NCBI GenBank assembly: GCA_903813345.2
Contig: CAIIXF020000006.1
Location: 35,316,436 to 35,380,435 of the forward strand
Reading direction: 5' to 3'
Length of the DNA stretch: 64,000 nt
DNA from: Owenia fusiformis
Lineage: Eukaryota > Annelida > Polychaeta > Sabellida > Oweniidae
The notes beneath the pieces were generated by a model. The model had not been told where the DNA came from. It made no database searches and was given only the letters and a program-made list of their open reading frames with translations. Shown here one piece after another: positions 1-64,000 of the stretch (positions are counted from its first letter, which is position 1; each line of letters opens with the position of its first letter). Made by a program: the position numbers and the translations under genes.

Positions 1-551
1 TGCGGTAAGTTTTCATTGTTAACTCAAGCCTTGAACCTGAGGCCCGGGTATACTGCCAACTTTCTGGTATGAGAATGGTCATGGAAAATATGTTATCTCA
101 CAATTATGGCATGGAATTGGTCTAGTAGTTACACATATCCTAATACGAGGATGTTTTGGTTCGTTTTCCTCAAAGATCGCCTTCTTCTTGGGACCTTCTT
201 CAGTTTAAATAAATAGCTTTTTTTCCCAGGAAATATTCTACTTTGGACCAGTCATGGCCATGGTATGGCATTGGTCCTATATTTTGACATTTGGTATGGC
301 ATTGGTTTCATATTTGGGCATTTGGGATGGCTTTGGGCACTACATGTATATCGGTTGGTATGGGAACACATTCAAATTTGACATTTTGGTATGGGAATAT
401 ATTGATATCTGAGGATTCAGCCTAGGACCCCTGGCAAATTTTGTACACAACACAGACAGTGTTGAACCGGGATATTTCCCCGGGTATTTCACCTAATTTC
501 ATAAGAAAAATTCTGCCATCTGTAAAGATAAAGCCATAGAATTCAACTTAC
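1..551. other. Left-edge non-coding stretch with a dispersed repeat
   Basis: No coding region seen. Roughly 340-470 resembles 21230-21330 (both have 'tatgggaa', 'attgatatc' and 'aggacccc' in the same order), so part of it is a dispersed repeat. Positions 240-370 contain degenerate 'tatggcattggt' runs. The first four bases followed by GTAAGT could be a plus-strand splice donor, but nothing else supports that. Confidence 0.4.
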
Positions 552-594
552 CAATGAAATCGTCCCGTGCGTGGACTTTAGTCATATCGCTCAT
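552..594 (-). CDS. Candidate first coding exon of a leftward gene
   Basis: On the minus strand an ATG at 594 opens MSDMTKVHARDDFI and runs for 14 codons plus one base into a good donor (TTG|GTAAGTT, exon end 552). The sequence just upstream is less AT-rich and contains CpG. If real, the gene continues off the left edge in phase 1. I do not recognise the protein. On the other strand a similar ATG|GTGAGT lies near 688, so the region could be a bidirectional promoter. The evidence is only an ATG plus a donor, so this remains tentative. Confidence 0.3.
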
Positions 595-1405
595 TCTCCA
601 CTAGAATCTCCAGATATTCGGTCAACGGTCAACACCAAAACTTTTCCGGTCGTTTTTCGCGCCATCAAAAGTTGAACACATTCCAATGGTGAGTTTGTTC
701 ATTTAACTACGCCTTATAGTATAATTAGATAATTTCTTAGTATTTTTCATCATGAACAGTGGTTTTCTATCATTTATTGAATCTGTATTTGTGTTCTAAT
801 CATTGATGATGATTTTCCTAAATAAAAATATTTGTTCATATTTTCGGAATGTGTTCTTCCAAAGTTTTTCGCAGACTGGCAGACATTTTATCATGTTTCT
901 GTTTGATACATAGTTTCCTAGGCCTAATGATAACTCTGTAATGATTGTGAGAATAACAAGGTTCGTATGGTTTTCATCCATGTATCACAAACACTTGTTT
1001 TCTAATAATACACATGTATTCTTTGAAATCCATGTATGATTGCACTCGAGAGACTGGATTCTCAATCCGTCTCTGCAGAGGACAATGAAACAACACTGAG
1101 AGAACACGGATGGGGATGGGAATCAAAGTTCTTCCAAAACTTACTTTAAACCTAAATTCGACATATGTTACAGTGTTGGCCCACTATCTCTACTTTGGAG
1201 CAGCTAGTATTGCTAAACAAGTGGAAGTCTTCAAGAAAACAGATTCATTTCAGTAAGCTTAGGGGAGATGCATCGAATTTTGATGTATGGGGCTAGGCCT
1301 ACTTTGTCATGGAGCTGCTTCGACCATGGGCTAATTTCAAATTCATATTTCCGGGGTCAGCCATGTTGAATTAAGATCTTGCCTGTTAAGACATTTCAAT
1401 TACTC
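595..1405. other. Stretch without recognisable genes
   Basis: Possible promoter or 5' flank of the leftward candidate exon. No domain-bearing frame, tRNA or clear repeat was seen in either strand. Confidence 0.4.
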
Positions 1406-1432
1406 AGATGCGAGTAGGTACATGTAGTTACA

Positions 1433-1490
1433 AAGTGCGCATGCGGCCCCGAAGTGCGCATGCGTCATTAATGGCGGATGTTTTCTTCTC
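1433..1490 (+). promoter_or_regulatory. LINE 5' end with NRF1-like and YY1-like sites
   Basis: The first bases of the LINE contain two copies of TGCGCATGCG (NRF1 core, 1436-1445 and 1456-1465), then AATGGCGGATG (YY1-type core, about 1470-1480). In vertebrates these factors drive TATA-less promoters, and YY1 sets the start site of human L1. A role as the internal LINE promoter is inferred from position only. Confidence 0.5.
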
Positions 1491-1745
1491 TCTTACGAAA
1501 ATTAAATCATAATTACATCGATTACCTGCGCAATTCTAATTTATTCTCGATAAAGCCTCCAGATTTTAATAACTTACATACTTACTTCTAATAATCAACG
1601 ACATTTAAATTATAGCAGGACCCCCTTTTGGGGATAAATCAGTTTTAATTTTCGTATTTTTCAAACTTCGGTTTTCGCGGTATTTTTCATATTTTTGCGC
1701 GAATTTTCTTATTTTCAGCTAACGGGTTTTACCTACCTCTTCGTC

Positions 1746-4700
1746 ATGGGTTTCCAAGGATATGGATTGCTCCTTCTCTGCTTTGTTTTCGCAGTCCAGT
1801 CATTTTTCTGTGATCATGGAAACCACTTACCTTCAACAGAGTCATACACACAGTTGATGCAACTGCGACGTTTCCATAAGATTGTTGGCTCTCGTGGAAT
1901 CCTTCACAAGAAATCTTCCACACCACTGCTCTTCCTATGTCTTATTCTTAGTGGTGACATCCACCCAAACCCAGGTCCTGTTAAATTTCCCTGCGGTATG
2001 TGCCACAAAGCAGTTGCCAAGAATCATCGCGCCCTTGAATGCGATGAATGCGGCACATGGGTACACATCAAATGTGGCAATGTTTCCCCTGCTGAGTACA
2101 ATGTTTTTCTTGACGCGGGCAGTTTCACCTGGATCTGTCCTGGATGTGCCCTACCTAATTTTTCCAACAGCTTCTTCAATGACTCCACTCTTTCTCATTC
2201 CTCGGTAACAAACTCCTTCAGCGCTCTCTCTGATCTTGACAATTCGTCATCATCATCTGATTCTACCGAATCAGAACCACCGAGGCTGACTGCACGAAAG
2301 AGGCGAAACCAGGTTCGCCTCATGTCTATCAACTTCCGCAGTCTAATTAGTCATGAGAAGCAACTACACCTTCAACAACTAATTGAAACTCACAAGCCAG
2401 ATGTCATCATAGGCTGTGAGACTCACCTGGACAACACCATCGACAGCAAATGGATATTCGGTCAAGACTACCTTAGCCCACCTCCATACAGGAAAGACCG
2501 AAAGAAAGGTGCTGGCGGTGTCCTTATCGCAGTCAAAAGTGACTTCATATCAGTCGAATATGAAGCGACAGCTGATTGCGAAATCATATGGTCCAAAGCA
2601 TCTCTATCAAATGGGGACATACTGTTTGGATCCTTCTATCGTCAACCAAACAACGATACTGGTGCTTTGGACTCGCTCCAAACATCCCTCGATAAACTTT
2701 ATGCTAATGGTAATACACATATGAAAAACATCTTCCTATGTGGTGACTTCAACTTACCAGACATCGATTGGGAGAAAGGAACTATAAGGCCTAATTCTCA
2801 ATATTCTAATGATCTTAATGAGAAGATGATTACAATAACTGATGATCATGGCCTAACCCAACTAGTCAAGGAACCAACTAGACAAAATAACATCCTTGAC
2901 TTAGTATTCACTACATGCCCAAACCTCGCAGAAAGAATCTCGGTGGTTCCGGGCATGAGTGATCACGAGGCAGTCCTATGTGATATAAACCTAAAAATGA
3001 AAATTCAGAAAAAGAAGCCTCGTAAGGTCCACATATACAAGCGGGCAGAATGGACTGGACTTAAAGAGACTCTACGATCTAAGTTCAGCGAATTCAAAGA
3101 GAACTGTGAAAGTAGATCAGTTGAAGACAACTGGTCCTCCTTCAAATCTACATTAATATCGTCAATCAATGAGCATATTCCAAGTAAAACTCTAAGCGGG
3201 AAATTCAAAGTACCCTGGATTACCACCAGGATACTGAGAATGATCCGACAGAAACAAAGACGATATAATGTTGCCAAACGTTCAAATGAACCTCATCATT
3301 GGCATAAATACAAATCACTACGGAAATTAATCCATAGTGAAATTCGTAAAGAACATCAGTGCTACATCAACGATCTGCTTGACATTGATGAAAGCGAAAT
3401 CATAAATGAGAATGTTCAGCACAAAGGCATTACCAAACGCTTCTGGAGCTACATAAAGTCTAAACGCAAAGATGCATCAGGTATCAGCGTGCTGCGTAAC
3501 AAAGATGGCGACGAAATAACAGACGCCGCCCAGAAAGCAAACATCCTCAATGACCAATACAATTCTGTATTCACAGATGAGGATGCCACTCTACCGACAA
3601 TGGTACCTAGTCAAATTCCTGAAATGCCAAATATCAAAATTTCGACAAAAGGAATTCACAAATTGCTAACTGGCCTAAATCCATCAAAAGCCACTGGACC
3701 CGATCTTATTCCGACTAGGGTCCTGAAGGAATGCAGTGACAGCATATCACCATTCCTTCAAATAATTTTTCAACAGTCTATCGATGAAGGCTTAGTGCCT
3801 ATGGACTGGAAACATGCCAATGTTACTGCTATCTACAAAAAGGGACGAAGAGATGAGGCTGTGAATTACAGGCCTGTATCTCTGACGTCAGTTCCATGTA
3901 AAATAATGGAACATATTATATTCCATCATGTTATGGCCCACTTTGACCTCTATGAAATTCTAGTAAAATTCCAACATGGATTCAGGTCAAAGCACTCATG
4001 TGAAACACAACTTGTCAATACAATAGAGAATATAGCTCGGGCCCTCGACAACAATAAACAAACAGACATGTTGGTATTAGACTTTTCCAAAGCGTTTGAC
4101 ACGGTGGCTCACGAACGCCTCTTGCTCAAACTCGACTATTATGGAATTCGCAATAATAACTTGAACTGGTTCAGATCCTGGCTTGTGGGAAGATCACAAC
4201 AGGTAGTGCTCGATGGTGAATCAAGTTCAAAAACTCCAGTAAAATCAGGAGTTCCTCAAGGAACAGTTCTTGGACCACTCTGTTTCCTTGTTTATATCAA
4301 TGATATGGGCAATAACCTATCATCCTCAGCCAGTCTTAAGCTTTTTGCCGACGACAGCCTTTTATTCATGACAGTCGAAAGCAAGCAAGATGCATTAACA
4401 CTACAGGAGAATCTTGATAAACTGGTCTCCTGGGCATCAACATGGCAAATGAAATTCCATCCATCAAAATGCTATGTGCTAAATATTCACAAAGGTAAAT
4501 CCCCTATCATGCACAATTACACCATGCTAGGGGAAAACCTTAAGTCGGTAACACACATCCCATACCTAGGAATTGACATCACAAATAACTTACGCTGGAC
4601 TACACATATTCAAACTATTGTATCCAAAGCCAATAAGGTGCTTGGATTTCTCAGGCGCAACCTCCATCAATGCCCTGAAAAAGTGAAGGCTCAGGCGTAT

Positions 4701-5165
4701 AAGTCACTAGTCCGGCCTAATTTAGAGTATGCCAGCTCGGCATGGGATCCGTACCGACAAAAAGATATTGATATGTTGGAACAGGTACAGAGAAGAGCAG
4801 CCAGGTTTGTAACCAAATGTCACTCAAGGGAACCAGGCTGCGTCACCAAAGCTCTTCAAGACCTACAGTGGGAGCCACTGAAGGAGCGTCGAGAGGCTGC
4901 TAGAGTTTTCCTTTTCTACAAAGGAAAGCAGAACCTAGCAGCCATCGACGTGCCTCCATACTTCCGCCAACAGATCAATACCAACACTAGGTTGTATCAT
5001 CCTTCTAAGTTCATACAACCATCAACTAGAACGGATGCATACAAATTTAGCTATTTCCCTAGGACAATAGCTAAATGGAACACTCTACCTGGTGACATCT
5101 TAGACTGTGACAGTCTAAGTAGTTTTAAATCATCATACTATGCCTATGTCAATAACTGCAATTAA
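1746..5165 (+). CDS. LINE polyprotein: PHD finger, APE endonuclease, reverse transcriptase
   Basis: The enzyme nicks target DNA and copies its own RNA by target-primed reverse transcription. The first ATG is at 1746 (1139 aa); the frame is open upstream to 1695 but has no ATG there. Order seen: hydrophobic, signal-like N-terminus (MGFQGYGLLLLCFVF); a second hydrophobic stretch ending LSGDIHPNPGP, which is 2A-like; a Cys4-His-Cys3 PHD-type finger (CGMC..CDEC..WVHIKC..CPGC); an APE-type endonuclease (SINFRSL, GCETHL, CGDFNLPDIDW, SDHEAVL); a reverse transcriptase (RPVSLTSVPCKIMEH, QHGFRSKHSCETQL, LVLDFSKAFDTV, GVPQGTVLGPL, FADDSLLF with the catalytic ADD) and a C-terminal tail. No frameshift or internal stop was seen and the catalytic motifs are present, so it may be active. 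Assignment to the CR1/L2/Crack side of the Jockey group is from motif order and memory. Confidence 0.93.
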   Translation: MGFQGYGLLLLCFVFAVQSFFCDHGNHLPSTESYTQLMQLRRFHKIVGSRGILHKKSSTPLLFLCLILSGDIHPNPGPVKFPCGMCHKAVAKNHRALECDECGTWVHIKCGNVSPAEYNVFLDAGSFTWICPGCALPNFSNSFFNDSTLSHSSVTNSFSALSDLDNSSSSSDSTESEPPRLTARKRRNQVRLMSINFRSLISHEKQLHLQQLIETHKPDVIIGCETHLDNTIDSKWIFGQDYLSPPPYRKDRKKGAGGVLIAVKSDFISVEYEATADCEIIWSKASLSNGDILFGSFYRQPNNDTGALDSLQTSLDKLYANGNTHMKNIFLCGDFNLPDIDWEKGTIRPNSQYSNDLNEKMITITDDHGLTQLVKEPTRQNNILDLVFTTCPNLAERISVVPGMSDHEAVLCDINLKMKIQKKKPRKVHIYKRAEWTGLKETLRSKFSEFKENCESRSVEDNWSSFKSTLISSINEHIPSKTLSGKFKVPWITTRILRMIRQKQRRYNVAKRSNEPHHWHKYKSLRKLIHSEIRKEHQCYINDLLDIDESEIINENVQHKGITKRFWSYIKSKRKDASGISVLRNKDGDEITDAAQKANILNDQYNSVFTDEDATLPTMVPSQIPEMPNIKISTKGIHKLLTGLNPSKATGPDLIPTRVLKECSDSISPFLQIIFQQSIDEGLVPMDWKHANVTAIYKKGRRDEAVNYRPVSLTSVPCKIMEHIIFHHVMAHFDLYEILVKFQHGFRSKHSCETQLVNTIENIARALDNNKQTDMLVLDFSKAFDTVAHERLLLKLDYYGIRNNNLNWFRSWLVGRSQQVVLDGESSSKTPVKSGVPQGTVLGPLCFLVYINDMGNNLSSSASLKLFADDSLLFMTVESKQDALTLQENLDKLVSWASTWQMKFHPSKCYVLNIHKGKSPIMHNYTMLGENLKSVTHIPYLGIDITNNLRWTTHIQTIVSKANKVLGFLRRNLHQCPEKVKAQAYKSLVRPNLEYASSAWDPYRQKDIDMLEQVQRRAARFVTKCHSREPGCVTKALQDLQWEPLKERREAARVFLFYKGKQNLAAIDVPPYFRQQINTNTRLYHPSKFIQPSTRTDAYKFSYFPRTIAKWNTLPGDILDCDSLSSFKSSYYAYVNNCN

Positions 5166-5385
5166 ATAGGTGTGTTTTTAATATAGATCTGGTAAAGAGG
5201 GGTGATGTCAACGCGGTTAGCCTGACAGTCTCCCCAGGTAAAATGAGTTGTAAACCATAGATCTATTTTTAAATGTTAAGGTTTTAAATTATATTCTATT
5301 CAAATTCTATCACTGTTAAATTATATATCTGCTTTATATGGGCTTATTAGCCTTTTGCGGATTATTGACATAGACATAGACATTA

Positions 5386-5994
5386 CAGTGCTGGTATATA
5401 TTAATTGATCAGTCATTTAATTGGCATATTTTCTTGAATTTTAACATTTAATGTCCCAAACTCCCACAAACTGCAGAAAAGTATACCCCATAAATCATAT
5501 TTACCAAAATGAGTGTCTCCAAGGCTTCACACCAGCGTATGCATAAAGCATTTGTCACGAGTTTGAGCTGAAATTTCGCCAAAATGAAGTAGGCTAAGGG
5601 TAGTCTCTGCCAGGTTTGTTTATTGTGGTAAGCTTGTAAGTGCTCAGAAGCAACTAATTCATATGCGCAAAATAATCAAATAATCTGATTGGTCTAAACT
5701 TTGCTGCACATGCGCACTATGTGTGCCATTTTTTTTCTAGTGATTTCGTTTCGTTTCATGGAGTTTGCGTTTCAGTGTAACTTCCGCAAAAATGGCGTGA
5801 CATGGACAGAATTAACAGGTAAAATCACTTCGAAATTTCAAGAGAACTTTTTACCTATAATAGCAAAACTTTTGTTTTATTTGTGCATTCTATCTATCAG
5901 ATAAGAGTCTCAGGGGTATGTAGGCAAATTCATTTTGATAGGAGCACTCTGTTTAGTTTGAAAACGCACCCTTAATTATTATATATCAGCACTG
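5386..5994. mobile_element. MITE family B, copy 1 (TA-flanked)
   Basis: About 609 bp with imperfect terminal inverted repeats: CAGTGCTGGTATATA at the left and TATATCAGCACTG at the right, flanked by TA on both sides. A second copy in reverse orientation lies at about 37932-38538. The element interrupts MITE A at a TA dinucleotide (its uninterrupted sister reads GTTACCAG). An internal short frame (RFMEFAFQCNFRKNG) is shared by both copies, but this reflects nucleotide identity and no transposase was recognised. A mariner/Tc-type origin is inferred from the TA target. Confidence 0.78.
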
Positions 5995-6407
5995 TACCAG
6001 TTTCGCCACCAGTTGGCTGATTCGGGGGAAATAACATATATCATGTATTACAAAATTCCTTTAAACTTGAATATTCATCAGTTTTAGTGGTTCACTTTTC
6101 ATATTACCCTTATGTATGTGATAGATATACAAATTAAAATATGTCCAGTAAGAGAAAATATATCTGCCCAACACAAGAAAAGATATTTCACTTTTTGTGG
6201 TATTACAATATGGGGTCTATGGGGAATCCCCCCGACCTAGAAGTAACATTTTCAAAGAAAAATAAATTTTCATAGTTGATAAACTCTTTGCAAAACCACG
6301 TTTCTAGTTGTAGTTTTACATGTAGATTCCAAATATGACATCAGTTTGACTGAATTGTTTGACTGAATTTTTAATGACGTAAATCAAGATCATTTCTACT
6401 CGCATCT

Positions 6408-6963
6408 AGGATATTCATTTTAAAAAATTTTCAAAAACAAACTTAGCAGACTTCATGATTTGGAAATATAAGCCAATGTCAAAATAGCCCCATGATCGAA
6501 ATGCCTCTGATGAAGTACTCATACTTGAATTGGAAGTTCGACTCATCTTCCCTAACAAAATGTTGTTGCCTCAAATTTATGATTTTTATGATTACAACTG
6601 AGATGTAGGCAGTAATTTTTCACAACCTTTTTATTAGCATATTTTGATTATCTTAAGATTTTGAGGCTGACACACATTTGTGCCAAAAAGATCGAGAAAA
6701 AATTGCTTATATCTTGTGAAATAATGGAAAAATAAAAATCATACCATCAAGCCAAAATGGATCTTTTTGTAACCAGTTTGAAAAGTTCTTCCATGGTGAA
6801 GGTTACCAAGATCAGATGCATTTCCAAAATTTTGACCAGATGTAGGATTAATTAATAATGAATTCAACTGCTTTTTCAACAATTGACCTCTTGGATAAAT
6901 AGATGGGAGCATGTGTGTGCTAGATACAAGCATATATAATTGGAAAAACTGACTAAATCATGC
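6408..6963. other. Spacer between the two MITE A copies
   Basis: AT-rich sequence with no recognisable gene, RNA or repeat structure. Confidence 0.4.
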
Positions 6964-7401
6964 AGATGTGAGTAGGTACATGTAGTTACCAGTTTCACCA
7001 CCAGGTGGCTTGTTCGAGTCAGATAGCATCATGCTGGGTATAGTAGAAAATTCCCTTTAACTTAAATTACATCTGTTTTAATGTTTCAATTTTCATATAA
7101 CTCTTATGTTTCTAATAGTTATGCAAATTAAAATATACCAGTAAAAGAAAATGTTATCTGTCCAATTCAAGAAAAGATGTTTCACTTTTTGTGATTTTGT
7201 AACATGGGGTCTATGGGGAATCAACCCGAACAATGGTTGAACCCGACAGATTTTCAAAAAATGAAATTTTCAAAGTTGATAAACAATTTTCGAAACTTTA
7301 TTTTTAGACGTACTTTTGTACGTAGATTTCAAATATGACATCACTTTGACTGAATTTTGAATATTCAATGATGTAAATCAAGATTATTTCTCTTCGCATC
7401 T
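6964..7401. mobile_element. MITE family A, copy 2 (uninterrupted)
   Basis: 438 bp beginning AGATGTGAGTAG and ending CTTCGCATCT. It aligns along its length with the two halves of copy 1 (shared blocks include 'ggggtctatggggaatc' and 'gtaaatcaagat'). It serves as the empty-site reference that reveals the nested insertions in copy 1. Confidence 0.78.
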
Positions 7402-7550
7402 AGTCTATTGTTTGATATATTGAATATTTTCCAAATGGAATACTTCAACTGTTTATAGGAATGTATTAACCAAAATAATTCAGATCGTTCAATGGACTGG
7501 TGCTAAGGACTCTCAATAGATGGCAAAAATTCAGTGGGTTTATTCATATA

Positions 7551-7902
7551 CAGGGTGGTCCAAAAAGGTGAACCCTTGCAACAAGCTACATTTCAGTTAT
7601 TATATGCATCCGCGGGCTAATATATTCTCACGAGTTTTAAAGGAAACACCCCTAGATATGCTGGAATAAGCAGTGAACAACTTCAACATTTGCATTGCAG
7701 CAGTTATCCAGAACCATGAAGCATTGATTGAGCACATCATCCAAAATCAAACATGTCTGTTGATGCCATATTAATTCTGCAATACTGATACCCACAACAA
7801 CTTCAGACAATCCTCTGAAACATGTGAGAATATCAGCTCATTAATGCAAGTAATGATTGAGATATAGCTTGCTGCAAGGGTCCACCTCTTTGGACCACCC
7901 TT
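7551..7902. mobile_element. Mariner-type MITE
   Basis: About 352 bp with long inverted ends: CAGGGTGGTCCAAAAAGGTG on the left and CACCTCTTTGGACCACCCTT on the right, followed inward by matching 'acccttgcaacaagct' and 'agcttgctgcaagggt'. TA precedes the left end. CAGGGTG ends and a TA target are typical of Tc1/mariner relatives. No transposase frame was seen. Confidence 0.75.
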
Positions 7903-8154
7903 AATTTAACATGTAAGATTGCTTCAAAAATCTCCTAGATTAAAATTCAAAGAAAATGTCCAAAACCTTGTGATATTGAAACTTAAAACATAATGTAAGT
8001 AAATAATAATTATGATGAGAAAATGTATATTGATTTGATTTGATCTCCTGCTCCCATTGTGGACTTTTATATCTGAATGTTCTACTTTGAATTTAGCACA
8101 AACAACAACACAACCCTTTTTATGGCATTTATGGTTACTTTTTACTATTCTTTA

Positions 8155-8415
8155 AAAGGGGCGGACCCAGGATTTTGTGTTAGGGGGTCTGGAGGGTTCT
8201 CCCCCCAGAAAAATGTGAAAATTGAACATAATTTGGTGCATTCTGACCAATTTCAGGAGTGTAGCACTGTAGGTCCAAATCCCGGGTCTGATTTAAGCAT
8301 ATGCAATGCGTTATTGACAATCCATAACCTTCTATTTTGATTTCCAGTTGAAATTCTGACTTTTTGGAGGAGGCGTGCAGCCGTGCACCCTCCACACCCC
8401 CGTCTAGATACGCTA
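8155..8415. repeat. Dispersed repeat with GGGGCGGACCCAGGATTT start
   Basis: Begins 'ggggcggacccaggattt' and ends 'ccccgtctagatacgc'; the ends are roughly inverted. A related unit seems to be inserted at about 46172-46320 (ending 'agatccacccctg'). It lies just downstream of the sulfotransferase stop codon. Class unknown. Confidence 0.4.
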
Positions 8416-8505
8416 GCTTTTAATGTTTGAGATACATAATTGTTCATTTGGTCCATGGAGTTGCCATTTTGTTATATACATCTTTATAAATATAATAGTT
8501 ATATT

Positions 8506-8511
8506 TTTATT
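8506..8511 (-). terminator. Possible polyadenylation signal of the sulfotransferase gene
   Basis: AATAAA on the minus strand, overlapping the stop codon (TAATAAA). The 3' UTR would be very short if this one is used. No downstream element was verified. Confidence 0.3.
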
Positions 8512-8619
8512 ATTCATATTGGAACTCAAGTCCAAGTTTTTGTATTTTGTCTTGAAGGAAAGAGTCAATTCTTTCACTTTGAGACACCGTAAGGTTATCC
8601 TTCCAGTCATCTATTACAC
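8510..8619 (-). CDS. Sulfotransferase exon 7 (C-terminus)
   Basis: 110 nt including the stop; acceptor TTTTTCCAG|GT. It codes GVIDDWKDNLTVSQSERIDS through LGLEFQYE. This is the classic SULT tail (RKG..GDWK..FTV....) with the dimerisation motif KxxxTVxxxE. Confidence 0.88.
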
Positions 8620-11600
8620 CTGGAAAAATATATACAACAATTCATTAATTCACTTAACTATTAAACGGCATTATTTTTACATGATTTAAAGATATAGTTT
8701 AGGCAATAGTTACATTTTGATACAAGGCATTAACATGACAAAATGTCACCACCTAAAACAATTTGGTCAATTTAAAGCAAGTTGGAAAATACCTTTTGAC
8801 CTTAAGAAGGTTTGATTTGAACTTCTTAGAACATGTAGATGATTTTGAAAAAAAAATTCGTCAATTTGAAGCAAGTTGAAAAAATACCTCTTTGAATTCT
8901 TTTGACATTGAGAAGGTCATTGAAGGTCAAATGTCAAATGTAAAGTCAGATTTGAACTTCTGAGAACATGTAGATGATTTTGAAAAAAAAATTTAGTCAA
9001 TTTGAAGCAAGATGAAAAAATACCTTTTTGACCTTTTTTGACATTGAGAAGGTCATTGAAGGTCAAATGTCAAATCTAGAGTCAGATTTGAATTTCTGAG
9101 AACATGTAGATGATTTTGAAAAAAAAATTTAGTCAATTTGAAGCAAGTTGAAAAAAGACCTTTTTGACCTTTTTTGACTTTGAGAAGGTCATTGAAGGTC
9201 AAATGTCAAATCTTAAGTGAAATCTAAAGTCAGATTTGAACTTCTGAGAACACGTAGATGATTTTGAAAATTTTTTTTAGTCAATTTGAAGCAAGTTGAA
9301 AACAGACCTTTTTGACCTTTTTTGACCTTGAGAAGGTCATTGAAGGTCAAATGTCAAATCTAAAGTCAGATTTGAAGGTCAAATGTCAAATCTAAAGTCA
9401 GATTTGAATTTCTGAGAACATGTAGATGATTTTGAAAAAAAATTTAGTCAATGTGAAGCAAGTTGAAAAAAGACCTTTTTGACCTTGAGAAGGTCATTGA
9501 AGGTCAAATGTCAAATCTAAAGTCAGATTTGAACTTCTGAGAACATGTAGATGATTTAGAAAAAAATTGAAGTCAGTCTAAACAGTATTTGTTAAGTTAT
9601 AGGAAGTTGTAAGAAATTGTTACAGACGCCGGACGCCAACCTCCAACCGCCGGACGCCGGACGCCAACCTCCAACCGCCGTCGCAAAAAAAACGGAGACC
9701 ATAACAATATGTCACCACTTTTGGTGGTGACATAATAATAAAATAAGTCTAATGAAAAATGACTTCAAGAGCAGAAATCAAAAAATTAAAAATCTCAAAG
9801 CTGATAAACAATCATAGAGCCACATTTTAGATCTAACAACATTTCAAGATAAATGAAACATTTAAAAATAACATTTTAAGGAAACAATACCTTGATATAA
9901 CTTACCTTTCCTCATATGACCTGCACTGTTGTCGTGTCCTGATCTCTCCTTGATTGTCTCAAATACTTTGCCTGTTTTGGGATTATTTCGCATTTTGTTG
10001 AAGGTAAGATGTTCAACTATATTGTCTTTTTCAGCTTCCGTGAGATCTTTCTCCAAGAATTCTGCAGTTTTAGTAACAGATTCCGCTAGGTCCTTTAGAG
10101 AGAAGTAAAATTATTTATCTCAATCAATTTTAATAAAAAGTAATATATTCTGCTCGGTCCTTTGGACAACAAAAGTGAAATTATTCATATCAATGTTTTG
10201 AATAAAAATTTCGATTTGAAAAATTTCTAATCGAGTACCAATTTATTTAAGCCTTTGTTTTGTAGTTTGACAATTAGTTTGTGGATCCGTTGAACTTCAC
10301 TTAGTTACCAATCTTGAAATAACATCTGAAAAAATTCACACATATACAGAGTACACACTTTAAAGGGATAATAACCTCAAGTAAAAACTATGATTCATCA
10401 GAATAATAAGTCTATAATCAACACATGACCCGGGTATGAGCGACGATCTTCTAATGCATCGGCAGATATATTGGAATTAATTTTGAGGTATTGGATCTTC
10501 ACCTGGATTATGGAGGTCGCCATAACCTACCTATGAATATTCATGAGCTGCGTCACTGCGACTCGACAAATTCAGCATTTTGATTGGCCCGAAAAATGCG
10601 CATGCGCAATTGTAGCGGGGCGGCCACATTGAAAAATATTACGAACTTCTTAACAAGAAAATGGAGCAATTTGAAGATTTTGACGATGTATTTGGCATAT
10701 TGACATACTATAATATGATATCACCTGTTCGAGAAAAACATGACCATGTTCACATCAATACTTACAATTCATAGAATTAACTCCCAAAGTGCCAATCAAA
10801 ACCAAAAACTGACCAACTCGTGAACGTTGGTTACCGGCATGACAGGAAAATGCGTTAATTTTATGTTGACAATCAATTATCTCTCGATTGTTTTGCTTGA
10901 AGATTAAACATATTCGGATCTTTTATTTAATAAAATGACGAATGGCAGATATTAATTGGATTTTTGACACTCTGTTATAAATATAAGGCAGAACTGAAAA
11001 TGTATTCCCCGTCATGAATGATCGCGATCGATGACGCAAGGTTCGTCATTTCGATCACCATTGAGGTGTATTTCTGTTGTATTTACAGTAGACAACAAAC
11101 AATTTAAAGGCTCTTAGACCTAGTGTGTTATATTTATTTCACAAATATGGTATTAAGTTATAAAGCTATTAAAGACATACGATACGATACGATACAATTC
11201 AAAAAGTTTTTTCAAAATGGCGTCGACCTAACCGGCACATGGCCTGGTTCAGTTCTCTTTTTGGGACCGGATTGCTCGCCTTGAATCCGTTTTCTTTGGT
11301 TTCTTGTGAGAGAATATGTATGGTATGGCAACTGCCCGAACGACAGTGAGATTCCATTGTCGATAACGACAGTGTTATTTCTGTTGCCGATAGCAAACTG
11401 TCGTGGGTAAACCCGGAAGTAAAATTGTGTTCAATCTACGCCGTTTGAGGAGAAAATCAGCTAAAACAACTTGCCCCGCGTGTCTAGAACCATCATCACT
11501 GTAGCGTCTATATTATCAATACTTACTTGAAATATCCTGACATCGAACTAAATAAACCGCTCTAACTTCAGTTGTTATTCATTTTTATTCACCAATCAAT

Positions 11601-14600
11601 TTGGAAGAGCTTTTGAAGAGCGATTTCAGCATTTGAGGCAATCTGCGCCAGTTCCTCTTGATTCGGAATCTAGTTCATGCGCATTAGAATGAATAGTTTG
11701 ATTGGCTTAATTCCAAAACACATGCGCACTTGTAAATTATTTCAAACTACTAGGCATGCGCGAAGAGTTGAAGCAAAAACGAAACTGCTGCAGATTACCC
11801 TACTTATTCGATGGCGGAATTGTAAATTCTTTATTCAAAATGTTTTCCCGTATTGGGAAGAAAAAACACAACCCCAGGATAATTATAGGACGACAAACAA
11901 GACAATAATAAGTGGGAATCTTTGATTGTTAAAAGCCGTGCATGAAACTTTTCAGAAACTATAGTAAGTGACACTGTTTTAAATGTGTTCTATTCCCCGG
12001 GGATTCGGTCCACGACAACGACAGCTGGTTTTAACTGTCGACAGATTTTAATTCTACCGTCACCAGCCGACTGTCGTACTGTCATTCAGGCATTTCTTTT
12101 AAAGTCCTTATCCCAAGTCTAGCTCTATTAGTGGAAATATTTGAACAATTTACCGCACAACACATAGGCATTTTCCTTTGTTGTGAATGCTTTCAAGATG
12201 GCGGCTCAGGTCGCAGAAACGTCACACTTCCGGTCTACATCCGGGTCTCTGAGGGAAATATGGCGAGCCCCGTCCAACAGACAACTGGGTCACTGGGTCA
12301 ATTTATGATTTTTATTTTTAATATTATACAAAAACTAACACATAACAAGATTTTCAACTTATTGCATTTTATTCAGTAGTATTGTAACTACATATAATGA
12401 TGATTAGAATACCTGACATTATTTCCGCTTTAAAAGAATAACAATAAATGTGTAGATTTGAATAAGAAATTTGATATTTTTCCCCCAAAATTGTCAGAAT
12501 TATCAAATTTTGTAATAAACCATGTAGCGTTAAAAATTCTTCATGAGTTTCGTGATGCTGTGTTCCTATTGATTTTATGAGCCATGTTGACACTTAAAAC
12601 AATTCAAATACCCCCCCCCCCCCCCTCTGACCTCACTTACAAATATCTGACAAAAATGACTTACATTCACCATATCCTCATATTTAATGAACAGCACTTT
12701 TAGATGATCTTTTTGTGCCCAAAAGCCAGACAGGTGGTTGAACCAGGTGCCATACACAACTAAACCGTGAGAAAAATATACATTCATAATACTATTTAAT
12801 TATTAATTCAATTCAACCCTCTTTTCTTTCTACCAAAATGAATACGCTTTGGTTAAACTATTATAAGAAATAGAAACTTCCCATTGAAGAAACATAAGTA
12901 CATGTACATGGATCGATCAGGAAGTCCAGGGATTTCGACTGTTGACTGAGGATACCCTCATTCTATTCTGGGCACCTTGACGTTTTGAATCATCTGATCA
13001 GGAAACAAATATTTTTTTATATTTTCATATATTTTTTTATTTGTGAAATTTTTGACATTATTTATGTCACTATGTGCCACTTAATAAATATAAAAAATTA
13101 TTTTCATGTTCCAGACTACTTACATCTGTCATTTTGCTGTGTGAGGTTATCATCCAAGATGTTATCAAGTGTTCGAAAGTCAGCCTCCGAAACTTCAGCC
13201 CCGCCTTGGAAACTCTTGAACATATGACTTATGCTGCAGAGTACGGACTTGGGATTACGCATCACAACGACCAGCTTGAGGTAAGAAAACATTTTCATAT
13301 TCAATTGTAGTCTCATTTTTGGTGTCATCTCACATTGCATTTTCCATACATGCCATATATTTCATTCTTTGAATAAACAAAAATAAGTTTTGCACTTCAT
13401 TTAGGTAAACGAAACAAACAATATCAAAAGTGAATAGATTTTGGTGCAAAACATATTAGAGATAAAACTTTATAATCTCACTTTCCCCTTTGAGAGAGTG
13501 TGAGTAAAACAGATTTTGATTTAAGAGTCAATTCTTCAAAATCTGTTTTTTTTGATAACATTAGTGATTTTGTTGCAACTCTCAACAAGGAGTATTGTAT
13601 ACCCCTTACGGTTGTTATCCCACCGAACGAAGTTTGAGGGGGATATAGAAAAGCAGTCCGTCCGTCCGACACTGAAGCGTTCATGGACTTGTTAATATAC
13701 TGTAGTTCAGGGATCCAGTTATGTCTTATTTATTGAATCCATGCAGGGAAGGGGAGTGTTTCCATGGACTAAAACGTTAAACCCACCTATGCCCAGTCAC
13801 AAGCCTGAGGAACCTGCTTTTATATCTAATGTGGATTTTTATCTTACCAGTTATGACTTAAATATTAATATGGGTATTTCCTATAATTAATATATACTGG
13901 ATTTTAACTTACCAAATATGACTTCAATATTAATATGGGTTTAAACCTATAATAAATTAAATACTGGATATGACAAATAAATAAAATCAAAAATTTAATC
14001 TGCCTACATGATGTAGATATCCAAATGTTGGTCTGAATTTATCTTTGTGGAAAGATTGTATGCTTCAGTTGCTCTTTAACAAAACATGTGGAACAGTGTA
14101 TCTATATATTACAAGATGTCCGTCCGTTTGTCCGTCCTTCATGTGTCCGGGCAATAACTCAAATACCGGTTGACGGTATACAAATATGTTGACGAAATAT
14201 TAATATGGGTTTAAACCTATAATAAATTAAATACTGGATGTTGCCTTTAGGTATAAAGGGATACCCTAGATGGCACCTTATCTCACAAGTCCCATCTGTA
14301 ACACCTTTAGGTATAAAGGGATACCCTAGATGGCAACTTACACTACAAGTCCCATCTGTAACACCTTTAGGCATAAATGGATACCCCAGATGGCAACTTC
14401 CCTTACAAGTCCTATCTGTAACACCTTTAGGCATAAAGGGATACCCTAGATGGCACCTAACCTTACAAGTCCCATGTGTAACACCTTTAGGCATAAAGGG
14501 ATACCCCAGATGGCAACTTCCCTTACAAGTCCTATCTGTAACACCTTTAGGCATAAATAGGTACCCCAGATGGCAACTTACCTTACAAGTCCCATCTGTA

Positions 14601-17600
14601 ACACCTTTAGGCATAAAGGGATACCCTAGATGGCACCTTATCTCACAAGTCCCATCTGTAACACCTTTAGGCATAAAGGGATACCCTAGATGGCAACTTA
14701 CACTACAAGTTCCATCTGTAACACCTTTAGGTATAAAGGGATACCCTAGATGGCACCTTATCTCACAAGTCCCATCTGTAACACCTTTAGGTATAAAGGG
14801 ATACCCTAGATGGCAACTTACACTACAAGTCCCATCTGTAACACCTTTAGGCATAAATGGATACCCCAGATGGCAACTTCCCTTACAAGTCCTATCTGTA
14901 ACACCTTTAGGCATAAAGTGATACCCTAGATGGCACCTAACCTTACAAGTCCCATGTGTAACACCTTTAGGCATAAAGGGATACCCCAGATGGCAACTTC
15001 CCTTACAAGTCCTATCTGTAACACCTTTAGGCATAAAAAGGTACCCCAGATGGCAACTTACCTTACAAGTCCCATCTGTAACACCTTTAGGCATAAAGGG
15101 ATACCCTAGATGGCAACTTACACTACAAGTCCTATCTGTAACACCTTTAGGCATAAAGGGATACCCTAGATGGCAGCTTACCTTACAAGTCCCATCTGTA
15201 ATACCTCTAGGCATAAAGGGATACCCCAGATGACTGACAAATATTCGGGGAGAGGGGAGTGAAGTAAAAGTATCAAACTGAAAGTTGCCATGCTGTTTGT
15301 TGACATCTTTTAGTCCAATCTCACCACTGAGCACTGGAATACAAGATATTAGATTACAGTTGATTCGGTATGAAATTTCACTTATATAAATTAGGGGAGC
15401 TTGTCAAAATAAAGATTTGGAGAGGGGTCCGTTGTAGGAGCCCAGATTCAAAGGCTAGGATACAAGTGTTGCTTAAATTCTTTCCCCACTTTGCAAAAGA
15501 TTAAACAGAATCACCAATAACTCTTTTGCAAGAGGTTTGCAAGGTTTGACCTTTTGAAATGTTGACCTACATAAGCACCCACCTTACTTGGTTTGTTAAA
15601 GATAGTATTTCTCAACTGCCAACTTGAAATTATGAATTTGAAGAAGATTATCAATATCACTGAATCAAAAAATAACCATTCTCAGCTGAATAATATAGCA
15701 TGTATATTATATTATATACCTTGTTCTGATTGGTTGGATTATGATATATTATGGCTATCTATCTTGAACTATAGATGGCAACAATGTTAGACACTAACCT
15801 AAGATCATGTCAATAAGTCTGCATACTGTTATGATTTATACCTGTTTAACTCTAATGCTACTGGAGCCAGCTAAAAGTGTTCAGATTGGCAGGTTCTGAG
15901 TTCATATTTCAAGGTTTTCATTCATTAGAGTGTAGTGTATAGCAAATTCGAAAAATGGATCAAAAATTGTTTATAATGAGAGGTGTTTGGATTGAAGAGG
16001 TGTTCAGATAGAAAGGTTTTACTGTATTTTTGTGTTTTTATCAATTTTATATACTAATCTTTTTTAATGTCAAATGTTTTGTACCAAATATTACAAGCAC
16101 TCAAGAAGGTTCTTTAGGTTCATATGATAAAAATCACTTCCACCTTCGTCTTATTTTCAAAAGAATCGCTCCTCCATAAAGTATCTTTGCATTTATTTGA
16201 GCTATATAATGTTATCATTTTAACAGAAATTTTTATAGATATAGCAAGCACCCGATAATGCTACTAGAAAAGATTTGGCTTACTACAATCACTCGTTGTA
16301 GTAACAGTTTGTTACAATTTTATTTTGGAGTTATTTAGAGGATGTGTCCCAATTACGTTCACTGCTTGTTCTAAGTTTGACAGGAATCCTAGGTCGATCC
16401 CTCAAATATCTTCCCATATTACCAGTAAATAGTGGGAAGTGTTACATAAAATTGAAAATGGTTAAGAAGCCAAAGAGAAAAAACAAAAGTAGACCAAAAT
16501 CATGCCTCATCTGTATTCCAAATGTACAAGGGGACAAAAAATGTACCTCCCAATGACCTACTATACCTTATTTTTCAAAAAGATAGATCAAAGCAATATC
16601 ATTGGTAGAAATAGCCCCCTGACAAAGCTTACTAGTTAATCAATTTTAATTTAAAAATCATCGAGTCACTTAATATAAAGTTATATGTTACTTTGTTTTG
16701 GAATGTCCAACCATGTGAACCTGTCATGAACATGGACATTGTTAGCTGCGTGCAAGTCATCTGAATGAAGGATAAGATGTACCATGGAGCCTACCCAATG
16801 TGTTCCTGAAATAAATAATATTACTTCTGTAGTGAAGGATAAGATGTACCTTGGAGCATATACAATGTATCCCTGAAATAAATAATATTACTACTGTAGT
16901 GAAGATGGAGCCTACCAAATAATGTCCCTGAAATAAATAATATTACTTCTGTAGTGAAGGATAAGATGTACCTTGGAGCATATACAATGTATCCCTGAAA
17001 TAAATAATATTACTACTGTAGTGAAGATGGAGCCTACCAAATAATGTCCCTGAAATAAATAATATTACTTCTGTAGTGAAGGATAAGATGTACCTTGGAG
17101 CATATACAATGTATCCCTGAAATAAATAAGATTACTACTGTAGTGAAGATGGAGCCTACCAAATAATGTCCCTGAAATAAATATGATTACTTCTGTAGTG
17201 ATTGATAAGATGTACCACTAAGCCTACACAATGTGTCCCTAAAATGAATAAGATACAGTGAAATATAAGATGTTCCATGGATCCTACCAAATATGTCCCC
17301 GAAATAAATAAGATTACTTCTGTAGTGAAGGATAAGTTGTACCATGGAGTCTACCAAATGTGTCCCTGAAATAAAATAATATTACTGCTGTAGTGAAGGA
17401 TAAGATGTACCATGGAGTCTACCCAATGTGTCGCTGAAATAAATAATATTACTGCTGTAGTGAAGGATAAGATGTACCATGGAGCCTACCCAATGTGTCG
17501 CTGAAATAAATAATATTACTGCTGTAGTGAAGGATGAGATGTACCATGGAACCTACCCAATGTGTCGCTGAAATAAATAATATTACTTCTGTAGTGAAGG

Positions 17601-18163
17601 ATAAGATGTACCTTGGAGCATATACAATGTATCCCTGAAATAAATAAGATTACTGGTGCACTACTTCAATACTTTCAAGATTGCTTAATAATTTCAAGTT
17701 TGTTTCTTTAAAAGAGAACTTTCAACTTCAACAAAGTATATATACTTGGGTTGTATTGTTATTTGGTAGTATTGTTGTTGCACTGACAGTAGGTCACTGA
17801 ATTTTCTCATTTTTTATAAATTTTATGAAAAAAATATTCTTTACACTCTTTTCTAGGTACATCAGTGCACTCTTTGTGCAAAACTGAAAGATGTAGAAAA
17901 TGTTGGGAAGGAGTAATTGATATTTGAAAAATAGCATGTGACTCTATTGAAGAATGCATCAAAATTCCGAACATACAGACTCACCTTAAATACATGTACT
18001 CTATAAAAGGCATACCTGATCTTGGATAAGAACTGATGACGATATCATCCTCTCTCATTGGTAAAGTGTGAATCTTTTCCAGCGTGTCAAAATGTGCCTG
18101 GCTATGAAATAAGCATCCATTAATGATTTTAAAGCCAAATTGTTTCATTCGTTTTTCGTCCAT
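8510..18163 (-). CDS. Cytosolic sulfotransferase (SULT family), seven coding exons
   Basis: Transfers sulfate from PAPS to small acceptors (phenols, alcohols or steroids in the family) in the cytosol; this gene's substrate is unknown. Join of 18163-18016, 16805-16692, 15333-15182, 13274-13124, 12759-12665, 10092-9906 and 8619-8510; 957 nt, 318 aa, close to the usual 290-310. Every junction is in phase and each exon ends at a GT/AG site. Motifs seen: YPRSGTHW (PAPS 5'-phosphosulfate loop, usually YPKSGTTW), SPRIFVSHLGY with the catalytic His, RNPKSVLCSISH (3'-phosphate binding), YGTWFNH, YEDM, RKGVIDDWK and KDNLTVSQSE, which matches the KxxxTVxxxE dimer motif. Lys to Arg in the first loop and Asp for the second Gly in RKGxxG are unusual. 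Exons 5 and 6 have sizes close to vertebrate SULT exons (95 and 187 nt). Two introns hold exon-derived minisatellites. Start: first ATG of the frame in good context (gtgATGG). Confidence 0.9.
8742..9731. repeat. AGGTCA-rich element in the last sulfotransferase intron
   Basis: About 1 kb with inverted ends ATGTCACCACCTAAA and TTTGGTGGTGACAT; the right end is itself a hairpin. Inside are about six diverged tandem units of roughly 120-150 bp, each with AAGGTCATTGAAGGTCAA and 'gaacatgtagatgattttgaaa' followed by 'gtcaatttgaagcaagttgaaa'. That module is shared with 28980-29080 and the 52-64 kb elements. Near the right end is a GC-rich duplicated block (9625-9685, 'gccggacgccaacctccaac'). Confidence 0.65.
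9906..10092 (-). CDS. Sulfotransferase exon 6
   Basis: 187 nt; acceptor CTAAAG|GAC, donor AAAG|GTAAGT, phase 0 to 1. It codes DLAESVTKTAEFLEKDL, EAEKDNIVEHLTFNKMRNNP and AGHMRK. It matches the family's 'I...L.F..MK.NP' and 'FMRKG' blocks. Confidence 0.88.
10093..12664. other. Sulfotransferase intron 5: possible inserted elements, no gene recognised
   Basis: The intron contains several CpG- and NRF1-type sites (a perfect TGCGCATGCGC near 10598, others near 11685-11765), ATGGCG motifs near 11218, 12196 and 12260, a short ATACG microsatellite (about 11175-11200) and a 37-codon plus-strand frame at about 10661 (MEQFEDFDDVFGIL) that I could not assign. Possibly old promoter-bearing transposons. 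Confidence 0.4.
12611..12625 (-). repeat. G15 run beside the exon 5 donor
   Basis: Fifteen C on the plus strand, so G15 in the pre-mRNA, 40-54 nt downstream of the exon 5 donor and just past a second GTAAGT. G-runs near donors often modulate splicing; an effect here is inference. Confidence 0.5.
12665..12759 (-). CDS. Sulfotransferase exon 5
   Basis: 95 nt, the same length as the matching vertebrate SULT exon; acceptor GGTTTAG|TT, donor AAT|GTAAGT. It codes VYGTWFNHLSGFW and VLFIKYEDMVN, the conserved 'YGSWF.H...W' and 'YEDM' block. A run of 15 C on the plus strand (G in the transcript) lies 40-54 nt past the donor. Confidence 0.88.
13124..13274 (-). CDS. Sulfotransferase exon 4
   Basis: 151 nt; acceptor CTCAAG|CTG, donor AGAT|GTAAGT, phase 0 to 1. 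It codes LVVVMRNPKSVLCSISHMFK and continues to NLTQQNDR. It contains the RNPKD-like 3'-phosphoadenosine binding motif (Asp replaced by Ser). Confidence 0.88.
13604..14160. repeat. GTCCGTCC-type dispersed repeat in sulfotransferase intron 3
   Basis: Starts 'tatcccaccgaacgaagttt', then 'gagggggatatag' and 'gtccgtccgtcc'; a related copy starts at about 33588. Inside, a block with 'atattaatatgggt' occurs near 13860 and 13930 and again near 14200, directly against the 60-bp array. Confidence 0.5.
14244..15232 (-). repeat. 60-bp coding minisatellite seeded by sulfotransferase exon 3
   Basis: Seventeen 60-bp units (starts spaced exactly 60 from 14250 to 15210). The unit nearest exon 3 is the exon's own 3' end plus donor. 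Each unit reads CHLGYPFMPKGVTDGTCKVS with small changes, and the exon frame stays open through all of them. Unit variants: KVS (AAG|GTAAGY), SVS (AGT|GTAAGT), KVR, KGS (donor lost) and EIR (donor weakened). Seven of 17 units keep a strong GTAAG donor, all in phase 0. Units 3-8 and 11-16 share the same variant order, so there is a 480-bp higher-order repeat. The antisense frame is also open for much of the array, as expected for a stop-poor repeat whose unit length is a multiple of 3. Confidence 0.93.
15182..15333 (-). CDS. Sulfotransferase exon 3
   Basis: 152 nt; acceptor TGTATTCCAG|TG, donor AAG|GTAAGC, phase 1 to 0. It codes MLSGEIGLKDV, then SLPSPRIFVSHLGYPFMP and RGITDGTCK. This aligns with the family's 'SPR..KTHLPY..LP' segment holding the catalytic His. 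The 3' end and donor are the first of 17 tandem 60-bp units. The frame stays open through the whole array, so use of a downstream donor would only lengthen the protein. Confidence 0.85.
15334..16691. other. Sulfotransferase intron 2
   Basis: AT-rich and apparently unique; no gene, RNA or clear repeat recognised. Confidence 0.4.
16692..16805 (-). CDS. Sulfotransferase exon 2
   Basis: 114 nt, phase 1 to phase 1. The acceptor is TTATTTCAG|GA. It codes THWVGSMVHLILHSDD through RFTWLDIPKQ, completing the PAPS-loop motif begun in exon 1. The donor is AAA|GTAACA. It is the terminal copy of the 67-bp minisatellite: the array units repeat only the acceptor and the first 45 or so coding bases, while this copy alone continues into unique coding sequence. 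Confidence 0.8.
16763..17655 (-). repeat. 67-bp minisatellite seeded by sulfotransferase exon 2
   Basis: About 14 units, 67 bp when full, several shortened to about 55. In sense orientation each unit holds a pyrimidine-rich tract and acceptor (TTATTTCAG|), the start of exon 2 (ACACATTGGG coding THW), 'catggtacatcttatccttcac' and 'tacagaagtaata', which offers a GT. Units near 17365, 17431, 17498 and 17567 stay closest to the exon. Others lost the acceptor (near 17298) or most of the coding part. Units are not multiples of 3, so read-through would break the frame, but a single unit spliced as a 48-nt cassette would keep it. Confidence 0.88.
17861..17975. repeat. Fragment of the hAT element found at 47.7 kb
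   Basis: Matches 47690-47800 in order ('gcactctttgtgcaaa', 'ggaaggagt', 'catgtgactc', 'gaatgca'). A short 3' piece of the same hAT family, located in sulfotransferase intron 1. Confidence 0.6.
18016..18163 (-). CDS. Sulfotransferase exon 1
   Basis: Codes MDEKRMKQFGF through EDDIVISSYPRS plus one base of Gly. The donor is CAG|GTATGC (phase 1), the conserved SULT intron position between YPKSG and TTW. A second donor (AAG|GTGAGT) lies 34 bases further on but would leave the frame. Confidence 0.88.
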
Positions 18164-19383
18164 CACTGTTTTTGTTTGGTTTGTAAAGTGGTTCTACTTT
18201 ATGTCAATATTAATGGTCTGTGTTATAGTATTTTGGGTCCAATGACACTTTGTTCTAGTATTTTGGGGTCCGTCATTAGGTTTTTAGGACCTTGTGATTT
18301 TTGGAAGTTGTAACATATTGTAATAATCTCCAACTTTTTCATGGCAGTGTTCAGTCCACATTTGCATTTGGTGTTTGGTGGTCTGCAAATTTATAAATGC
18401 AAGGCAAAACTTAAAACCAAATTGCATTGTACTTTTTCAAAGCATAATCTCAAAAAAATTCAATAAAATTATGGTATTGACCTTACCCACGGCATTCATA
18501 ACTTCATACTGTTAGTCAACTTAATTTGCCACAATTTAATTTTAAAATCGGGCAAAATAGAAAACTTTGTATAGATTTAATTTGGCGAATTCAGTAGCTT
18601 AGGGATCAATAACTGTGAAATTGGTGAATTTGACAAGAGTGAGCCAAAGTTCTGAATGTGGCAAATAAAATTGAAGCTAGATGCATTTCAATTTGTTTTA
18701 CTTTGATGGGCAATGATAGTGTTAGCACAGTAAAATCAATCACTAAAGCCAAAGTTAATTCAAATTAATAAATAAGCTCTACTTACAAATTAGTGCTATT
18801 TTATTATGAATTTCTAACATCAAAATGGTCCTACATGAATTTAAACTGGATGAAAACATATCTCGGGTATTTCTGAAAAATTAGACATGATTTTTGCACC
18901 AAACACCAAATTAAGTTGACTATAGTAAGTAAATTAAAAAGTATTCATAACAACTTTTGAAATGCATTTTTTACCTCGTAAAGTCTCTAATGATTCACCC
19001 CTGTTCTTAATCTTCACTTTAACACCCTCTCAGAATTTAACACCATTGATAATATAGAGGATAAATGTGTCATTAAAATTCATGTGTAACAGTTTGATAT
19101 ATCTGCTGTATTGGATACCATTTTATTACATTGATATTAAATCACATTTAAACAACAGTCATTTAAAATCATTTCTAAGAAATAAACAAAGTAACATTTT
19201 GTAAGGTTATGTAACTGGTTAAAGATATTTATGGAATTTGGTCATTATATGGGATACAATGATAAATAACAACTGTTGTTGTACTATACGATGATCAGTT
19301 TGGCACCATTCCAATTCAAGATTGATATACTAAGTATGATACATTAGTAGAATTGTACTTTACTCTGTGTATTCTACTCCATT
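18164..19383. other. Upstream flank of the sulfotransferase gene
   Basis: No gene seen. The promoter should lie here, but no TATA box or CpG island stands out. Confidence 0.35.
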
Positions 19384-20198
19384 GTTTTTGTAAATGTTGT
19401 TGACCTGAAGTCACTGTTAAAGGTACATGTAGTTGTTTTTCTGCAAAAGTAGTCTGTTCAATATGCAATGATGACATTTTTTTGTAAATGTTGTTGACCT
19501 GAAGTCATTGTTAAAGGTACATATAGTTGTTTTTCTGCAAAAGTAGTCTGTTCAATATGCAACAATGGCAATGTTTTTGTAAATGTTGTTGACCTGAAGT
19601 CACTGTTAAAGGTACATGTAGTTGTTTTTCTGCAAAAGTAGTCTGTTCAATATGCAACGATGACAATGTTTTTGTAAATGTTGTTGACCTGAAGTCATTG
19701 TTAAAGGTACATGTAGTTGTTTTTCTGCAAAAGTAGTCTGTTCAATATGCAACGATGACAATGTTTTTGTAAATGTTGTTGACCTGAAGTCACTGTTAAA
19801 GGTACATGTAGTTGTTTTTCTGCAAAAGTAGTCTGTTCAATATGCACCGATGACAATGTTTTTGTAGATGTTGTTGACCTGAAGTCACTGTTAAAGGTAC
19901 ATGTAGTTGTTTTTCTGCAAAAGTAGTCTGTTCAATATGCAATGATGACAATGTTTTTGTAAATGTTGTTGACCTGAAGTCACTGTTAAAGGTACATGTA
20001 GTTGTTTTTCTGCAAAAGTAGTCTGTTCAATATGCAATGATGACATTATTTTTGTAAATGTTGTTGACCTGAAGTCACTGTTATTAGGTACATGTAGTTG
20101 TTTTTCTGCAAAAGTAGTCTGTTCTATATACAATGATGACATTTTTTGTAAATGTTGTTGACCTGAAGTCACTTTTAAAGGTACATGTAGTTGTTTTT
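19384..20198. repeat. 95-bp tandem array
   Basis: Eight and a half units of about 95 bp, each with 'gttgttgacctgaagtcact', 'ggtacatgtagttg' and 'ctgcaaaagtagtctgttca'. The last unit is cut at 'gttgttttt' and resumes at 29329 ('ttctgcaaaagtagtccgtt'), so the next 9.1 kb is an insertion. Confidence 0.9.
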
Positions 20199-21573
20199 GG
20201 CTCACACAGTGAGCCTATGGGATCAACCAGGCGTCCGTCCGTTGGTCCGTCCGTCCGTATCTATATACCCTTATAAAAAATTCAACCTTGAAAGTCCGAA
20301 TTTAAACCATTTCCATCAATCATTGAATACTGATTGTTTCAACTACTAAGATCAAAGGAAAAACCATTGTACAATGATAAGCAATCATTGTGCAACCATT
20401 GCGTTCAACCAAGCAAAGTCAACTCTTTTTCAACGACTGCGCAACCATTTCTATACAATCATTGTAATCTGCAACCATTGTAAACTGCAACCATTTCACA
20501 TTGAAATGTAAACGGTTGCAATATGTTTTGTTCAATGATTACATAGTTCAACCCCTGCAACCATCCTGAATTAGTATCATTCCAATAAAATAATCATTTT
20601 ACCTGAATTAAAATTATCTTTAAGTAAGGATTTGAATCTACCTCTATTCAACAACAGTATATTAGGATATTTTTTCTGCAAGCATACATGCATGTTTATT
20701 ATAGTAAATTACTAAATTCATGTTCATATGTTTCTTTCTCCAGTACGGATTTATGAATGCGATACCAGACTAGTTTTCCACTCAATGGCATATGATAATT
20801 TATGTTCCCTGTCATTTACATTAATAACACAATTAAAAGTACCATATCTAGTGTTTATTTCCCTTTATCTGATATTGCCAAAATGATGTATCTTTAATGT
20901 TAATTATGAAAAGAATTTAGCGAAATTCCAATTTTGTTAAGAAATTGACCAAGGAAAATCTTAAGATTTCCTTTAAACTTAACAAAATCACAAGATGAGA
21001 CACAATGGTTTTTGTTCATGATTAGACTGATATATGATCAAAAGAAGCAGGATATAATGTACAAAATAATGCAAACATATGTAATCACAAGTTGATTGCT
21101 TTATTTAGTGAAAATGTTTTTATAGTAATAATGCATTCAGGCAGCAAAGACTTAATTTTTACAGTTTCAATTGGAAAACATCTGAATTAATAATTTCAGT
21201 AAAATTTTGTCGAGGTAGATGAATTATTGCTACACCCACGATATATAAATAGATTTGTATGGGAACATATTGATATCGGAGGGTTTAGCTTAGGACCCCC
21301 ACAAAAGTTTATGTACAATGAACAGGCCAGCAGCCAGCCCCCCTCAGCAAAATGGGTCTTCAAATGTTTCCATATATGTGTAGTTAACACCTAATATCAA
21401 GAGTATGACTCACTAAGAGAACTATTTTGATATTGACTGTATATTATGTGTGAAACACATTATTCACAACAGATTTAATTACCATGTTCTTTCTTGGCAA
21501 ATATTTTTTATAACAATGCTCAACACAACAATACCTACTACATATTGATATTCTCATTGGTTTAGGCAAATCA

Positions 21574-21668
21574 GAATGCTTGAACAGCCAATTAAAACGG
21601 TTGAACAGCTAATTAAAACGGTTGAACAGCTAATTAAAACGGTTGAACGGCTAATTAAAATGCTTGAC
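21574..21668. repeat. 24-bp tandem repeat
   Basis: Four units of 'gaacagctaattaaaacggtt' type with small changes, inside the left half of the 8.1-kb element. Confidence 0.8.
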
Positions 21669-21768
21669 CAGAAAAAGGGTTCATAGTCCTAGTTTCTGTT
21701 ATATCTATTTTCATCTTGTGTTATACTATATTACTATATATTTATTTTTATTCTCTATTTCATGCAGA

Positions 21769-21784
21769 GGGGGGGGGGGGGGGG
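21769..21784. repeat. G16 homopolymer
   Basis: Sixteen consecutive G. Shorter G or C runs occur near 24514 and 50168. Confidence 0.9.
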
Positions 21785-23199
21785 TAGTAAAAATTTAAAT
21801 AAAAGTGTTTTCAGATTTTTGAGGGTTTATTTCTTTATTCAATTACTTCAATAAGTGCTGAGAAATCTCAAATAGCAAGTATATGAAACTGCAAATAATA
21901 TTTTGAGATTTTTTTTATTTTATTTTATTTCATTTTTATTTAGTTTGTTTTACCATGGGCATTGAATAGATTGAAAGTCCATGGTTTTACTGTATTCACT
22001 AGGGCAGAGCATTTGTACTGAAAAGTGTTTTCAGTTTAAATAATAAGTGTTAATGATTAAAAAATAAAAACCAAAAACAGGGCTTATTTTTCAAAACTCT
22101 AAACTTTGAAAAAGCTGGAGGAAAATCTGGGAGATTTTCTTTGGCAAATTATTTATCAAGTTCTGGGTATGAAATAATTAAATTACATAGGATGCTTCCT
22201 TTATAGTAGACTCTAATCAAACTGAGAGTCTCTCTGTAATAATAGACAAGGTGCATTTTCATCTAGAGGAAATGTGGTAGGCGTTTAGTGTTAAAAGTGT
22301 TCTGACAAGTGTTTCTTATGTAACTTTTTATGCTGAATCCAAAAAACCATGTTGGCAAGCTGAAATATGATTATTTAACCCTTAAAATACCATGTTAGTC
22401 CCCCTACCCCCAAAATTCTCCCCTATCAGGAGGAAAAAATTCTTCAACCTAAAATAACTTTGATTTTATGGTTTTTATAAGTGAAATACATAGACATTGT
22501 ATAAAATAAACATTTAAAGTATGAATGATACGGATTACACTTAAGAAATCTGAATAAAAGCAAAAAGTATGTACCCCAGGGGGCAAATTTATGACCCATT
22601 TTTTACTTTTCGAGTCATAACTTTTTTATTAGACAATGTTGGATGCTAAAAAAATCCATGTAAAAGGCTTAATACCTGGTCTACTAATCCTGCAAGAATC
22701 AAAGTAATTCCTTTGACAATTGCCTTGAAAAAAATTAGTGAATTTAAGAAAAAATGACATTTTAGCTGGGACTGATTTTATGTGTGACTATAACTGACCC
22801 CTATTGCTTTAACATTTATCCCTCTGTGTTCATATATTTGGCATTTTAGAATAAATCTAAAATATAAAACTTATTTTAGCTAAGTTTTAGGAAGATTTAA
22901 GCTTTCTAGCATGTTCAAATATTAAAAATTCATGAAATATGATGTCTAAAATTGATAAGTTATAGGTATACCCTTGGAAGACCCCTATAATTTCTTATTT
23001 ATGAACATATTTGTACCAATATTAGTTTTCTAGCTTAGACAAATAGTGTATGATATATCCTGGCTTGGCTTTCTGGTGGTTTGAACAATCTTAGGTGTTA
23101 TCATTGAAAATTCATTCTTAAATCATAGGTCTGCAATCGATTAAATTCAAGTATACCATTAGCCAGTCTTAGCCTAGTATCATTCTACTGGTACAGGGT

Positions 23200-23737
23200 G
23201 TCAAAAAAAACAGGACCGAAGAAAAGTTAGTTAACTTTGTTAATCCTGCATATTCTGCCTCAAAACTTCAGAATTATTCAGTTCATTCAATATGAATTTT
23301 GTTGTGAAAGTTTCATGATAATCTGCCTGTGGAGTCAAAAACTACAGCACTTTACAACATATGTCCAATGTGGCCACCTCTCCTCTACATGCACAATCAA
23401 ATCTGGTGAAGGAAGTTGTTCAATTGTCCATGGCGTGACTGAAATCTATCTAGAGAAGTAAAACTAGTGTCAGACAAATTCTCAGATGTTCTTCAATTTT
23501 AAGTGGATAGCTTCATCAGAAGCTTTGCAATCCATGTTGGTATGTGTAGGAGAGTCATCAACAGCTTCGTTGGCTGGAGTGGTGGCCACATGGGGCATGT
23601 GTTGTAAAATGCTGTAGTTTTTTTACTTTATAAACAGATTATCATTAAATGTTCACAACAAAATCCACATTAAATGAAGTAAATAATTCTGAAATATTAA
23701 AGCAAAATATGCAAGATTGCCCAAAATAATCAACATG
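23200..23737. mobile_element. Foldback mariner-type MITE in the left arm
   Basis: Starts TA-CAGGGTGTCAAAAAAAACAG. 'actacagcactttacaacat' near 23340 pairs with 'gttgtaaaatgctgtagt' near 23602, and outer blocks pair too. The right tip seems truncated. The right arm of the 8.1-kb element lacks this sequence at the matching site (near 26525), which confirms insertion. Confidence 0.7.
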
Positions 23738-24176
23738 AACAAGCTATGATTTCATAGATTAGTTTGATGTATGACATATTCCGAGCTGACTCTCTGTTTA
23801 TTTAAACCATCTAAAAGAGGCTTAATCATTGAAAATCATTACAAATAAAGGTCTAAACAGACAGTATTAAGGTACACTATTAGAATACCCTAATTATTTC
23901 CAGGCTTAGAGTTTATTGGTACCTACTACTGTTTCATAGCTCGGAGGTTTAATATATGATATATTCTGACTAGTTTTTCTGCAGATTTGAACCAATGACA
24001 GGTCTAATCATTGATTATACTTCATATACTAGGTCTAAAATTGAAGTATTCAATAGAACCCTCTATGAAAATTCAAAAAAAAGATTCAAAATGATATTAA
24101 CCTCAACATTAGATCTGAATAAGGATTAAAATCCTTCATAGAGCTGAACAGGGAAGACAAGGCTAACTTCATTCTA

Positions 24177-25345
24177 GTGTTGATACATGGACCTGGTCCA
24201 AATCTTGATATACTTCATCCAAGTCCAAAGAAAGGGAAATTAGGAGCTTCATCTCAATGCATTTCAATGCATGATCCCTTATTTCATGACCACCAAAATT
24301 ATGGAAGGTGTGGCACAGTAAACTTAGAGGAAATGCACTAACTATTAGAATATAGTACCTGCTGCAGTTGAGCGAGGATTCTTGCATTGAACTATGTGGT
24401 AAAAGGCTCTACAAATTAAATCAACCAAGTTGATTGACCCCTATGCCAGTATGCTACACATGGGGAGTCCAAACAAGAATGATGTTTGGACTTGCGTTTT
24501 GAGATTCCATAGAGGGGGGGGGGGGGTGGTAATTTGCAAATCAAAACAAGAATCTATGGATATATAAGCACAAATGCCAAAGGGAAGGGTAACTAAAAAC
24601 ATTAAAGAAACCCAACAAGAAAAGCAAACCGCAAGTGCAAATCTGTCATAAGAAAAGTAGACCCTATATATCCCAAAACCATAATCTAACGTGAAAAGAA
24701 ACAATGTCTAACATCCCCCTCCCCCCTCCAATCGAGAACCAATATCACAATCCAGGACCAGAACACCAAGGGACATTTCATTCATACTGAAGTCATTACA
24801 ATACATGTTGAAGAAAAATTGAAAAAATTGATAGCCAATACTCATAACATCAAAAATAGTTGTAGATACTAGTACTCATAAAAGATAGAGTATTCAGTCT
24901 CTGGAAGAAGATAAAATATGTGACATGCTGCTGAAGTTTGGCATGTTTTCAGAAGATCCATTACTTAATCTCCAAAGTATATGTACAAAAGATGTACTCA
25001 CAGAAACAATCAACAGGCTTGACAGTTTGGCCAACAACAACTGGATGTCTTTGTGTCTTAGAGGTTGACACCAACAGGGTCAAATGAAAGACACAACATT
25101 TCTTGTTCTACTGAGCAAGCACCAACATTTTTTAAACTATATGCCTAATCCCAATATAAACGAGCAGAAAGTTGTTAAGGCAGACAGGAATGTTTTGCAG
25201 AATCTTATCACTGCATATGAAGCTAACCACAGACCTGTGGGCATCAATGAAATCATGAAACATGAGCTGATGTCTTTTCCAATAGCCCTCTCATTGACGA
25301 ATGAAACATTCAAGCCAACTCAAATGTACTCTACTCCTTAACTGT
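24177..25345 (+). pseudogene. Decayed gene of an unnamed transposon-associated family
   Basis: Plus-strand fragments in consistent order: about 24177-24320 (QRKGN*ELHLNAFQCMIPYF, with a stop in place of Trp), about 24930-25040 (LLKFGMFSEDPLLNLQSICT) and 25084-25340 (QKVVKADRNVLQNL, MKHELMSFPIALS). They resemble, from memory, a widespread uncharacterised invertebrate protein with 'GdW.LHl....M.p.F', 'F....L.nI.tg' and 'hEL...P.aL' blocks. Stops and gaps show it is dead. No function is assigned. The first block is repeated in inverted orientation in the right arm (25412-25618, minus strand, with Trp intact). Confidence 0.45.
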
Positions 25346-25411
25346 TTAACAAATGGTATTGAAATGCCAACCGTAATATTTCCAATATATGATCCTTCTT
25401 ACAAATTAGCA

Positions 25412-25618
25412 TCAATTGCATCTACATCTGAGGATTTGGCTACAGTCTTCAAGGAAGCAAAACTTCAGCAGTGAAGTGTACTGTGCCCCATCTTGCATCC
25501 TTTGGTGGTCATATCTCATGAAAAAGGGGATCATGCATTGAAATACATTGAGATGAAGCTCCCAATTTCCCTTTCTTTGGGCTATGGTGAAGCGTATCAA
25601 GATTTGGACCATGTCCAT
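25412..25618 (-). pseudogene. Inverted copy of the first block of the decayed gene
   Basis: Codes MDMVQILIRFTIAQRKGNW and ELHLNVFQCMIPFFMRYDH on the minus strand, the mirror image of 24177-24320 in the left arm and with fewer stops. It belongs to the inverted arm of the 8.1-kb element. An isolated fragment and not a gene by itself. Confidence 0.45.
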
Positions 25619-28600
25619 GTATTACTACCAGAATGAAATGTAATCCTTGTCTTCCTTGTTCAGCTCTATGAAGGATTGTAATTCTGATTTACAAAAGTCA
25701 TCCGAGATCACATCAATCAGTTGCTTTATTTGATTTCCAGATCCAATGTTCATTCTGAATCTTTTTTGAATTTCCCATATATGGTCCTATTGGATTTAAA
25801 TTTCAAAAATTGCTACTCTGCAAAGACTCTCATTAACTGAAACATCCCTCTAATTCAAAATGTTGTCAAAGTGAGTATACGCCATTTGTATACGCCATTT
25901 GTCAAGAATTTGCCAAGAGTAACACAGAAAGGTTAATGGGGACAGTGGGGGGAGGGGGTTTAATATGACTTAACATTGTTCAGGGAAGAAAACTCCATAA
26001 AATGAAGATTTGTATGAATCATTGGTACTTTTGCTCTCACGTCATGCAATTGTCAGGCTGCTTAGAATGAAATTAGCCTTGTCTTCCTAGTTCAGCTCTA
26101 TGAAGAATTGTAATTCTGATTCAGATCCAGTGTTGAGGTTAATGTCATTCTGAATCTTTTTTTGAATTTATCATAGAGGGTTCTATTTAATACTTCAATT
26201 TTAGACCAAGTATATTAAGTATATTCAATGATTAGACCTGTTGGGTGGTTCAAATCTGCAGAAAAACTAGTCAGAATATGTCATATATCAAACCTCCGAG
26301 CTATGAGACAGTAGTAGGTACCAATATATTCTAAGCCTGGAATTAATAAGGGTGTTCTAATAGTCTACCTTAATACTGTCCGTTTAGGCCTTTATTTGTA
26401 ATGGTTTTCAATGATTAAGCCTCTTAGATGGTTAAAATCACCAGAAAGTCAGCTTGGAATATGTCATGCACCAAACAACTAATCTATGAAATCATAGTTA
26501 GTTCATTTATGCTCATACCAGTAGAATGATACTAATGGTATACATGAATTTAATCGATTGCAGACCTGTGATTTAAGAATGAATTTTCAATGATAACACT
26601 TAAAAGATTGTTCAAACCACCAGAAAGCCAAGCCAGGATATATCATACATCATTTCTCTAAGCTAGAAAACTAAAATTGGTACAAATATGTTCATAAATA
26701 AGAAATTATAAGGGTCTTCCAAGGGTATACGTATAACTTATCAATTTTAGACATCATTTTTCATGAATTTTTAATAGTTGAACATGATAAAAAGCTAAAA
26801 TCTTCCTAAAACTTTGCTAAAATAAGTTTTATATTTTAGATTTATTCTAAAATGCTAAATTTATGAACACAGAGGGATAAATGTTAAAGCAATAGGGGTC
26901 AGTTATAGTCACACATAAAATCAGTCCCAGCTAAAATGTCATTTTTTCTTAAATTCACTAATTTTTTTCAAGGCAATTATCAAAGGAATTACTTTGATTC
27001 TTGCAGGATTAGTAGACCAGGTATTATGCCTTTTACATGGATTTTTTTAGCATCCATCATTGTCTAATAAAAAAGTTATGACACGAAAAGTAAAAAATGG
27101 GTCATAAATTTGCCCCCTGGGGTACATACTTTTTGCTTTTATTCAAATTTCTTAAGTGTAATCCGTATCATTCATACTTCAAATGTTTATTTTATACAAT
27201 GTCCATGTATTTCACTTACAAAAACCATAAAATCAAAGTTATTTTAGGTTGAAGAATTTTTTTCCCCTGATAGGGGTGAATTTTGGGGGTAGGGGGACTA
27301 ACATGGTATTTTAAGGGTTAAATAATCATATTTCAGCTTGCCAACATGGTTTTTTGGATTCAGCATAAAAAGTTACATAAGAAACACTTGTCAGAACACT
27401 TTTAACACTAAACGCCTACCACATTTTACAGAGAGACCTTTTGCAGAAAAGCACCCGGTCTATAAGGTTTGTTTTGCTTTGCCAAATTATTTTTGTTTTG
27501 TTTATGGATTAATGGATTAATAGTTTCTTTAGACACATCCTTCAAAGCAGACTCTAATCAAACTAGAGAGACTGAGTCTAACTGTAATCAGAGTTTTTTA
27601 AGTTATGTTTATCGACTTAATTATCTAAAACACATCCTGTAATGTCTGATTGCATTTTCTCTGTCAAATCTAAAATATCAAATCAATAAACAGATTATTT
27701 TCCGATTGAAGGATTTCTTACTTCCAGACACATCTTCCTTCCTTTATAATTGTGATGATTGCAAGGTGAAGTGTAAAATCCAAGACTTGACCCAAGCAAA
27801 AATATGTCAAATGTTTTTGCAATAACTTATAAAGTTTTGAAGGGATTTTGTAAAAATGAAAGTCATGACAGCGAGGGGATTTGCTATGCCTTAGCATTGC
27901 TGTTATCTAGATAATATACATGTGAGTGGGACAATCACCATCCGTCAAAGTTAGATGAAAATTCAAGTTAGGTTCAATATATTTTCATTCACAAGACAAG
28001 TTTACTAAACTATTTCAGTACTTTAAATATCTTTTTGATCAAACCATTTTAATTCTGACATGTATGCATGAAATACATACATTTGAAATATATTTTTTAA
28101 AGAGCAAGATAATTATTTTATGTTGTATTGAGATAATATTGCCATAGTTTTAAAGGGTTGCATTCGATTGAAATGGTTGCAAGAAATGCAACCAAAATTG
28201 TCAAGCGTTTACAATGGTTACATATGATTGAAACATTTTCAATGAGTTTACAACCAAAATTGTAATGGTTGCATCGTAATGGTTGGCATGGTTGCATAAA
28301 TGATCGGATCAATGATTGTACAATGATTGTGCAACGGTTTAAATTCGGACTTTCAAGGTTGAATTTTTTATAAGGGTATTACAAGACGTCCGTTCATCCG
28401 TCCGTCAACATTGGCCGCACAAATTAAAACTGCTATTCGGATTGAGTCATAGCCACATTCATTTTATGCATATCCATAATGCCTATTTGACCTATCATTG
28501 CCATTTCCCAAGTTCGCCCGGTTTCCGAGAAATTGCGGATTTTGACGTCAAAAAGTCAAATTTTCTGTAAATACTAGACACTTTGTTGAAGTAGAACTTT

Positions 28601-29365
28601 CAAATAACTTTTAGTAGTTGCTGTATATGCAAATAAAGTTTAAACACATTAAACACATCATTTGTTGCAACTTATGTCCTCTGAAGATTGAAAAGCTCTT
28701 GGAATTACAGCTTTTGGTGTTTACTCTATAAAATTTGACAAAAAGTAGGACTTAAGTCATTTTCAGGAAATTTCTCATGTATAAAGTCAATGGCAGGTTT
28801 TGTGATTGACAAGTTTCTCAAAGTTTGCCTTATACTTGATCATTTCTTGCAATGAATTACATCATTACTAGATTAAAGCATTCCTACATATTGCTTAATA
28901 TATGTCAGCATCAAATTTTTACCGTTTTTGAGATATTTGATGTCAAAAAACAGTAAAAATAAGTTATTTTTCAACTTGCTTCAATTTGACCAATTTTTTT
29001 TGAAAATCATCTACAAGTTGCCAGGAGTTCAAATCTGACATTTTAGGATTTGACCTTCAGTGACCTTCGAAAGGTCAAAAAAGTTGATTTTTCAAATTGA
29101 TTTTTGGATGTAAATTTTGGTCAGCTTAATCACAAAAAGACCTTACTGAGCTCTGACTAAGTAAAATTTTCAAGGTCAAAGGTCATCAAACTAGGTCACA
29201 CAACTGTGCTATCTAAGTTTCTCAAAGTTCGAGACTACAAATCCAAATCAATATTTTTGTTTGAAAGTCAGGATATACAGTCCTCTGAAGGTTCCAAACT
29301 GTGTGAGCACAGGACCATGGGTCCTTCATTCTGCAAAAGTAGTCCGTTCAATGCAAATGATTATA

Positions 29366-30358
29366 CAGGGTGATCGGAAAAAAAGGAGACCATTGAAGTA
29401 ATCAATTTCTCCTAAACTAGACAAGTGCCATCAATGAAATTTTGCATACACTGGAACAGTTATATGGAAATTTGTTACTGAAGGTTTCAATACAAGCATT
29501 CAACTGGTTCAGGAGCTATGATCATTTACATAACATGCTCCAAATAGGCACAATTGAGACCAACGCAGAGTTGGATTCATATGGCAAACTACCCTTACAT
29601 GTTCTGCCCTCTATGGCATTATTATGGCATTACATATAGCAGTGATTGCCTTCTTTAGGTCAACAATAGTCTGAGGATTGTTTTGGTATAGATTGTCTTT
29701 CAAATATCCATACAAAAAGAAATCAGCAGGATTCAAGTCTAGGCTGTAATGGCAATGAAGGGTTATCTGACATGTGGTTCATCATCCTGTTGCCAAAGTG
29801 CTGATTTACCCAATCTTAAGAGTCACTTTAGGTATTGGGCATAGTGCCATGTTACTAAAACCACTATATGGCACAATTAAATCCAATATGGAAACCAAGG
29901 GCTGCCCAAAACCTCCTTAGGATGATACTGTAACTGAGTGGGACCACTGAGTCAGAAGCCATAGGTCAGATAAGCTTCGTCTCCATACACCTCAAATTTG
30001 AATCCACCTGATTTCTTTTTGTGGGGCAATTTGAAAGACAATGTGTACCAAAACAATCCTGAGACAATTGCTGACCTAAAGGTGGCAATAAATGCTAAAT
30101 GTAATGCCATAACAAGGTCGGAATATGTAAGGGTATTTGCCAAATGTATCCAGCTCTGCGTTGGTCTCAATTGCGCCTATTTGGAGCATGTTATTTAAAT
30201 GATCATAGCTCCTGAACCAGTTGACTGCTTGTATTGACACTTTCAGGAACAAATTTCCATAGAACTGTCCTGATGTATGCAAAATTTCATTGATGTCACT
30301 AGTCTATTTTAGGAGATATTGCCTATTTCAATGGTCTCCTTTTTTTCCGGTCACCCTG
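29366..30358. mobile_element. Mariner-family element with very long inverted repeats
   Basis: 993 bp flanked by TA. The ends CAGGGTGATCGGAAAAAAAG and its complement CTTTTTTTCCGGTCACCCTG extend into inverted arms of about 370 bp (29366-29740 against about 29985-30358). Both arms contain transposase-derived coding sequence, so the arms arose by inverted duplication of the transposase 3' end, leaving a deleted middle. Confidence 0.85.
29998..30198 (+). pseudogene. C-terminal mariner transposase fragment
   Basis: Codes NPPDFFLWGNLKDNVYQNNP, then ETIADLKVAINAKCNAI, CIQLCVGLNCAYLEHVI. This matches the mariner transposase end '..DFFLWG.LK..VY...P.T...L..AI' and 'C....G.H.EH'. The catalytic third Asp segment is present but the N-terminal DNA-binding and first two catalytic Asp regions are missing. 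A mirror-image copy lies on the minus strand within 29440-29740. Confidence 0.8.
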
Positions 30359-30929
30359 TATAAGGAATGTTATCATATTCACAATTGTTTTTATTCATTT
30401 AGTATAATTATCTAGTAGTGTTACATTTACAGGGTTGGCAGGATACCCATAATAGGGGGTATATCAGTGCAAATTATCAAGAATTGAAAAAACATAGAAA
30501 TGTACTGTACTAATGTTTTTTGTGACCGTTATTTAGACTTTGGTATTCCAAATTTGGCATCTGTAACAAACTGTTACATTTTTGTTTTATACAAACATTG
30601 AAGAATTTTATTTACACTCAGTTGTTTTATTAGTATTTCACAATTATACATCGAAACTCTGAAGTGTATAGTTAACAGAATTGACAGACAGTAGGACAAC
30701 CTTCCTTCCTGTCTGTTCAGTTAAATCAGTAGCCTACTTGATGAGTGATGGGGTAAAATGAGATCAAGGTTTGGCTACTAAGTACATGCATAAATTGAAA
30801 TTCGAACATGACTGTATTCACGACTTCTATAAACTGTGAACAAAGTCAACATTTCACCTGGGGTATATTCGCGATCAAAACCCCTGATAATACGTGTAAT
30901 GTGTGATGTCATAACGGCGGGCCGTAGTA
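30359..30929. other. Stretch without recognisable genes
   Basis: AT-rich; nothing recognised apart from ATGGCGG and CGGGCC motifs close to 30915-30935. Confidence 0.35.
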
Positions 30930-30963
30930 ATGGCGGACCATAATGAATATTCGAAACATTTTG
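30930..30963 (+). CDS. Candidate first coding exon
   Basis: ATG in a YY1-like context (gtaATGGCGGAC) codes MADHNEYSKHF, then TTTTG|GTGAGT, a strong donor. No downstream exon was found and the protein is not recognised. It may be a transposon-borne promoter fragment. Confidence 0.2.
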
Positions 30964-30987
30964 GTGAGTTTTCATGTTCGAATCGTA

Positions 30988-31143
30988 ATATAGACCTCAG
31001 AGCAGGTGTAATATTGTCAAATACACCCCTTAGGGCTAGGCACAAAAGCTTTCGACTCCCTTCGGTGGTTTGGGGTACAGAAAACGTTTGCCTAGCCCTG
31101 CGAGGTGTATTCGACAATATTACCCCTGCTCTTCGGTCTATAT
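30988..31143. repeat. 156-bp long hairpin
   Basis: Arms of about 55 nt ('atatagacctcagagcaggt'... against ...'cctgctcttcggtctatat') with few mismatches around a 46-nt loop. It probably is a foldback MITE core. It lies 360 bp beyond the GPCR1 stop codon. Confidence 0.7.
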
Positions 31144-31501
31144 TTCTTAATTACGAGAGGGCTACTTTGTTGTGTAATTTTGTTTATGTCTTATATTTTT
31201 TATAATTTTATCTCATGAAAACACCTTTCATTTGTTGTTAATATGTCAACCTCTTCCAGGCTCTAAAATCGGTTGAAACCAGAGATTTTTTTCATTTTTG
31301 CCACCTTTTGACATTATACTACATACCTATACAACTACAGATGTTCAACTTAGTAAAATTAGACGGCAGAGATCATTTCTATACATTTTAAAAAGACAAT
31401 TTGTGTAAATTGGATGAAAATTGAAAATTTTCTCGTCACTCTGGGTTTCAAGGTCATTTCTGAGGTGACGAGAAATCTTGTCACTCCAGGTAGTCAAGAG
31501 G

Positions 31502-32367
31502 TTAACAACAGTCAGGCCCTGTAGTGTTCACTGAAGATCTCTCTTTACAATAGAGGACTGTTCTGAAACCATCTCTAAAATCTTTAGATCTCACTGGGTA
31601 AACAATAAAATTCATGCCTGAATTCATAACAGCAATGTGGTAGAATACCATATAAAGAATAAACATATTTTGTTTCTGATTTGTGCTAAAGAAGTTCATC
31701 TCGTAACCAGAAGCAAGAACGACAAATGGTGCCCAGCATATGACAAACAGTCCAATGACTAAAACTGCCGTTTTGATTAATTGTATATTCTTTTGTAAAT
31801 TTGTTGAATCATTGCTATTATGTTTGTCCAGTTGTTTCTTAACTGTCCATAGAATCCTGATATATAGCACTACTACTAATATTACAATTACTAGAAATAA
31901 AGGCAGATATGTATATCCCATGATTCTTGGGTCAATATTACCTTTATCGCCAACACAAATGTTATGTTGTGATGTACTGGTATTGTACAATATAGAATCC
32001 ATTGTGGAAATAGCTATATATAGTGTTGTCCCTATCCATAAGCCTGCCACCAAATATTGCATACGCCGTTTTGTCATAATACTCGGATATTTAAGTGGAT
32101 AAAATATTGCCATGTATCGGTCAATTGTGATGACAAGCAGGAATAAAAGTGACACCAGTGTCGGTAGAACTAGTAATATTTGAGATGTGATGCAGATAAT
32201 GATGCTTTTTTCTCCAATTTCTGGTAATACAAAACTAGAAAGCATCATCATATAGACAAGTGATGCACCAACGCATAGATCAGCTATAGCGAGTTGAATC
32301 ACAAAGAAGTTAGCTACTGTTTGTAGACGTTCATATTTCCAATACGCTGCAATTACGAGTGAATTAC
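31502..32367 (-). CDS. GPCR 1, exon 2: rhodopsin-family receptor
   Basis: Plasma-membrane seven-helix receptor; ligand unknown. Joined with exon 1 (33223-33100) it gives 329 aa. Acceptor CTCTTTTCAG|GT, phase 1, splitting the Gly of the TM1 'GN' motif. Seen: N1.50 (GNS), LAIADL (D2.50), Cys at the TM3 start with an ECL2 Cys (CVGDKG), IDRYMAI (DRY), YPLKYPSIMT loop, FVICWAPFV (CWxP) and MNFIVYP, which stands where NPxxY is expected (Pro replaced by Phe). The tail has the palmitoylation-like CKERS. The DRY..PLKY loop and tail recall the adenosine/melanocortin/amine side of class A, but I cannot go further. No stops or frameshifts. Confidence 0.92.
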
Positions 32368-32762
32368 CTGAAAAGAGGATGTAAATATTTGGTATGAATT
32401 GATACTCCTGAGGTCACATTAGTTCAAGGTCAATCAATGGAATAGACCAAAAATTGTTGAACCCAGCAAGAAAAAGAAAACATTTAGTATACACAAGTCA
32501 TAAGGAAAACTAACCCCAACTATCCCAAGCCATAATTCAATGTGAAAACAAAACAATGTCAAGAATCAAAATGCAATATTTGGTAGGCTCAAAATCCCTT
32601 AGGTCAAGAATACTGAAGGCCTAAATCACAATTAAAAGTCAAATTTTGCTTTAAATGAAGGCATTAAAGTTACAAACATGGAAACTAATGTCAATCGCAT
32701 AGCAGATACATTGCAAATATTCAATATTATTTAGACTGTATTATACTTTAATAATACTATAA

Positions 32763-33010
32763 GTTATTGAATGATTTGAAGTGCAATACAGGATATATTC
32801 TGCTCGAGAAATTCCGTATTGGAACGAGACGAAGTCGAGTGCCAATACAGAATATCGAGACAGAATATATCCTGTATTGCACTTCAAATCATTCAATAAC
32901 GTTTTTATCGTGTGATCCTCTGTATTGCTACTGAGATTGTCCCCTCCGTACCAATATTTTCTGTATTACGACGGAGATGATCAACGGGGACAATCTCAGT
33001 AGCAATACAG
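32763..33010. repeat. Double hairpin element in the GPCR 1 intron
   Basis: Two adjacent palindromes. Arms 32763-32802 and 32861-32900 are perfect 40-nt reverse complements (starting GTTATTGAATGATTTGAAG). Arms 32920-32944 and 32986-33010 are perfect 25-nt ones (CTGTATTGCTACTGAGATTG). The perfect pairing implies recent origin or maintenance by conversion. Likely a foldback MITE. Confidence 0.85.
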
Positions 33011-33099
33011 ATTGGTACAGCACAATAACTGACCAATCAGAGGGCTTCATTTTACAGATAACACGATAAACAAATTTTGATTAATGTAGAAATGTTTAC

Positions 33100-33223
33100 C
33101 TATTGATATCCATAACACCATTAAGATTTCAATAATTAATACAGCTTCATTTGTATATCCTTCATACATGTCCTCATACGTGTATCTAAATGTCTCATTT
33201 GCTGCAAAGCTGGAATTCTCCAT
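33100..33223 (-). CDS. GPCR 1, exon 1
   Basis: 124 nt; ATG at 33223 starts MENSSFAANETFRYTYEDMY and runs into the first half of TM1 (VLIIEILMVLWISI). Donor ATAG|GTAAAC, phase 1. Two N-glycosylation sequons (NSS, NET). The same exon organisation occurs in all four paralogs. Confidence 0.88.
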
Positions 33224-35026
33224 GTCTTTATTTGATTTTGTTTCAAGTGATTTTTGGTTAAAGTCCCTAATGTTGTTGTTAAGTTTCTATAGGGCAGGAC
33301 TCTCCTCACATGCTCCTACAATATTTCTATGGGCTTCCTAAATCCTCCATCAAAAACCATAAAAATGCTTAAACTATTACACAAAAAATCTTAAAATGTT
33401 CTCTTTGAAATTCCAAATATTTGTATATTTTATATATTGTTACTCATTTTTGGAGAAATCTGTTATTTCTTGTATACTATCTGACTCCAATTAGTTTCTG
33501 CTGCCAAATGTCCTATATATTCCATTGTAAGCTGTGGTTATGAAATGCAAATATATGCAAAGGGAATGACTAATAGGGGTTAATTATCCCACCAAACAAA
33601 GTTTGAGGGGGATATAGAGAAGCCATCCATCTGTCTGTCCTTCTATTCATTTGTTCGCCCATTCGTGTATCTGGGCGATAACTTAACCAAGCTGAATTTT
33701 AAAATGGCCACTGTTTTTTTTGCAAAAAAACATTATTTTTTGTAACTCAAATATAAGTGGATAGATTTTGATCAAATTTTATATACGGGTACCTAGAGAC
33801 AAAGGAGCTCTGTTCAAGAAGAAATTTTCAAAATAGCTCATGTACATCAAAACATGTTTTGTTTGTTGGGATCTGCTACTCTGTGGAGTTGCTGTTTTCT
33901 AGTGTTTTTTCTATAAAATACACTTATTATTTGCAATTTTACTGCAGTAGGAAAAAGTGCAAAACTAAACGCACTAAACACAAAATACAGTAAAGTATCA
34001 CATTTTGATAAAAGGATGTGTCCTTTTGGTCCCTCAGTCTTTATGTGAAATATGGTTTTTATTTCTGTCCTAGTTATATTTGATAAGTATATTTACTTTT
34101 TCACGAGTTTTGATGCATGCATAATTAACCCCCTGCTGAGAGTCAGAATAAGCATCTTAACAACAACAAAAATAGTCATTATCTTAGAAAAAACACCAAT
34201 GGCAACATGTGTGACATACAAAGAAGAAATAACTTAAAACCCATGAAGAAGGAAAAAGAAAATCATATTTTTGAAATATAATTAAGGATTAAATATTTTT
34301 CAATTTTTGAATATCCCGCCAGTTTAATTTGAAGGGGAAAAACAAGATGGCTGCCATTTGATGTAAGAAATTTCAGAAAAAAAGTTTTCACAATGAGCAC
34401 AGTTTTCCAGTTCAGGTTTTTTGACTGATTCTGACTCTTCATCACCACGGTCATGTATAGAGATTATAAAATTGAAACCAAAATGTTGTGCTCAGCATGA
34501 ATTTGACTGAAATATGTGTACTTCACTAACACAATTGAAGTGCCAAAACTGGATGCTCAGTAACTTTGAGTGATCAAATATTATCCCTTGATTACAGATA
34601 AACACCAATTCACTTATCCAGAAATACCATTCAATGTCTATAAAAAGAAAGTAAGCAATGTTTTAGAGGATATGTTTCAAACTTTTTGTATAAACAATTC
34701 ATTTAATATTTGCCATTGATTTTTTTACAATTCTAGCAAAGTGATATGCATTGTCTTTGATGCCAATATTCTTCATAATTGTGATACAAATTGATATTTC
34801 TGTAATCTCAGAAGAAGGATAAGATATTGAAGTTAAATAATATGTGTGATTTAGTTGGTTTTTCAGACATTACAATTTTCAATATTTTTTAAGTCGATAC
34901 CCAGACTCATTCCCAGACTCATCCTTTGGTTAGACTACAATATAAGCCAAACTGGTTAAAACTTTATATGGGGCCTTTAATAATTGTATCTCAAGAAAAC
35001 ACCTTTCATATTGACATACTGAACAC
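33224..35026. other. Spacer between GPCR 1 and GPCR 2
   Basis: Contains a GTCCGTCC-class dispersed repeat ('tatcccaccaaacaaagttt', about 33585-33900, ending near 'ctactctgtggagttgc', which recurs at 38956). The rest is AT-rich with no gene recognised. The 3' flank near 34990 resembles that of the other GPCRs ('aaaacacctttca'). Confidence 0.45.
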
Positions 35027-35886
35027 TTAGGCAGTCTCTGCAGTGTTCACTGTAGATCTCTCTTTACAACAGAGTACAGTTTTTAGACCATCTCTAAAAT
35101 CTTTAGATCTCACTGGATAAACAATAAAATTCATGCCTGAATTCATCACAGCGATGTGGTAGAATACCATATAAAGAATAAACATATTTTGTTTCTGATG
35201 TGCGCTAAAGAAGTTCATCGCGTAACCAGAAGCAAGTATGATATATGGTGCCCAGCATATGATGAATAGTCCAACGACTAAAATTGCCGTTTTGATTAAT
35301 TTTATATTCTTTTGTAAGTTTGTCAAATCGTTGCTATTATGTTGGTCTAGTTGTTTTCTAACTGTCCATAGTATTCGGACATAAAGCGCTACTATGATAA
35401 TTACAACAACGAGAAATAAAGGCAGATATGTATATCCCATGATTCTTGGGTCAATATCACCTTTATCCCCAATGCAAATGTTATTCTGCAATACACTGGT
35501 ATTGTACAATATGGAATCGGTTATGGAAATACCTATATATAACATTGTCCCTATCCATAAGCCTCCTGTCAAAGCTCGCATACGCCGTCTTGTCATAATA
35601 CTTGGGTATTTTAGGGGATAAATTATTGCCACGTATCGGTCAATTGTGATTACAAGCAAGAACAATAGTGACATCAGTGTTGGTAAAGTTAACAATGATT
35701 GAGATAAGATGCAGAGGAGAATGCTGTTTGCAGAAAATTCTAACGACACAAAACTACTAAGCGCTATCAGGTACACCATCGATACACCAACACATAGATC
35801 CGCTATGGCGAGTTGAATCACAAAGAAGTTGGGAACTGTTTGGAGACGTTCATATTTCCAATATGCTGCTATCACGAGTGAATTAC
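35027..35886 (-). CDS. GPCR 2, exon 2: rhodopsin-family receptor
   Basis: With exon 1 (36902-36785) it gives 325 aa. Same architecture as GPCR 1: NSLVIAAYWKYERLQ (TM1), LAIADLCVG, TIDRYVAIIYPLKYPSIMT, WIGT in TM4, CIGDKGDIDPRIMGYTYLP (ECL2 into TM5), IICWAPYI and MNFIVYPVRSKDFRDG. Acceptor CTTTTCAG|GT. Frame intact. Ligand unknown. Confidence 0.92.
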
Positions 35887-36226
35887 CTGAAAAGAGGGTG
35901 TAAACATTTGGTATGTATCAAAATTTTGAGGTCACATAAGTTCAAGGTCGTATTTCTTTTCAAGGTAACCTGAAAGGTCAGATACTAAATTAGACATAAG
36001 TGAGTCATAATCCTTACACTCCCTGATCTTGTATTTAAGGCACATTGCACTTTAGAGACAATAAAATGGTTAAAAAATATTTTTTCTGTGAATCACACTT
36101 GTGACTTCCTGATACTCTAGATTACTAGAGGCCAAAGTCACAATTGAACATCAATTTGGTATTTAGGCAAAGTCACTAACATAAATACTTCCATATTTTT
36201 ACAATATTTAAATAATGTTTGAATAT

Positions 36227-36747
36227 CACACCGGAATAGCCTGACTACGGTAAAGTCAGATACCGTTGTCACAAATGGCGGACATAACCGTCGCATCAAC
36301 TGTTTAATCACTTGATCCTCATTTCATGGGATGTTATCGTTGCTAATTCTGTGCATGCATTAAGCTCTTGTGATAATGTATCATATGAAATCCCATTTTC
36401 GATCAAATTAGGTCGTGAATCGCCACAATATAGCGTCTTCGATATCGTCAATGACAACGGAATCTGATTTTGAGTAATTTAGAAAGACAAAGGCATATGG
36501 TAATTACAGTGTCCGTTGTCCCGTATCTCATTTTGATCGGTTAAATTAAAGACTTTATTTCGATGGTAGAACATTATTAACTGTACAATGAGTATTAAGA
36601 CACTTTGATTGATTGTTGTTCCAAAGGAATTTAGTCTAGGTGCCCTATTAAACATACAGTTTATGCAAATCTAATTGAAGCGACGGTTATGTCCGCCATT
36701 TGTGACAACGGTATCTGACTTTACCATGTTCAGGCTATTCCGGTGTG
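36227..36747. mobile_element. MITE in the GPCR 2 intron
   Basis: 521 bp with TIRs over 60 nt long: CACACCGGAATAGCCTGA and its complement TCAGGCTATTCCGGTGTG, extending through 'gtcagataccgttgtcac' and 'aaatggcggacataaccgtc'. Flanked by AATAT (36222-36226 and 36748-36752). Both TIRs contain an ATGGCGG (YY1-like) site. No transposase. Confidence 0.88.
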
Positions 36748-36784
36748 AATATGACAAAATGATGAATGTTGATAAAATGAATAC

Positions 36785-36902
36785 CTGTGGATATCCATAA
36801 CACCGTTAAGATATTGATAATTAATACAGCTTTATTTGTATATGCAGCAAACATCGCATCATAGCGAAATGACTCATTTGCTGCAAAGCTAGAATTCTCC
36901 AT
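36785..36902 (-). CDS. GPCR 2, exon 1
   Basis: 118 nt; MENSSFAANESFRYDAMF and the TM1 start; donor ACAG|GTATTC. Its first 17 or so bases are part of a 120-bp unit that is tandemly triplicated upstream, so the start codon exists in three copies. Confidence 0.88.
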
Positions 36903-37240
36903 GTTTTTATTGTGTTTTCTAATTGAGTAATTTTTGGTTTAAGTTCCAAAGGCTGATTTTGTCTTTATTATTATGAATTAACATGAATCCATTGATGACA
37001 CATTGAAGCTAGAATTCTCCATGTTTTTATTGTGTTTTCTAATTGAGTAATTTTTGGTTTAAGTTCCAAAGGCTGATTTTGTCTTTATTATTATGAATTA
37101 ACATGAATCCATTGATGACACATTGAAGCTAGAATTCTCCATGTTTTTATTGTGTTTTCTAATTGAGTAATTTTTGGTTTAAGTTCCAAAGGCTGATTTT
37201 GTCTTTATTATTATGAATTAACATGAATCCATTGATGACA
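36886..37240 (-). repeat. Triplicated 120-bp unit carrying the GPCR 2 start codon
   Basis: Copies at 36886-37005, 37006-37125 and 37126-37240 (last one partial) appear identical. In sense orientation each ends with ATGGAGAATTCTAGCTT. Only the gene-proximal copy continues into exon 1. The two upstream copies read MENSSFNVSSMDSC then stop, so they would form upstream ORFs if transcription starts beyond them. Confidence 0.93.
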
Positions 37241-37931
37241 GGCCTCTCGTGTTTAATAGTTCTCTTAGATACTGTAGTTCAGCAAAACTTTATATGTATA
37301 TTTTTCTTCATCCTTAAATAATGAGTGTCAGATCACTTTTCTGTTTATTTCCCAATTTTCTGATATATATTTTTTGTTCATGTATTATTCAATTATTGTA
37401 ATTGCTTATATGTTTTTTGTTTGTTTGCTTTATTCTATTTTAAGTCTACTTTTATGTTAATTTTTTATATTCGTGTCCATGTTTTATTCAGTCAATTGCT
37501 TCTGTTTTTTGTTTGCTTTATTCTAATTTCAAGTTCACTCAACTCGATTAAGTTTACACAGAGAATTCTGTTATCAATACCTTATTCACTTCAGTTTCTG
37601 CAGCCGTATTCCCTTTACATTCCATTATGATCTTTAATACTTGTACTTGATATGTTATGCTCATACATAGAAAGATGACTATCCCACAAAAACATATTCC
37701 AGGAATAAAGTAAAGCCCTTCATCTATCAGTTCACTTGTCTGTCATCAAAAAATATCTCTTTTGATAACCTATATTTATTAGATAACAAATATTGAATCA
37801 ACATTTAAAATACACCAGAACATCCAAAATGACCATGATTATAAGATCTTCTCAAAGTATGGCTTTATTACATTCTAACCAAAGGTAAAGTGTAAATCAC
37901 AAATACATTAGTATCTTGTTGCTGTGAGTCT
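37241..37931. other. T-rich spacer upstream of GPCR 2
   Basis: Holds no recognisable gene; short T-rich blocks such as 'ttttttgtttgctttattcta' recur twice (near 37420 and 37510). Confidence 0.4.
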
Positions 37932-38538
37932 ACAGTGCTGATATATAATAATAATAATAAAGGGTGCGTTTTCAAACTAAACAGAGTGCTCCTACGAAGA
38001 TGAATTTGCCTACCTACCCCTGAGACTCTTATCTGATAGATTATGCACATAGAAACAAAAGTTTTGCTATTATCAGGTAAAAGGTTCTCTTGAAATTTCA
38101 AAGTGATTTTACCTGTCAATTCTGTCCATGGTCCACCATTTTTGCGGAAGTTACACTGAAACGCAAACTCCATGAAACGAAACAAAATCACTGGAAAAAA
38201 ACATGGCACACATTGCGCGCATGTCCAGCAAAGTTTAAACCAATCAGATTATATGATCATTTTGTGCACATGAATTATTTGCTTCTGAGCACTTACAAGC
38301 TTACCACAATAAACAAACCTGGCAGAGACTACCCTTAGCCTACTTCATTTTGGCTCAAACTCGTGACAAATGCATTATGCATACGCTGGTGTGAAGCCTT
38401 GGAGACACTCATTTTGGTAAATATTATTTATGGTGTATACTTTTCTGCAGTTTGTGGGAGTTTGGGATATTAAATGTTAAAATTCAAGAAAATATGCCAA
38501 TTAAACGACTGATCAATTAATATATACCAGCACTGTAG
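37932..38538. mobile_element. MITE family B, copy 2 (reverse orientation)
   Basis: About 607 bp from CAGTGCTGATATATAATA to TATATACCAGCACTG, flanked by TA. Reverse-complementary to 5386-5994 along its length, including the ATGCGCGCAAT/CATGCGCA region and the short RFMEFAFQCNFRKNG frame. Confidence 0.8.
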
Positions 38539-39624
38539 CTAATTGTTATGGATGTTTCCTCTGGTGTGTTTGAGTGTAAACACCTATTCCTTCGAGTCAG
38601 ATAGGCTGATAAAACATCCTTTTGGGGGTTGTCAAGTTGGCCAAGCAGTCTAGAAGGCTGCATGAATAAGCCATGCAAGGCACCATGCGGTGATGTAACC
38701 TTGTTCCAAAGAAAATTACCTTTTCCATATGATGGATGTCATTTGTGGATTACCTACACTTTTTATTTTTTATTTATTTTATTTATTTATTTTTATGCTT
38801 GAAGTTAAATAATGCTAGGAATGAAAGCTGTGAAAATGGCGCTTGAATACCAAACTCTATAATAAGCAACTTAGAAAAAATCTCAGATAGCTATTTTCAC
38901 TACCAGAAAAGTTCAGTTCGAACCCTGCTCTTGAAATACATTTTCTGTTCTTTGGGATTAGCTACTCTGTGGAGTTGCCAGTTTCTGGAAACAAATTCCA
39001 TCGGCTTAAACACTTTAATTTGACTTGATTATTGATGAAGATACCATTAATATGCCATCAGATTGTTATTGTTTTCAGGGAACTCATCTAGTTTCCTAGC
39101 AACAAAGTGGAAGTCAAACAATTGTAAATACTTAAAAGGTATTCCCATTACATGTACAATAGTTTTACCACCAGAATTATTTGTCATGTTAATGCCTTGT
39201 TTATTATTAATATGTTTTAAAATCACTACATACAATTTCACATTTATTAACATGCATGTTGAATTCACTAATACATTGATTCAGTAACACCTAATTCAAA
39301 ACTTTTGTATCTTAAATATCTGAAACAGAAGTTAAAAAACACTAATGTTATAAAGACAATATGTTTTTCTACAAGAAATATTTTTATATTTTTTTAATGA
39401 ACAACAAAATGCACACAAAATTATAATTAATTTGGCTATTGCATGCATGGAGTGATTTATTTTGTCCAAGATGAAGAATTATTTCAAGTTAAAAAATAAT
39501 TTGTGCAGAATTTTTGCAGCGCAGCGGAGACCTTTTTAATACATCATTGGAAACCACTGATTTTAATCTGAAGCTGTTAATAATTATATCCTGAAAACAC
39601 CTTTCATTTTGACATATTGAACAC
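38539..39624. other. Spacer between GPCR 2 and GPCR 3
   Basis: AT-rich, with a TTTAT-rich run at about 38758-38800; no gene recognised. 39063-39290 resembles 42050-42300 and 46770-46960 ('ctagcaacaaagtgg', 'tacttaaaaggta'), so pieces of this flank were copied with the duplicated genes. Confidence 0.45.
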
Positions 39625-40508
39625 TTAGCCAGTCCCTGTAGTGTTCATTAAAGAAGGTGTTACTCTACACCTCTCTTTACAACAAAGCACAGTTTTCAGA
39701 CCATCTCTAAAATCTTTAGATCTCACTGGATAAACAATAAAATTCATGCCTGAATTCATAACAGCAATGTGGTAGAATACCATATAAGGAATAAACATAT
39801 TTTGCTTCTGGTATTCGCTGAAAAAGTTCAAAGAGTAACCGGAAGCAATTACGATAAATGGTGCCCAGCATATCATGAACAGTCCAACAACTAAAACTGC
39901 TGTTTTGATTAATTTAATATTCTTTTGTAAGTTTGTTGAGGCGTTGCTGTCATGTTGGTCCAGTTGTTTCCTAACAGTCCATAATATCCGGATATATAGC
40001 ATTACTATTATAATTACAATAACGAGAAATAGGGGCAGATATGTGTATCCCATAATTCTTGTATCAATATCACCTTTATCGCCAATGCAAATGTCATTTT
40101 GTAAGGTACTGGTATTATACAAAATAGAATCCACTATGGAAATGGCTATGAATAGCATTGTCCCTATCCATAAGCCTCCTGTCAATGCTCGCATACGCTG
40201 TTTAGTCATAATACTTGGGTATTTTAGGGGATAAAAGATTGCCACGTATCTGTCAATTGTGATAACAAGCAAGAACAACAGTGACATCATTATTGGTAGA
40301 GTTAACAATGATTGAGATAAGATGCAGAGAAGAATGCTTTTTGCAGCATTTTCATGTGACACAGTTACAAAACCACTGGTAAGCACTACCAAGTATACCA
40401 TAGATGCACCAACACATAGATCTGCTATTGCGAGTTGAATCACAAAGAAGTTAGGAACTGTTTGTAGACGTTCATATTTCCAATACGCTGCAATTACGAA
40501 TGAATTAC
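39625..40508 (-). CDS. GPCR 3, exon 2: rhodopsin-family receptor
   Basis: With exon 1 (40918-40801) it gives 333 aa. Motifs as in the paralogs: GNSFVIAAYWKYERLQ, LAIADLCVGASMVY, ITIDRYVAIFYPLKYPSIMT, CIGDKGDIDTRIMGYTYLP, MICWAPFIVIASGY, MNFIVYPVRSKDFRDG, CCKER. A three-residue insertion in the TM2-TM3 region (TSGFVTVSHENAAK) distinguishes it. Acceptor CTCTTTTCAG|GT. Confidence 0.92.
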
Positions 40509-40800
40509 CTGAAAAGAGGATGTAGATAATATATTTCTTATGAATTAATACTTTAAAGGTCACATAAGTTCGCATCTTAGATTTCCGGATCCCATGTTAA
40601 GATTACTTAAGGCCAATGTCATAATTAAAGGGGAATTTCTTATTTAGGTGTTTGTTACTATCAATGAAAGCAAAGTCACAAACATGGGAACTTGTCATCT
40701 TTTAACAAAACCCTGTGTGTATTCTATATTTTCTTTGAACTATATAAAATACTTGAATAATATATAAATATAACAAAACGAATGTTGTAAAAGTGAATAC

Positions 40801-40918
40801 CTATGATTATCCATAATACCATGAAGATTTCAATTATTAATACAGTTTTATTTGCATATCCAACATAATTCTCCTCATAGCGAAATGTCTCATTCACTGT
40901 AAAGCTGGAATTCACCAT
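40801..40918 (-). CDS. GPCR 3, exon 1
   Basis: 118 nt; MVNSSFTVNETFRYEENYVG, then TM1 start; donor ATAG|GTATTC, phase 1. Confidence 0.88.
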
Positions 40919-41244
40919 ATTTTATTCTTTTTTCTGATTGAGCAATTTATGCTGTTTAGTCTTAGGCATTTATTGAATGCAATAAGTGAAATAATTTAAT
41001 TATATCTTATGCTTTATATAACTATCATTATAATGAGTTAATCAAATCCATTGATCACAGGGATCAGATTAAATACTAGTAGTATAATATCCTATAATTT
41101 CAGATTCATTTTCTTCTTCCATATTCTCTTTACATTCTACTGTGATCTTTAATACTTGTTGTCTAGGAATATTCTGAAGCTCTCAATTTATCAGTTAATC
41201 TGTCTGTTCAAACAAAATATAGCTTTTTATATAATCTATATATA

Positions 41245-41900
41245 CAGTAAAACCTGTGTATATTGAATAGAGGTGTCACTTTCGCTCAAAGTCAACCCAA
41301 ACCTTGGATTTGAAGGCTGGGGTCACAAACAAATATTTACCAATTTCAGGTTGGGCCAGTACCCTAAGGACTATCATATCTTATATTGTAAAATGCTTTA
41401 TATTCTTTCAAAACATTTTCAACCTTCTAGCCATTTCCTTTATGCATATAAATTACAGTACAAACAGAAACTTTTGGACAACCCGCTACATTCATGAACA
41501 TTTATAGTTCTTCATGAATGATTATGGGATTATGTGCTTAATTATGCGATTATATGTTAAGTTTCTAATATTTCTCCTTTAATGAAACATAATATGAAGT
41601 AAAACAGGCTTATAATTGTGCCATATATTCATGCAGTAGATTCACTTGATAACATTATGAAACTCATAACATATTTCTGTTTCACCTGAAACATCTCAAG
41701 GCTGAGAATAAATGTGATGCCAAGGTTTAAATGATGACTTGATAGTAACAATTGGCACAGAAAAAGTGGGTTTATGGTTTATATGCAAACAAAATGGCAG
41801 ATCAGAAGGAGAATCAACTGAAGAGGCAAAGAATCATTCTCTCCCAGAAACCTCAAGTCATTTGTGTTGATGTTCACTGTTGATAGGGGTTCACTGTACA
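41245..41900. mobile_element. Pogo/Tigger-like element, truncated copy
   Basis: Left end TA-CAGTAAAACCTGTGTATA; the right end is degraded ('ggggttcactgtaca'). Contains MADQKENQLKRQRIILSQKP, which looks like the start of a Tigger N-terminus. The better-preserved duplicate is at 45934-46479. Confidence 0.6.
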
Positions 41901-42904
41901 AATTTTGGCAGTTTCACTAATTGTATATTCGGACTCATTTATATCATCACTATGTAGACTGACTAAATTAAGTTCTACTTCAGCATCTCTTAAAATAAAT
42001 TTTCTGTTTTTAATAATGAGCTGGAATTTACCATTATAACAACATTTTCCAGCTTCTACACTTAAATTTGGATTGATTATTGATGAAATATCAACAAATT
42101 GTTTTTGTTTTAAACTTGTCTCTCGTATCCTAGCAACAAAGTGGAACCCCAGCAAAAGTAAATACTTAAAAGGTATCCCCATTACAATAATGTTATTTAT
42201 ATTTATTTTGTATATATGATAAAATCATGATGTGCAATTTCACATTCATTTAGATGTTAAATTCACTAATGACTGAATCAATAACTTTTGTAAAACTTTA
42301 GCAATTGTATGGTATTGTATCTGAAATATCTGAAAAACAGAAAAACACTATATTCAATAAGATATGCCCTAGTTACACAAGCACTTTTATCGCTGGAGAT
42401 TGCCCTTTCACAGGATAAACAGTCCAAGTGTAACAGGGTCTGTATCTTCTTATCACTGGTGTAAGTGACCCTGCTAAAAAGACGGATTAATACGGCAGCT
42501 AAAACCTTGCACTGGCGCTAAGTGGTAAATGTAAACACTGCAGGACTACCATAGGTGTGATAATGAGCATGCACACTTTGATCTTGATGTCTTAATGCCT
42601 AGAAATGACTAATGACAGTGGGAAACTGCAAAAATAATCAACAAGTGGTACACCTCTTTTTCCTAATAACTTTTTCAATTCACTGGTCAACATTTAATAT
42701 ATCATTTATTAAATTAACAGTCAGAGTTTAATGTATTAGTTAAAATTGAATAATATAAATTATGTATAGTCAAGTAAAGATAAGATATGTTGTGCAATCT
42801 AATGTCTTTCTGCTCCTTACCCCTGCAGGCCGTCCAACTGTCCCGCAATTTGCATATTTGTCACGCATTTGCTGGAAAAACCTGGGTGTAGTGAGCGCGA
42901 AAAT

Positions 42905-43020
42905 TTTGAGGTGTCCAAGACACAAGGAGCACATGCATCTCGAACCCGCAACCTTGTGGCTACAGCACCTACTCGCTGGCGCTGAAGCCCTCTCGGATAA
43001 CTCGACAACCCCAAAAATGT
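42905..43020 (-). repeat. tRNA-derived SINE head, copy 1
   Basis: On the minus strand: TTATCCGAGAGGGCTTCAGC (box A-like, Leu/Ser tRNA style) and GGTTGCGGGTTCGAGATGC (box B). A related copy lies at 43190-43315. No matching acceptor stem or terminator, so it is not a functional tRNA. Confidence 0.55.
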
Positions 43021-43189
43021 TGTTTTGTTAGTTGATTTGACTATAGGCAGCTGATGCTAACGCTCAAACACACCAAAGGAAGCACAACAGACATTTTCTA
43101 CACACACACACACTGCTCAACTGTCCTTGAGAACCCATAGCGGGTTAATGCCTCTGCAACTGAAAGCTCAGACAGTGATCATAAATGAA

Positions 43190-43315
43190 TAAACACAAGG
43201 AGCACACACGTCTCGAACTCGCAACCTCGTGGCTACGCCACCTACTCGCCTAGTTTGAACGTGCTGGCGCTGCAGCCCTCTCAGCAAACTCAACAACCCC
43301 AAAAAAGTTGTTTAT
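43190..43315 (-). repeat. tRNA-derived SINE head, copy 2
   Basis: Same layout as copy 1 with a short insertion: 'gagagggctgcagcgccagc' and box B-like GAGGTTGCGAGTTCGAGACG on the minus strand. Confidence 0.55.
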
Positions 43316-43485
43316 ATGCAATAAAATTTGAACCAAGGTGCTCAAAATGTTGGCCAGGGTGTTCAGATTTGGGCCAAGGTGTCCAAAATTTGAGGAAAGG
43401 TGTTCAACATTTGTAAGTCACTCATGTTAGGGGTTCCCAAGTTGACAGACCTGCCCCTGACCCTAAATTATTCCAATTTCTTGTT

Positions 43486-44384
43486 CTAATCTCTTTGTGT
43501 AGCTGTAGCTATCCCTGTAGTTGGTCCCTTAACTAAAGAAGGTGTTACTGTACATCTCTCTTTACAACAAAGTACAGTTTTGAGACCATCTCTAAAATCT
43601 TTAGATCTCACTGGATAAATTATAAAATTCATGCCTGAATTCATCACAGCAATGTGGACAAGTACCATATAAGGAATAATCATATTTTGTTTCTGATTTG
43701 TGCTGAAGAGGTTCAAAGCGAAACCTGAAGCAAGAACGACAAATGGTGCCCAGCATACGATGAACAGTCCAATGACTAAAACTGCCGTTTTGATTAATTT
43801 TATGTTATTTTGTAAATTTGTTGAATTGTTGCTATTATGTTGGTCTAGTTGTTTCCTTACTGTCCAAAGTATCTGGATATATAGTGCTATTATTATAATC
43901 ATAACAACAAGAAATAAAGGCAGAAATGTGTATCCCATGATTCTTGTCTCCATATTACCTTCATCACCAAGGCAAATGTCATTTTGTAAGGTACTGGTAT
44001 TATACAAGATAGAATCCACTATGGAAATGGCTATGAATAGCATTGTCCCTATCCATAAGCCCACTGTCAATGCTCGCATGCGCTGTTTTGTCATAATACT
44101 TGGGTATTTTAGGGGATAAAAGATTGCCACGTATCTGTCAATTGTGATAACAAGCAAGAACAACAGTGACATCATTATTGGTAGAGTTAACAATGATTGA
44201 GATAAGATGCAGAGGAGAATGCTTTTTGCAGCATTTTCGTGTACAAAACCATTAGTATGCACTACCAAGTATACTATAGATGCACCAACACATAGATCTG
44301 CTATTGCAAGTTGAATCACAAAGAAGTTAGGAACTGTTTGTAGACGTTCATATTTCCAATACGCTGCAATTACGAGTGAATTAC
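43486..44384 (-). CDS. GPCR 4, exon 2: rhodopsin-family receptor
   Basis: With exon 1 (45521-45404) it gives 338 aa. Closest to GPCR 3 (shared HENAAKSILLC, MTKQRMRALT). Motifs: LAIADLCVGASIVY, DRYVAIFYPLKYPSIMT, CLGDEGNMETRIMGYTFLP, VCWAPFVVLASGF, MNFIIYPVRSKDFRDG. The C-terminus (PSLVKGPTTGIATATQRD) differs from its sister because the segmental duplication breakpoint falls here. Acceptor CTTTTCAG|GT; frame intact. Confidence 0.92.
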
Positions 44385-44508
44385 CTGAAAAGAGGATGTA
44401 GATATTATATTTGGTATGAATTAATACTTTAAAGGCTACATAAGTTTAATAAGACACTGTATTTGAATCACATCTTAGACTTCCTGATTCCATGTTCAGA
44501 TTACTTAA

Positions 44509-45238
44509 CGCTATGTTTTCAATAATGCTGTCCTTACATTACCATATGCGCAAAATATATCCCTTAGACCCGGAAATAAAAAGTGATTGCGTTTTGTGGA
44601 CGCAACTGGAAAACTAGCATATTTTAGTGAGATCTGAGACCATCATCGCTTCAGATGTTTCTAATTCATTCAGTCTCTTTATTTCGTCAGAATCCACTGA
44701 ATATTTGAAGGCAAATTCTATTTCTGGAAGTTGATTTCTGATAGAAATAGTACAAGGCATGTGATAGGACAAAACGTTATCCAGTACTTTATTTCCGAGC
44801 AGTAATCAGTACGAGTCCTATGATTGGCCGGTAGCTGAAGACCTGATTCAAATCATTTTCAATTGGTCAAGTGCGATCACGTGATCATTATTTAAGAATG
44901 CACGTATGAGCAAGAAACTGAACCAAAAAATTGAACCTCGCGCAGATTGCCCATAAACTAAAGCAAAATCAATGGCAATTGCTTTGAAATGTGAAAATGT
45001 GTTTTTAGTGGTTGAATATAAGTTATACCTCACAAGTGATCGTATCTGTATCATTCAATGACATACTAGACTCGCTAGAACGCGGATTTAGACTGATAAA
45101 TAGCAAAAGCGATACAAAATTTCATCAATTTTATTTCGTCCAGTGTAAAAACGTGACTTTGAATTCCCGGAAACATTTTTTCAAAGGACATAGTTTTTTA
45201 AGGGGACGCAATCTTGGACAAGCCTACTGAAAACACTG
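44509..45238. mobile_element. TTAA-flanked MITE in the GPCR 4 intron
   Basis: About 730 bp absent from the co-linear GPCR 3 intron. Flanked by TTAA (44505-44508, 45239-45242), the piggyBac target. Inverted ends are imperfect: CGCTATGTTTTCAATA and GGACAAGCCTACTGAAAACACTG. No transposase seen. Confidence 0.75.
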
Positions 45239-45403
45239 TTAAGGCCAACGTCATAATTAAAGGGGAATTCCCAATTTAGGTGTTCGTTGCAATCAATGAA
45301 GGCAAAGCCACAAACAAAACCCTGTGTGTACTCAATATTTTCTTTGTACTATGTTAAATACTTGAATGATATATAACAAAACGATTAATGTAAAAGTGAA
45401 TAC

Positions 45404-45521
45404 CTATGATTATCCATAATGCCATGAAGATTTCAATAATTAATACAGTTTTATTTTCATATCCAACAAATTTCTCCTCATAGCGAAATGTCTCATTCAC
45501 TGTAAAGCTGGAATTCAGCAT
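45404..45521 (-). CDS. GPCR 4, exon 1
   Basis: 118 nt; MLNSSFTVNETFRYEEKFVG, then TM1 start (VLIIEIFMALWIII); donor ATAG|GTATTC, phase 1. Confidence 0.88.
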
Positions 45522-45933
45522 TTTTTATTCTTTTTTCTGATTGAGTAATGTTTGGTTTATGTTCCAGATGCTGTTGAGTCTTAAATATCTTTTGAATGCA
45601 ATAATTGAAATAATTTAATTCAATCTTATCCTTTATATAACTATCATTATAATGAGTTAATTGAATCCATTGATCACAGGGATCAAATTGAATACTAGTA
45701 GTATAATATCCTACAATTTCAATTCATTTTCTGCTGTCATATTCCCTTTACATGTACATTCTATTGTGATCTTTAATACTCGTTGTCATGCTCCTACATG
45801 TACATAGAAAGGAAACGGCCAATATGATTTTAATAGTTACAAAAACACACCTTAAGAATATTGTGAAGCTCTCAATTTATCAGTTAATCTGTATGTTCAA
45901 ACAAAATATAGCTTTTTATATAATCTATATATA

Positions 45934-46479
45934 CAGTAAAACCTGTGTATATTGAATAGAGGTGTCACATTGGCTCAAAGTCAACCCAAACCTTGGATTT
46001 GAAGGCTCGGGTCACAAACAAATATTTACCAATTTCAGGTTGGGCCAGTACCCTCAGGACTATTGTATCTTATTGTAAAATGCTTTATATTCTTTCAAAA
46101 CATTTTCAACCTTCTAGCCATGAAATAAGATGCCATGGTTTATCATGATGACTTGATAGTAACAATTGGCACAGAAAAAAGGCCTCAAGGCCCCAAAAAG
46201 TGTGCCTTTTTGGTCATCAATGGGTCTTATAAGGCCTTATTTTTATTTAATTTTAGGCCCAAAATGTTTTTCTCAGATCTGAAGTTTGGGCCTCCCTTGT
46301 TGGTTCCCAGATCCACCCCTGTTTATGGTTTATATGCAAACAAAATGGCAGATCAGAAGGAGCATCAACTGAAGAGGCAAAGAATCATTCTCTCCCAGAA
46401 ACCTCAAGTCATTTGTGTTGATGTTCACTGTTGATAGGGGTTCTCTATAGAATGGTGTCGATTTACTCAGGTTTTACAG
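45934..46479. mobile_element. Pogo/Tigger-like MITE
   Basis: About 546 bp with ends CAGTAAAACCTGTGTATATT and 'ttactcaggttttacagta', TA target. Contains MADQKEHQLKRQRIILSQKP, a possible N-terminal remnant. A 150-bp repeat is inserted at 46172-46320. Confidence 0.65.
46172..46320. mobile_element. Short insertion in the pogo-like MITE
   Basis: Present in copy B but absent in copy A of the duplication (compare 41757-41775). Starts 'aggcctcaaggccccaaaaa', ends 'ggttcccagatccacccct'; it looks like the family at 8155-8415. Confidence 0.65.
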
Positions 46480-47269
46480 TAGTTCGTTATGGTGGCTGGC
46501 AAAGCTTGTATTATGAATAACATATTGACATATTCTTATGCATTGTTGTAATTGCATCTGAATCATTGCTTACATATTTTGGCAGTTTCAAGCAGGTTTT
46601 AGTGCTTACTGACTAATTGTATCTTCAGACTCATTTATATCATCACAATATAGACTGACTAAATTATGTTCTACTTGAGCATCTCCTAAAATAAATTTTC
46701 TGTTCTTAATAACAAGCTTCTCCGTGGAGTTTCCATTATAGCAGCATTTTTCAGCTTAGCATATCAACAAATTGTTTTTGTTTTAAACTTGTCTCTAGTA
46801 CCCTAGCAACAAAGTGGAAGCCGAGCAAAAGTAAATACCTAAAAGGTATCCTCATTACTATAATTTTATTTATTTTGTGATAAAATCACGATGTGCAATT
46901 TCACATTCATTTAGATGTTGAATTCACTAATGCACTGAATCGATAACATCTTTTGTAAACCTTTAGCAATTGTGAAGTATTGAATCTGAAATATCTGAAA
47001 AAACAGAAAACACTATTAGATAACATATGCCCTCGTTACACTAGCACTTTTGTTGCTGGAGATTGCCCTTTTACAGGATAAACAGTCCAAGTGTAACAGG
47101 GTCTGTATCTTCTCATCACCAGTGTTAGTGACCCTGCTAAATGATGGATTAATAGGGCAGCTAAAACCTCACACTGGCGCTAAGTGGTAAATGTAAACAC
47201 TGCAGGTCTAGCGCTGGTATAATAATGAGCATTCACACTTTGATCTTGATGTCTTAATGCCTAGAAATG

Positions 47270-48790
47270 ATTAGAGGTGTCACGTTCCAAAATTATTTCA
47301 GTACAGTACAGAACAGTACAAATGGTCTCGGGACACTGTACGTTCGGGACGGGACAGAACGCATCAAAAAATCATTAAAAATACTAAAAGTATTGTTTTC
47401 ATTCATATTAACCCTTTATATTGTATCAACTGAAATTTATGAACAGAATTATGAGACATTAACAGTCATTTAGCAACTTAATTGCTAATCAAACATTAAC
47501 ACTTTAAAATTAACATATCAAAACATGTTTCAGTGAACACTCAAAGACTCCAAAGCCTCTAGATTTTGGCACTACAAGATTTTTAGCAAGGCAAATTAAC
47601 ATGTCAACGTTATCTTCAGAGAGGCGGGACATTTGCCCGTTGCTATATTATATATATCCCCTGCTAATACTAGTATTTAAGGCACATAAGTGCACTCTTT
47701 GTGCAAACTTGGAAGATGTAGACAATGTGGGGAAGGAGTTATTCTTGTTTGAAAAATAACATGTGACTCAATTGAGGAATGCAGAAAATTTCCAAACATG
47801 CACCCTGTCCTTAAGGTTCTTGCCTGCTTCTTGTATCAGGTTTGGTAGTGAGGGAAGTTGCTCCTGGGTATCTGCAGGTCCATTACCATTAGCGGTAGCG
47901 GAATGGTGAAAAAATGAAACTATGTTCCTTACTTTTGTGGTAAGTTTCATGACACTAGGAACAGCAAATCCTTTCTTTGATGATAAGTTCTGCGTATTGG
48001 CAAAGCAGCCTAAATGTAGATCTAGTCCTGCTACTTTGCCAGCAACTAACATATTACTGGCATTATTAATTGTACCAATAACTGGTAATGTTCCCATCCT
48101 AATGCCGCACGTTGTAATTGCATCCGCAATATTGTTTCCGAGGTTCTCACCTGTATGGGCACCTTTGCATGACTTGGTTTGTAAGACTCTGCTAACTATA
48201 CACCATCTTACAATAAAATGGGCAGTAATGGTTTCAAACCCAATAGTAGCATTGGAGGTCCATCCGTCCGTGGTTATAGCTAAAGATTTGGCTTCAGCTA
48301 TTTCAGCCTCAACTTTTGCCCTTGTCTCGTTGATGGCATTTGTCGGGGCAGTTTCAGTTCATTTTTTTAAAATAAAAATAGAATTTAAAAATAAATTATG
48401 TTCAGGAATTAAAACACAGATAAAACACACCTATCAAAAACAGTACTTGAGTTTCACTTAGACGACACACCATCTTGTTTTTCTCCTGCTTTCCATCAAC
48501 TATACTGTAAGAAAGCTGAAGTATTTACCAACAACCTAAGATCCCGGGTCCAGCACGCACACTTATCGTTGATAGGAAGTGTAATCGAGGTATGAGGTAA
48601 GCAAAAATAATTTGATTGAGAGTGGATTTTTGAGTTGTTTTTCACCATTTAAACTTGCTTTCACGCATTTCTAGGTGAGTAATTTATGTACCGATACCGT
48701 TCCAATATTAACCCTTTCTGCCCCTTGTCCCGAACCGAAGCATCTGGACCGAATTCGGTCCAATATCGGGAAACCGAAATAATTTTTCAT
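47270..48790 (-). mobile_element. hAT-type DNA transposon relic (BED class)
   Basis: Inserted in copy B after 'gcctagaaatga' (copy A continues without it at 42608). Holds a decayed hAT transposase on the minus strand. Its ends are poorly defined ('gaggtgtcacgttcc' at the left). The flank up to 49360 is also extra relative to copy A. Confidence 0.65.
47768..48500 (-). pseudogene. hAT/ZBED-like transposase fragment
   Basis: A BED-finger remnant (QEKNKMVCRLSETQVLF, one Cys replaced by Ser, about 48430-48500), then a stop, then an open stretch: AKSLAITTDGWTSNATIGFE, TAHFIVRWCIVSRVLQTKSC, HTGENLGNNIADAI, NNASNM, LGCFANTQNLSSKKG, IVSFFHHSATA. This matches ZBED/hAT 'TTD.WTS', 'HTGENI', 'NAaNM', 'L.C.AHtlnL'. 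His to Asn in CFAH and stops show inactivation. The C-terminal dimerisation region is missing. Confidence 0.8.
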
Positions 48791-48879
48791 GAAATTTTCA
48801 CTAGATAAACTTCAAAGCATTCCTAACATAAGAAAACTCATAATCAATTTTCATTATAATTGCAGCTTTTTAAAAAGGT

Positions 48880-49160
48880 TGGCCAACTTCAGGCCTGTCA
48901 ACTGTCCCGCAATTTGCGTATTTGTCACGCATTTGCTGAAGAATTTGAAGTCACGCCAGTTATTTTTGCGTGACAGAAAATGTCACGAAAATACGCATTT
49001 TACCTGGTAATTGTCAAGCAAAAATATTTCTGTAGAAAAATTTCTTAAAAAGATCGTCTACACAGCAAAAATACGAACGCCGGAAAAAAATGTACGCATT
49101 TCGTTCGGACTTTTCACGCGAATTACGTATATGTCACGCATTTCTTTCGAAATTTTTCCT
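48880..49160. repeat. Repeat with 'cgcaatttgcgtatttgtca'
   Basis: The block 'ctgtcccgcaatttgcgtat' then 'gtcacgcatttgctg' is also found at about 42838-42875. In both places it is near a duplication breakpoint. Confidence 0.5.
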
Positions 49161-49493
49161 ACTTTGGGAATGAAGGTCTAGTAGTTTCTGAGTGCTAGCT
49201 CACATACTACATTGTAGCTTATGTGCATGAAGTTTTACTTATGTATTTCATCTATTGCACATCATTTTTAATTTTCAATTCACTTTATTTTAAATGTTTC
49301 AGGTACAGTATTTCGCATTGACATGAAAAGACACCCTGTGGTGTGTATAAGTTCAATGGTTAAGATGCAATATATCATGTATTAAATTAACAGTCAAAGT
49401 TAAGTGTATTGGTTAAAATGAAATAATATGAATTATGTATTGTCAATTAAAGATATGGTGTGCAATCTAATGTCTTTCTGCTCCTTACCCCTG

Positions 49494-49904
49494 ATAGGTA
49501 GTGAGGTAGCACCGAAAAATGTACCCGCTTCTGAACAAATTGAAATTACTTGTTTCTTATGTATTTTTATCTGACACTTCAGAAAATTTTTGTCTGACGC
49601 GCCATATCCGGGGCGAAAGTTGTCAAAATTGAGTTTTTGACCCTAAAAAGGAAAATTACAGGGGGTACATTAACATCATTGAATAATTCATTCAGTTAGT
49701 CTTCAATCATCATAATGATTTTATTGAGAGTTGATGAGATCATTTTAAGGTAGTATGCAAACTTTCAATGGTCTGTCACTCGTGGTTGCCATGGAAACCA
49801 CAATTTTTGCTGAGAAAATCCTTAATTTTGGTAAAACCTGTACCTGTACATAATATAGAATGTGGATTATTTTTCAAATCAACAGATATCAGAACATTTT
49901 AGCA
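49494..49904. other. Stretch without recognisable genes
   Basis: Nothing recognised beyond the end of segmental copy B. Confidence 0.35.
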
Positions 49905-50930
49905 CTCTAAAAATCACCAGGGCAGTCCAAACATTTGTTTAAAGAGAAAGAATATTGCAATTTATATGACTGGTAAGTGTCAAAGACCATACAACTACAT
50001 AAGTGATCAAAAGTGGGTGTCGCCCTCATAATAGTAGTTGATTGCCATTCTCTATAAATACAGAGTTTTACTTGACTTTTGAGATACATTTATATTGAAT
50101 TTCTTTGGTTATACTTAATATCAAGCATTTTTACATCTAAGTGTTATAGTTATTGCATGGGGATACAGGGGGAGGGGGGGGGGGAGTAACAGAATTGGGA
50201 GGGGGCAGAGCTTATCAGCCTTAAGTGTAAATCTCATCTACATGGTTCTATATTTCATAGCGTACAGCTTCTGGGTCTTATTATATTCATCTCAATATAT
50301 AAGATATAAGAATTTACATGGTTGGTAAGTGTCAAAGACCATAGAATTACACATGTGATCAAAAGTGGGCGTCGCCCTAATCATAGTATATGGTTCATTC
50401 TCTATAAATACAGAGTTTAACTTGACTTTTGAAGTACATTTACTTAAAAACATCTTTGATTTATACTTAATGTCAAGCATTTCTGGTAAGTTATATATGT
50501 ACATCTAATTGTAATAGTTATTGTCTGGGGGTGGAGGAGGGGGGGAGAGTAACAGAATTGGAAATGGGCAGAGTTAATAAGCCTTAAATGTAAATCTCAT
50601 ATATTTAGTTCTGGATTTCAAGGGGTGCATCTTCTGGGTCTTCTTCACATTCATCTCAATATATGGGATATTCCAATTTACATGATTGGTAAGTGTCAAA
50701 GACCATACAATTACATAAGTGATCAAAAGTGTGTGTTGCTCTAACAATAGTAGATAATTCATTCTCTATGAATATGAAGTTTAACTTGACTTTAAGATTT
50801 ATTTTTTAAATTAAAACTTCTTTGATTACATTTAGTATTGTAATAGTTATTCCCTGTGGGGGGGGGGCAAGGGGGGTAGTAGCAGAAATGGGAGGGGGCA
50901 GAGCCAATGGCCAGTCAGTCTTAAGTATTA
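49905..50930. repeat. Roughly 350-bp tandem repeat with G-rich tracts
   Basis: Three diverged units: 'ggtaagtgtcaaagaccata' at about 49973, 50322 and 50689. Each has 'gtgatcaaaagtg', 'attctctataaata' and a G-rich tract (about 50165-50205, 50525-50560, 50855-50900). Minus-strand frames in it are by-products of the repeats. Confidence 0.82.
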
Positions 50931-50967
50931 ATATCATAGTCTGATCATTTTCATTCACCTCCCGATG

Positions 50968-52120
50968 TTAATGTATTAACAATATCATGTGGGAGAATAT
51001 ACCACTACACTTGCAGATTTGAGAGTCATTCAGTTGAGTGTATCTATATGGCGCTCCCCCTTTGCCTTTTAAAAAGGTGCTATTGCTATTGCCCCTTCTG
51101 CATGGCACTTCATCTGTGAATGTGTGAAGTGCTAGGAAGGCTGCATATATGTCAGGGTCTATATTGGAGGAAATACCACTGACATCAGTCTCCATTTGTT
51201 TCCAACTCAAGTATCCAGTAGCACACTTTGCTGTATTTGCTTTTTGTTTTCATCATCATACAAGAACTAATTCCAATCTTTAGGGACTCGTGTTTTTCTA
51301 CCTTAAATAGGGCAAGGTGTCCCTCCCCTCTTTCAGGTTCCTTTATAGAATTTTTGATGTAATTATCACATACAAAAACTAATCAATCTGCAATTGTAGA
51401 ATCTTGAAACAGTCTCCGCCAGATCCAGAAACAAAACTACCTTTCAAGTTGAATTATGGTTTGGGATAGTTGGGGTTTGTTTTCCTTATGACTTGTATAC
51501 ATTTAGAAGTTTTCTTTTTCTTGCTGGGTTCTATTACAAATTTTGGTCCTTTCCCTTTGGCACTTGTGGGTACATGTTCATGCATAGGAATGCGTTTCTC
51601 TGTTCTTGCAAGAAGTCCAGTCAGTGTTCCTAGAGAGCCCAAGGCACAGGGCTCAATAGGAACTGCAGGAGACATTCTAGGCTAATTTTATGTTCTTAAG
51701 CAAGATCAAAGCTGTTCAAAGATGTTTCATTCAGAATGTATTTGTATAAGCTTGTTCTGAGTACTTTTTTACTGTCACTGTCACTGTTGCTGCTGTAGTT
51801 TGCTGCTATAGTTTTCAATTTCATATGTTTTATTAGATCATGAAATCTTTTTTTCAACTAATCTCAGATGGTATCTCTTCATGCAATTTCCCTTTTTGAC
51901 TAAAATTAAGATGAGATCTGCAGCGACATCATTTGGCACAGATTTTCCTTATGATACACCGTAGAGATGACCTTCATCCTCAATGGTAAATGGATCAAGG
52001 AAGTCTTTGATTGCGGTTTTTGTCATCTTTATGTCTTTTACTATACTTGCTATTTGTGCCTTTCCAAGGTCATTATGGGTGTCACACTCATCTCATCTCT
52101 AGATAATAAATTGTTGTAAC
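50968..52120 (-). pseudogene. Decayed coding relics, possibly of the 24-25 kb gene family
   Basis: Minus strand, about 52110-51880: IASIVKDIKMTKTAIKDFLD, PFTIEDEGHLYGVS*GKSVP, with an internal stop; resembles the family block 'v..i......f.nPF......L...s.G'. Further down are short frames at 51675-51454 (GKGPKFVIEPSKKKK) and 51210-50968 (SWKQMETDVSGISSNIDPDI) that I cannot assign. Relationship to the other relics is from memory of motif order only. Confidence 0.35.
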
Positions 52121-52470
52121 CATCTCATCCATATAAAGCACTTATTGTCTGTATGGCCCATATTGCAAATCCTCATAGTGAACCACCAGATGGACCTGAA
52201 TGGAAACTAAATGACTCCATATCTTTCCAGTGGGTATTGACTGATATTCTCATACAAGAGATTGGTGATATAGCAACACCAGGAGATGAATCAGAAAACT
52301 CCAGAAGATGTACCCTATGAAATCCAGAATTAAAAAGATGAGATTTATACTTAAGGCAGATTAGATCTACACATTCTAATTCTGTTACTACTCACCCCTG
52401 CCCAAATGTAAAAACTTTAATACTTACACAGATGTATTTACCAGAAATGCTTGACATAAATTATAACTAG

Positions 52471-53863
52471 AGGTTTAAGATTGCAAGCAATCTTAAGGAG
52501 GCCCTGTAGGCGTTTTTGGCAATTTCAAGGTCAGCCAAAGGTCGAATCTCAAATCTAGGGTCATATATTAACACCAGGCGACTTGTAGATGATTTTTAAA
52601 AAAAAGTTTGGTCAATTTGAAGCAAGTTGAAATTTAGTCTTGAAAAGTTTGGAAATTTGACCTTTTTTCAGTTTTTGAGTCCTAATATCTCAAAACTGGT
52701 ACACAATTTTAATAAATAGTCAATTGCCAATATGTGTAGAACCTATAGAGGAATATATATCCTGACTTTCATGAACAAATATTGATTTGTAGTCACCAAA
52801 ACTTAGAAACTTCGAAAACACAGTTGGTGATTTAATTTGAAGACTTTGACCTTTGATCTTGCAAATTTTACTTTAATTGACCTCAGTTGGTCTTTTGTGA
52901 TCAAATATACCTAAATTTGAATCAAGAAAATCGATTTAAAAAATCAACTTTTTTTACCTTCCGAAGGTCACTGAAGGTCAACCAAAGGTCAAAGGTCAAA
53001 AGTAAGGTCAGATTTGGATTCCTGAGATCTTGTAGATGCTTTTTAAAAAAAAGTTTGGTCAATTTAGAGCAAGTTGAAATTTAGTCTTGCAAAGTTTCGA
53101 AATTTGACCTTTTTTCAGTTTTTGAGTTCTAATATCTCAAAACTGGTACACAATTTTAATAAATAGTCAATTGCTAATATGTGTAGAACCTATAGAGGAA
53201 TATATATCCTGACTTTCATGAAAAAATCTTGATTTGTAGTCACCAATTTTGAGAAACTTGGAAAACACAGTTTGTGATTTAGTTTGATGACCTTGACCTT
53301 TGACCTTGCAAATTTTACTTTTTTAGACCTCAGTGGGTCCTTTGGGATCAAATATACCTAAATTTGAATCCAGAAAATCAATTTGAAAAATCAACTTTTT
53401 TTACCTTTCGAAGGTCACCAAAGGTCAACCAAAGGTCGGAGGTCAAAATTTAGGACATATTTGAGTTCCTGAGATCTTGTAGATGATTTTAAAAAAAAAA
53501 TCTGGTTCATTTGAAGCAAGTTGAAAAATGACCGATTTTTGCCGTTTTTTGACGTCAAATATCTCAAAAACGGTAAAAAATTAACACGTACATATTGTGA
53601 GCAATTTGTAGAGAATGCTTATATCTAGTTACATTTTAATTCATCGCAAGAAATAATGAAGTATGAGGACGAAATCTGAGAAACTTAAAAAAAACTTTGA
53701 TTTGACCTAGATTTTGACCTTTGACCTTGACCTAGATAAAAATTCCTTTCCCCCCAAGTTCAGCCAAGGTCCCTAGTAGGTGCATATAGTAGATAGTCGA
53801 AAGGTAGTTGGAAGTAGGAGAAAAAGGTTTAGGAAGAATAAATAAATAAAGAATAATAACTAG
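52471..53863. mobile_element. AGGTCA-rich element, unit a
   Basis: 1393 bp. Starts AGGTTTAAGATTGCAAGCAA (with the palindrome TAAGATTGCAAGCAATCTTA), ends 'gaataataactag'. Contains repeated halves with TGACCTTTGACCTTG, AAGGTCAACCAAAGGTCAAA and 'tttgacgtcaaatatctcaa'. Frames starting MVFCDQIYLN in several units are chance frames in the repeat. No transposase. Confidence 0.8.
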
Positions 53864-55251
53864 AGGTTTAAGATTGCAAGCAATCTTAAGGAGGCCCTGT
53901 AGGCGTTTTTGGCAATTTCAAGGTCAGCCAAAGGTCAAATCTCAAATCTAGGGTCATATATTAACACCAGGCAACTTGTAGATGATTTTTAAAAAAAAGT
54001 TTGGTCAATTTGAAGCAAGTTGAAATTTAGTCTTGAAAAGTTTGGAAATTTGACCTTTTTTCAGTTTTTGAGTCCTAATATCTCAAAACTGGTACACAAT
54101 TTTAATAAATAGTCAATTGCTAATATGTGTAGAACCTATAGAGGAATATATATCCTGACTTTCATGAACAAATATTGATTTGTAGTCACCAATTTTGAGA
54201 AACTTGGAAAACACAGTTGGTGATTTAATTTGAAGACTTTGACCTTTGATCTTGCAAATTTTACTTTAATTGACCTCAGTTGGTCTTTTGTGATCAAATA
54301 TACCTAAATTTGAATCAAGAAAATCGATTTAAAAAATCAACTTTTTTTACCTTCCGAAGGTCACTGAAGGTCAACCAAAGGTCAAAGGTCAAAAGTAAGG
54401 TCAGATTTGGATTCCTGAGATCTTGTAGATGCTTTTTAAAAAAAACTTTGGTCAATTTAGAGCAAGTTGAAATTTAGTCTTGCAAAGTTTCGAAATTTGA
54501 CCTTTTTTCAGTTTTTGAGTTCTAATATCTCAAAACTGGTACACAATTTTAATAAATAGTCAATTGTTAATATGTGTAGAACCTATAGAGGAATATATAT
54601 CCTGACTTTCATGAAAAAATCTTGATTTGTAGTCACCAATTTTGAGAAACTTTGAAAACACAGTTTGTGATTTAGTTTGATGACCTTGACCTTTGACCTT
54701 GCAAATTTTACTTTTTTAGACCTCAGTGGGTCCTTTGGGATCAAATATACCTAAATTTGAATCCAAAAAATCAATTTGAAAAATCAACTTTTTTTACCTT
54801 TCGAAGGTCACCAAAGGTCAACCATAGGTCGGAGGTCAAAATTTAGGACATATTTGAGTTCCTGAGATCTTGTAGATGATTTAAAAAAAAAAATCTGGTT
54901 CATTTGAAGCAAGTTGAAAAATGACAGATTTTTGCCGTTTTTTGACGTCAAATATCTCAAAAACGGTAAAAAATTAACGCGTACATATTGTGAGCAATTT
55001 GTAGAGAATGCTTATATCTAGTTACATTTTAATTCATCGCAAGAAATAATGAAGTATGAGGACGAAATCTGAGAAACTTAAAAAAAACTTTGATTTGACC
55101 TAGATTTTGACCTTTGACCTTGACCTAGATAAAAAGTTCTTTCCCCCCAAGTTCAGCCAAGGTCCCTGAAAGGTGCATGTAGGAGATGGTTAAAAGGTAG
55201 TTAGAAGTAGGAGAAAAGGGTTTAGGAAGAATAAAGAATAATAATAACTAG
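53864..55251. mobile_element. AGGTCA-rich element, unit b
   Basis: 1388 bp, nearly identical to unit a with a few substitutions and small indels; same ends and head-to-tail junction (AATAACTAG). Confidence 0.8.
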
Positions 55252-56587
55252 ACTGGGGAAATTGAACGAGTTCAATTTCAGACTCCAGATCTAGACTTTT
55301 TTTTAGCCAAGTCGGCCAGAATAAGCCGGGTCATCCAAAATAAGCTGAGTCATCCAGAAAAAGATGGATGGATGGATGAAAAAGGAAGGAAGGATAGGAA
55401 AGATAGAGTAAAGGAAAGGAAGGATAGAATAGGAAAGAAGGATAGAATAGAATAGGAAGAAGGGATAGAATAGAAAGGAGAGAATACGAAGGAAGGGTAG
55501 ATAGGAAGGATAGGATAGGATAGGATCAGGAAGGAAGGATGGATGCATTTTTCAATATTTTCTTCTCTACTCTTGACTTTCTATCAGGATACCATCAGAT
55601 CGATTTTTCTTGAAATTTCAAAACGCCACAACTTCCTAACCGGAAGTCGGATAGAAATATGGTTTGCAGATTCGGAATCCTGAGAAAATTCTACCCCTTA
55701 TTCACAACTCGTACGTTAAATTTGAAGAGCCTTTTATTTTGACCTACTTTTCAGACACCATATCTCAAAAGTGGGTCAATATACTTTCTGACGGCAAATG
55801 GCTAACACTATTAGCACATTTTTGGCTATATGTTTACCCAATTTCGAAGAATATAATTAAAGTGTAGTGTCAGAATCGCAAAATAAGGAAAAACTTTGAA
55901 TTTGACCTAGATTTTGACCTAGGCCCTGGACTGGATTTGGACCTAGACTTGACTTGGACCTGAACAAACACTGGACTTGGACCTGGACTGGACCTTGACT
56001 TGGACCTGGAAATGGACTGGACTGGTATTTTTCAAATTTTCTTCATTTTTCTTGACTTTCTATAAGGTTATCATCAGATCGATTTTTCTCGAAATTTCAA
56101 AACGCCATAACTTCCGAACCGGAAGTCGGATCGAAATTTGGTTTCCAGATTTGGATTCCTGGGGAAATTCTACACCTATCTCATAACTCATATGTCGATT
56201 TCTGATAACTTTTTATTGTGACCTACTTTCTGGACGCCATATTTCAAAATCGGTAAGAGTAATCAAAAAACGGATGGCACACTTATGAAAGGGCTGTTTC
56301 TAAGCTACATGATGAAAGAAAGATGAAGACGTTTCGATAAATAACGACAAAGATAATAGACAGAAGGTTGAAAATGTGAGATTTGACCTAGTTCTTGACC
56401 TTTGACCTATATAAAAATTTGACCCAATTTCCCACCAACTAGATACTGAACCTAAATAAACTGTATAATGGTCTTTACTGGATACCTTATAGTTACTGAA
56501 AAAACTGCTACAGAATAATAAGAAGAATAATAAGAATACTGGCAAAAACAATAGACTCCAGATTGACATCTGGAGTCTAATAACTAG
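55252..56587. mobile_element. Related element with 3' hairpin
   Basis: 1336 bp. Starts ACTGGGGAAATTGAACGAGT; ends with the hairpin GACTCCAGATTGACATCTGGAGTC, then TAATAACTAG. Contains a purine-rich GGAAGGAT tract (about 55370-55545) and a 'ggacctggacttggac' low-complexity run (about 55915-56025). It shares the final junction with its neighbours but little of the interior. Confidence 0.7.
55370..55545. repeat. Purine-rich simple repeat
   Basis: (GATG)n then (GGAAGGAT/AGGATAGAAT)n. The antisense Tyr/Leu/Pro-rich frame here is a by-product. Confidence 0.85.
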
Positions 56588-58129
56588 AGATCTAACGATC
56601 TAAGATTGCAAGCAATCTTACGGAGGCCCCGTAGATAGCACAGTTTGTGACCTAATTTGATGACCTTGACCTTTGACCTTGAAAATTTTACTTTTTCAGA
56701 GCTCAGTATGTCTTTTGTGATTAAGCTGACTTAAATTTGAATCCAAAAAGTCAATTTGAAAAACCAACTTTTTTTACCTTTCGAAGGTCACAGAAGGTCA
56801 ACTAAAGGTCAAAGGCCAAATTTGAGGTCAGATTTGAACTCCTGAGACTTTGTAGATGCTTTTTTAAAAAACATTTGGTCAATTTGAAGCAAGTTGAAAT
56901 TTGACCTTGAAAATTTTCGAAATTTGACCTTTTTTCAGTCCTTGAGCTCTTATATCTCAAAACTGGTGCAAAATTTTAATAGATAGTCAATTCCTAATAT
57001 GTGAAGTACCTCTAGAGGAATATATATCCTGACTTTCAACCAAAAATATTGATTTGTAGTCTTGAATTCTGAGAAACTTAGATAGCACAGTTTGTGACCT
57101 AATTTGATGACCTTGACCTTTGACCTTAAAAATTGTACTTTTTCAGAGCTCAGTATGTCCTTAGTGATTAAGCTGACCTAAATTTGAATCCAAAAAATCA
57201 ATTTGAAAAATCCACATTTTTGAACTTTCGAAGGTCACAGAAGGTCAAGTAAAGGTCAAAGGTCAAATCTGAGGTCAAATTTGAACTCCTGAGACTTTGT
57301 AGATGCTTTTTAAAAAAACATTTGGTCAATTTGAAGCAAGTTGAAATTTGACCTTCAAAATTTTCGAAATTTGACCTTTTTTCAGTTCTTGAGCTCTTAT
57401 ATCTCAAAACTGGTGTAAAATTTTAATAGATAGTCAATTTCTTATATGTGTAGTACCTCTAGAGGAATATATATTCTGACTTTCAACCAAAAATATTGAT
57501 TTGTAGTCTCAAATTTTGAGAAACTTAGATAGCACAGTTTGTTATCTTATTCGATGACCTTGACCTGTGACCTTGAAAATTTTACTTTTTCAGAGCTCAG
57601 TATGTCCTTTGTGATTAAGCTGACCTAAATTTGAATCCAAAAAATCAATTTGAAAAATCAACTTTTTTGACCTTTCGAAGGTCACAGAAGGTCAACTAAA
57701 GGTCAAAGGTCAAATCTGAGGTCAGATTTGAACTCCTGAGACTTTGTAAATGCTTTTTAAAAAAAAATTTGGTCAAATTGAAGCAAGTTGAAAAATGACC
57801 TTTTTTGACCGTTTTTTGACGTCAAATATCTCAAAAACGATAAAAAATTAACGCGTACATATAGTGGACAATTTGTAGAGAATGCTTATATCTAGTTACA
57901 TTTTAATTCATCGCAAGAAATAATGAAGTATGAGGACAAAATCTGAGAAACTTAAAAAAAACTTAGATTTGACCTAGATTTTGACCTTTGACCTTGACCT
58001 AGATATGAACTAATTTCCCGACAAGTCCAGCTCATGTCCCTAGTAGGAGCATATAAGAGTTAATTCAGACCTAGCTAGAAGTAGGAGAAAAAATGCTAAA
58101 AAGAATAATAATAAGAAGAAGAATAACTA
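56588..58129. mobile_element. AGGTCA-rich element, unit c (diverged, longer)
   Basis: Starts AGATCTAACGATCTAAGATT; carries three rather than two copies of the inner 'gcacagtttgtgacctaatt' subunit and the same 3' half as units a and b. Ends near AATAACTAC. Confidence 0.75.
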
Positions 58130-58275
58130 CAAAAACTATAGGAGGCCCCTTGGAAGGGCCTCCTAATAATATCTATAAAATCTATAGGAGGCCCCCTGTC
58201 GGGGGGCCTCCTAATAATAATATCTATAAAATCTATAGGAGGCCCCCTGTCGGGGGGCCTGCTAATAATAACTAG
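58130..58275. repeat. Cluster of three strong GC hairpins
   Basis: Three tandem copies of 'taggaggcccc' + loop + 'ggggcctcct' (loop TTGGAAG or TGTCG), each followed by TAATAATA; the last joins CTAG and unit d. The stem shares GGAGGCCC with the start of the neighbouring units. Confidence 0.85.
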
Positions 58276-60069
58276 AGGTTTAAGATTGCAAGCAATCTTA
58301 AGGAGGCCCTGTAGGCGTTTTTGGCAATTTCAAGGTCAGCCAAAGGTCAAATCTCAAATCTAGGGTCATATATTAACACCAGGCAACTTGTAGATGATTT
58401 TTAAAAAAAAGTTTGGTCAATTTGAAGCAAGTTGAAATTTAGTCTTGAAAAGTTTGGAAATTTGACCTTTTTTCAGTTTTTGAGTCCTAATATCTCAAAA
58501 CTGGTACACAATTTTAATAAATAGTCAATTGCTAATATGTGTAGAACCTATAGAGGAATATATATCCTGACTTTCATGAACAAATATTGATTTGTAGTCA
58601 CCAAAACTTAGAAACTTCGAAAACACAGTTGGTGATTTAATTTGAAGACTTTGACCTTTGATCTTGCAAATTTTACTTTAATTGACCTCAGTTGGTCTTT
58701 TGTGATCAAATATACCTAAATTTGAATCAAGAAAATCGGTTTAAAAAATCAATTTTTTTTACCTTCCGAAGGTCACTGAAGGTCAACCAAAGGTCAAAGG
58801 TCAAAAGTAAGGTCAGATTTGGATTCCTGAGATCTTGTATATGCTTTTTAAAAAAAAGTTTGGTCAATTTAGAGCAAGTTGAAATTTAGTCTTGCAAAGT
58901 TTCGAAATTTGACCTTTTTTTAGTTTTTGAGTTCTAATATCTCAAAACTGGTACACAATTTTGATAAATAGTCAATTGCTAATATGTGTAGAACCTATAG
59001 AGGAATATATATCCTGACTTTCATGAAAAAATCTTGATTTGTAGTCACCAATTTTGAGAAACTTTGAAAACACAGTTTGTGATTTAGTTTGATGACCTTG
59101 ACCTTTGACCTTGCAAATTTTACTTTTTTAGACCTCAGTGGGTCCTTTGGGATCAAATATACCTAAATTTGAATCCAGAAAATCAATTTGAAAAATCAAC
59201 TTTTTTTACCTTTCGAAGGTCACCGAAGGTCAACCAAAGGTCAGAGGTCAAAATTGAGGACATATTTGAGTTCCTGAGATCTTGTATATGATTTTTAAAA
59301 AAAATCTGGTTCATTTGAAGCAAGTTGAAAAATGACCGATTTTTGCCGTTTTTTGACGTCAAATATCTCAAAAACGGTAAAAAATTAACGCGTACATATT
59401 GTGAGCAATTTGTAGAGATAGCGAGATCAATAGTGCAAGAAAACAGGCAAACAGTTCATTCATGGAACGAAGCATGAAACTTTCCACATATCATCAGAAT
59501 ACCATTCCCTTTGATTTAAGAGCCAGAGCCATTTTTGTGGTCCACTAGAATGGTCAAAAAATAGTAAGAACCCCCTCCCACCAAATCCCAGGGGGGTGGG
59601 GAGATATAGGAATATTTTTTTCATAAAAAAATTTCCTTGAATATGGTCATACTACAGTTTTAGTGTGCTGTTTTCATGGTAAAGAAATTTTGCAAACGTA
59701 ACAAGATGATTTATCATTGATTTCCATCATTGTTAAAGACTAATCATGGGTGACCCCCACTTTTCGTACCTTGAACATTTAGGTTATTAAATCTCTATCA
59801 TGGGTTGAACAAATGAATGTAATTCAGTTTTCTGGATAACACCAGATACCTTTTTGATGTTAGGTGCTATAATTAATCGTAGCATTTGACTTTTGAAAGG
59901 CTTAGTCCATATCACAACCCTGTTTAGAAGAAGAAAGCAAGCAACAAATGTCTCAGATCTACAACATGTATCCACTATTCTATGTACATGTATGTCGAGT
60001 CTCTATTTTCTCCTGAAGAGAACCTATGCTACAGATACAACTTTCCAGAATTTAGATGATGATGTGCTT

Positions 60070-61200
60070 AAACAGTTTGATGAATGGTGTGCTGACCAAG
60101 TGCCTAAACAGTTTGATGAATGGTGTGCTGACCAATAGAATGTACCAGTACCAGTGAACATTTAGGCTATTAAACCTCTTTCATGGTTTGAACCAGAAGG
60201 GCCGCCACAGTCACAGCCTGCAGTCTCTAAATTCTCAAGAGAGTCTATACTACATATACAGCTGTCCAGAATCTAGATAATGAAGTGATAAACAGTTTGA
60301 TGAATGGTGTGCTGACCAACAGAATGTACCAGTACCAGTGAACATTTAGACTATTAAACCTCTTTCATGGTTTGAACCAGAACCAGTAGGGCCGCCACAG
60401 TCACAGCCTGCAGTCTCTAAATTCTCAAGAGAGTCTATACTACATATACAGCTGTCCAGAATCTAGATAATGAAGTGATAAACAGTTTGATGAATGGTGT
60501 GCTGACCAACAGAATGTACCAGTCTTTAAGTTTTGGTTTCCGATTATTTGAATTGAAATACTGTGCCTTAACTAAGTATGGGCTATCAGAGAGGGAAATT
60601 TCCCTCTTTATCTCCAGTCAATGAGCAATCTTATCACCTGGTTTTTTGTTTTTTGACCTTGTCAATATGTTTGCTGAGTACCAGTTCAGTATATCATCAG
60701 AACTCAGAGTTCAAAAATGGATAGCTTTTGGAAAAGTAAAAAATTAGAGATATCTCACTTCCCATGAAATTGCAGCTGCCCTTTGACATGGTAGGACTAT
60801 GTGTTTCCCCTTATTTCATGTCCCAACAGGTTCAGACACTATATCTGGATTCCAATCATTGAACATTTTGTTGAGATTTTATACAATAGAGACAACAATG
60901 AAATAACTGTAAATGCTGCAAGACAAGAAATGTTCACAAAGAAAACAACTCAAATTGAGAACATCCCACCATTAGTTGCATAAGTTGGTTCCAGACAATT
61001 ATACCTATGTCAGTCCTCGCTTCACCCTCACAATTGAGTTGGGAATTCATTACCACAAAGGCTGGGAAAATAATTTGGGTGCCAGTGTGGAAAACAATGC
61101 CCAAGCTCCAGATGCATGCCAAATGCTAGTAAAATGCAGCTGCAAACAACAGTGCTCAACAAAAAGATGCAAGTGCTTTTATGTCATTCTAGTGAACCAC
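60070..61200 (+). pseudogene. Decayed gene with Cys-rich tail (left arm)
   Basis: Ordered plus-strand fragments: a repeated KQFDEWCADQ (60077-60135, again near 60297 and 60485), AEYQFSISSELRVQKW (about 60680-60720), AARQEMFTKKTTQIENIPPL (about 60910-60975), WVPVWKTMPKLQ in another frame (about 61075-61110), and CQMLVKCSCKQQCSTKRCKC (about 61117-61176). The order 'iPP', 'W.P.W..lP', then CxC-rich tail is what I recall from the same uncharacterised transposon-associated family seen at 24-25 kb. Frameshifts and stops show it is dead. Confidence 0.45.
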
Positions 61201-61920
61201 AAAAAAATGCCTCTGGCTCTTAAATCAAAGGGAATGGTGTCCTGATGATATCTGAAAAATTGCAAAGGCCCCCTCCCATCAAATCCTGGGGGAGGGGTAG
61301 GGAAGTATTTTTTTTGTTGATTTTTTTTTTAATATGATCTATATTCATTTTTAGTATGTTATTTTCAGTGTATAAAAACAATTTTCAAGATTGCATCAGT
61401 ATTTCTCATGGATATTCATTGTTAAAGCCTGACCAAGGGCAACACCCACTTTATCAACATGTTAATATACAAGTTAATGAGTCTTCTATTATGAATAGGA
61501 AAATTACCTAATAAGGCTGAATAAAATTGATAAGACTATTAGTCAGTTATTTATGTTAAGATGATAAATTCTTTAAGTAAGTCAGTTGAAAGGCCATATC
61601 CCTTTTAGATATAAAGATATAATAATATATAATTCATAATTAATGATACATTATTTTGGCTTTTAATGAGAGCACTTTGACTAATTGATACAAGTTACCT
61701 TATTAGGTATCTTAACTGCAGTTAAAATATCCTATTTTGTGCATTTAAGCACTTCAACACTCTATTATCATTATCACTGAGCTAGGTGTCATGTCCATTA
61801 CAATCCCTGCATTTTACTAGCGTTTGGCTTGCATCTGAAGCTTGGGGCAATGTTTTCTACACTGGCACCCAAATCATTTTCCCAACCTTTGCTGGTGTAG
61901 TGTCTGAACCTGTGGGAGCA

Positions 61921-62899
61921 TTAAATAAGGGGAGAACATAGTCCTACCATGTCAAAGGACAGCTGCAATTTCATGGGAAGTGAGATATTTCTAATTTTTT
62001 TTCCAAAAGCTATCCATTTTTGAACTTTGAGTTCTGATGATATACTGAACTGGTACTCAGCAAGCATATTGACAAGGTTAAAAAACGAAAAACCAGGTGA
62101 CAAGCTTGCTAATTGACTGGAGATAAAGAGGGAAATTTCCTTCTCTAATAGCCTACACTTAGTTAAGGCATATTTCAATTCAAATAATCTGAAACTAAAA
62201 CTTAAAAACTGGTACATTCTGTTGGTCAGCACACCTTTCATCAAACTGTTTATCACTTCATTATCTAGATTCTGGACAGCTGTATATGTATTATAGACTC
62301 TCTTGAGAATTTAGAGACTGCAGGCTGTGACTGTGGCGGCCCTACTGGTTCTGGTTCAAACCATGAAAGAGGTTTAATAGTCTAAATGTTCACTGGTACT
62401 GGTACATTCTGTTGGTCAGCACACCATTCATCAAACTGTTTATCACTTCATTATCTAGATTCTGGACAGCTGTATATGTAGTATAGACTCTCTTGAGAAT
62501 TTAGAGACTGCAGGCTGTGACTGTGGCGGCCCTTCTGGTTCTGGTTCAACCCATCAAAGAGGTTTAATAGCCTATATGTTCAACATATGAAAAGTGGGCG
62601 TCGCCCATAACTAGTCTTTAACAACTGTGAAAATCATAGAGAAACCATCTGGAAATAAAGAGGAAAATTCTCCTGTCCTATAGCCCTCACATAGTCAAGG
62701 CACAGTATTTCAATTTGAATAAGCAGAAACCAAAGCTTGAAGACACTAGTACATTCTGTTGGTCAGCACGGCATTCATCAAACTGTTTAGGCACTTGGTC
62801 AGCACACCATTCATCAAACTGTTTAAGCATATCATCATCTAAATTCTGGACAGTTGTGTCTGTAGCATAGGTTCTCTTCAGGAGAGTATAGAGACTCAT
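61921..62899 (-). pseudogene. Mirror copy of the decayed gene (right arm)
   Basis: Minus-strand pieces NLDDDMLKQFDEWCADQ (about 62845-62795) and LAEYQFSISSELKVQKWIAF (about 62066-62007) repeat the left arm in inverted orientation. Neither copy is intact. Confidence 0.45.
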
Positions 62900-63702
62900 A
62901 CATGTACATAGAATAGTGGATACATGTTGTAGATCTGGGACATTTGTTGCTTGCTTTCTTCTTCTAAACAGGGTTGTGATGTAAGCCTTTAAGAAGTCAA
63001 AGCAAAGATTGATTACAGCACCTTACATCAAAAAGGTATCTTGTGTTATCTAGAAAACTGAATTTCATTCATTTGTTCAACCCATGATAAAGATTTAATA
63101 ACCTAAATGTTCAAGGTATGAAAAGTGGGCGTCGCCCATGATTAGTCTTTAACAATCAATGAAGAAAATCTATGATAAATCATCTTGTTATGTTTGCAAA
63201 ATTTCATTACCATGAAAATAGCACTCTAAAACTGTAGAATGACCATATTCAAAGAATTTTTTTTATGAAAAAAATATTTCGATATCTCCCCACCCCCATG
63301 GGATTTGGTGGGAGGGGGTACTTACTATTTTTTTATCATTCTAGTGGACCACAAAAATGGCTCTGGCTCTTAAATCAAAGGCAATGGTATTCTGATGATA
63401 TGTGGAAAGTTTCACGCTTCGTTCCATGAATGAACTATTTTTGCACTATTGATCTCGCTAAGAATGCTTATATCTAGTTACATTTTAATTCATCGCAAGA
63501 AATAATGAAGTATGAGGACGAAATCTGAGAAACTTAAAAAAACTTTGATTTGACCTAGATTTTGACCTTTGACCTTGACCTAGATAAAAAGTTCTTTCCC
63601 CCAAGTTCAGCCAAGGTCCCTGAAAGGTGCATGTAGGAGATGGTTGAAAGGTAGTTGGAAGTAGGAGAAAAGGGTTTAGGAAGAATAAAGAATAATAACT
63701 AG

Positions 63703-64000
63703 AGATCTAACGATCTAAGATTGCAAGCAATCTTACGGAGGCCCTATATTCGTTTCTGAACATTCAAAGGCCAGCCAAAGGTCAAATCTCTAATACAGGG
63801 TCATATGTGAACTCCAGACAACTTGTAGATGATTTTTAAAAAAGGTTTGGTCGAATTAATGCAAGTTGAAATTTGACCTTGAAAAATTCCGAAATTTGAC
63901 CTTTTTTCAGTTTTTGAGCTATAATATCTCAAAACTGGAGCCAAATTTTAATAGATAATCAATTGCTAATATGTGTAGAACCTTTAGTAGAGGAATATAT
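63703..64000. mobile_element. AGGTCA-rich element, unit e (cut by window edge)
   Basis: Begins AGATCTAACGATCTAAGATT like unit c and runs off the right edge. Confidence 0.7.

What the first reader, a model, noticed from the sequence alone, without database searches (positions are those of the whole stretch)
14244..15333. A splice-donor minisatellite: sulfotransferase exon 3 extends in frame into 16 further 60-bp copies of its own end
The exon 3 end (HLGY...TDGTCK) plus donor is copied 17 times with exact 60-bp spacing and no stop in the exon frame. Seven units keep a strong GTAAG donor in phase 0. Choice of donor would yield enzymes with n x 20 residues inserted next to the catalytic His segment, or the array is a set of decoys. 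Repeat-number variation between individuals would change the transcript directly.
Basis: partly seen in the sequence, partly recalled or inferred. Interest (0 to 1): 0.9.

Follow-up and report, generated by a model that had tools for sequence, protein, structure and literature searches.

The report
Splice-donor minisatellite in a sulfotransferase gene
The end of one exon of an animal sulfotransferase gene, together with its splice signal, has been copied about 16 times into the neighbouring intron; this is a known type of repeat, most likely tolerated because splicing mainly uses the first copy, though in-frame longer proteins remain possible.

Summary
The array is real. On the minus strand, 16 full 60-nt units and a 29-nt partial one run from 15232 to 14244. 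Each full unit is the last 17 codons of a sulfotransferase exon (15333-15182) plus 9 intron bases. The exon frame stays open, and 7 of 16 units keep GTAAG in phase 0. Joining at the first donor gives a normal SULT sequence in a gene whose four exons around the array share one open frame.

Two points weaken the 'isoform generator' reading. The open frame is uninformative (P about 0.65 under neutrality). Similar splice-junction arrays recur in this genome: an acceptor array in the same gene, 14-nt and 83-nt donor arrays in two paralogs, and arrays at five Pfam-supported exons of other families. Of 15 donor arrays collected (seven judged by eye), 12 have unit lengths not divisible by 3, so most of their downstream donors would break the frame. 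Arrays sit on 4 of 36 SULT junctions examined, close to the repeat content of the DNA (7.5-16%).

Best reading: a minisatellite born across the donor, spliced mostly at the first copy, perhaps with leaky +20n-residue isoforms. Human IFI6 and CBS are precedents. No RNA was available.

The parts
14244..15232 (-). Donor minisatellite: 16 full 60-nt units (51 nt exon end + 9 nt intron start) and a 29-nt partial unit
   Evidence: TRF; unit-by-unit listing
15182..15333 (-).
   Evidence: PF00685 E=1.5e-9 with exon 4
15180..15181 (-). First (exon-proximal) donor GT, AAG|GTAAGC; joins in frame to exon 4
14340..15121 (-). Span of the six further phase-0 GTAAG donors (units 2, 3, 7, 9, 11, 15; G of GT at 15121, 15061, 14821, 14701, 14581, 14341)
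   Evidence: each gives a stop-free join to exon 4
14724..15112 (-). Units 3-9 (part), first copy of an internal duplication
   Evidence: lag-8 comparison: units 3-8 differ from units 11-16 at 2 of 360 positions
14244..14632 (-). Units 11-17 (part), second copy of the internal duplication
   Evidence: unit 17 fragment listed
13124..13274 (-). SULT exon 4 (LVVVMRNPKS...), 151 nt
   Evidence: tblastn to paralog L010
16806..17654 (-). Acceptor minisatellite: units of intron end + exon start, steps mostly 67 nt (also 55, one 68, one 60); 14 acceptor-like copies including that of the real exon
   Evidence: TRF (16766-17654); sequence; listing; steps
16692..16805 (-). SULT exon preceding 'exon 3' (GTHWVGSMVHLILHSDD...IPKQ), 114 nt, phase 1/1; its start is the last copy of the acceptor array
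   Evidence: tblastn to 6 of 7 paralog loci, E from 5e-12 to 2.5e-4
18016..18102 (-). P-loop exon (...DDIVISSYPRSG); 5' end not determined
12662..12775 (-). SULT exon (VVYGTWFNHLSGFWAQKDHLKVLFIKYEDM); edges approximate
   Evidence: tblastn
9901..10095 (-). SULT exon (PF00685 positions 166-227, ...HMRKG)
8513..8620 (-). Last SULT exon (GVIDDWKDNLTVSQSERIDSFLQDKIQKLGLEFQYE, stop); edges approximate

Best explanation
The array is a minisatellite that arose by tandem duplication of a segment spanning the 3' end of a SULT exon and its donor, then grew by unequal exchange or slippage, including a recent duplication of a block with an 8-unit (480-nt) offset. Such a duplication is tolerated because the authentic exon and donor stay intact at the upstream edge and the extra copies lie in the intron. 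The splicing machinery most probably uses mainly the first, exon-proximal donor, giving ordinary SULT protein. Because the unit happens to be 20 codons with no stop, occasional use of donor 2, 3 or a later one would add 20, 40, ... residues without a frameshift. This is one of several splice-junction minisatellites found in a repeat-rich genome. Shown: the anatomy, the open gene frame over four exons, recurrence, and the lack of frame preference among the arrays collected. Inferred: the mode of origin, first-donor use, and leaky isoforms.
For: Joining at the first donor gives ...HLGYPFMPRGITDGTCK|LVVVMRNPKSVLCS..., the expected SULT order, in one open frame across four exons. Of 25 paralog places fetched, 21 have a donor at this place and 4 run through it. 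A DNA search found the array nowhere else in the genome. The same class of array recurs: an acceptor array in this gene; a 14-nt donor array at the same junction in paralog L012; an 83-nt donor array in paralog L072; and peptides ending at the first donor of other arrays that hit Rieske_4, Muted, NIF, Neur_chan_LBD and MRPL52 over the Pfam cut-off, 5 of 19 donor arrays against 0 of 15 reversed-motif control arrays (one-sided Fisher P=0.042). 12 of 15 collected donor arrays have unit lengths not divisible by 3; seven of the 15 are exon-abutting by eye only. SULT junctions with arrays: 4 of 36 examined, 2 of 33 outside this gene, against 7.5% (paralog loci) and 15.9% (window) tandem-repeat coverage. 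Neutral expectation explains the open frame.
Against: No RNA was available. By a human-like donor matrix recalled from memory, units 3 and 11 (12.5 bits) are slightly stronger than the first donor (11.2 bits), so strength alone would not choose the first. Variable columns cluster in the donor zone: over all 16 units 7 of 17 lie in its 9 columns (scan P 0.042); in units 2-16, 7 of 15 (P 0.017, or 0.09 if two adjacent changes count as one). This weakly suggests that something acts on the donor copies. In IFI6, downstream repeat donors are used (passage in PMC4526556). The two other collected arrays with multiple-of-3 units, L034 and L044, also read through without a stop in the stretch fetched, so open in-frame arrays are not unique to this gene.
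Confidence: 0.74

Rival explanations
1. Functional isoform generator: several donors are used regularly and produce sulfotransferases with 20, 40, 120... extra residues between the catalytic-His segment and the RNPKS strand, with consequences for substrate use.
For: Unit is 20 codons, stop-free; all six downstream GTAAG phase-0 donors give stop-free joins. IFI6 uses downstream repeat units as donors (PMC4526556 passage). Two other collected arrays with multiple-of-3 units, L034 (33 nt) and L044 (54 nt), are also stop-free in the stretch fetched.
Against: No excess of in-frame unit lengths among donor arrays (3 of 15). No significant codon constraint among units: 6 synonymous of 17 substitutions, P=0.235; 5 of 10 in the first 48 columns, P=0.09. 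Four of the six downstream donors are the weaker AGT|GTAAGT type.
Confidence: 0.14
2. Decoy or damping array: downstream donors, including the phase-1 T|GTAAGG or T|GTGAGA sites in 12 of 16 units, compete with the first donor and send part of the transcript to nonsense-mediated decay. Array length would tune expression.
For: Using the phase-1 donor of unit 1 gives a stop after six codons. Donor-zone variation is elevated, as expected if strong decoys are selected against.
Against: The donor-zone clustering is only marginal. All phase-1 sites score below the first donor by the recalled matrix (at most 5.7 against 11.2 bits). No population or RNA data.
Confidence: 0.07
3. Alternative end: exon 3 is sometimes extended through the whole array to the stop near 14159, giving a truncated enzyme with a repetitive tail.
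For: The frame is open from exon 3 through the array to 14162; the ORF ends at 14159.
Against: The truncation removes exon 4 and all later exons. Polyadenylation signals were not looked for. Nothing here indicates intron retention.
Confidence: 0.03
4. Assembly artefact: copy number or duplicated block inflated by mis-assembly.
For: Units 3-9 and 11-17 are almost identical (2 differences in the 360 nt of full units).
Against: 12 of 16 units are distinct. Similar arrays occur at other loci.
Confidence: 0.02

Closest known systems
Human IFI6 (G1P3, 6-16) splice-donor minisatellite (Turri, Cuin and Porter 1995, NAR 23:1854; only the citation seen; paper not held)
   Same: A minisatellite supplies multiple donor sites at an exon end. 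Two downstream repeat units are used as donors and give three mRNAs (passage in PMC4526556).
   Different: Unit there is 12 nt and adds 4 residues (recalled), against 60 nt and 20 residues here. Donor use there is reported; here it is untested.
Human CBS 31-bp VNTR, c.1444_1467+7(16_21)
   Same: By its name the unit is 24 nt of exon end plus 7 nt of intron start; alleles of 16, 17, 18, 19 and 21 units are tabulated (PMC2630376 passages). The layout is the same as here.
   Different: 31 nt is not a multiple of 3. Human polymorphism is documented. Effects on splicing are recalled, not read.
Variable internal tandem repeats at exon-intron boundaries of human segmental-duplication genes (PMC2812944, Genome Biol. 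2009)
   Same: Minisatellites at exon-intron boundaries in recently duplicated paralogs change splicing (abstract part and passages).
   Different: There the reported effect is formation of novel introns, checked against transcripts.
Sulfotransferase (SULT) family genes, PF00685
   Same: Domain match, PSPR..HL..MP..CK|LVVVMRNPKS order, intron position shared with 21 paralog places.
   Different: The DNA search found the 60-nt array only here. One paralog has a 14-nt donor array at the same site.

Membership tests
Splice-donor minisatellite (IFI6/CBS type) | Tandem array begins at the 3' end of a coding exon and each unit contains exon end plus donor | tested here: met
   unit = 51 nt exon end + 9 nt intron start; 16 units, of which 7 keep GTAAG and 9 have GTTAG, GG or AT there
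Splice-donor minisatellite (IFI6/CBS type) | The exon belongs to a real gene with an in-frame next exon | tested here: met
   gene expression not tested
Splice-donor minisatellite (IFI6/CBS type) | More than one repeat unit is used as donor in transcripts | not testable with these tools
   no RNA data held
Splice-donor minisatellite (IFI6/CBS type) | Copy number varies between individuals | not testable with these tools
   one assembly only; the internal duplication is suggestive
Sulfotransferase PF00685 | Pfam domain match over cut-off | tested here: met
   E=1.5e-9, 38 bits, cut-off 22, on a typed exon 3 + exon 4 peptide that carried two extra residues (LK) at the junction; one search hit at 9901-10095, E=3e-6
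Sulfotransferase PF00685 | Gene with P-loop exon, His segment, RNP strand and C-terminal exon | tested here: met
   the frame was joined only from the P-loop exon to exon 4; 5' end of the gene not defined; enzyme activity not tested

The most novel reading that the evidence does not exclude
In this animal the donor array is a copy-number-variable isoform generator: donors 2, 3, 7, 9, 11 and 15 are used at measurable levels, so individuals with different array lengths make different sets of sulfotransferases carrying 20n extra residues. The acceptor array one exon upstream offers a second set of competing sites in the same transcript.
Probability: 0.13. Interest if true: 0.75.

Novelty: new member of a known kind. 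Interest (0 to 1): 0.4.

Why it matters
Arrays of a few to dozens of near-identical donor or acceptor sites, still attached to real exons in several unrelated genes of one genome, are natural experiments on how the spliceosome chooses between equal sites: does the exon-proximal donor win, and how leaky is the choice? They also show a simple route by which tandem duplication across a splice site can lengthen introns without harm, or lengthen proteins in steps when the unit is a multiple of three. If donor choice here proved leaky, array length would directly change the enzyme.

Tried and rejected
A dispersed repeat family was rejected: a DNA search of the genome with 464 nt of exon and array gave 4 matches, all in this array (the tool warns that such searches can miss matches).

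Genome-wide over-representation of donor-bearing arrays was not supported consistently. For short periods there were 365 matches against 465 for the reversed-motif control. For longer periods, 568 against 328. These are matches, not arrays, and large arrays weigh heavily.

A codon-usage score of sequence upstream of donor and control arrays gave a median of 0.4 against -2.0 (P=0.026). Its training set was partly wrong because the frames picked from L001 and L002 were not the coding ones, so I give it no weight.

Selection on the array's codons: not detected. Selection against donor copies: marginal.

Structure prediction was not used. The interesting protein needs exons joined, which is not a contiguous translation of the window.

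Species comparison was not possible: the tool states that this genome has no relatives held. The organism is not established. This is a guess.

Rows dropped before counting. One search gave 43 matches: 14 in the window, 29 elsewhere. 25 of the 29 were fetched; the other 4 (C10:906494, C5:873740, C8:37191498, C6:24174546) lie in nearly full-length single-frame domain matches, so they have no intron there. Of 14 arrays on C1 in the listing, 11 were fetched; the three left out resemble the unit of one fetched (8832853). All 8 arrays in the listing were fetched. Of 16 control loci in the listing, 15 were fetched; the 16th is the same array as donor array L039. The listings show only the first hits in genome order, and for controls only one flank was examined. 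For donor arrays L033-L042, Pfam was run on single frames of 20 or more residues; L038 had none that long and was counted as a miss, and shorter frames of the others were not run. For the remaining donor arrays and the controls all three frames were scanned. A DUF4904 match for L039 (E=0.017) and a Tetraspanin match for L044 (E=0.07) were below the cut-off and not counted. Of 7 paralog loci fetched for the upstream exon, it was found in 6; L070 was dropped.
Full report
WHAT IS THERE. The window is G000:C6:35316436-35380435 in a genome of 498 Mb. TRF finds a period-60 array at 14244-15232. On the minus strand it starts at the His codon at 15232 and runs as 16 complete units plus a 29-nt fragment, with no indels. 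Each full unit is HLGYPFMPKGVTDGTCK or a variant (51 nt) followed by 9 nt that correspond to the start of the intron (GTAAGTTGC or variants). The exon frame is open through the array; the other two minus frames have stops. GTAAG in phase 0 is found in units 1, 2, 3, 7, 9, 11 and 15 (7 of 16). Units 4, 6, 12 and 14 have GG, units 8, 10 and 16 have AT, and units 5 and 13 have GTTAGG at that place. Units 3-8 match units 11-16 with 2 differences in 360 nt, so the array carries a recent internal duplication offset by eight units.

THE GENE. The exon is part of a sulfotransferase gene on the minus strand: Pfam PF00685, E=1.5e-9 for exons 3+4 (the typed peptide carried two extra residues at the junction). 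Other exons are a P-loop exon ending ...SSYPRSG (18016), a 114-nt exon GTHWVGSMVHL...IPKQ (16805-16692), exon 3 (15333-15182), exon 4 (13274-13124), an exon at about 12775-12662, one at 10095-9901 and the last at about 8620-8513. The four exons from the P-loop to exon 4 join in one open frame with matching phases when the first donor is used; the later exons were located but not joined. At the junction this gives DGTCK|LVVVMRNPKS. Of 25 paralog places fetched (of 29 listed), 21 have a donor at this place and 4 run through it.

A SECOND ARRAY IN THE SAME GENE. The array at 16766-17654 (TRF period 67) is the mirror image. Its main unit is the intron end CTACAGAAGTAATATTATTTATTTCAG plus the first 40 nt of the 114-nt exon, so it is an acceptor minisatellite. 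Fourteen acceptor-like copies are present, 13 ending in AG and one in GG, and only the last, at 16805, continues into the exon. The 13 steps are 67 (eight times), 55 (three times), 68 and 60 nt, so all but one are not multiples of 3.

THE SAME THING ELSEWHERE. In paralog L012 the same exon-3 donor is followed by a 14-nt array (AAG|GTATGCGTGTC), 12.7 copies at L012:6471-6648; a further 48 copies of nearly the same unit lie in the same intron at L012:1179-1850, about 4.6 kb away; 46 exact AGGTATG words were counted in the locus. In paralog L072 an 83-nt array of 6.7 copies starts inside the upstream exon, and its donor occurs seven times (GCAGGTTTG at 83-nt steps). To look beyond this family I searched the genome for three donor consensus words in tandem and fetched 19 of the 22 arrays in the printed listings. 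I also fetched 15 of 16 listed arrays found with the reversed motif. Peptides ending at the first donor matched Pfam over the cut-off in 5 of 19: Rieske_4 3.4e-8; Muted 3.2e-15, NIF 3e-6, Neur_chan_LBD 5e-14 and MRPL52 1.1e-6. A Tetraspanin match (E=0.07) and a DUF4904 match (E=0.017) were below their cut-offs and not counted. None of the 15 control arrays matched. The one-sided Fisher P is 0.042. By eye another seven donor arrays look exon-abutting (L033, L034, L039, L040, L041, L042, L044), but this is unproven; seven more (L036, L037, L038, L043, L046, L048, L050) do not. For Muted, domain matches resume beyond the array in profile order (1-35, 29-73, 74-146, all over the cut-off), while the matches listed inside the array contain stops. 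For MRPL52 they run 6-29 and then 28-55, the second below the cut-off (E=0.15). Both fit first-donor use but cannot exclude inserts.

FRAME. Unit lengths of the 15 donor arrays (three SULT, five Pfam-supported, seven by eye) are 60, 14, 83; 38, 52, 52, 65, 59; 25, 33, 41, 41, 35, 40 and 54 (the first step of L033 is 24). Three of 15 are multiples of 3; the three, 60, 33 and 54, are stop-free in the exon frame over the stretch held. There is no preference for in-frame units. In the other 12, use of downstream donors would shift the frame two times in three. The simplest common rule is that the exon-proximal donor is used. This is inference, not observation.

IS THE OPEN FRAME SELECTED? Among units 2-16 there are 17 distinct substitutions: 11 replacement, 6 synonymous, 0 stop. 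Neutral expectation is 2.5% stops, P(no stop)=0.65, and P(6 or more synonymous)=0.235. In columns 1-48 the counts are 5 and 5, P=0.09. So the openness is what a unit copied from an exon would show. Variable columns crowd into the donor zone: 7 of 17 in all 16 units (scan P=0.042), 7 of 15 in units 2-16 (P=0.017, or 0.09 when adjacent changes are merged). This is a weak hint of selection against extra donors, or of multi-base mutation.

IS THE FREQUENCY SURPRISING? Tandem repeats of period 7 or more cover 15.9% of the window and 7.5% of the fetched SULT paralog loci, arrays of interest included. Arrays lie on 2 of 22 exon-3 donors and on 2 of 14 ends of the upstream exon in seven genes: 4 of 36, or 2 of 33 without the gene that drew attention. 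This is about what random placement would give. I see no targeting of splice sites and no need for a special mechanism.

CONSEQUENCES IF OTHER DONORS ARE USED. Each of the six downstream phase-0 GTAAG donors gives a stop-free join to exon 4 with 20, 40, 120, 160, 200 or 280 added residues. The phase-1 donor T|GTAAGG of unit 1 gives a stop after six codons. So the first donor is strong but not the strongest, and leaky use of donor 3 is conceivable.

KNOWN KIND. Human IFI6 has a minisatellite that provides multiple splice donors; a passage of PMC4526556 says two downstream repeat units are used, giving three mRNAs, and it cites Turri et al. 1995, which is not held. The human CBS 31-bp VNTR is named c.1444_1467+7(16_21), that is exon end plus seven intron bases (PMC2630376 passages). 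PMC2812944 (part of the abstract and passages) reports variable tandem repeats at exon-intron boundaries in human duplicated genes. In annelids, PMC12783039 (passages) describes tandem-repeat arrays within the first intron of earthworm metallothionein genes; the passages do not say that they include the donor. The finding is a new member of this kind. I saw no report of a donor array in a sulfotransferase or an annelid in the listings of searches, but none of those nine searches asked for sulfotransferases, and the library holds only open-licence papers, so this is no proof of absence.

VERDICT. The strong reading (an isoform generator) is possible but not favoured. The most likely state is a tolerated splice-junction minisatellite, spliced chiefly at the first donor, one of several found in this genome.

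Noticed in passing
window 16766-17654 (-): Acceptor minisatellite in the same SULT gene: 14 acceptor-like copies of intron end + exon start abutting exon 16805-16692.
   Followed up: yes
L012:1179-1850 and 6471-6648 (G000:C12:11892900-11899800): Paralog SULT intron with about 60 copies of a 14-nt donor unit in two blocks 4.6 kb apart. The stretch between starts CAGGG and ends CACTG, by eye, and may be a mobile element inserted into one array.
   Followed up: partly
L072:2159-2715 (G000:C8:7031000-7034900): 83-nt donor array, 6.7 copies at 98%, at the end of the GTHW exon of another SULT paralog.
   Followed up: partly
L035, L045, L047, L049, L051, L044, L034: Donor arrays abutting exons that match Rieske_4, Muted, NIF, Neur_chan_LBD and MRPL52, a tetraspanin-like exon (below cut-off) and an unnamed one. 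The last two have in-frame units (54 and 33 nt), stop-free in the stretch fetched.
   Followed up: partly
window 13926-13969 and 14196-14239: A 44-nt stretch occurs twice, identical, in the intron; the second copy lies at the downstream end of the donor array.
   Followed up: partly
window 31502-44319 (-): Four similar GPCR-like ORFs in tandem on the minus strand (31502-32302, 35027-35875, 39625-40575, 43486-44319); family assigned by eye.
   Followed up: no
window 1695-5165 (+): 1156-codon ORF that reads like a non-LTR retrotransposon endonuclease/reverse transcriptase (by eye).
   Followed up: no
window 52582-59330: Several 447-bp-period satellite-like blocks (65-93% matches).
   Followed up: no
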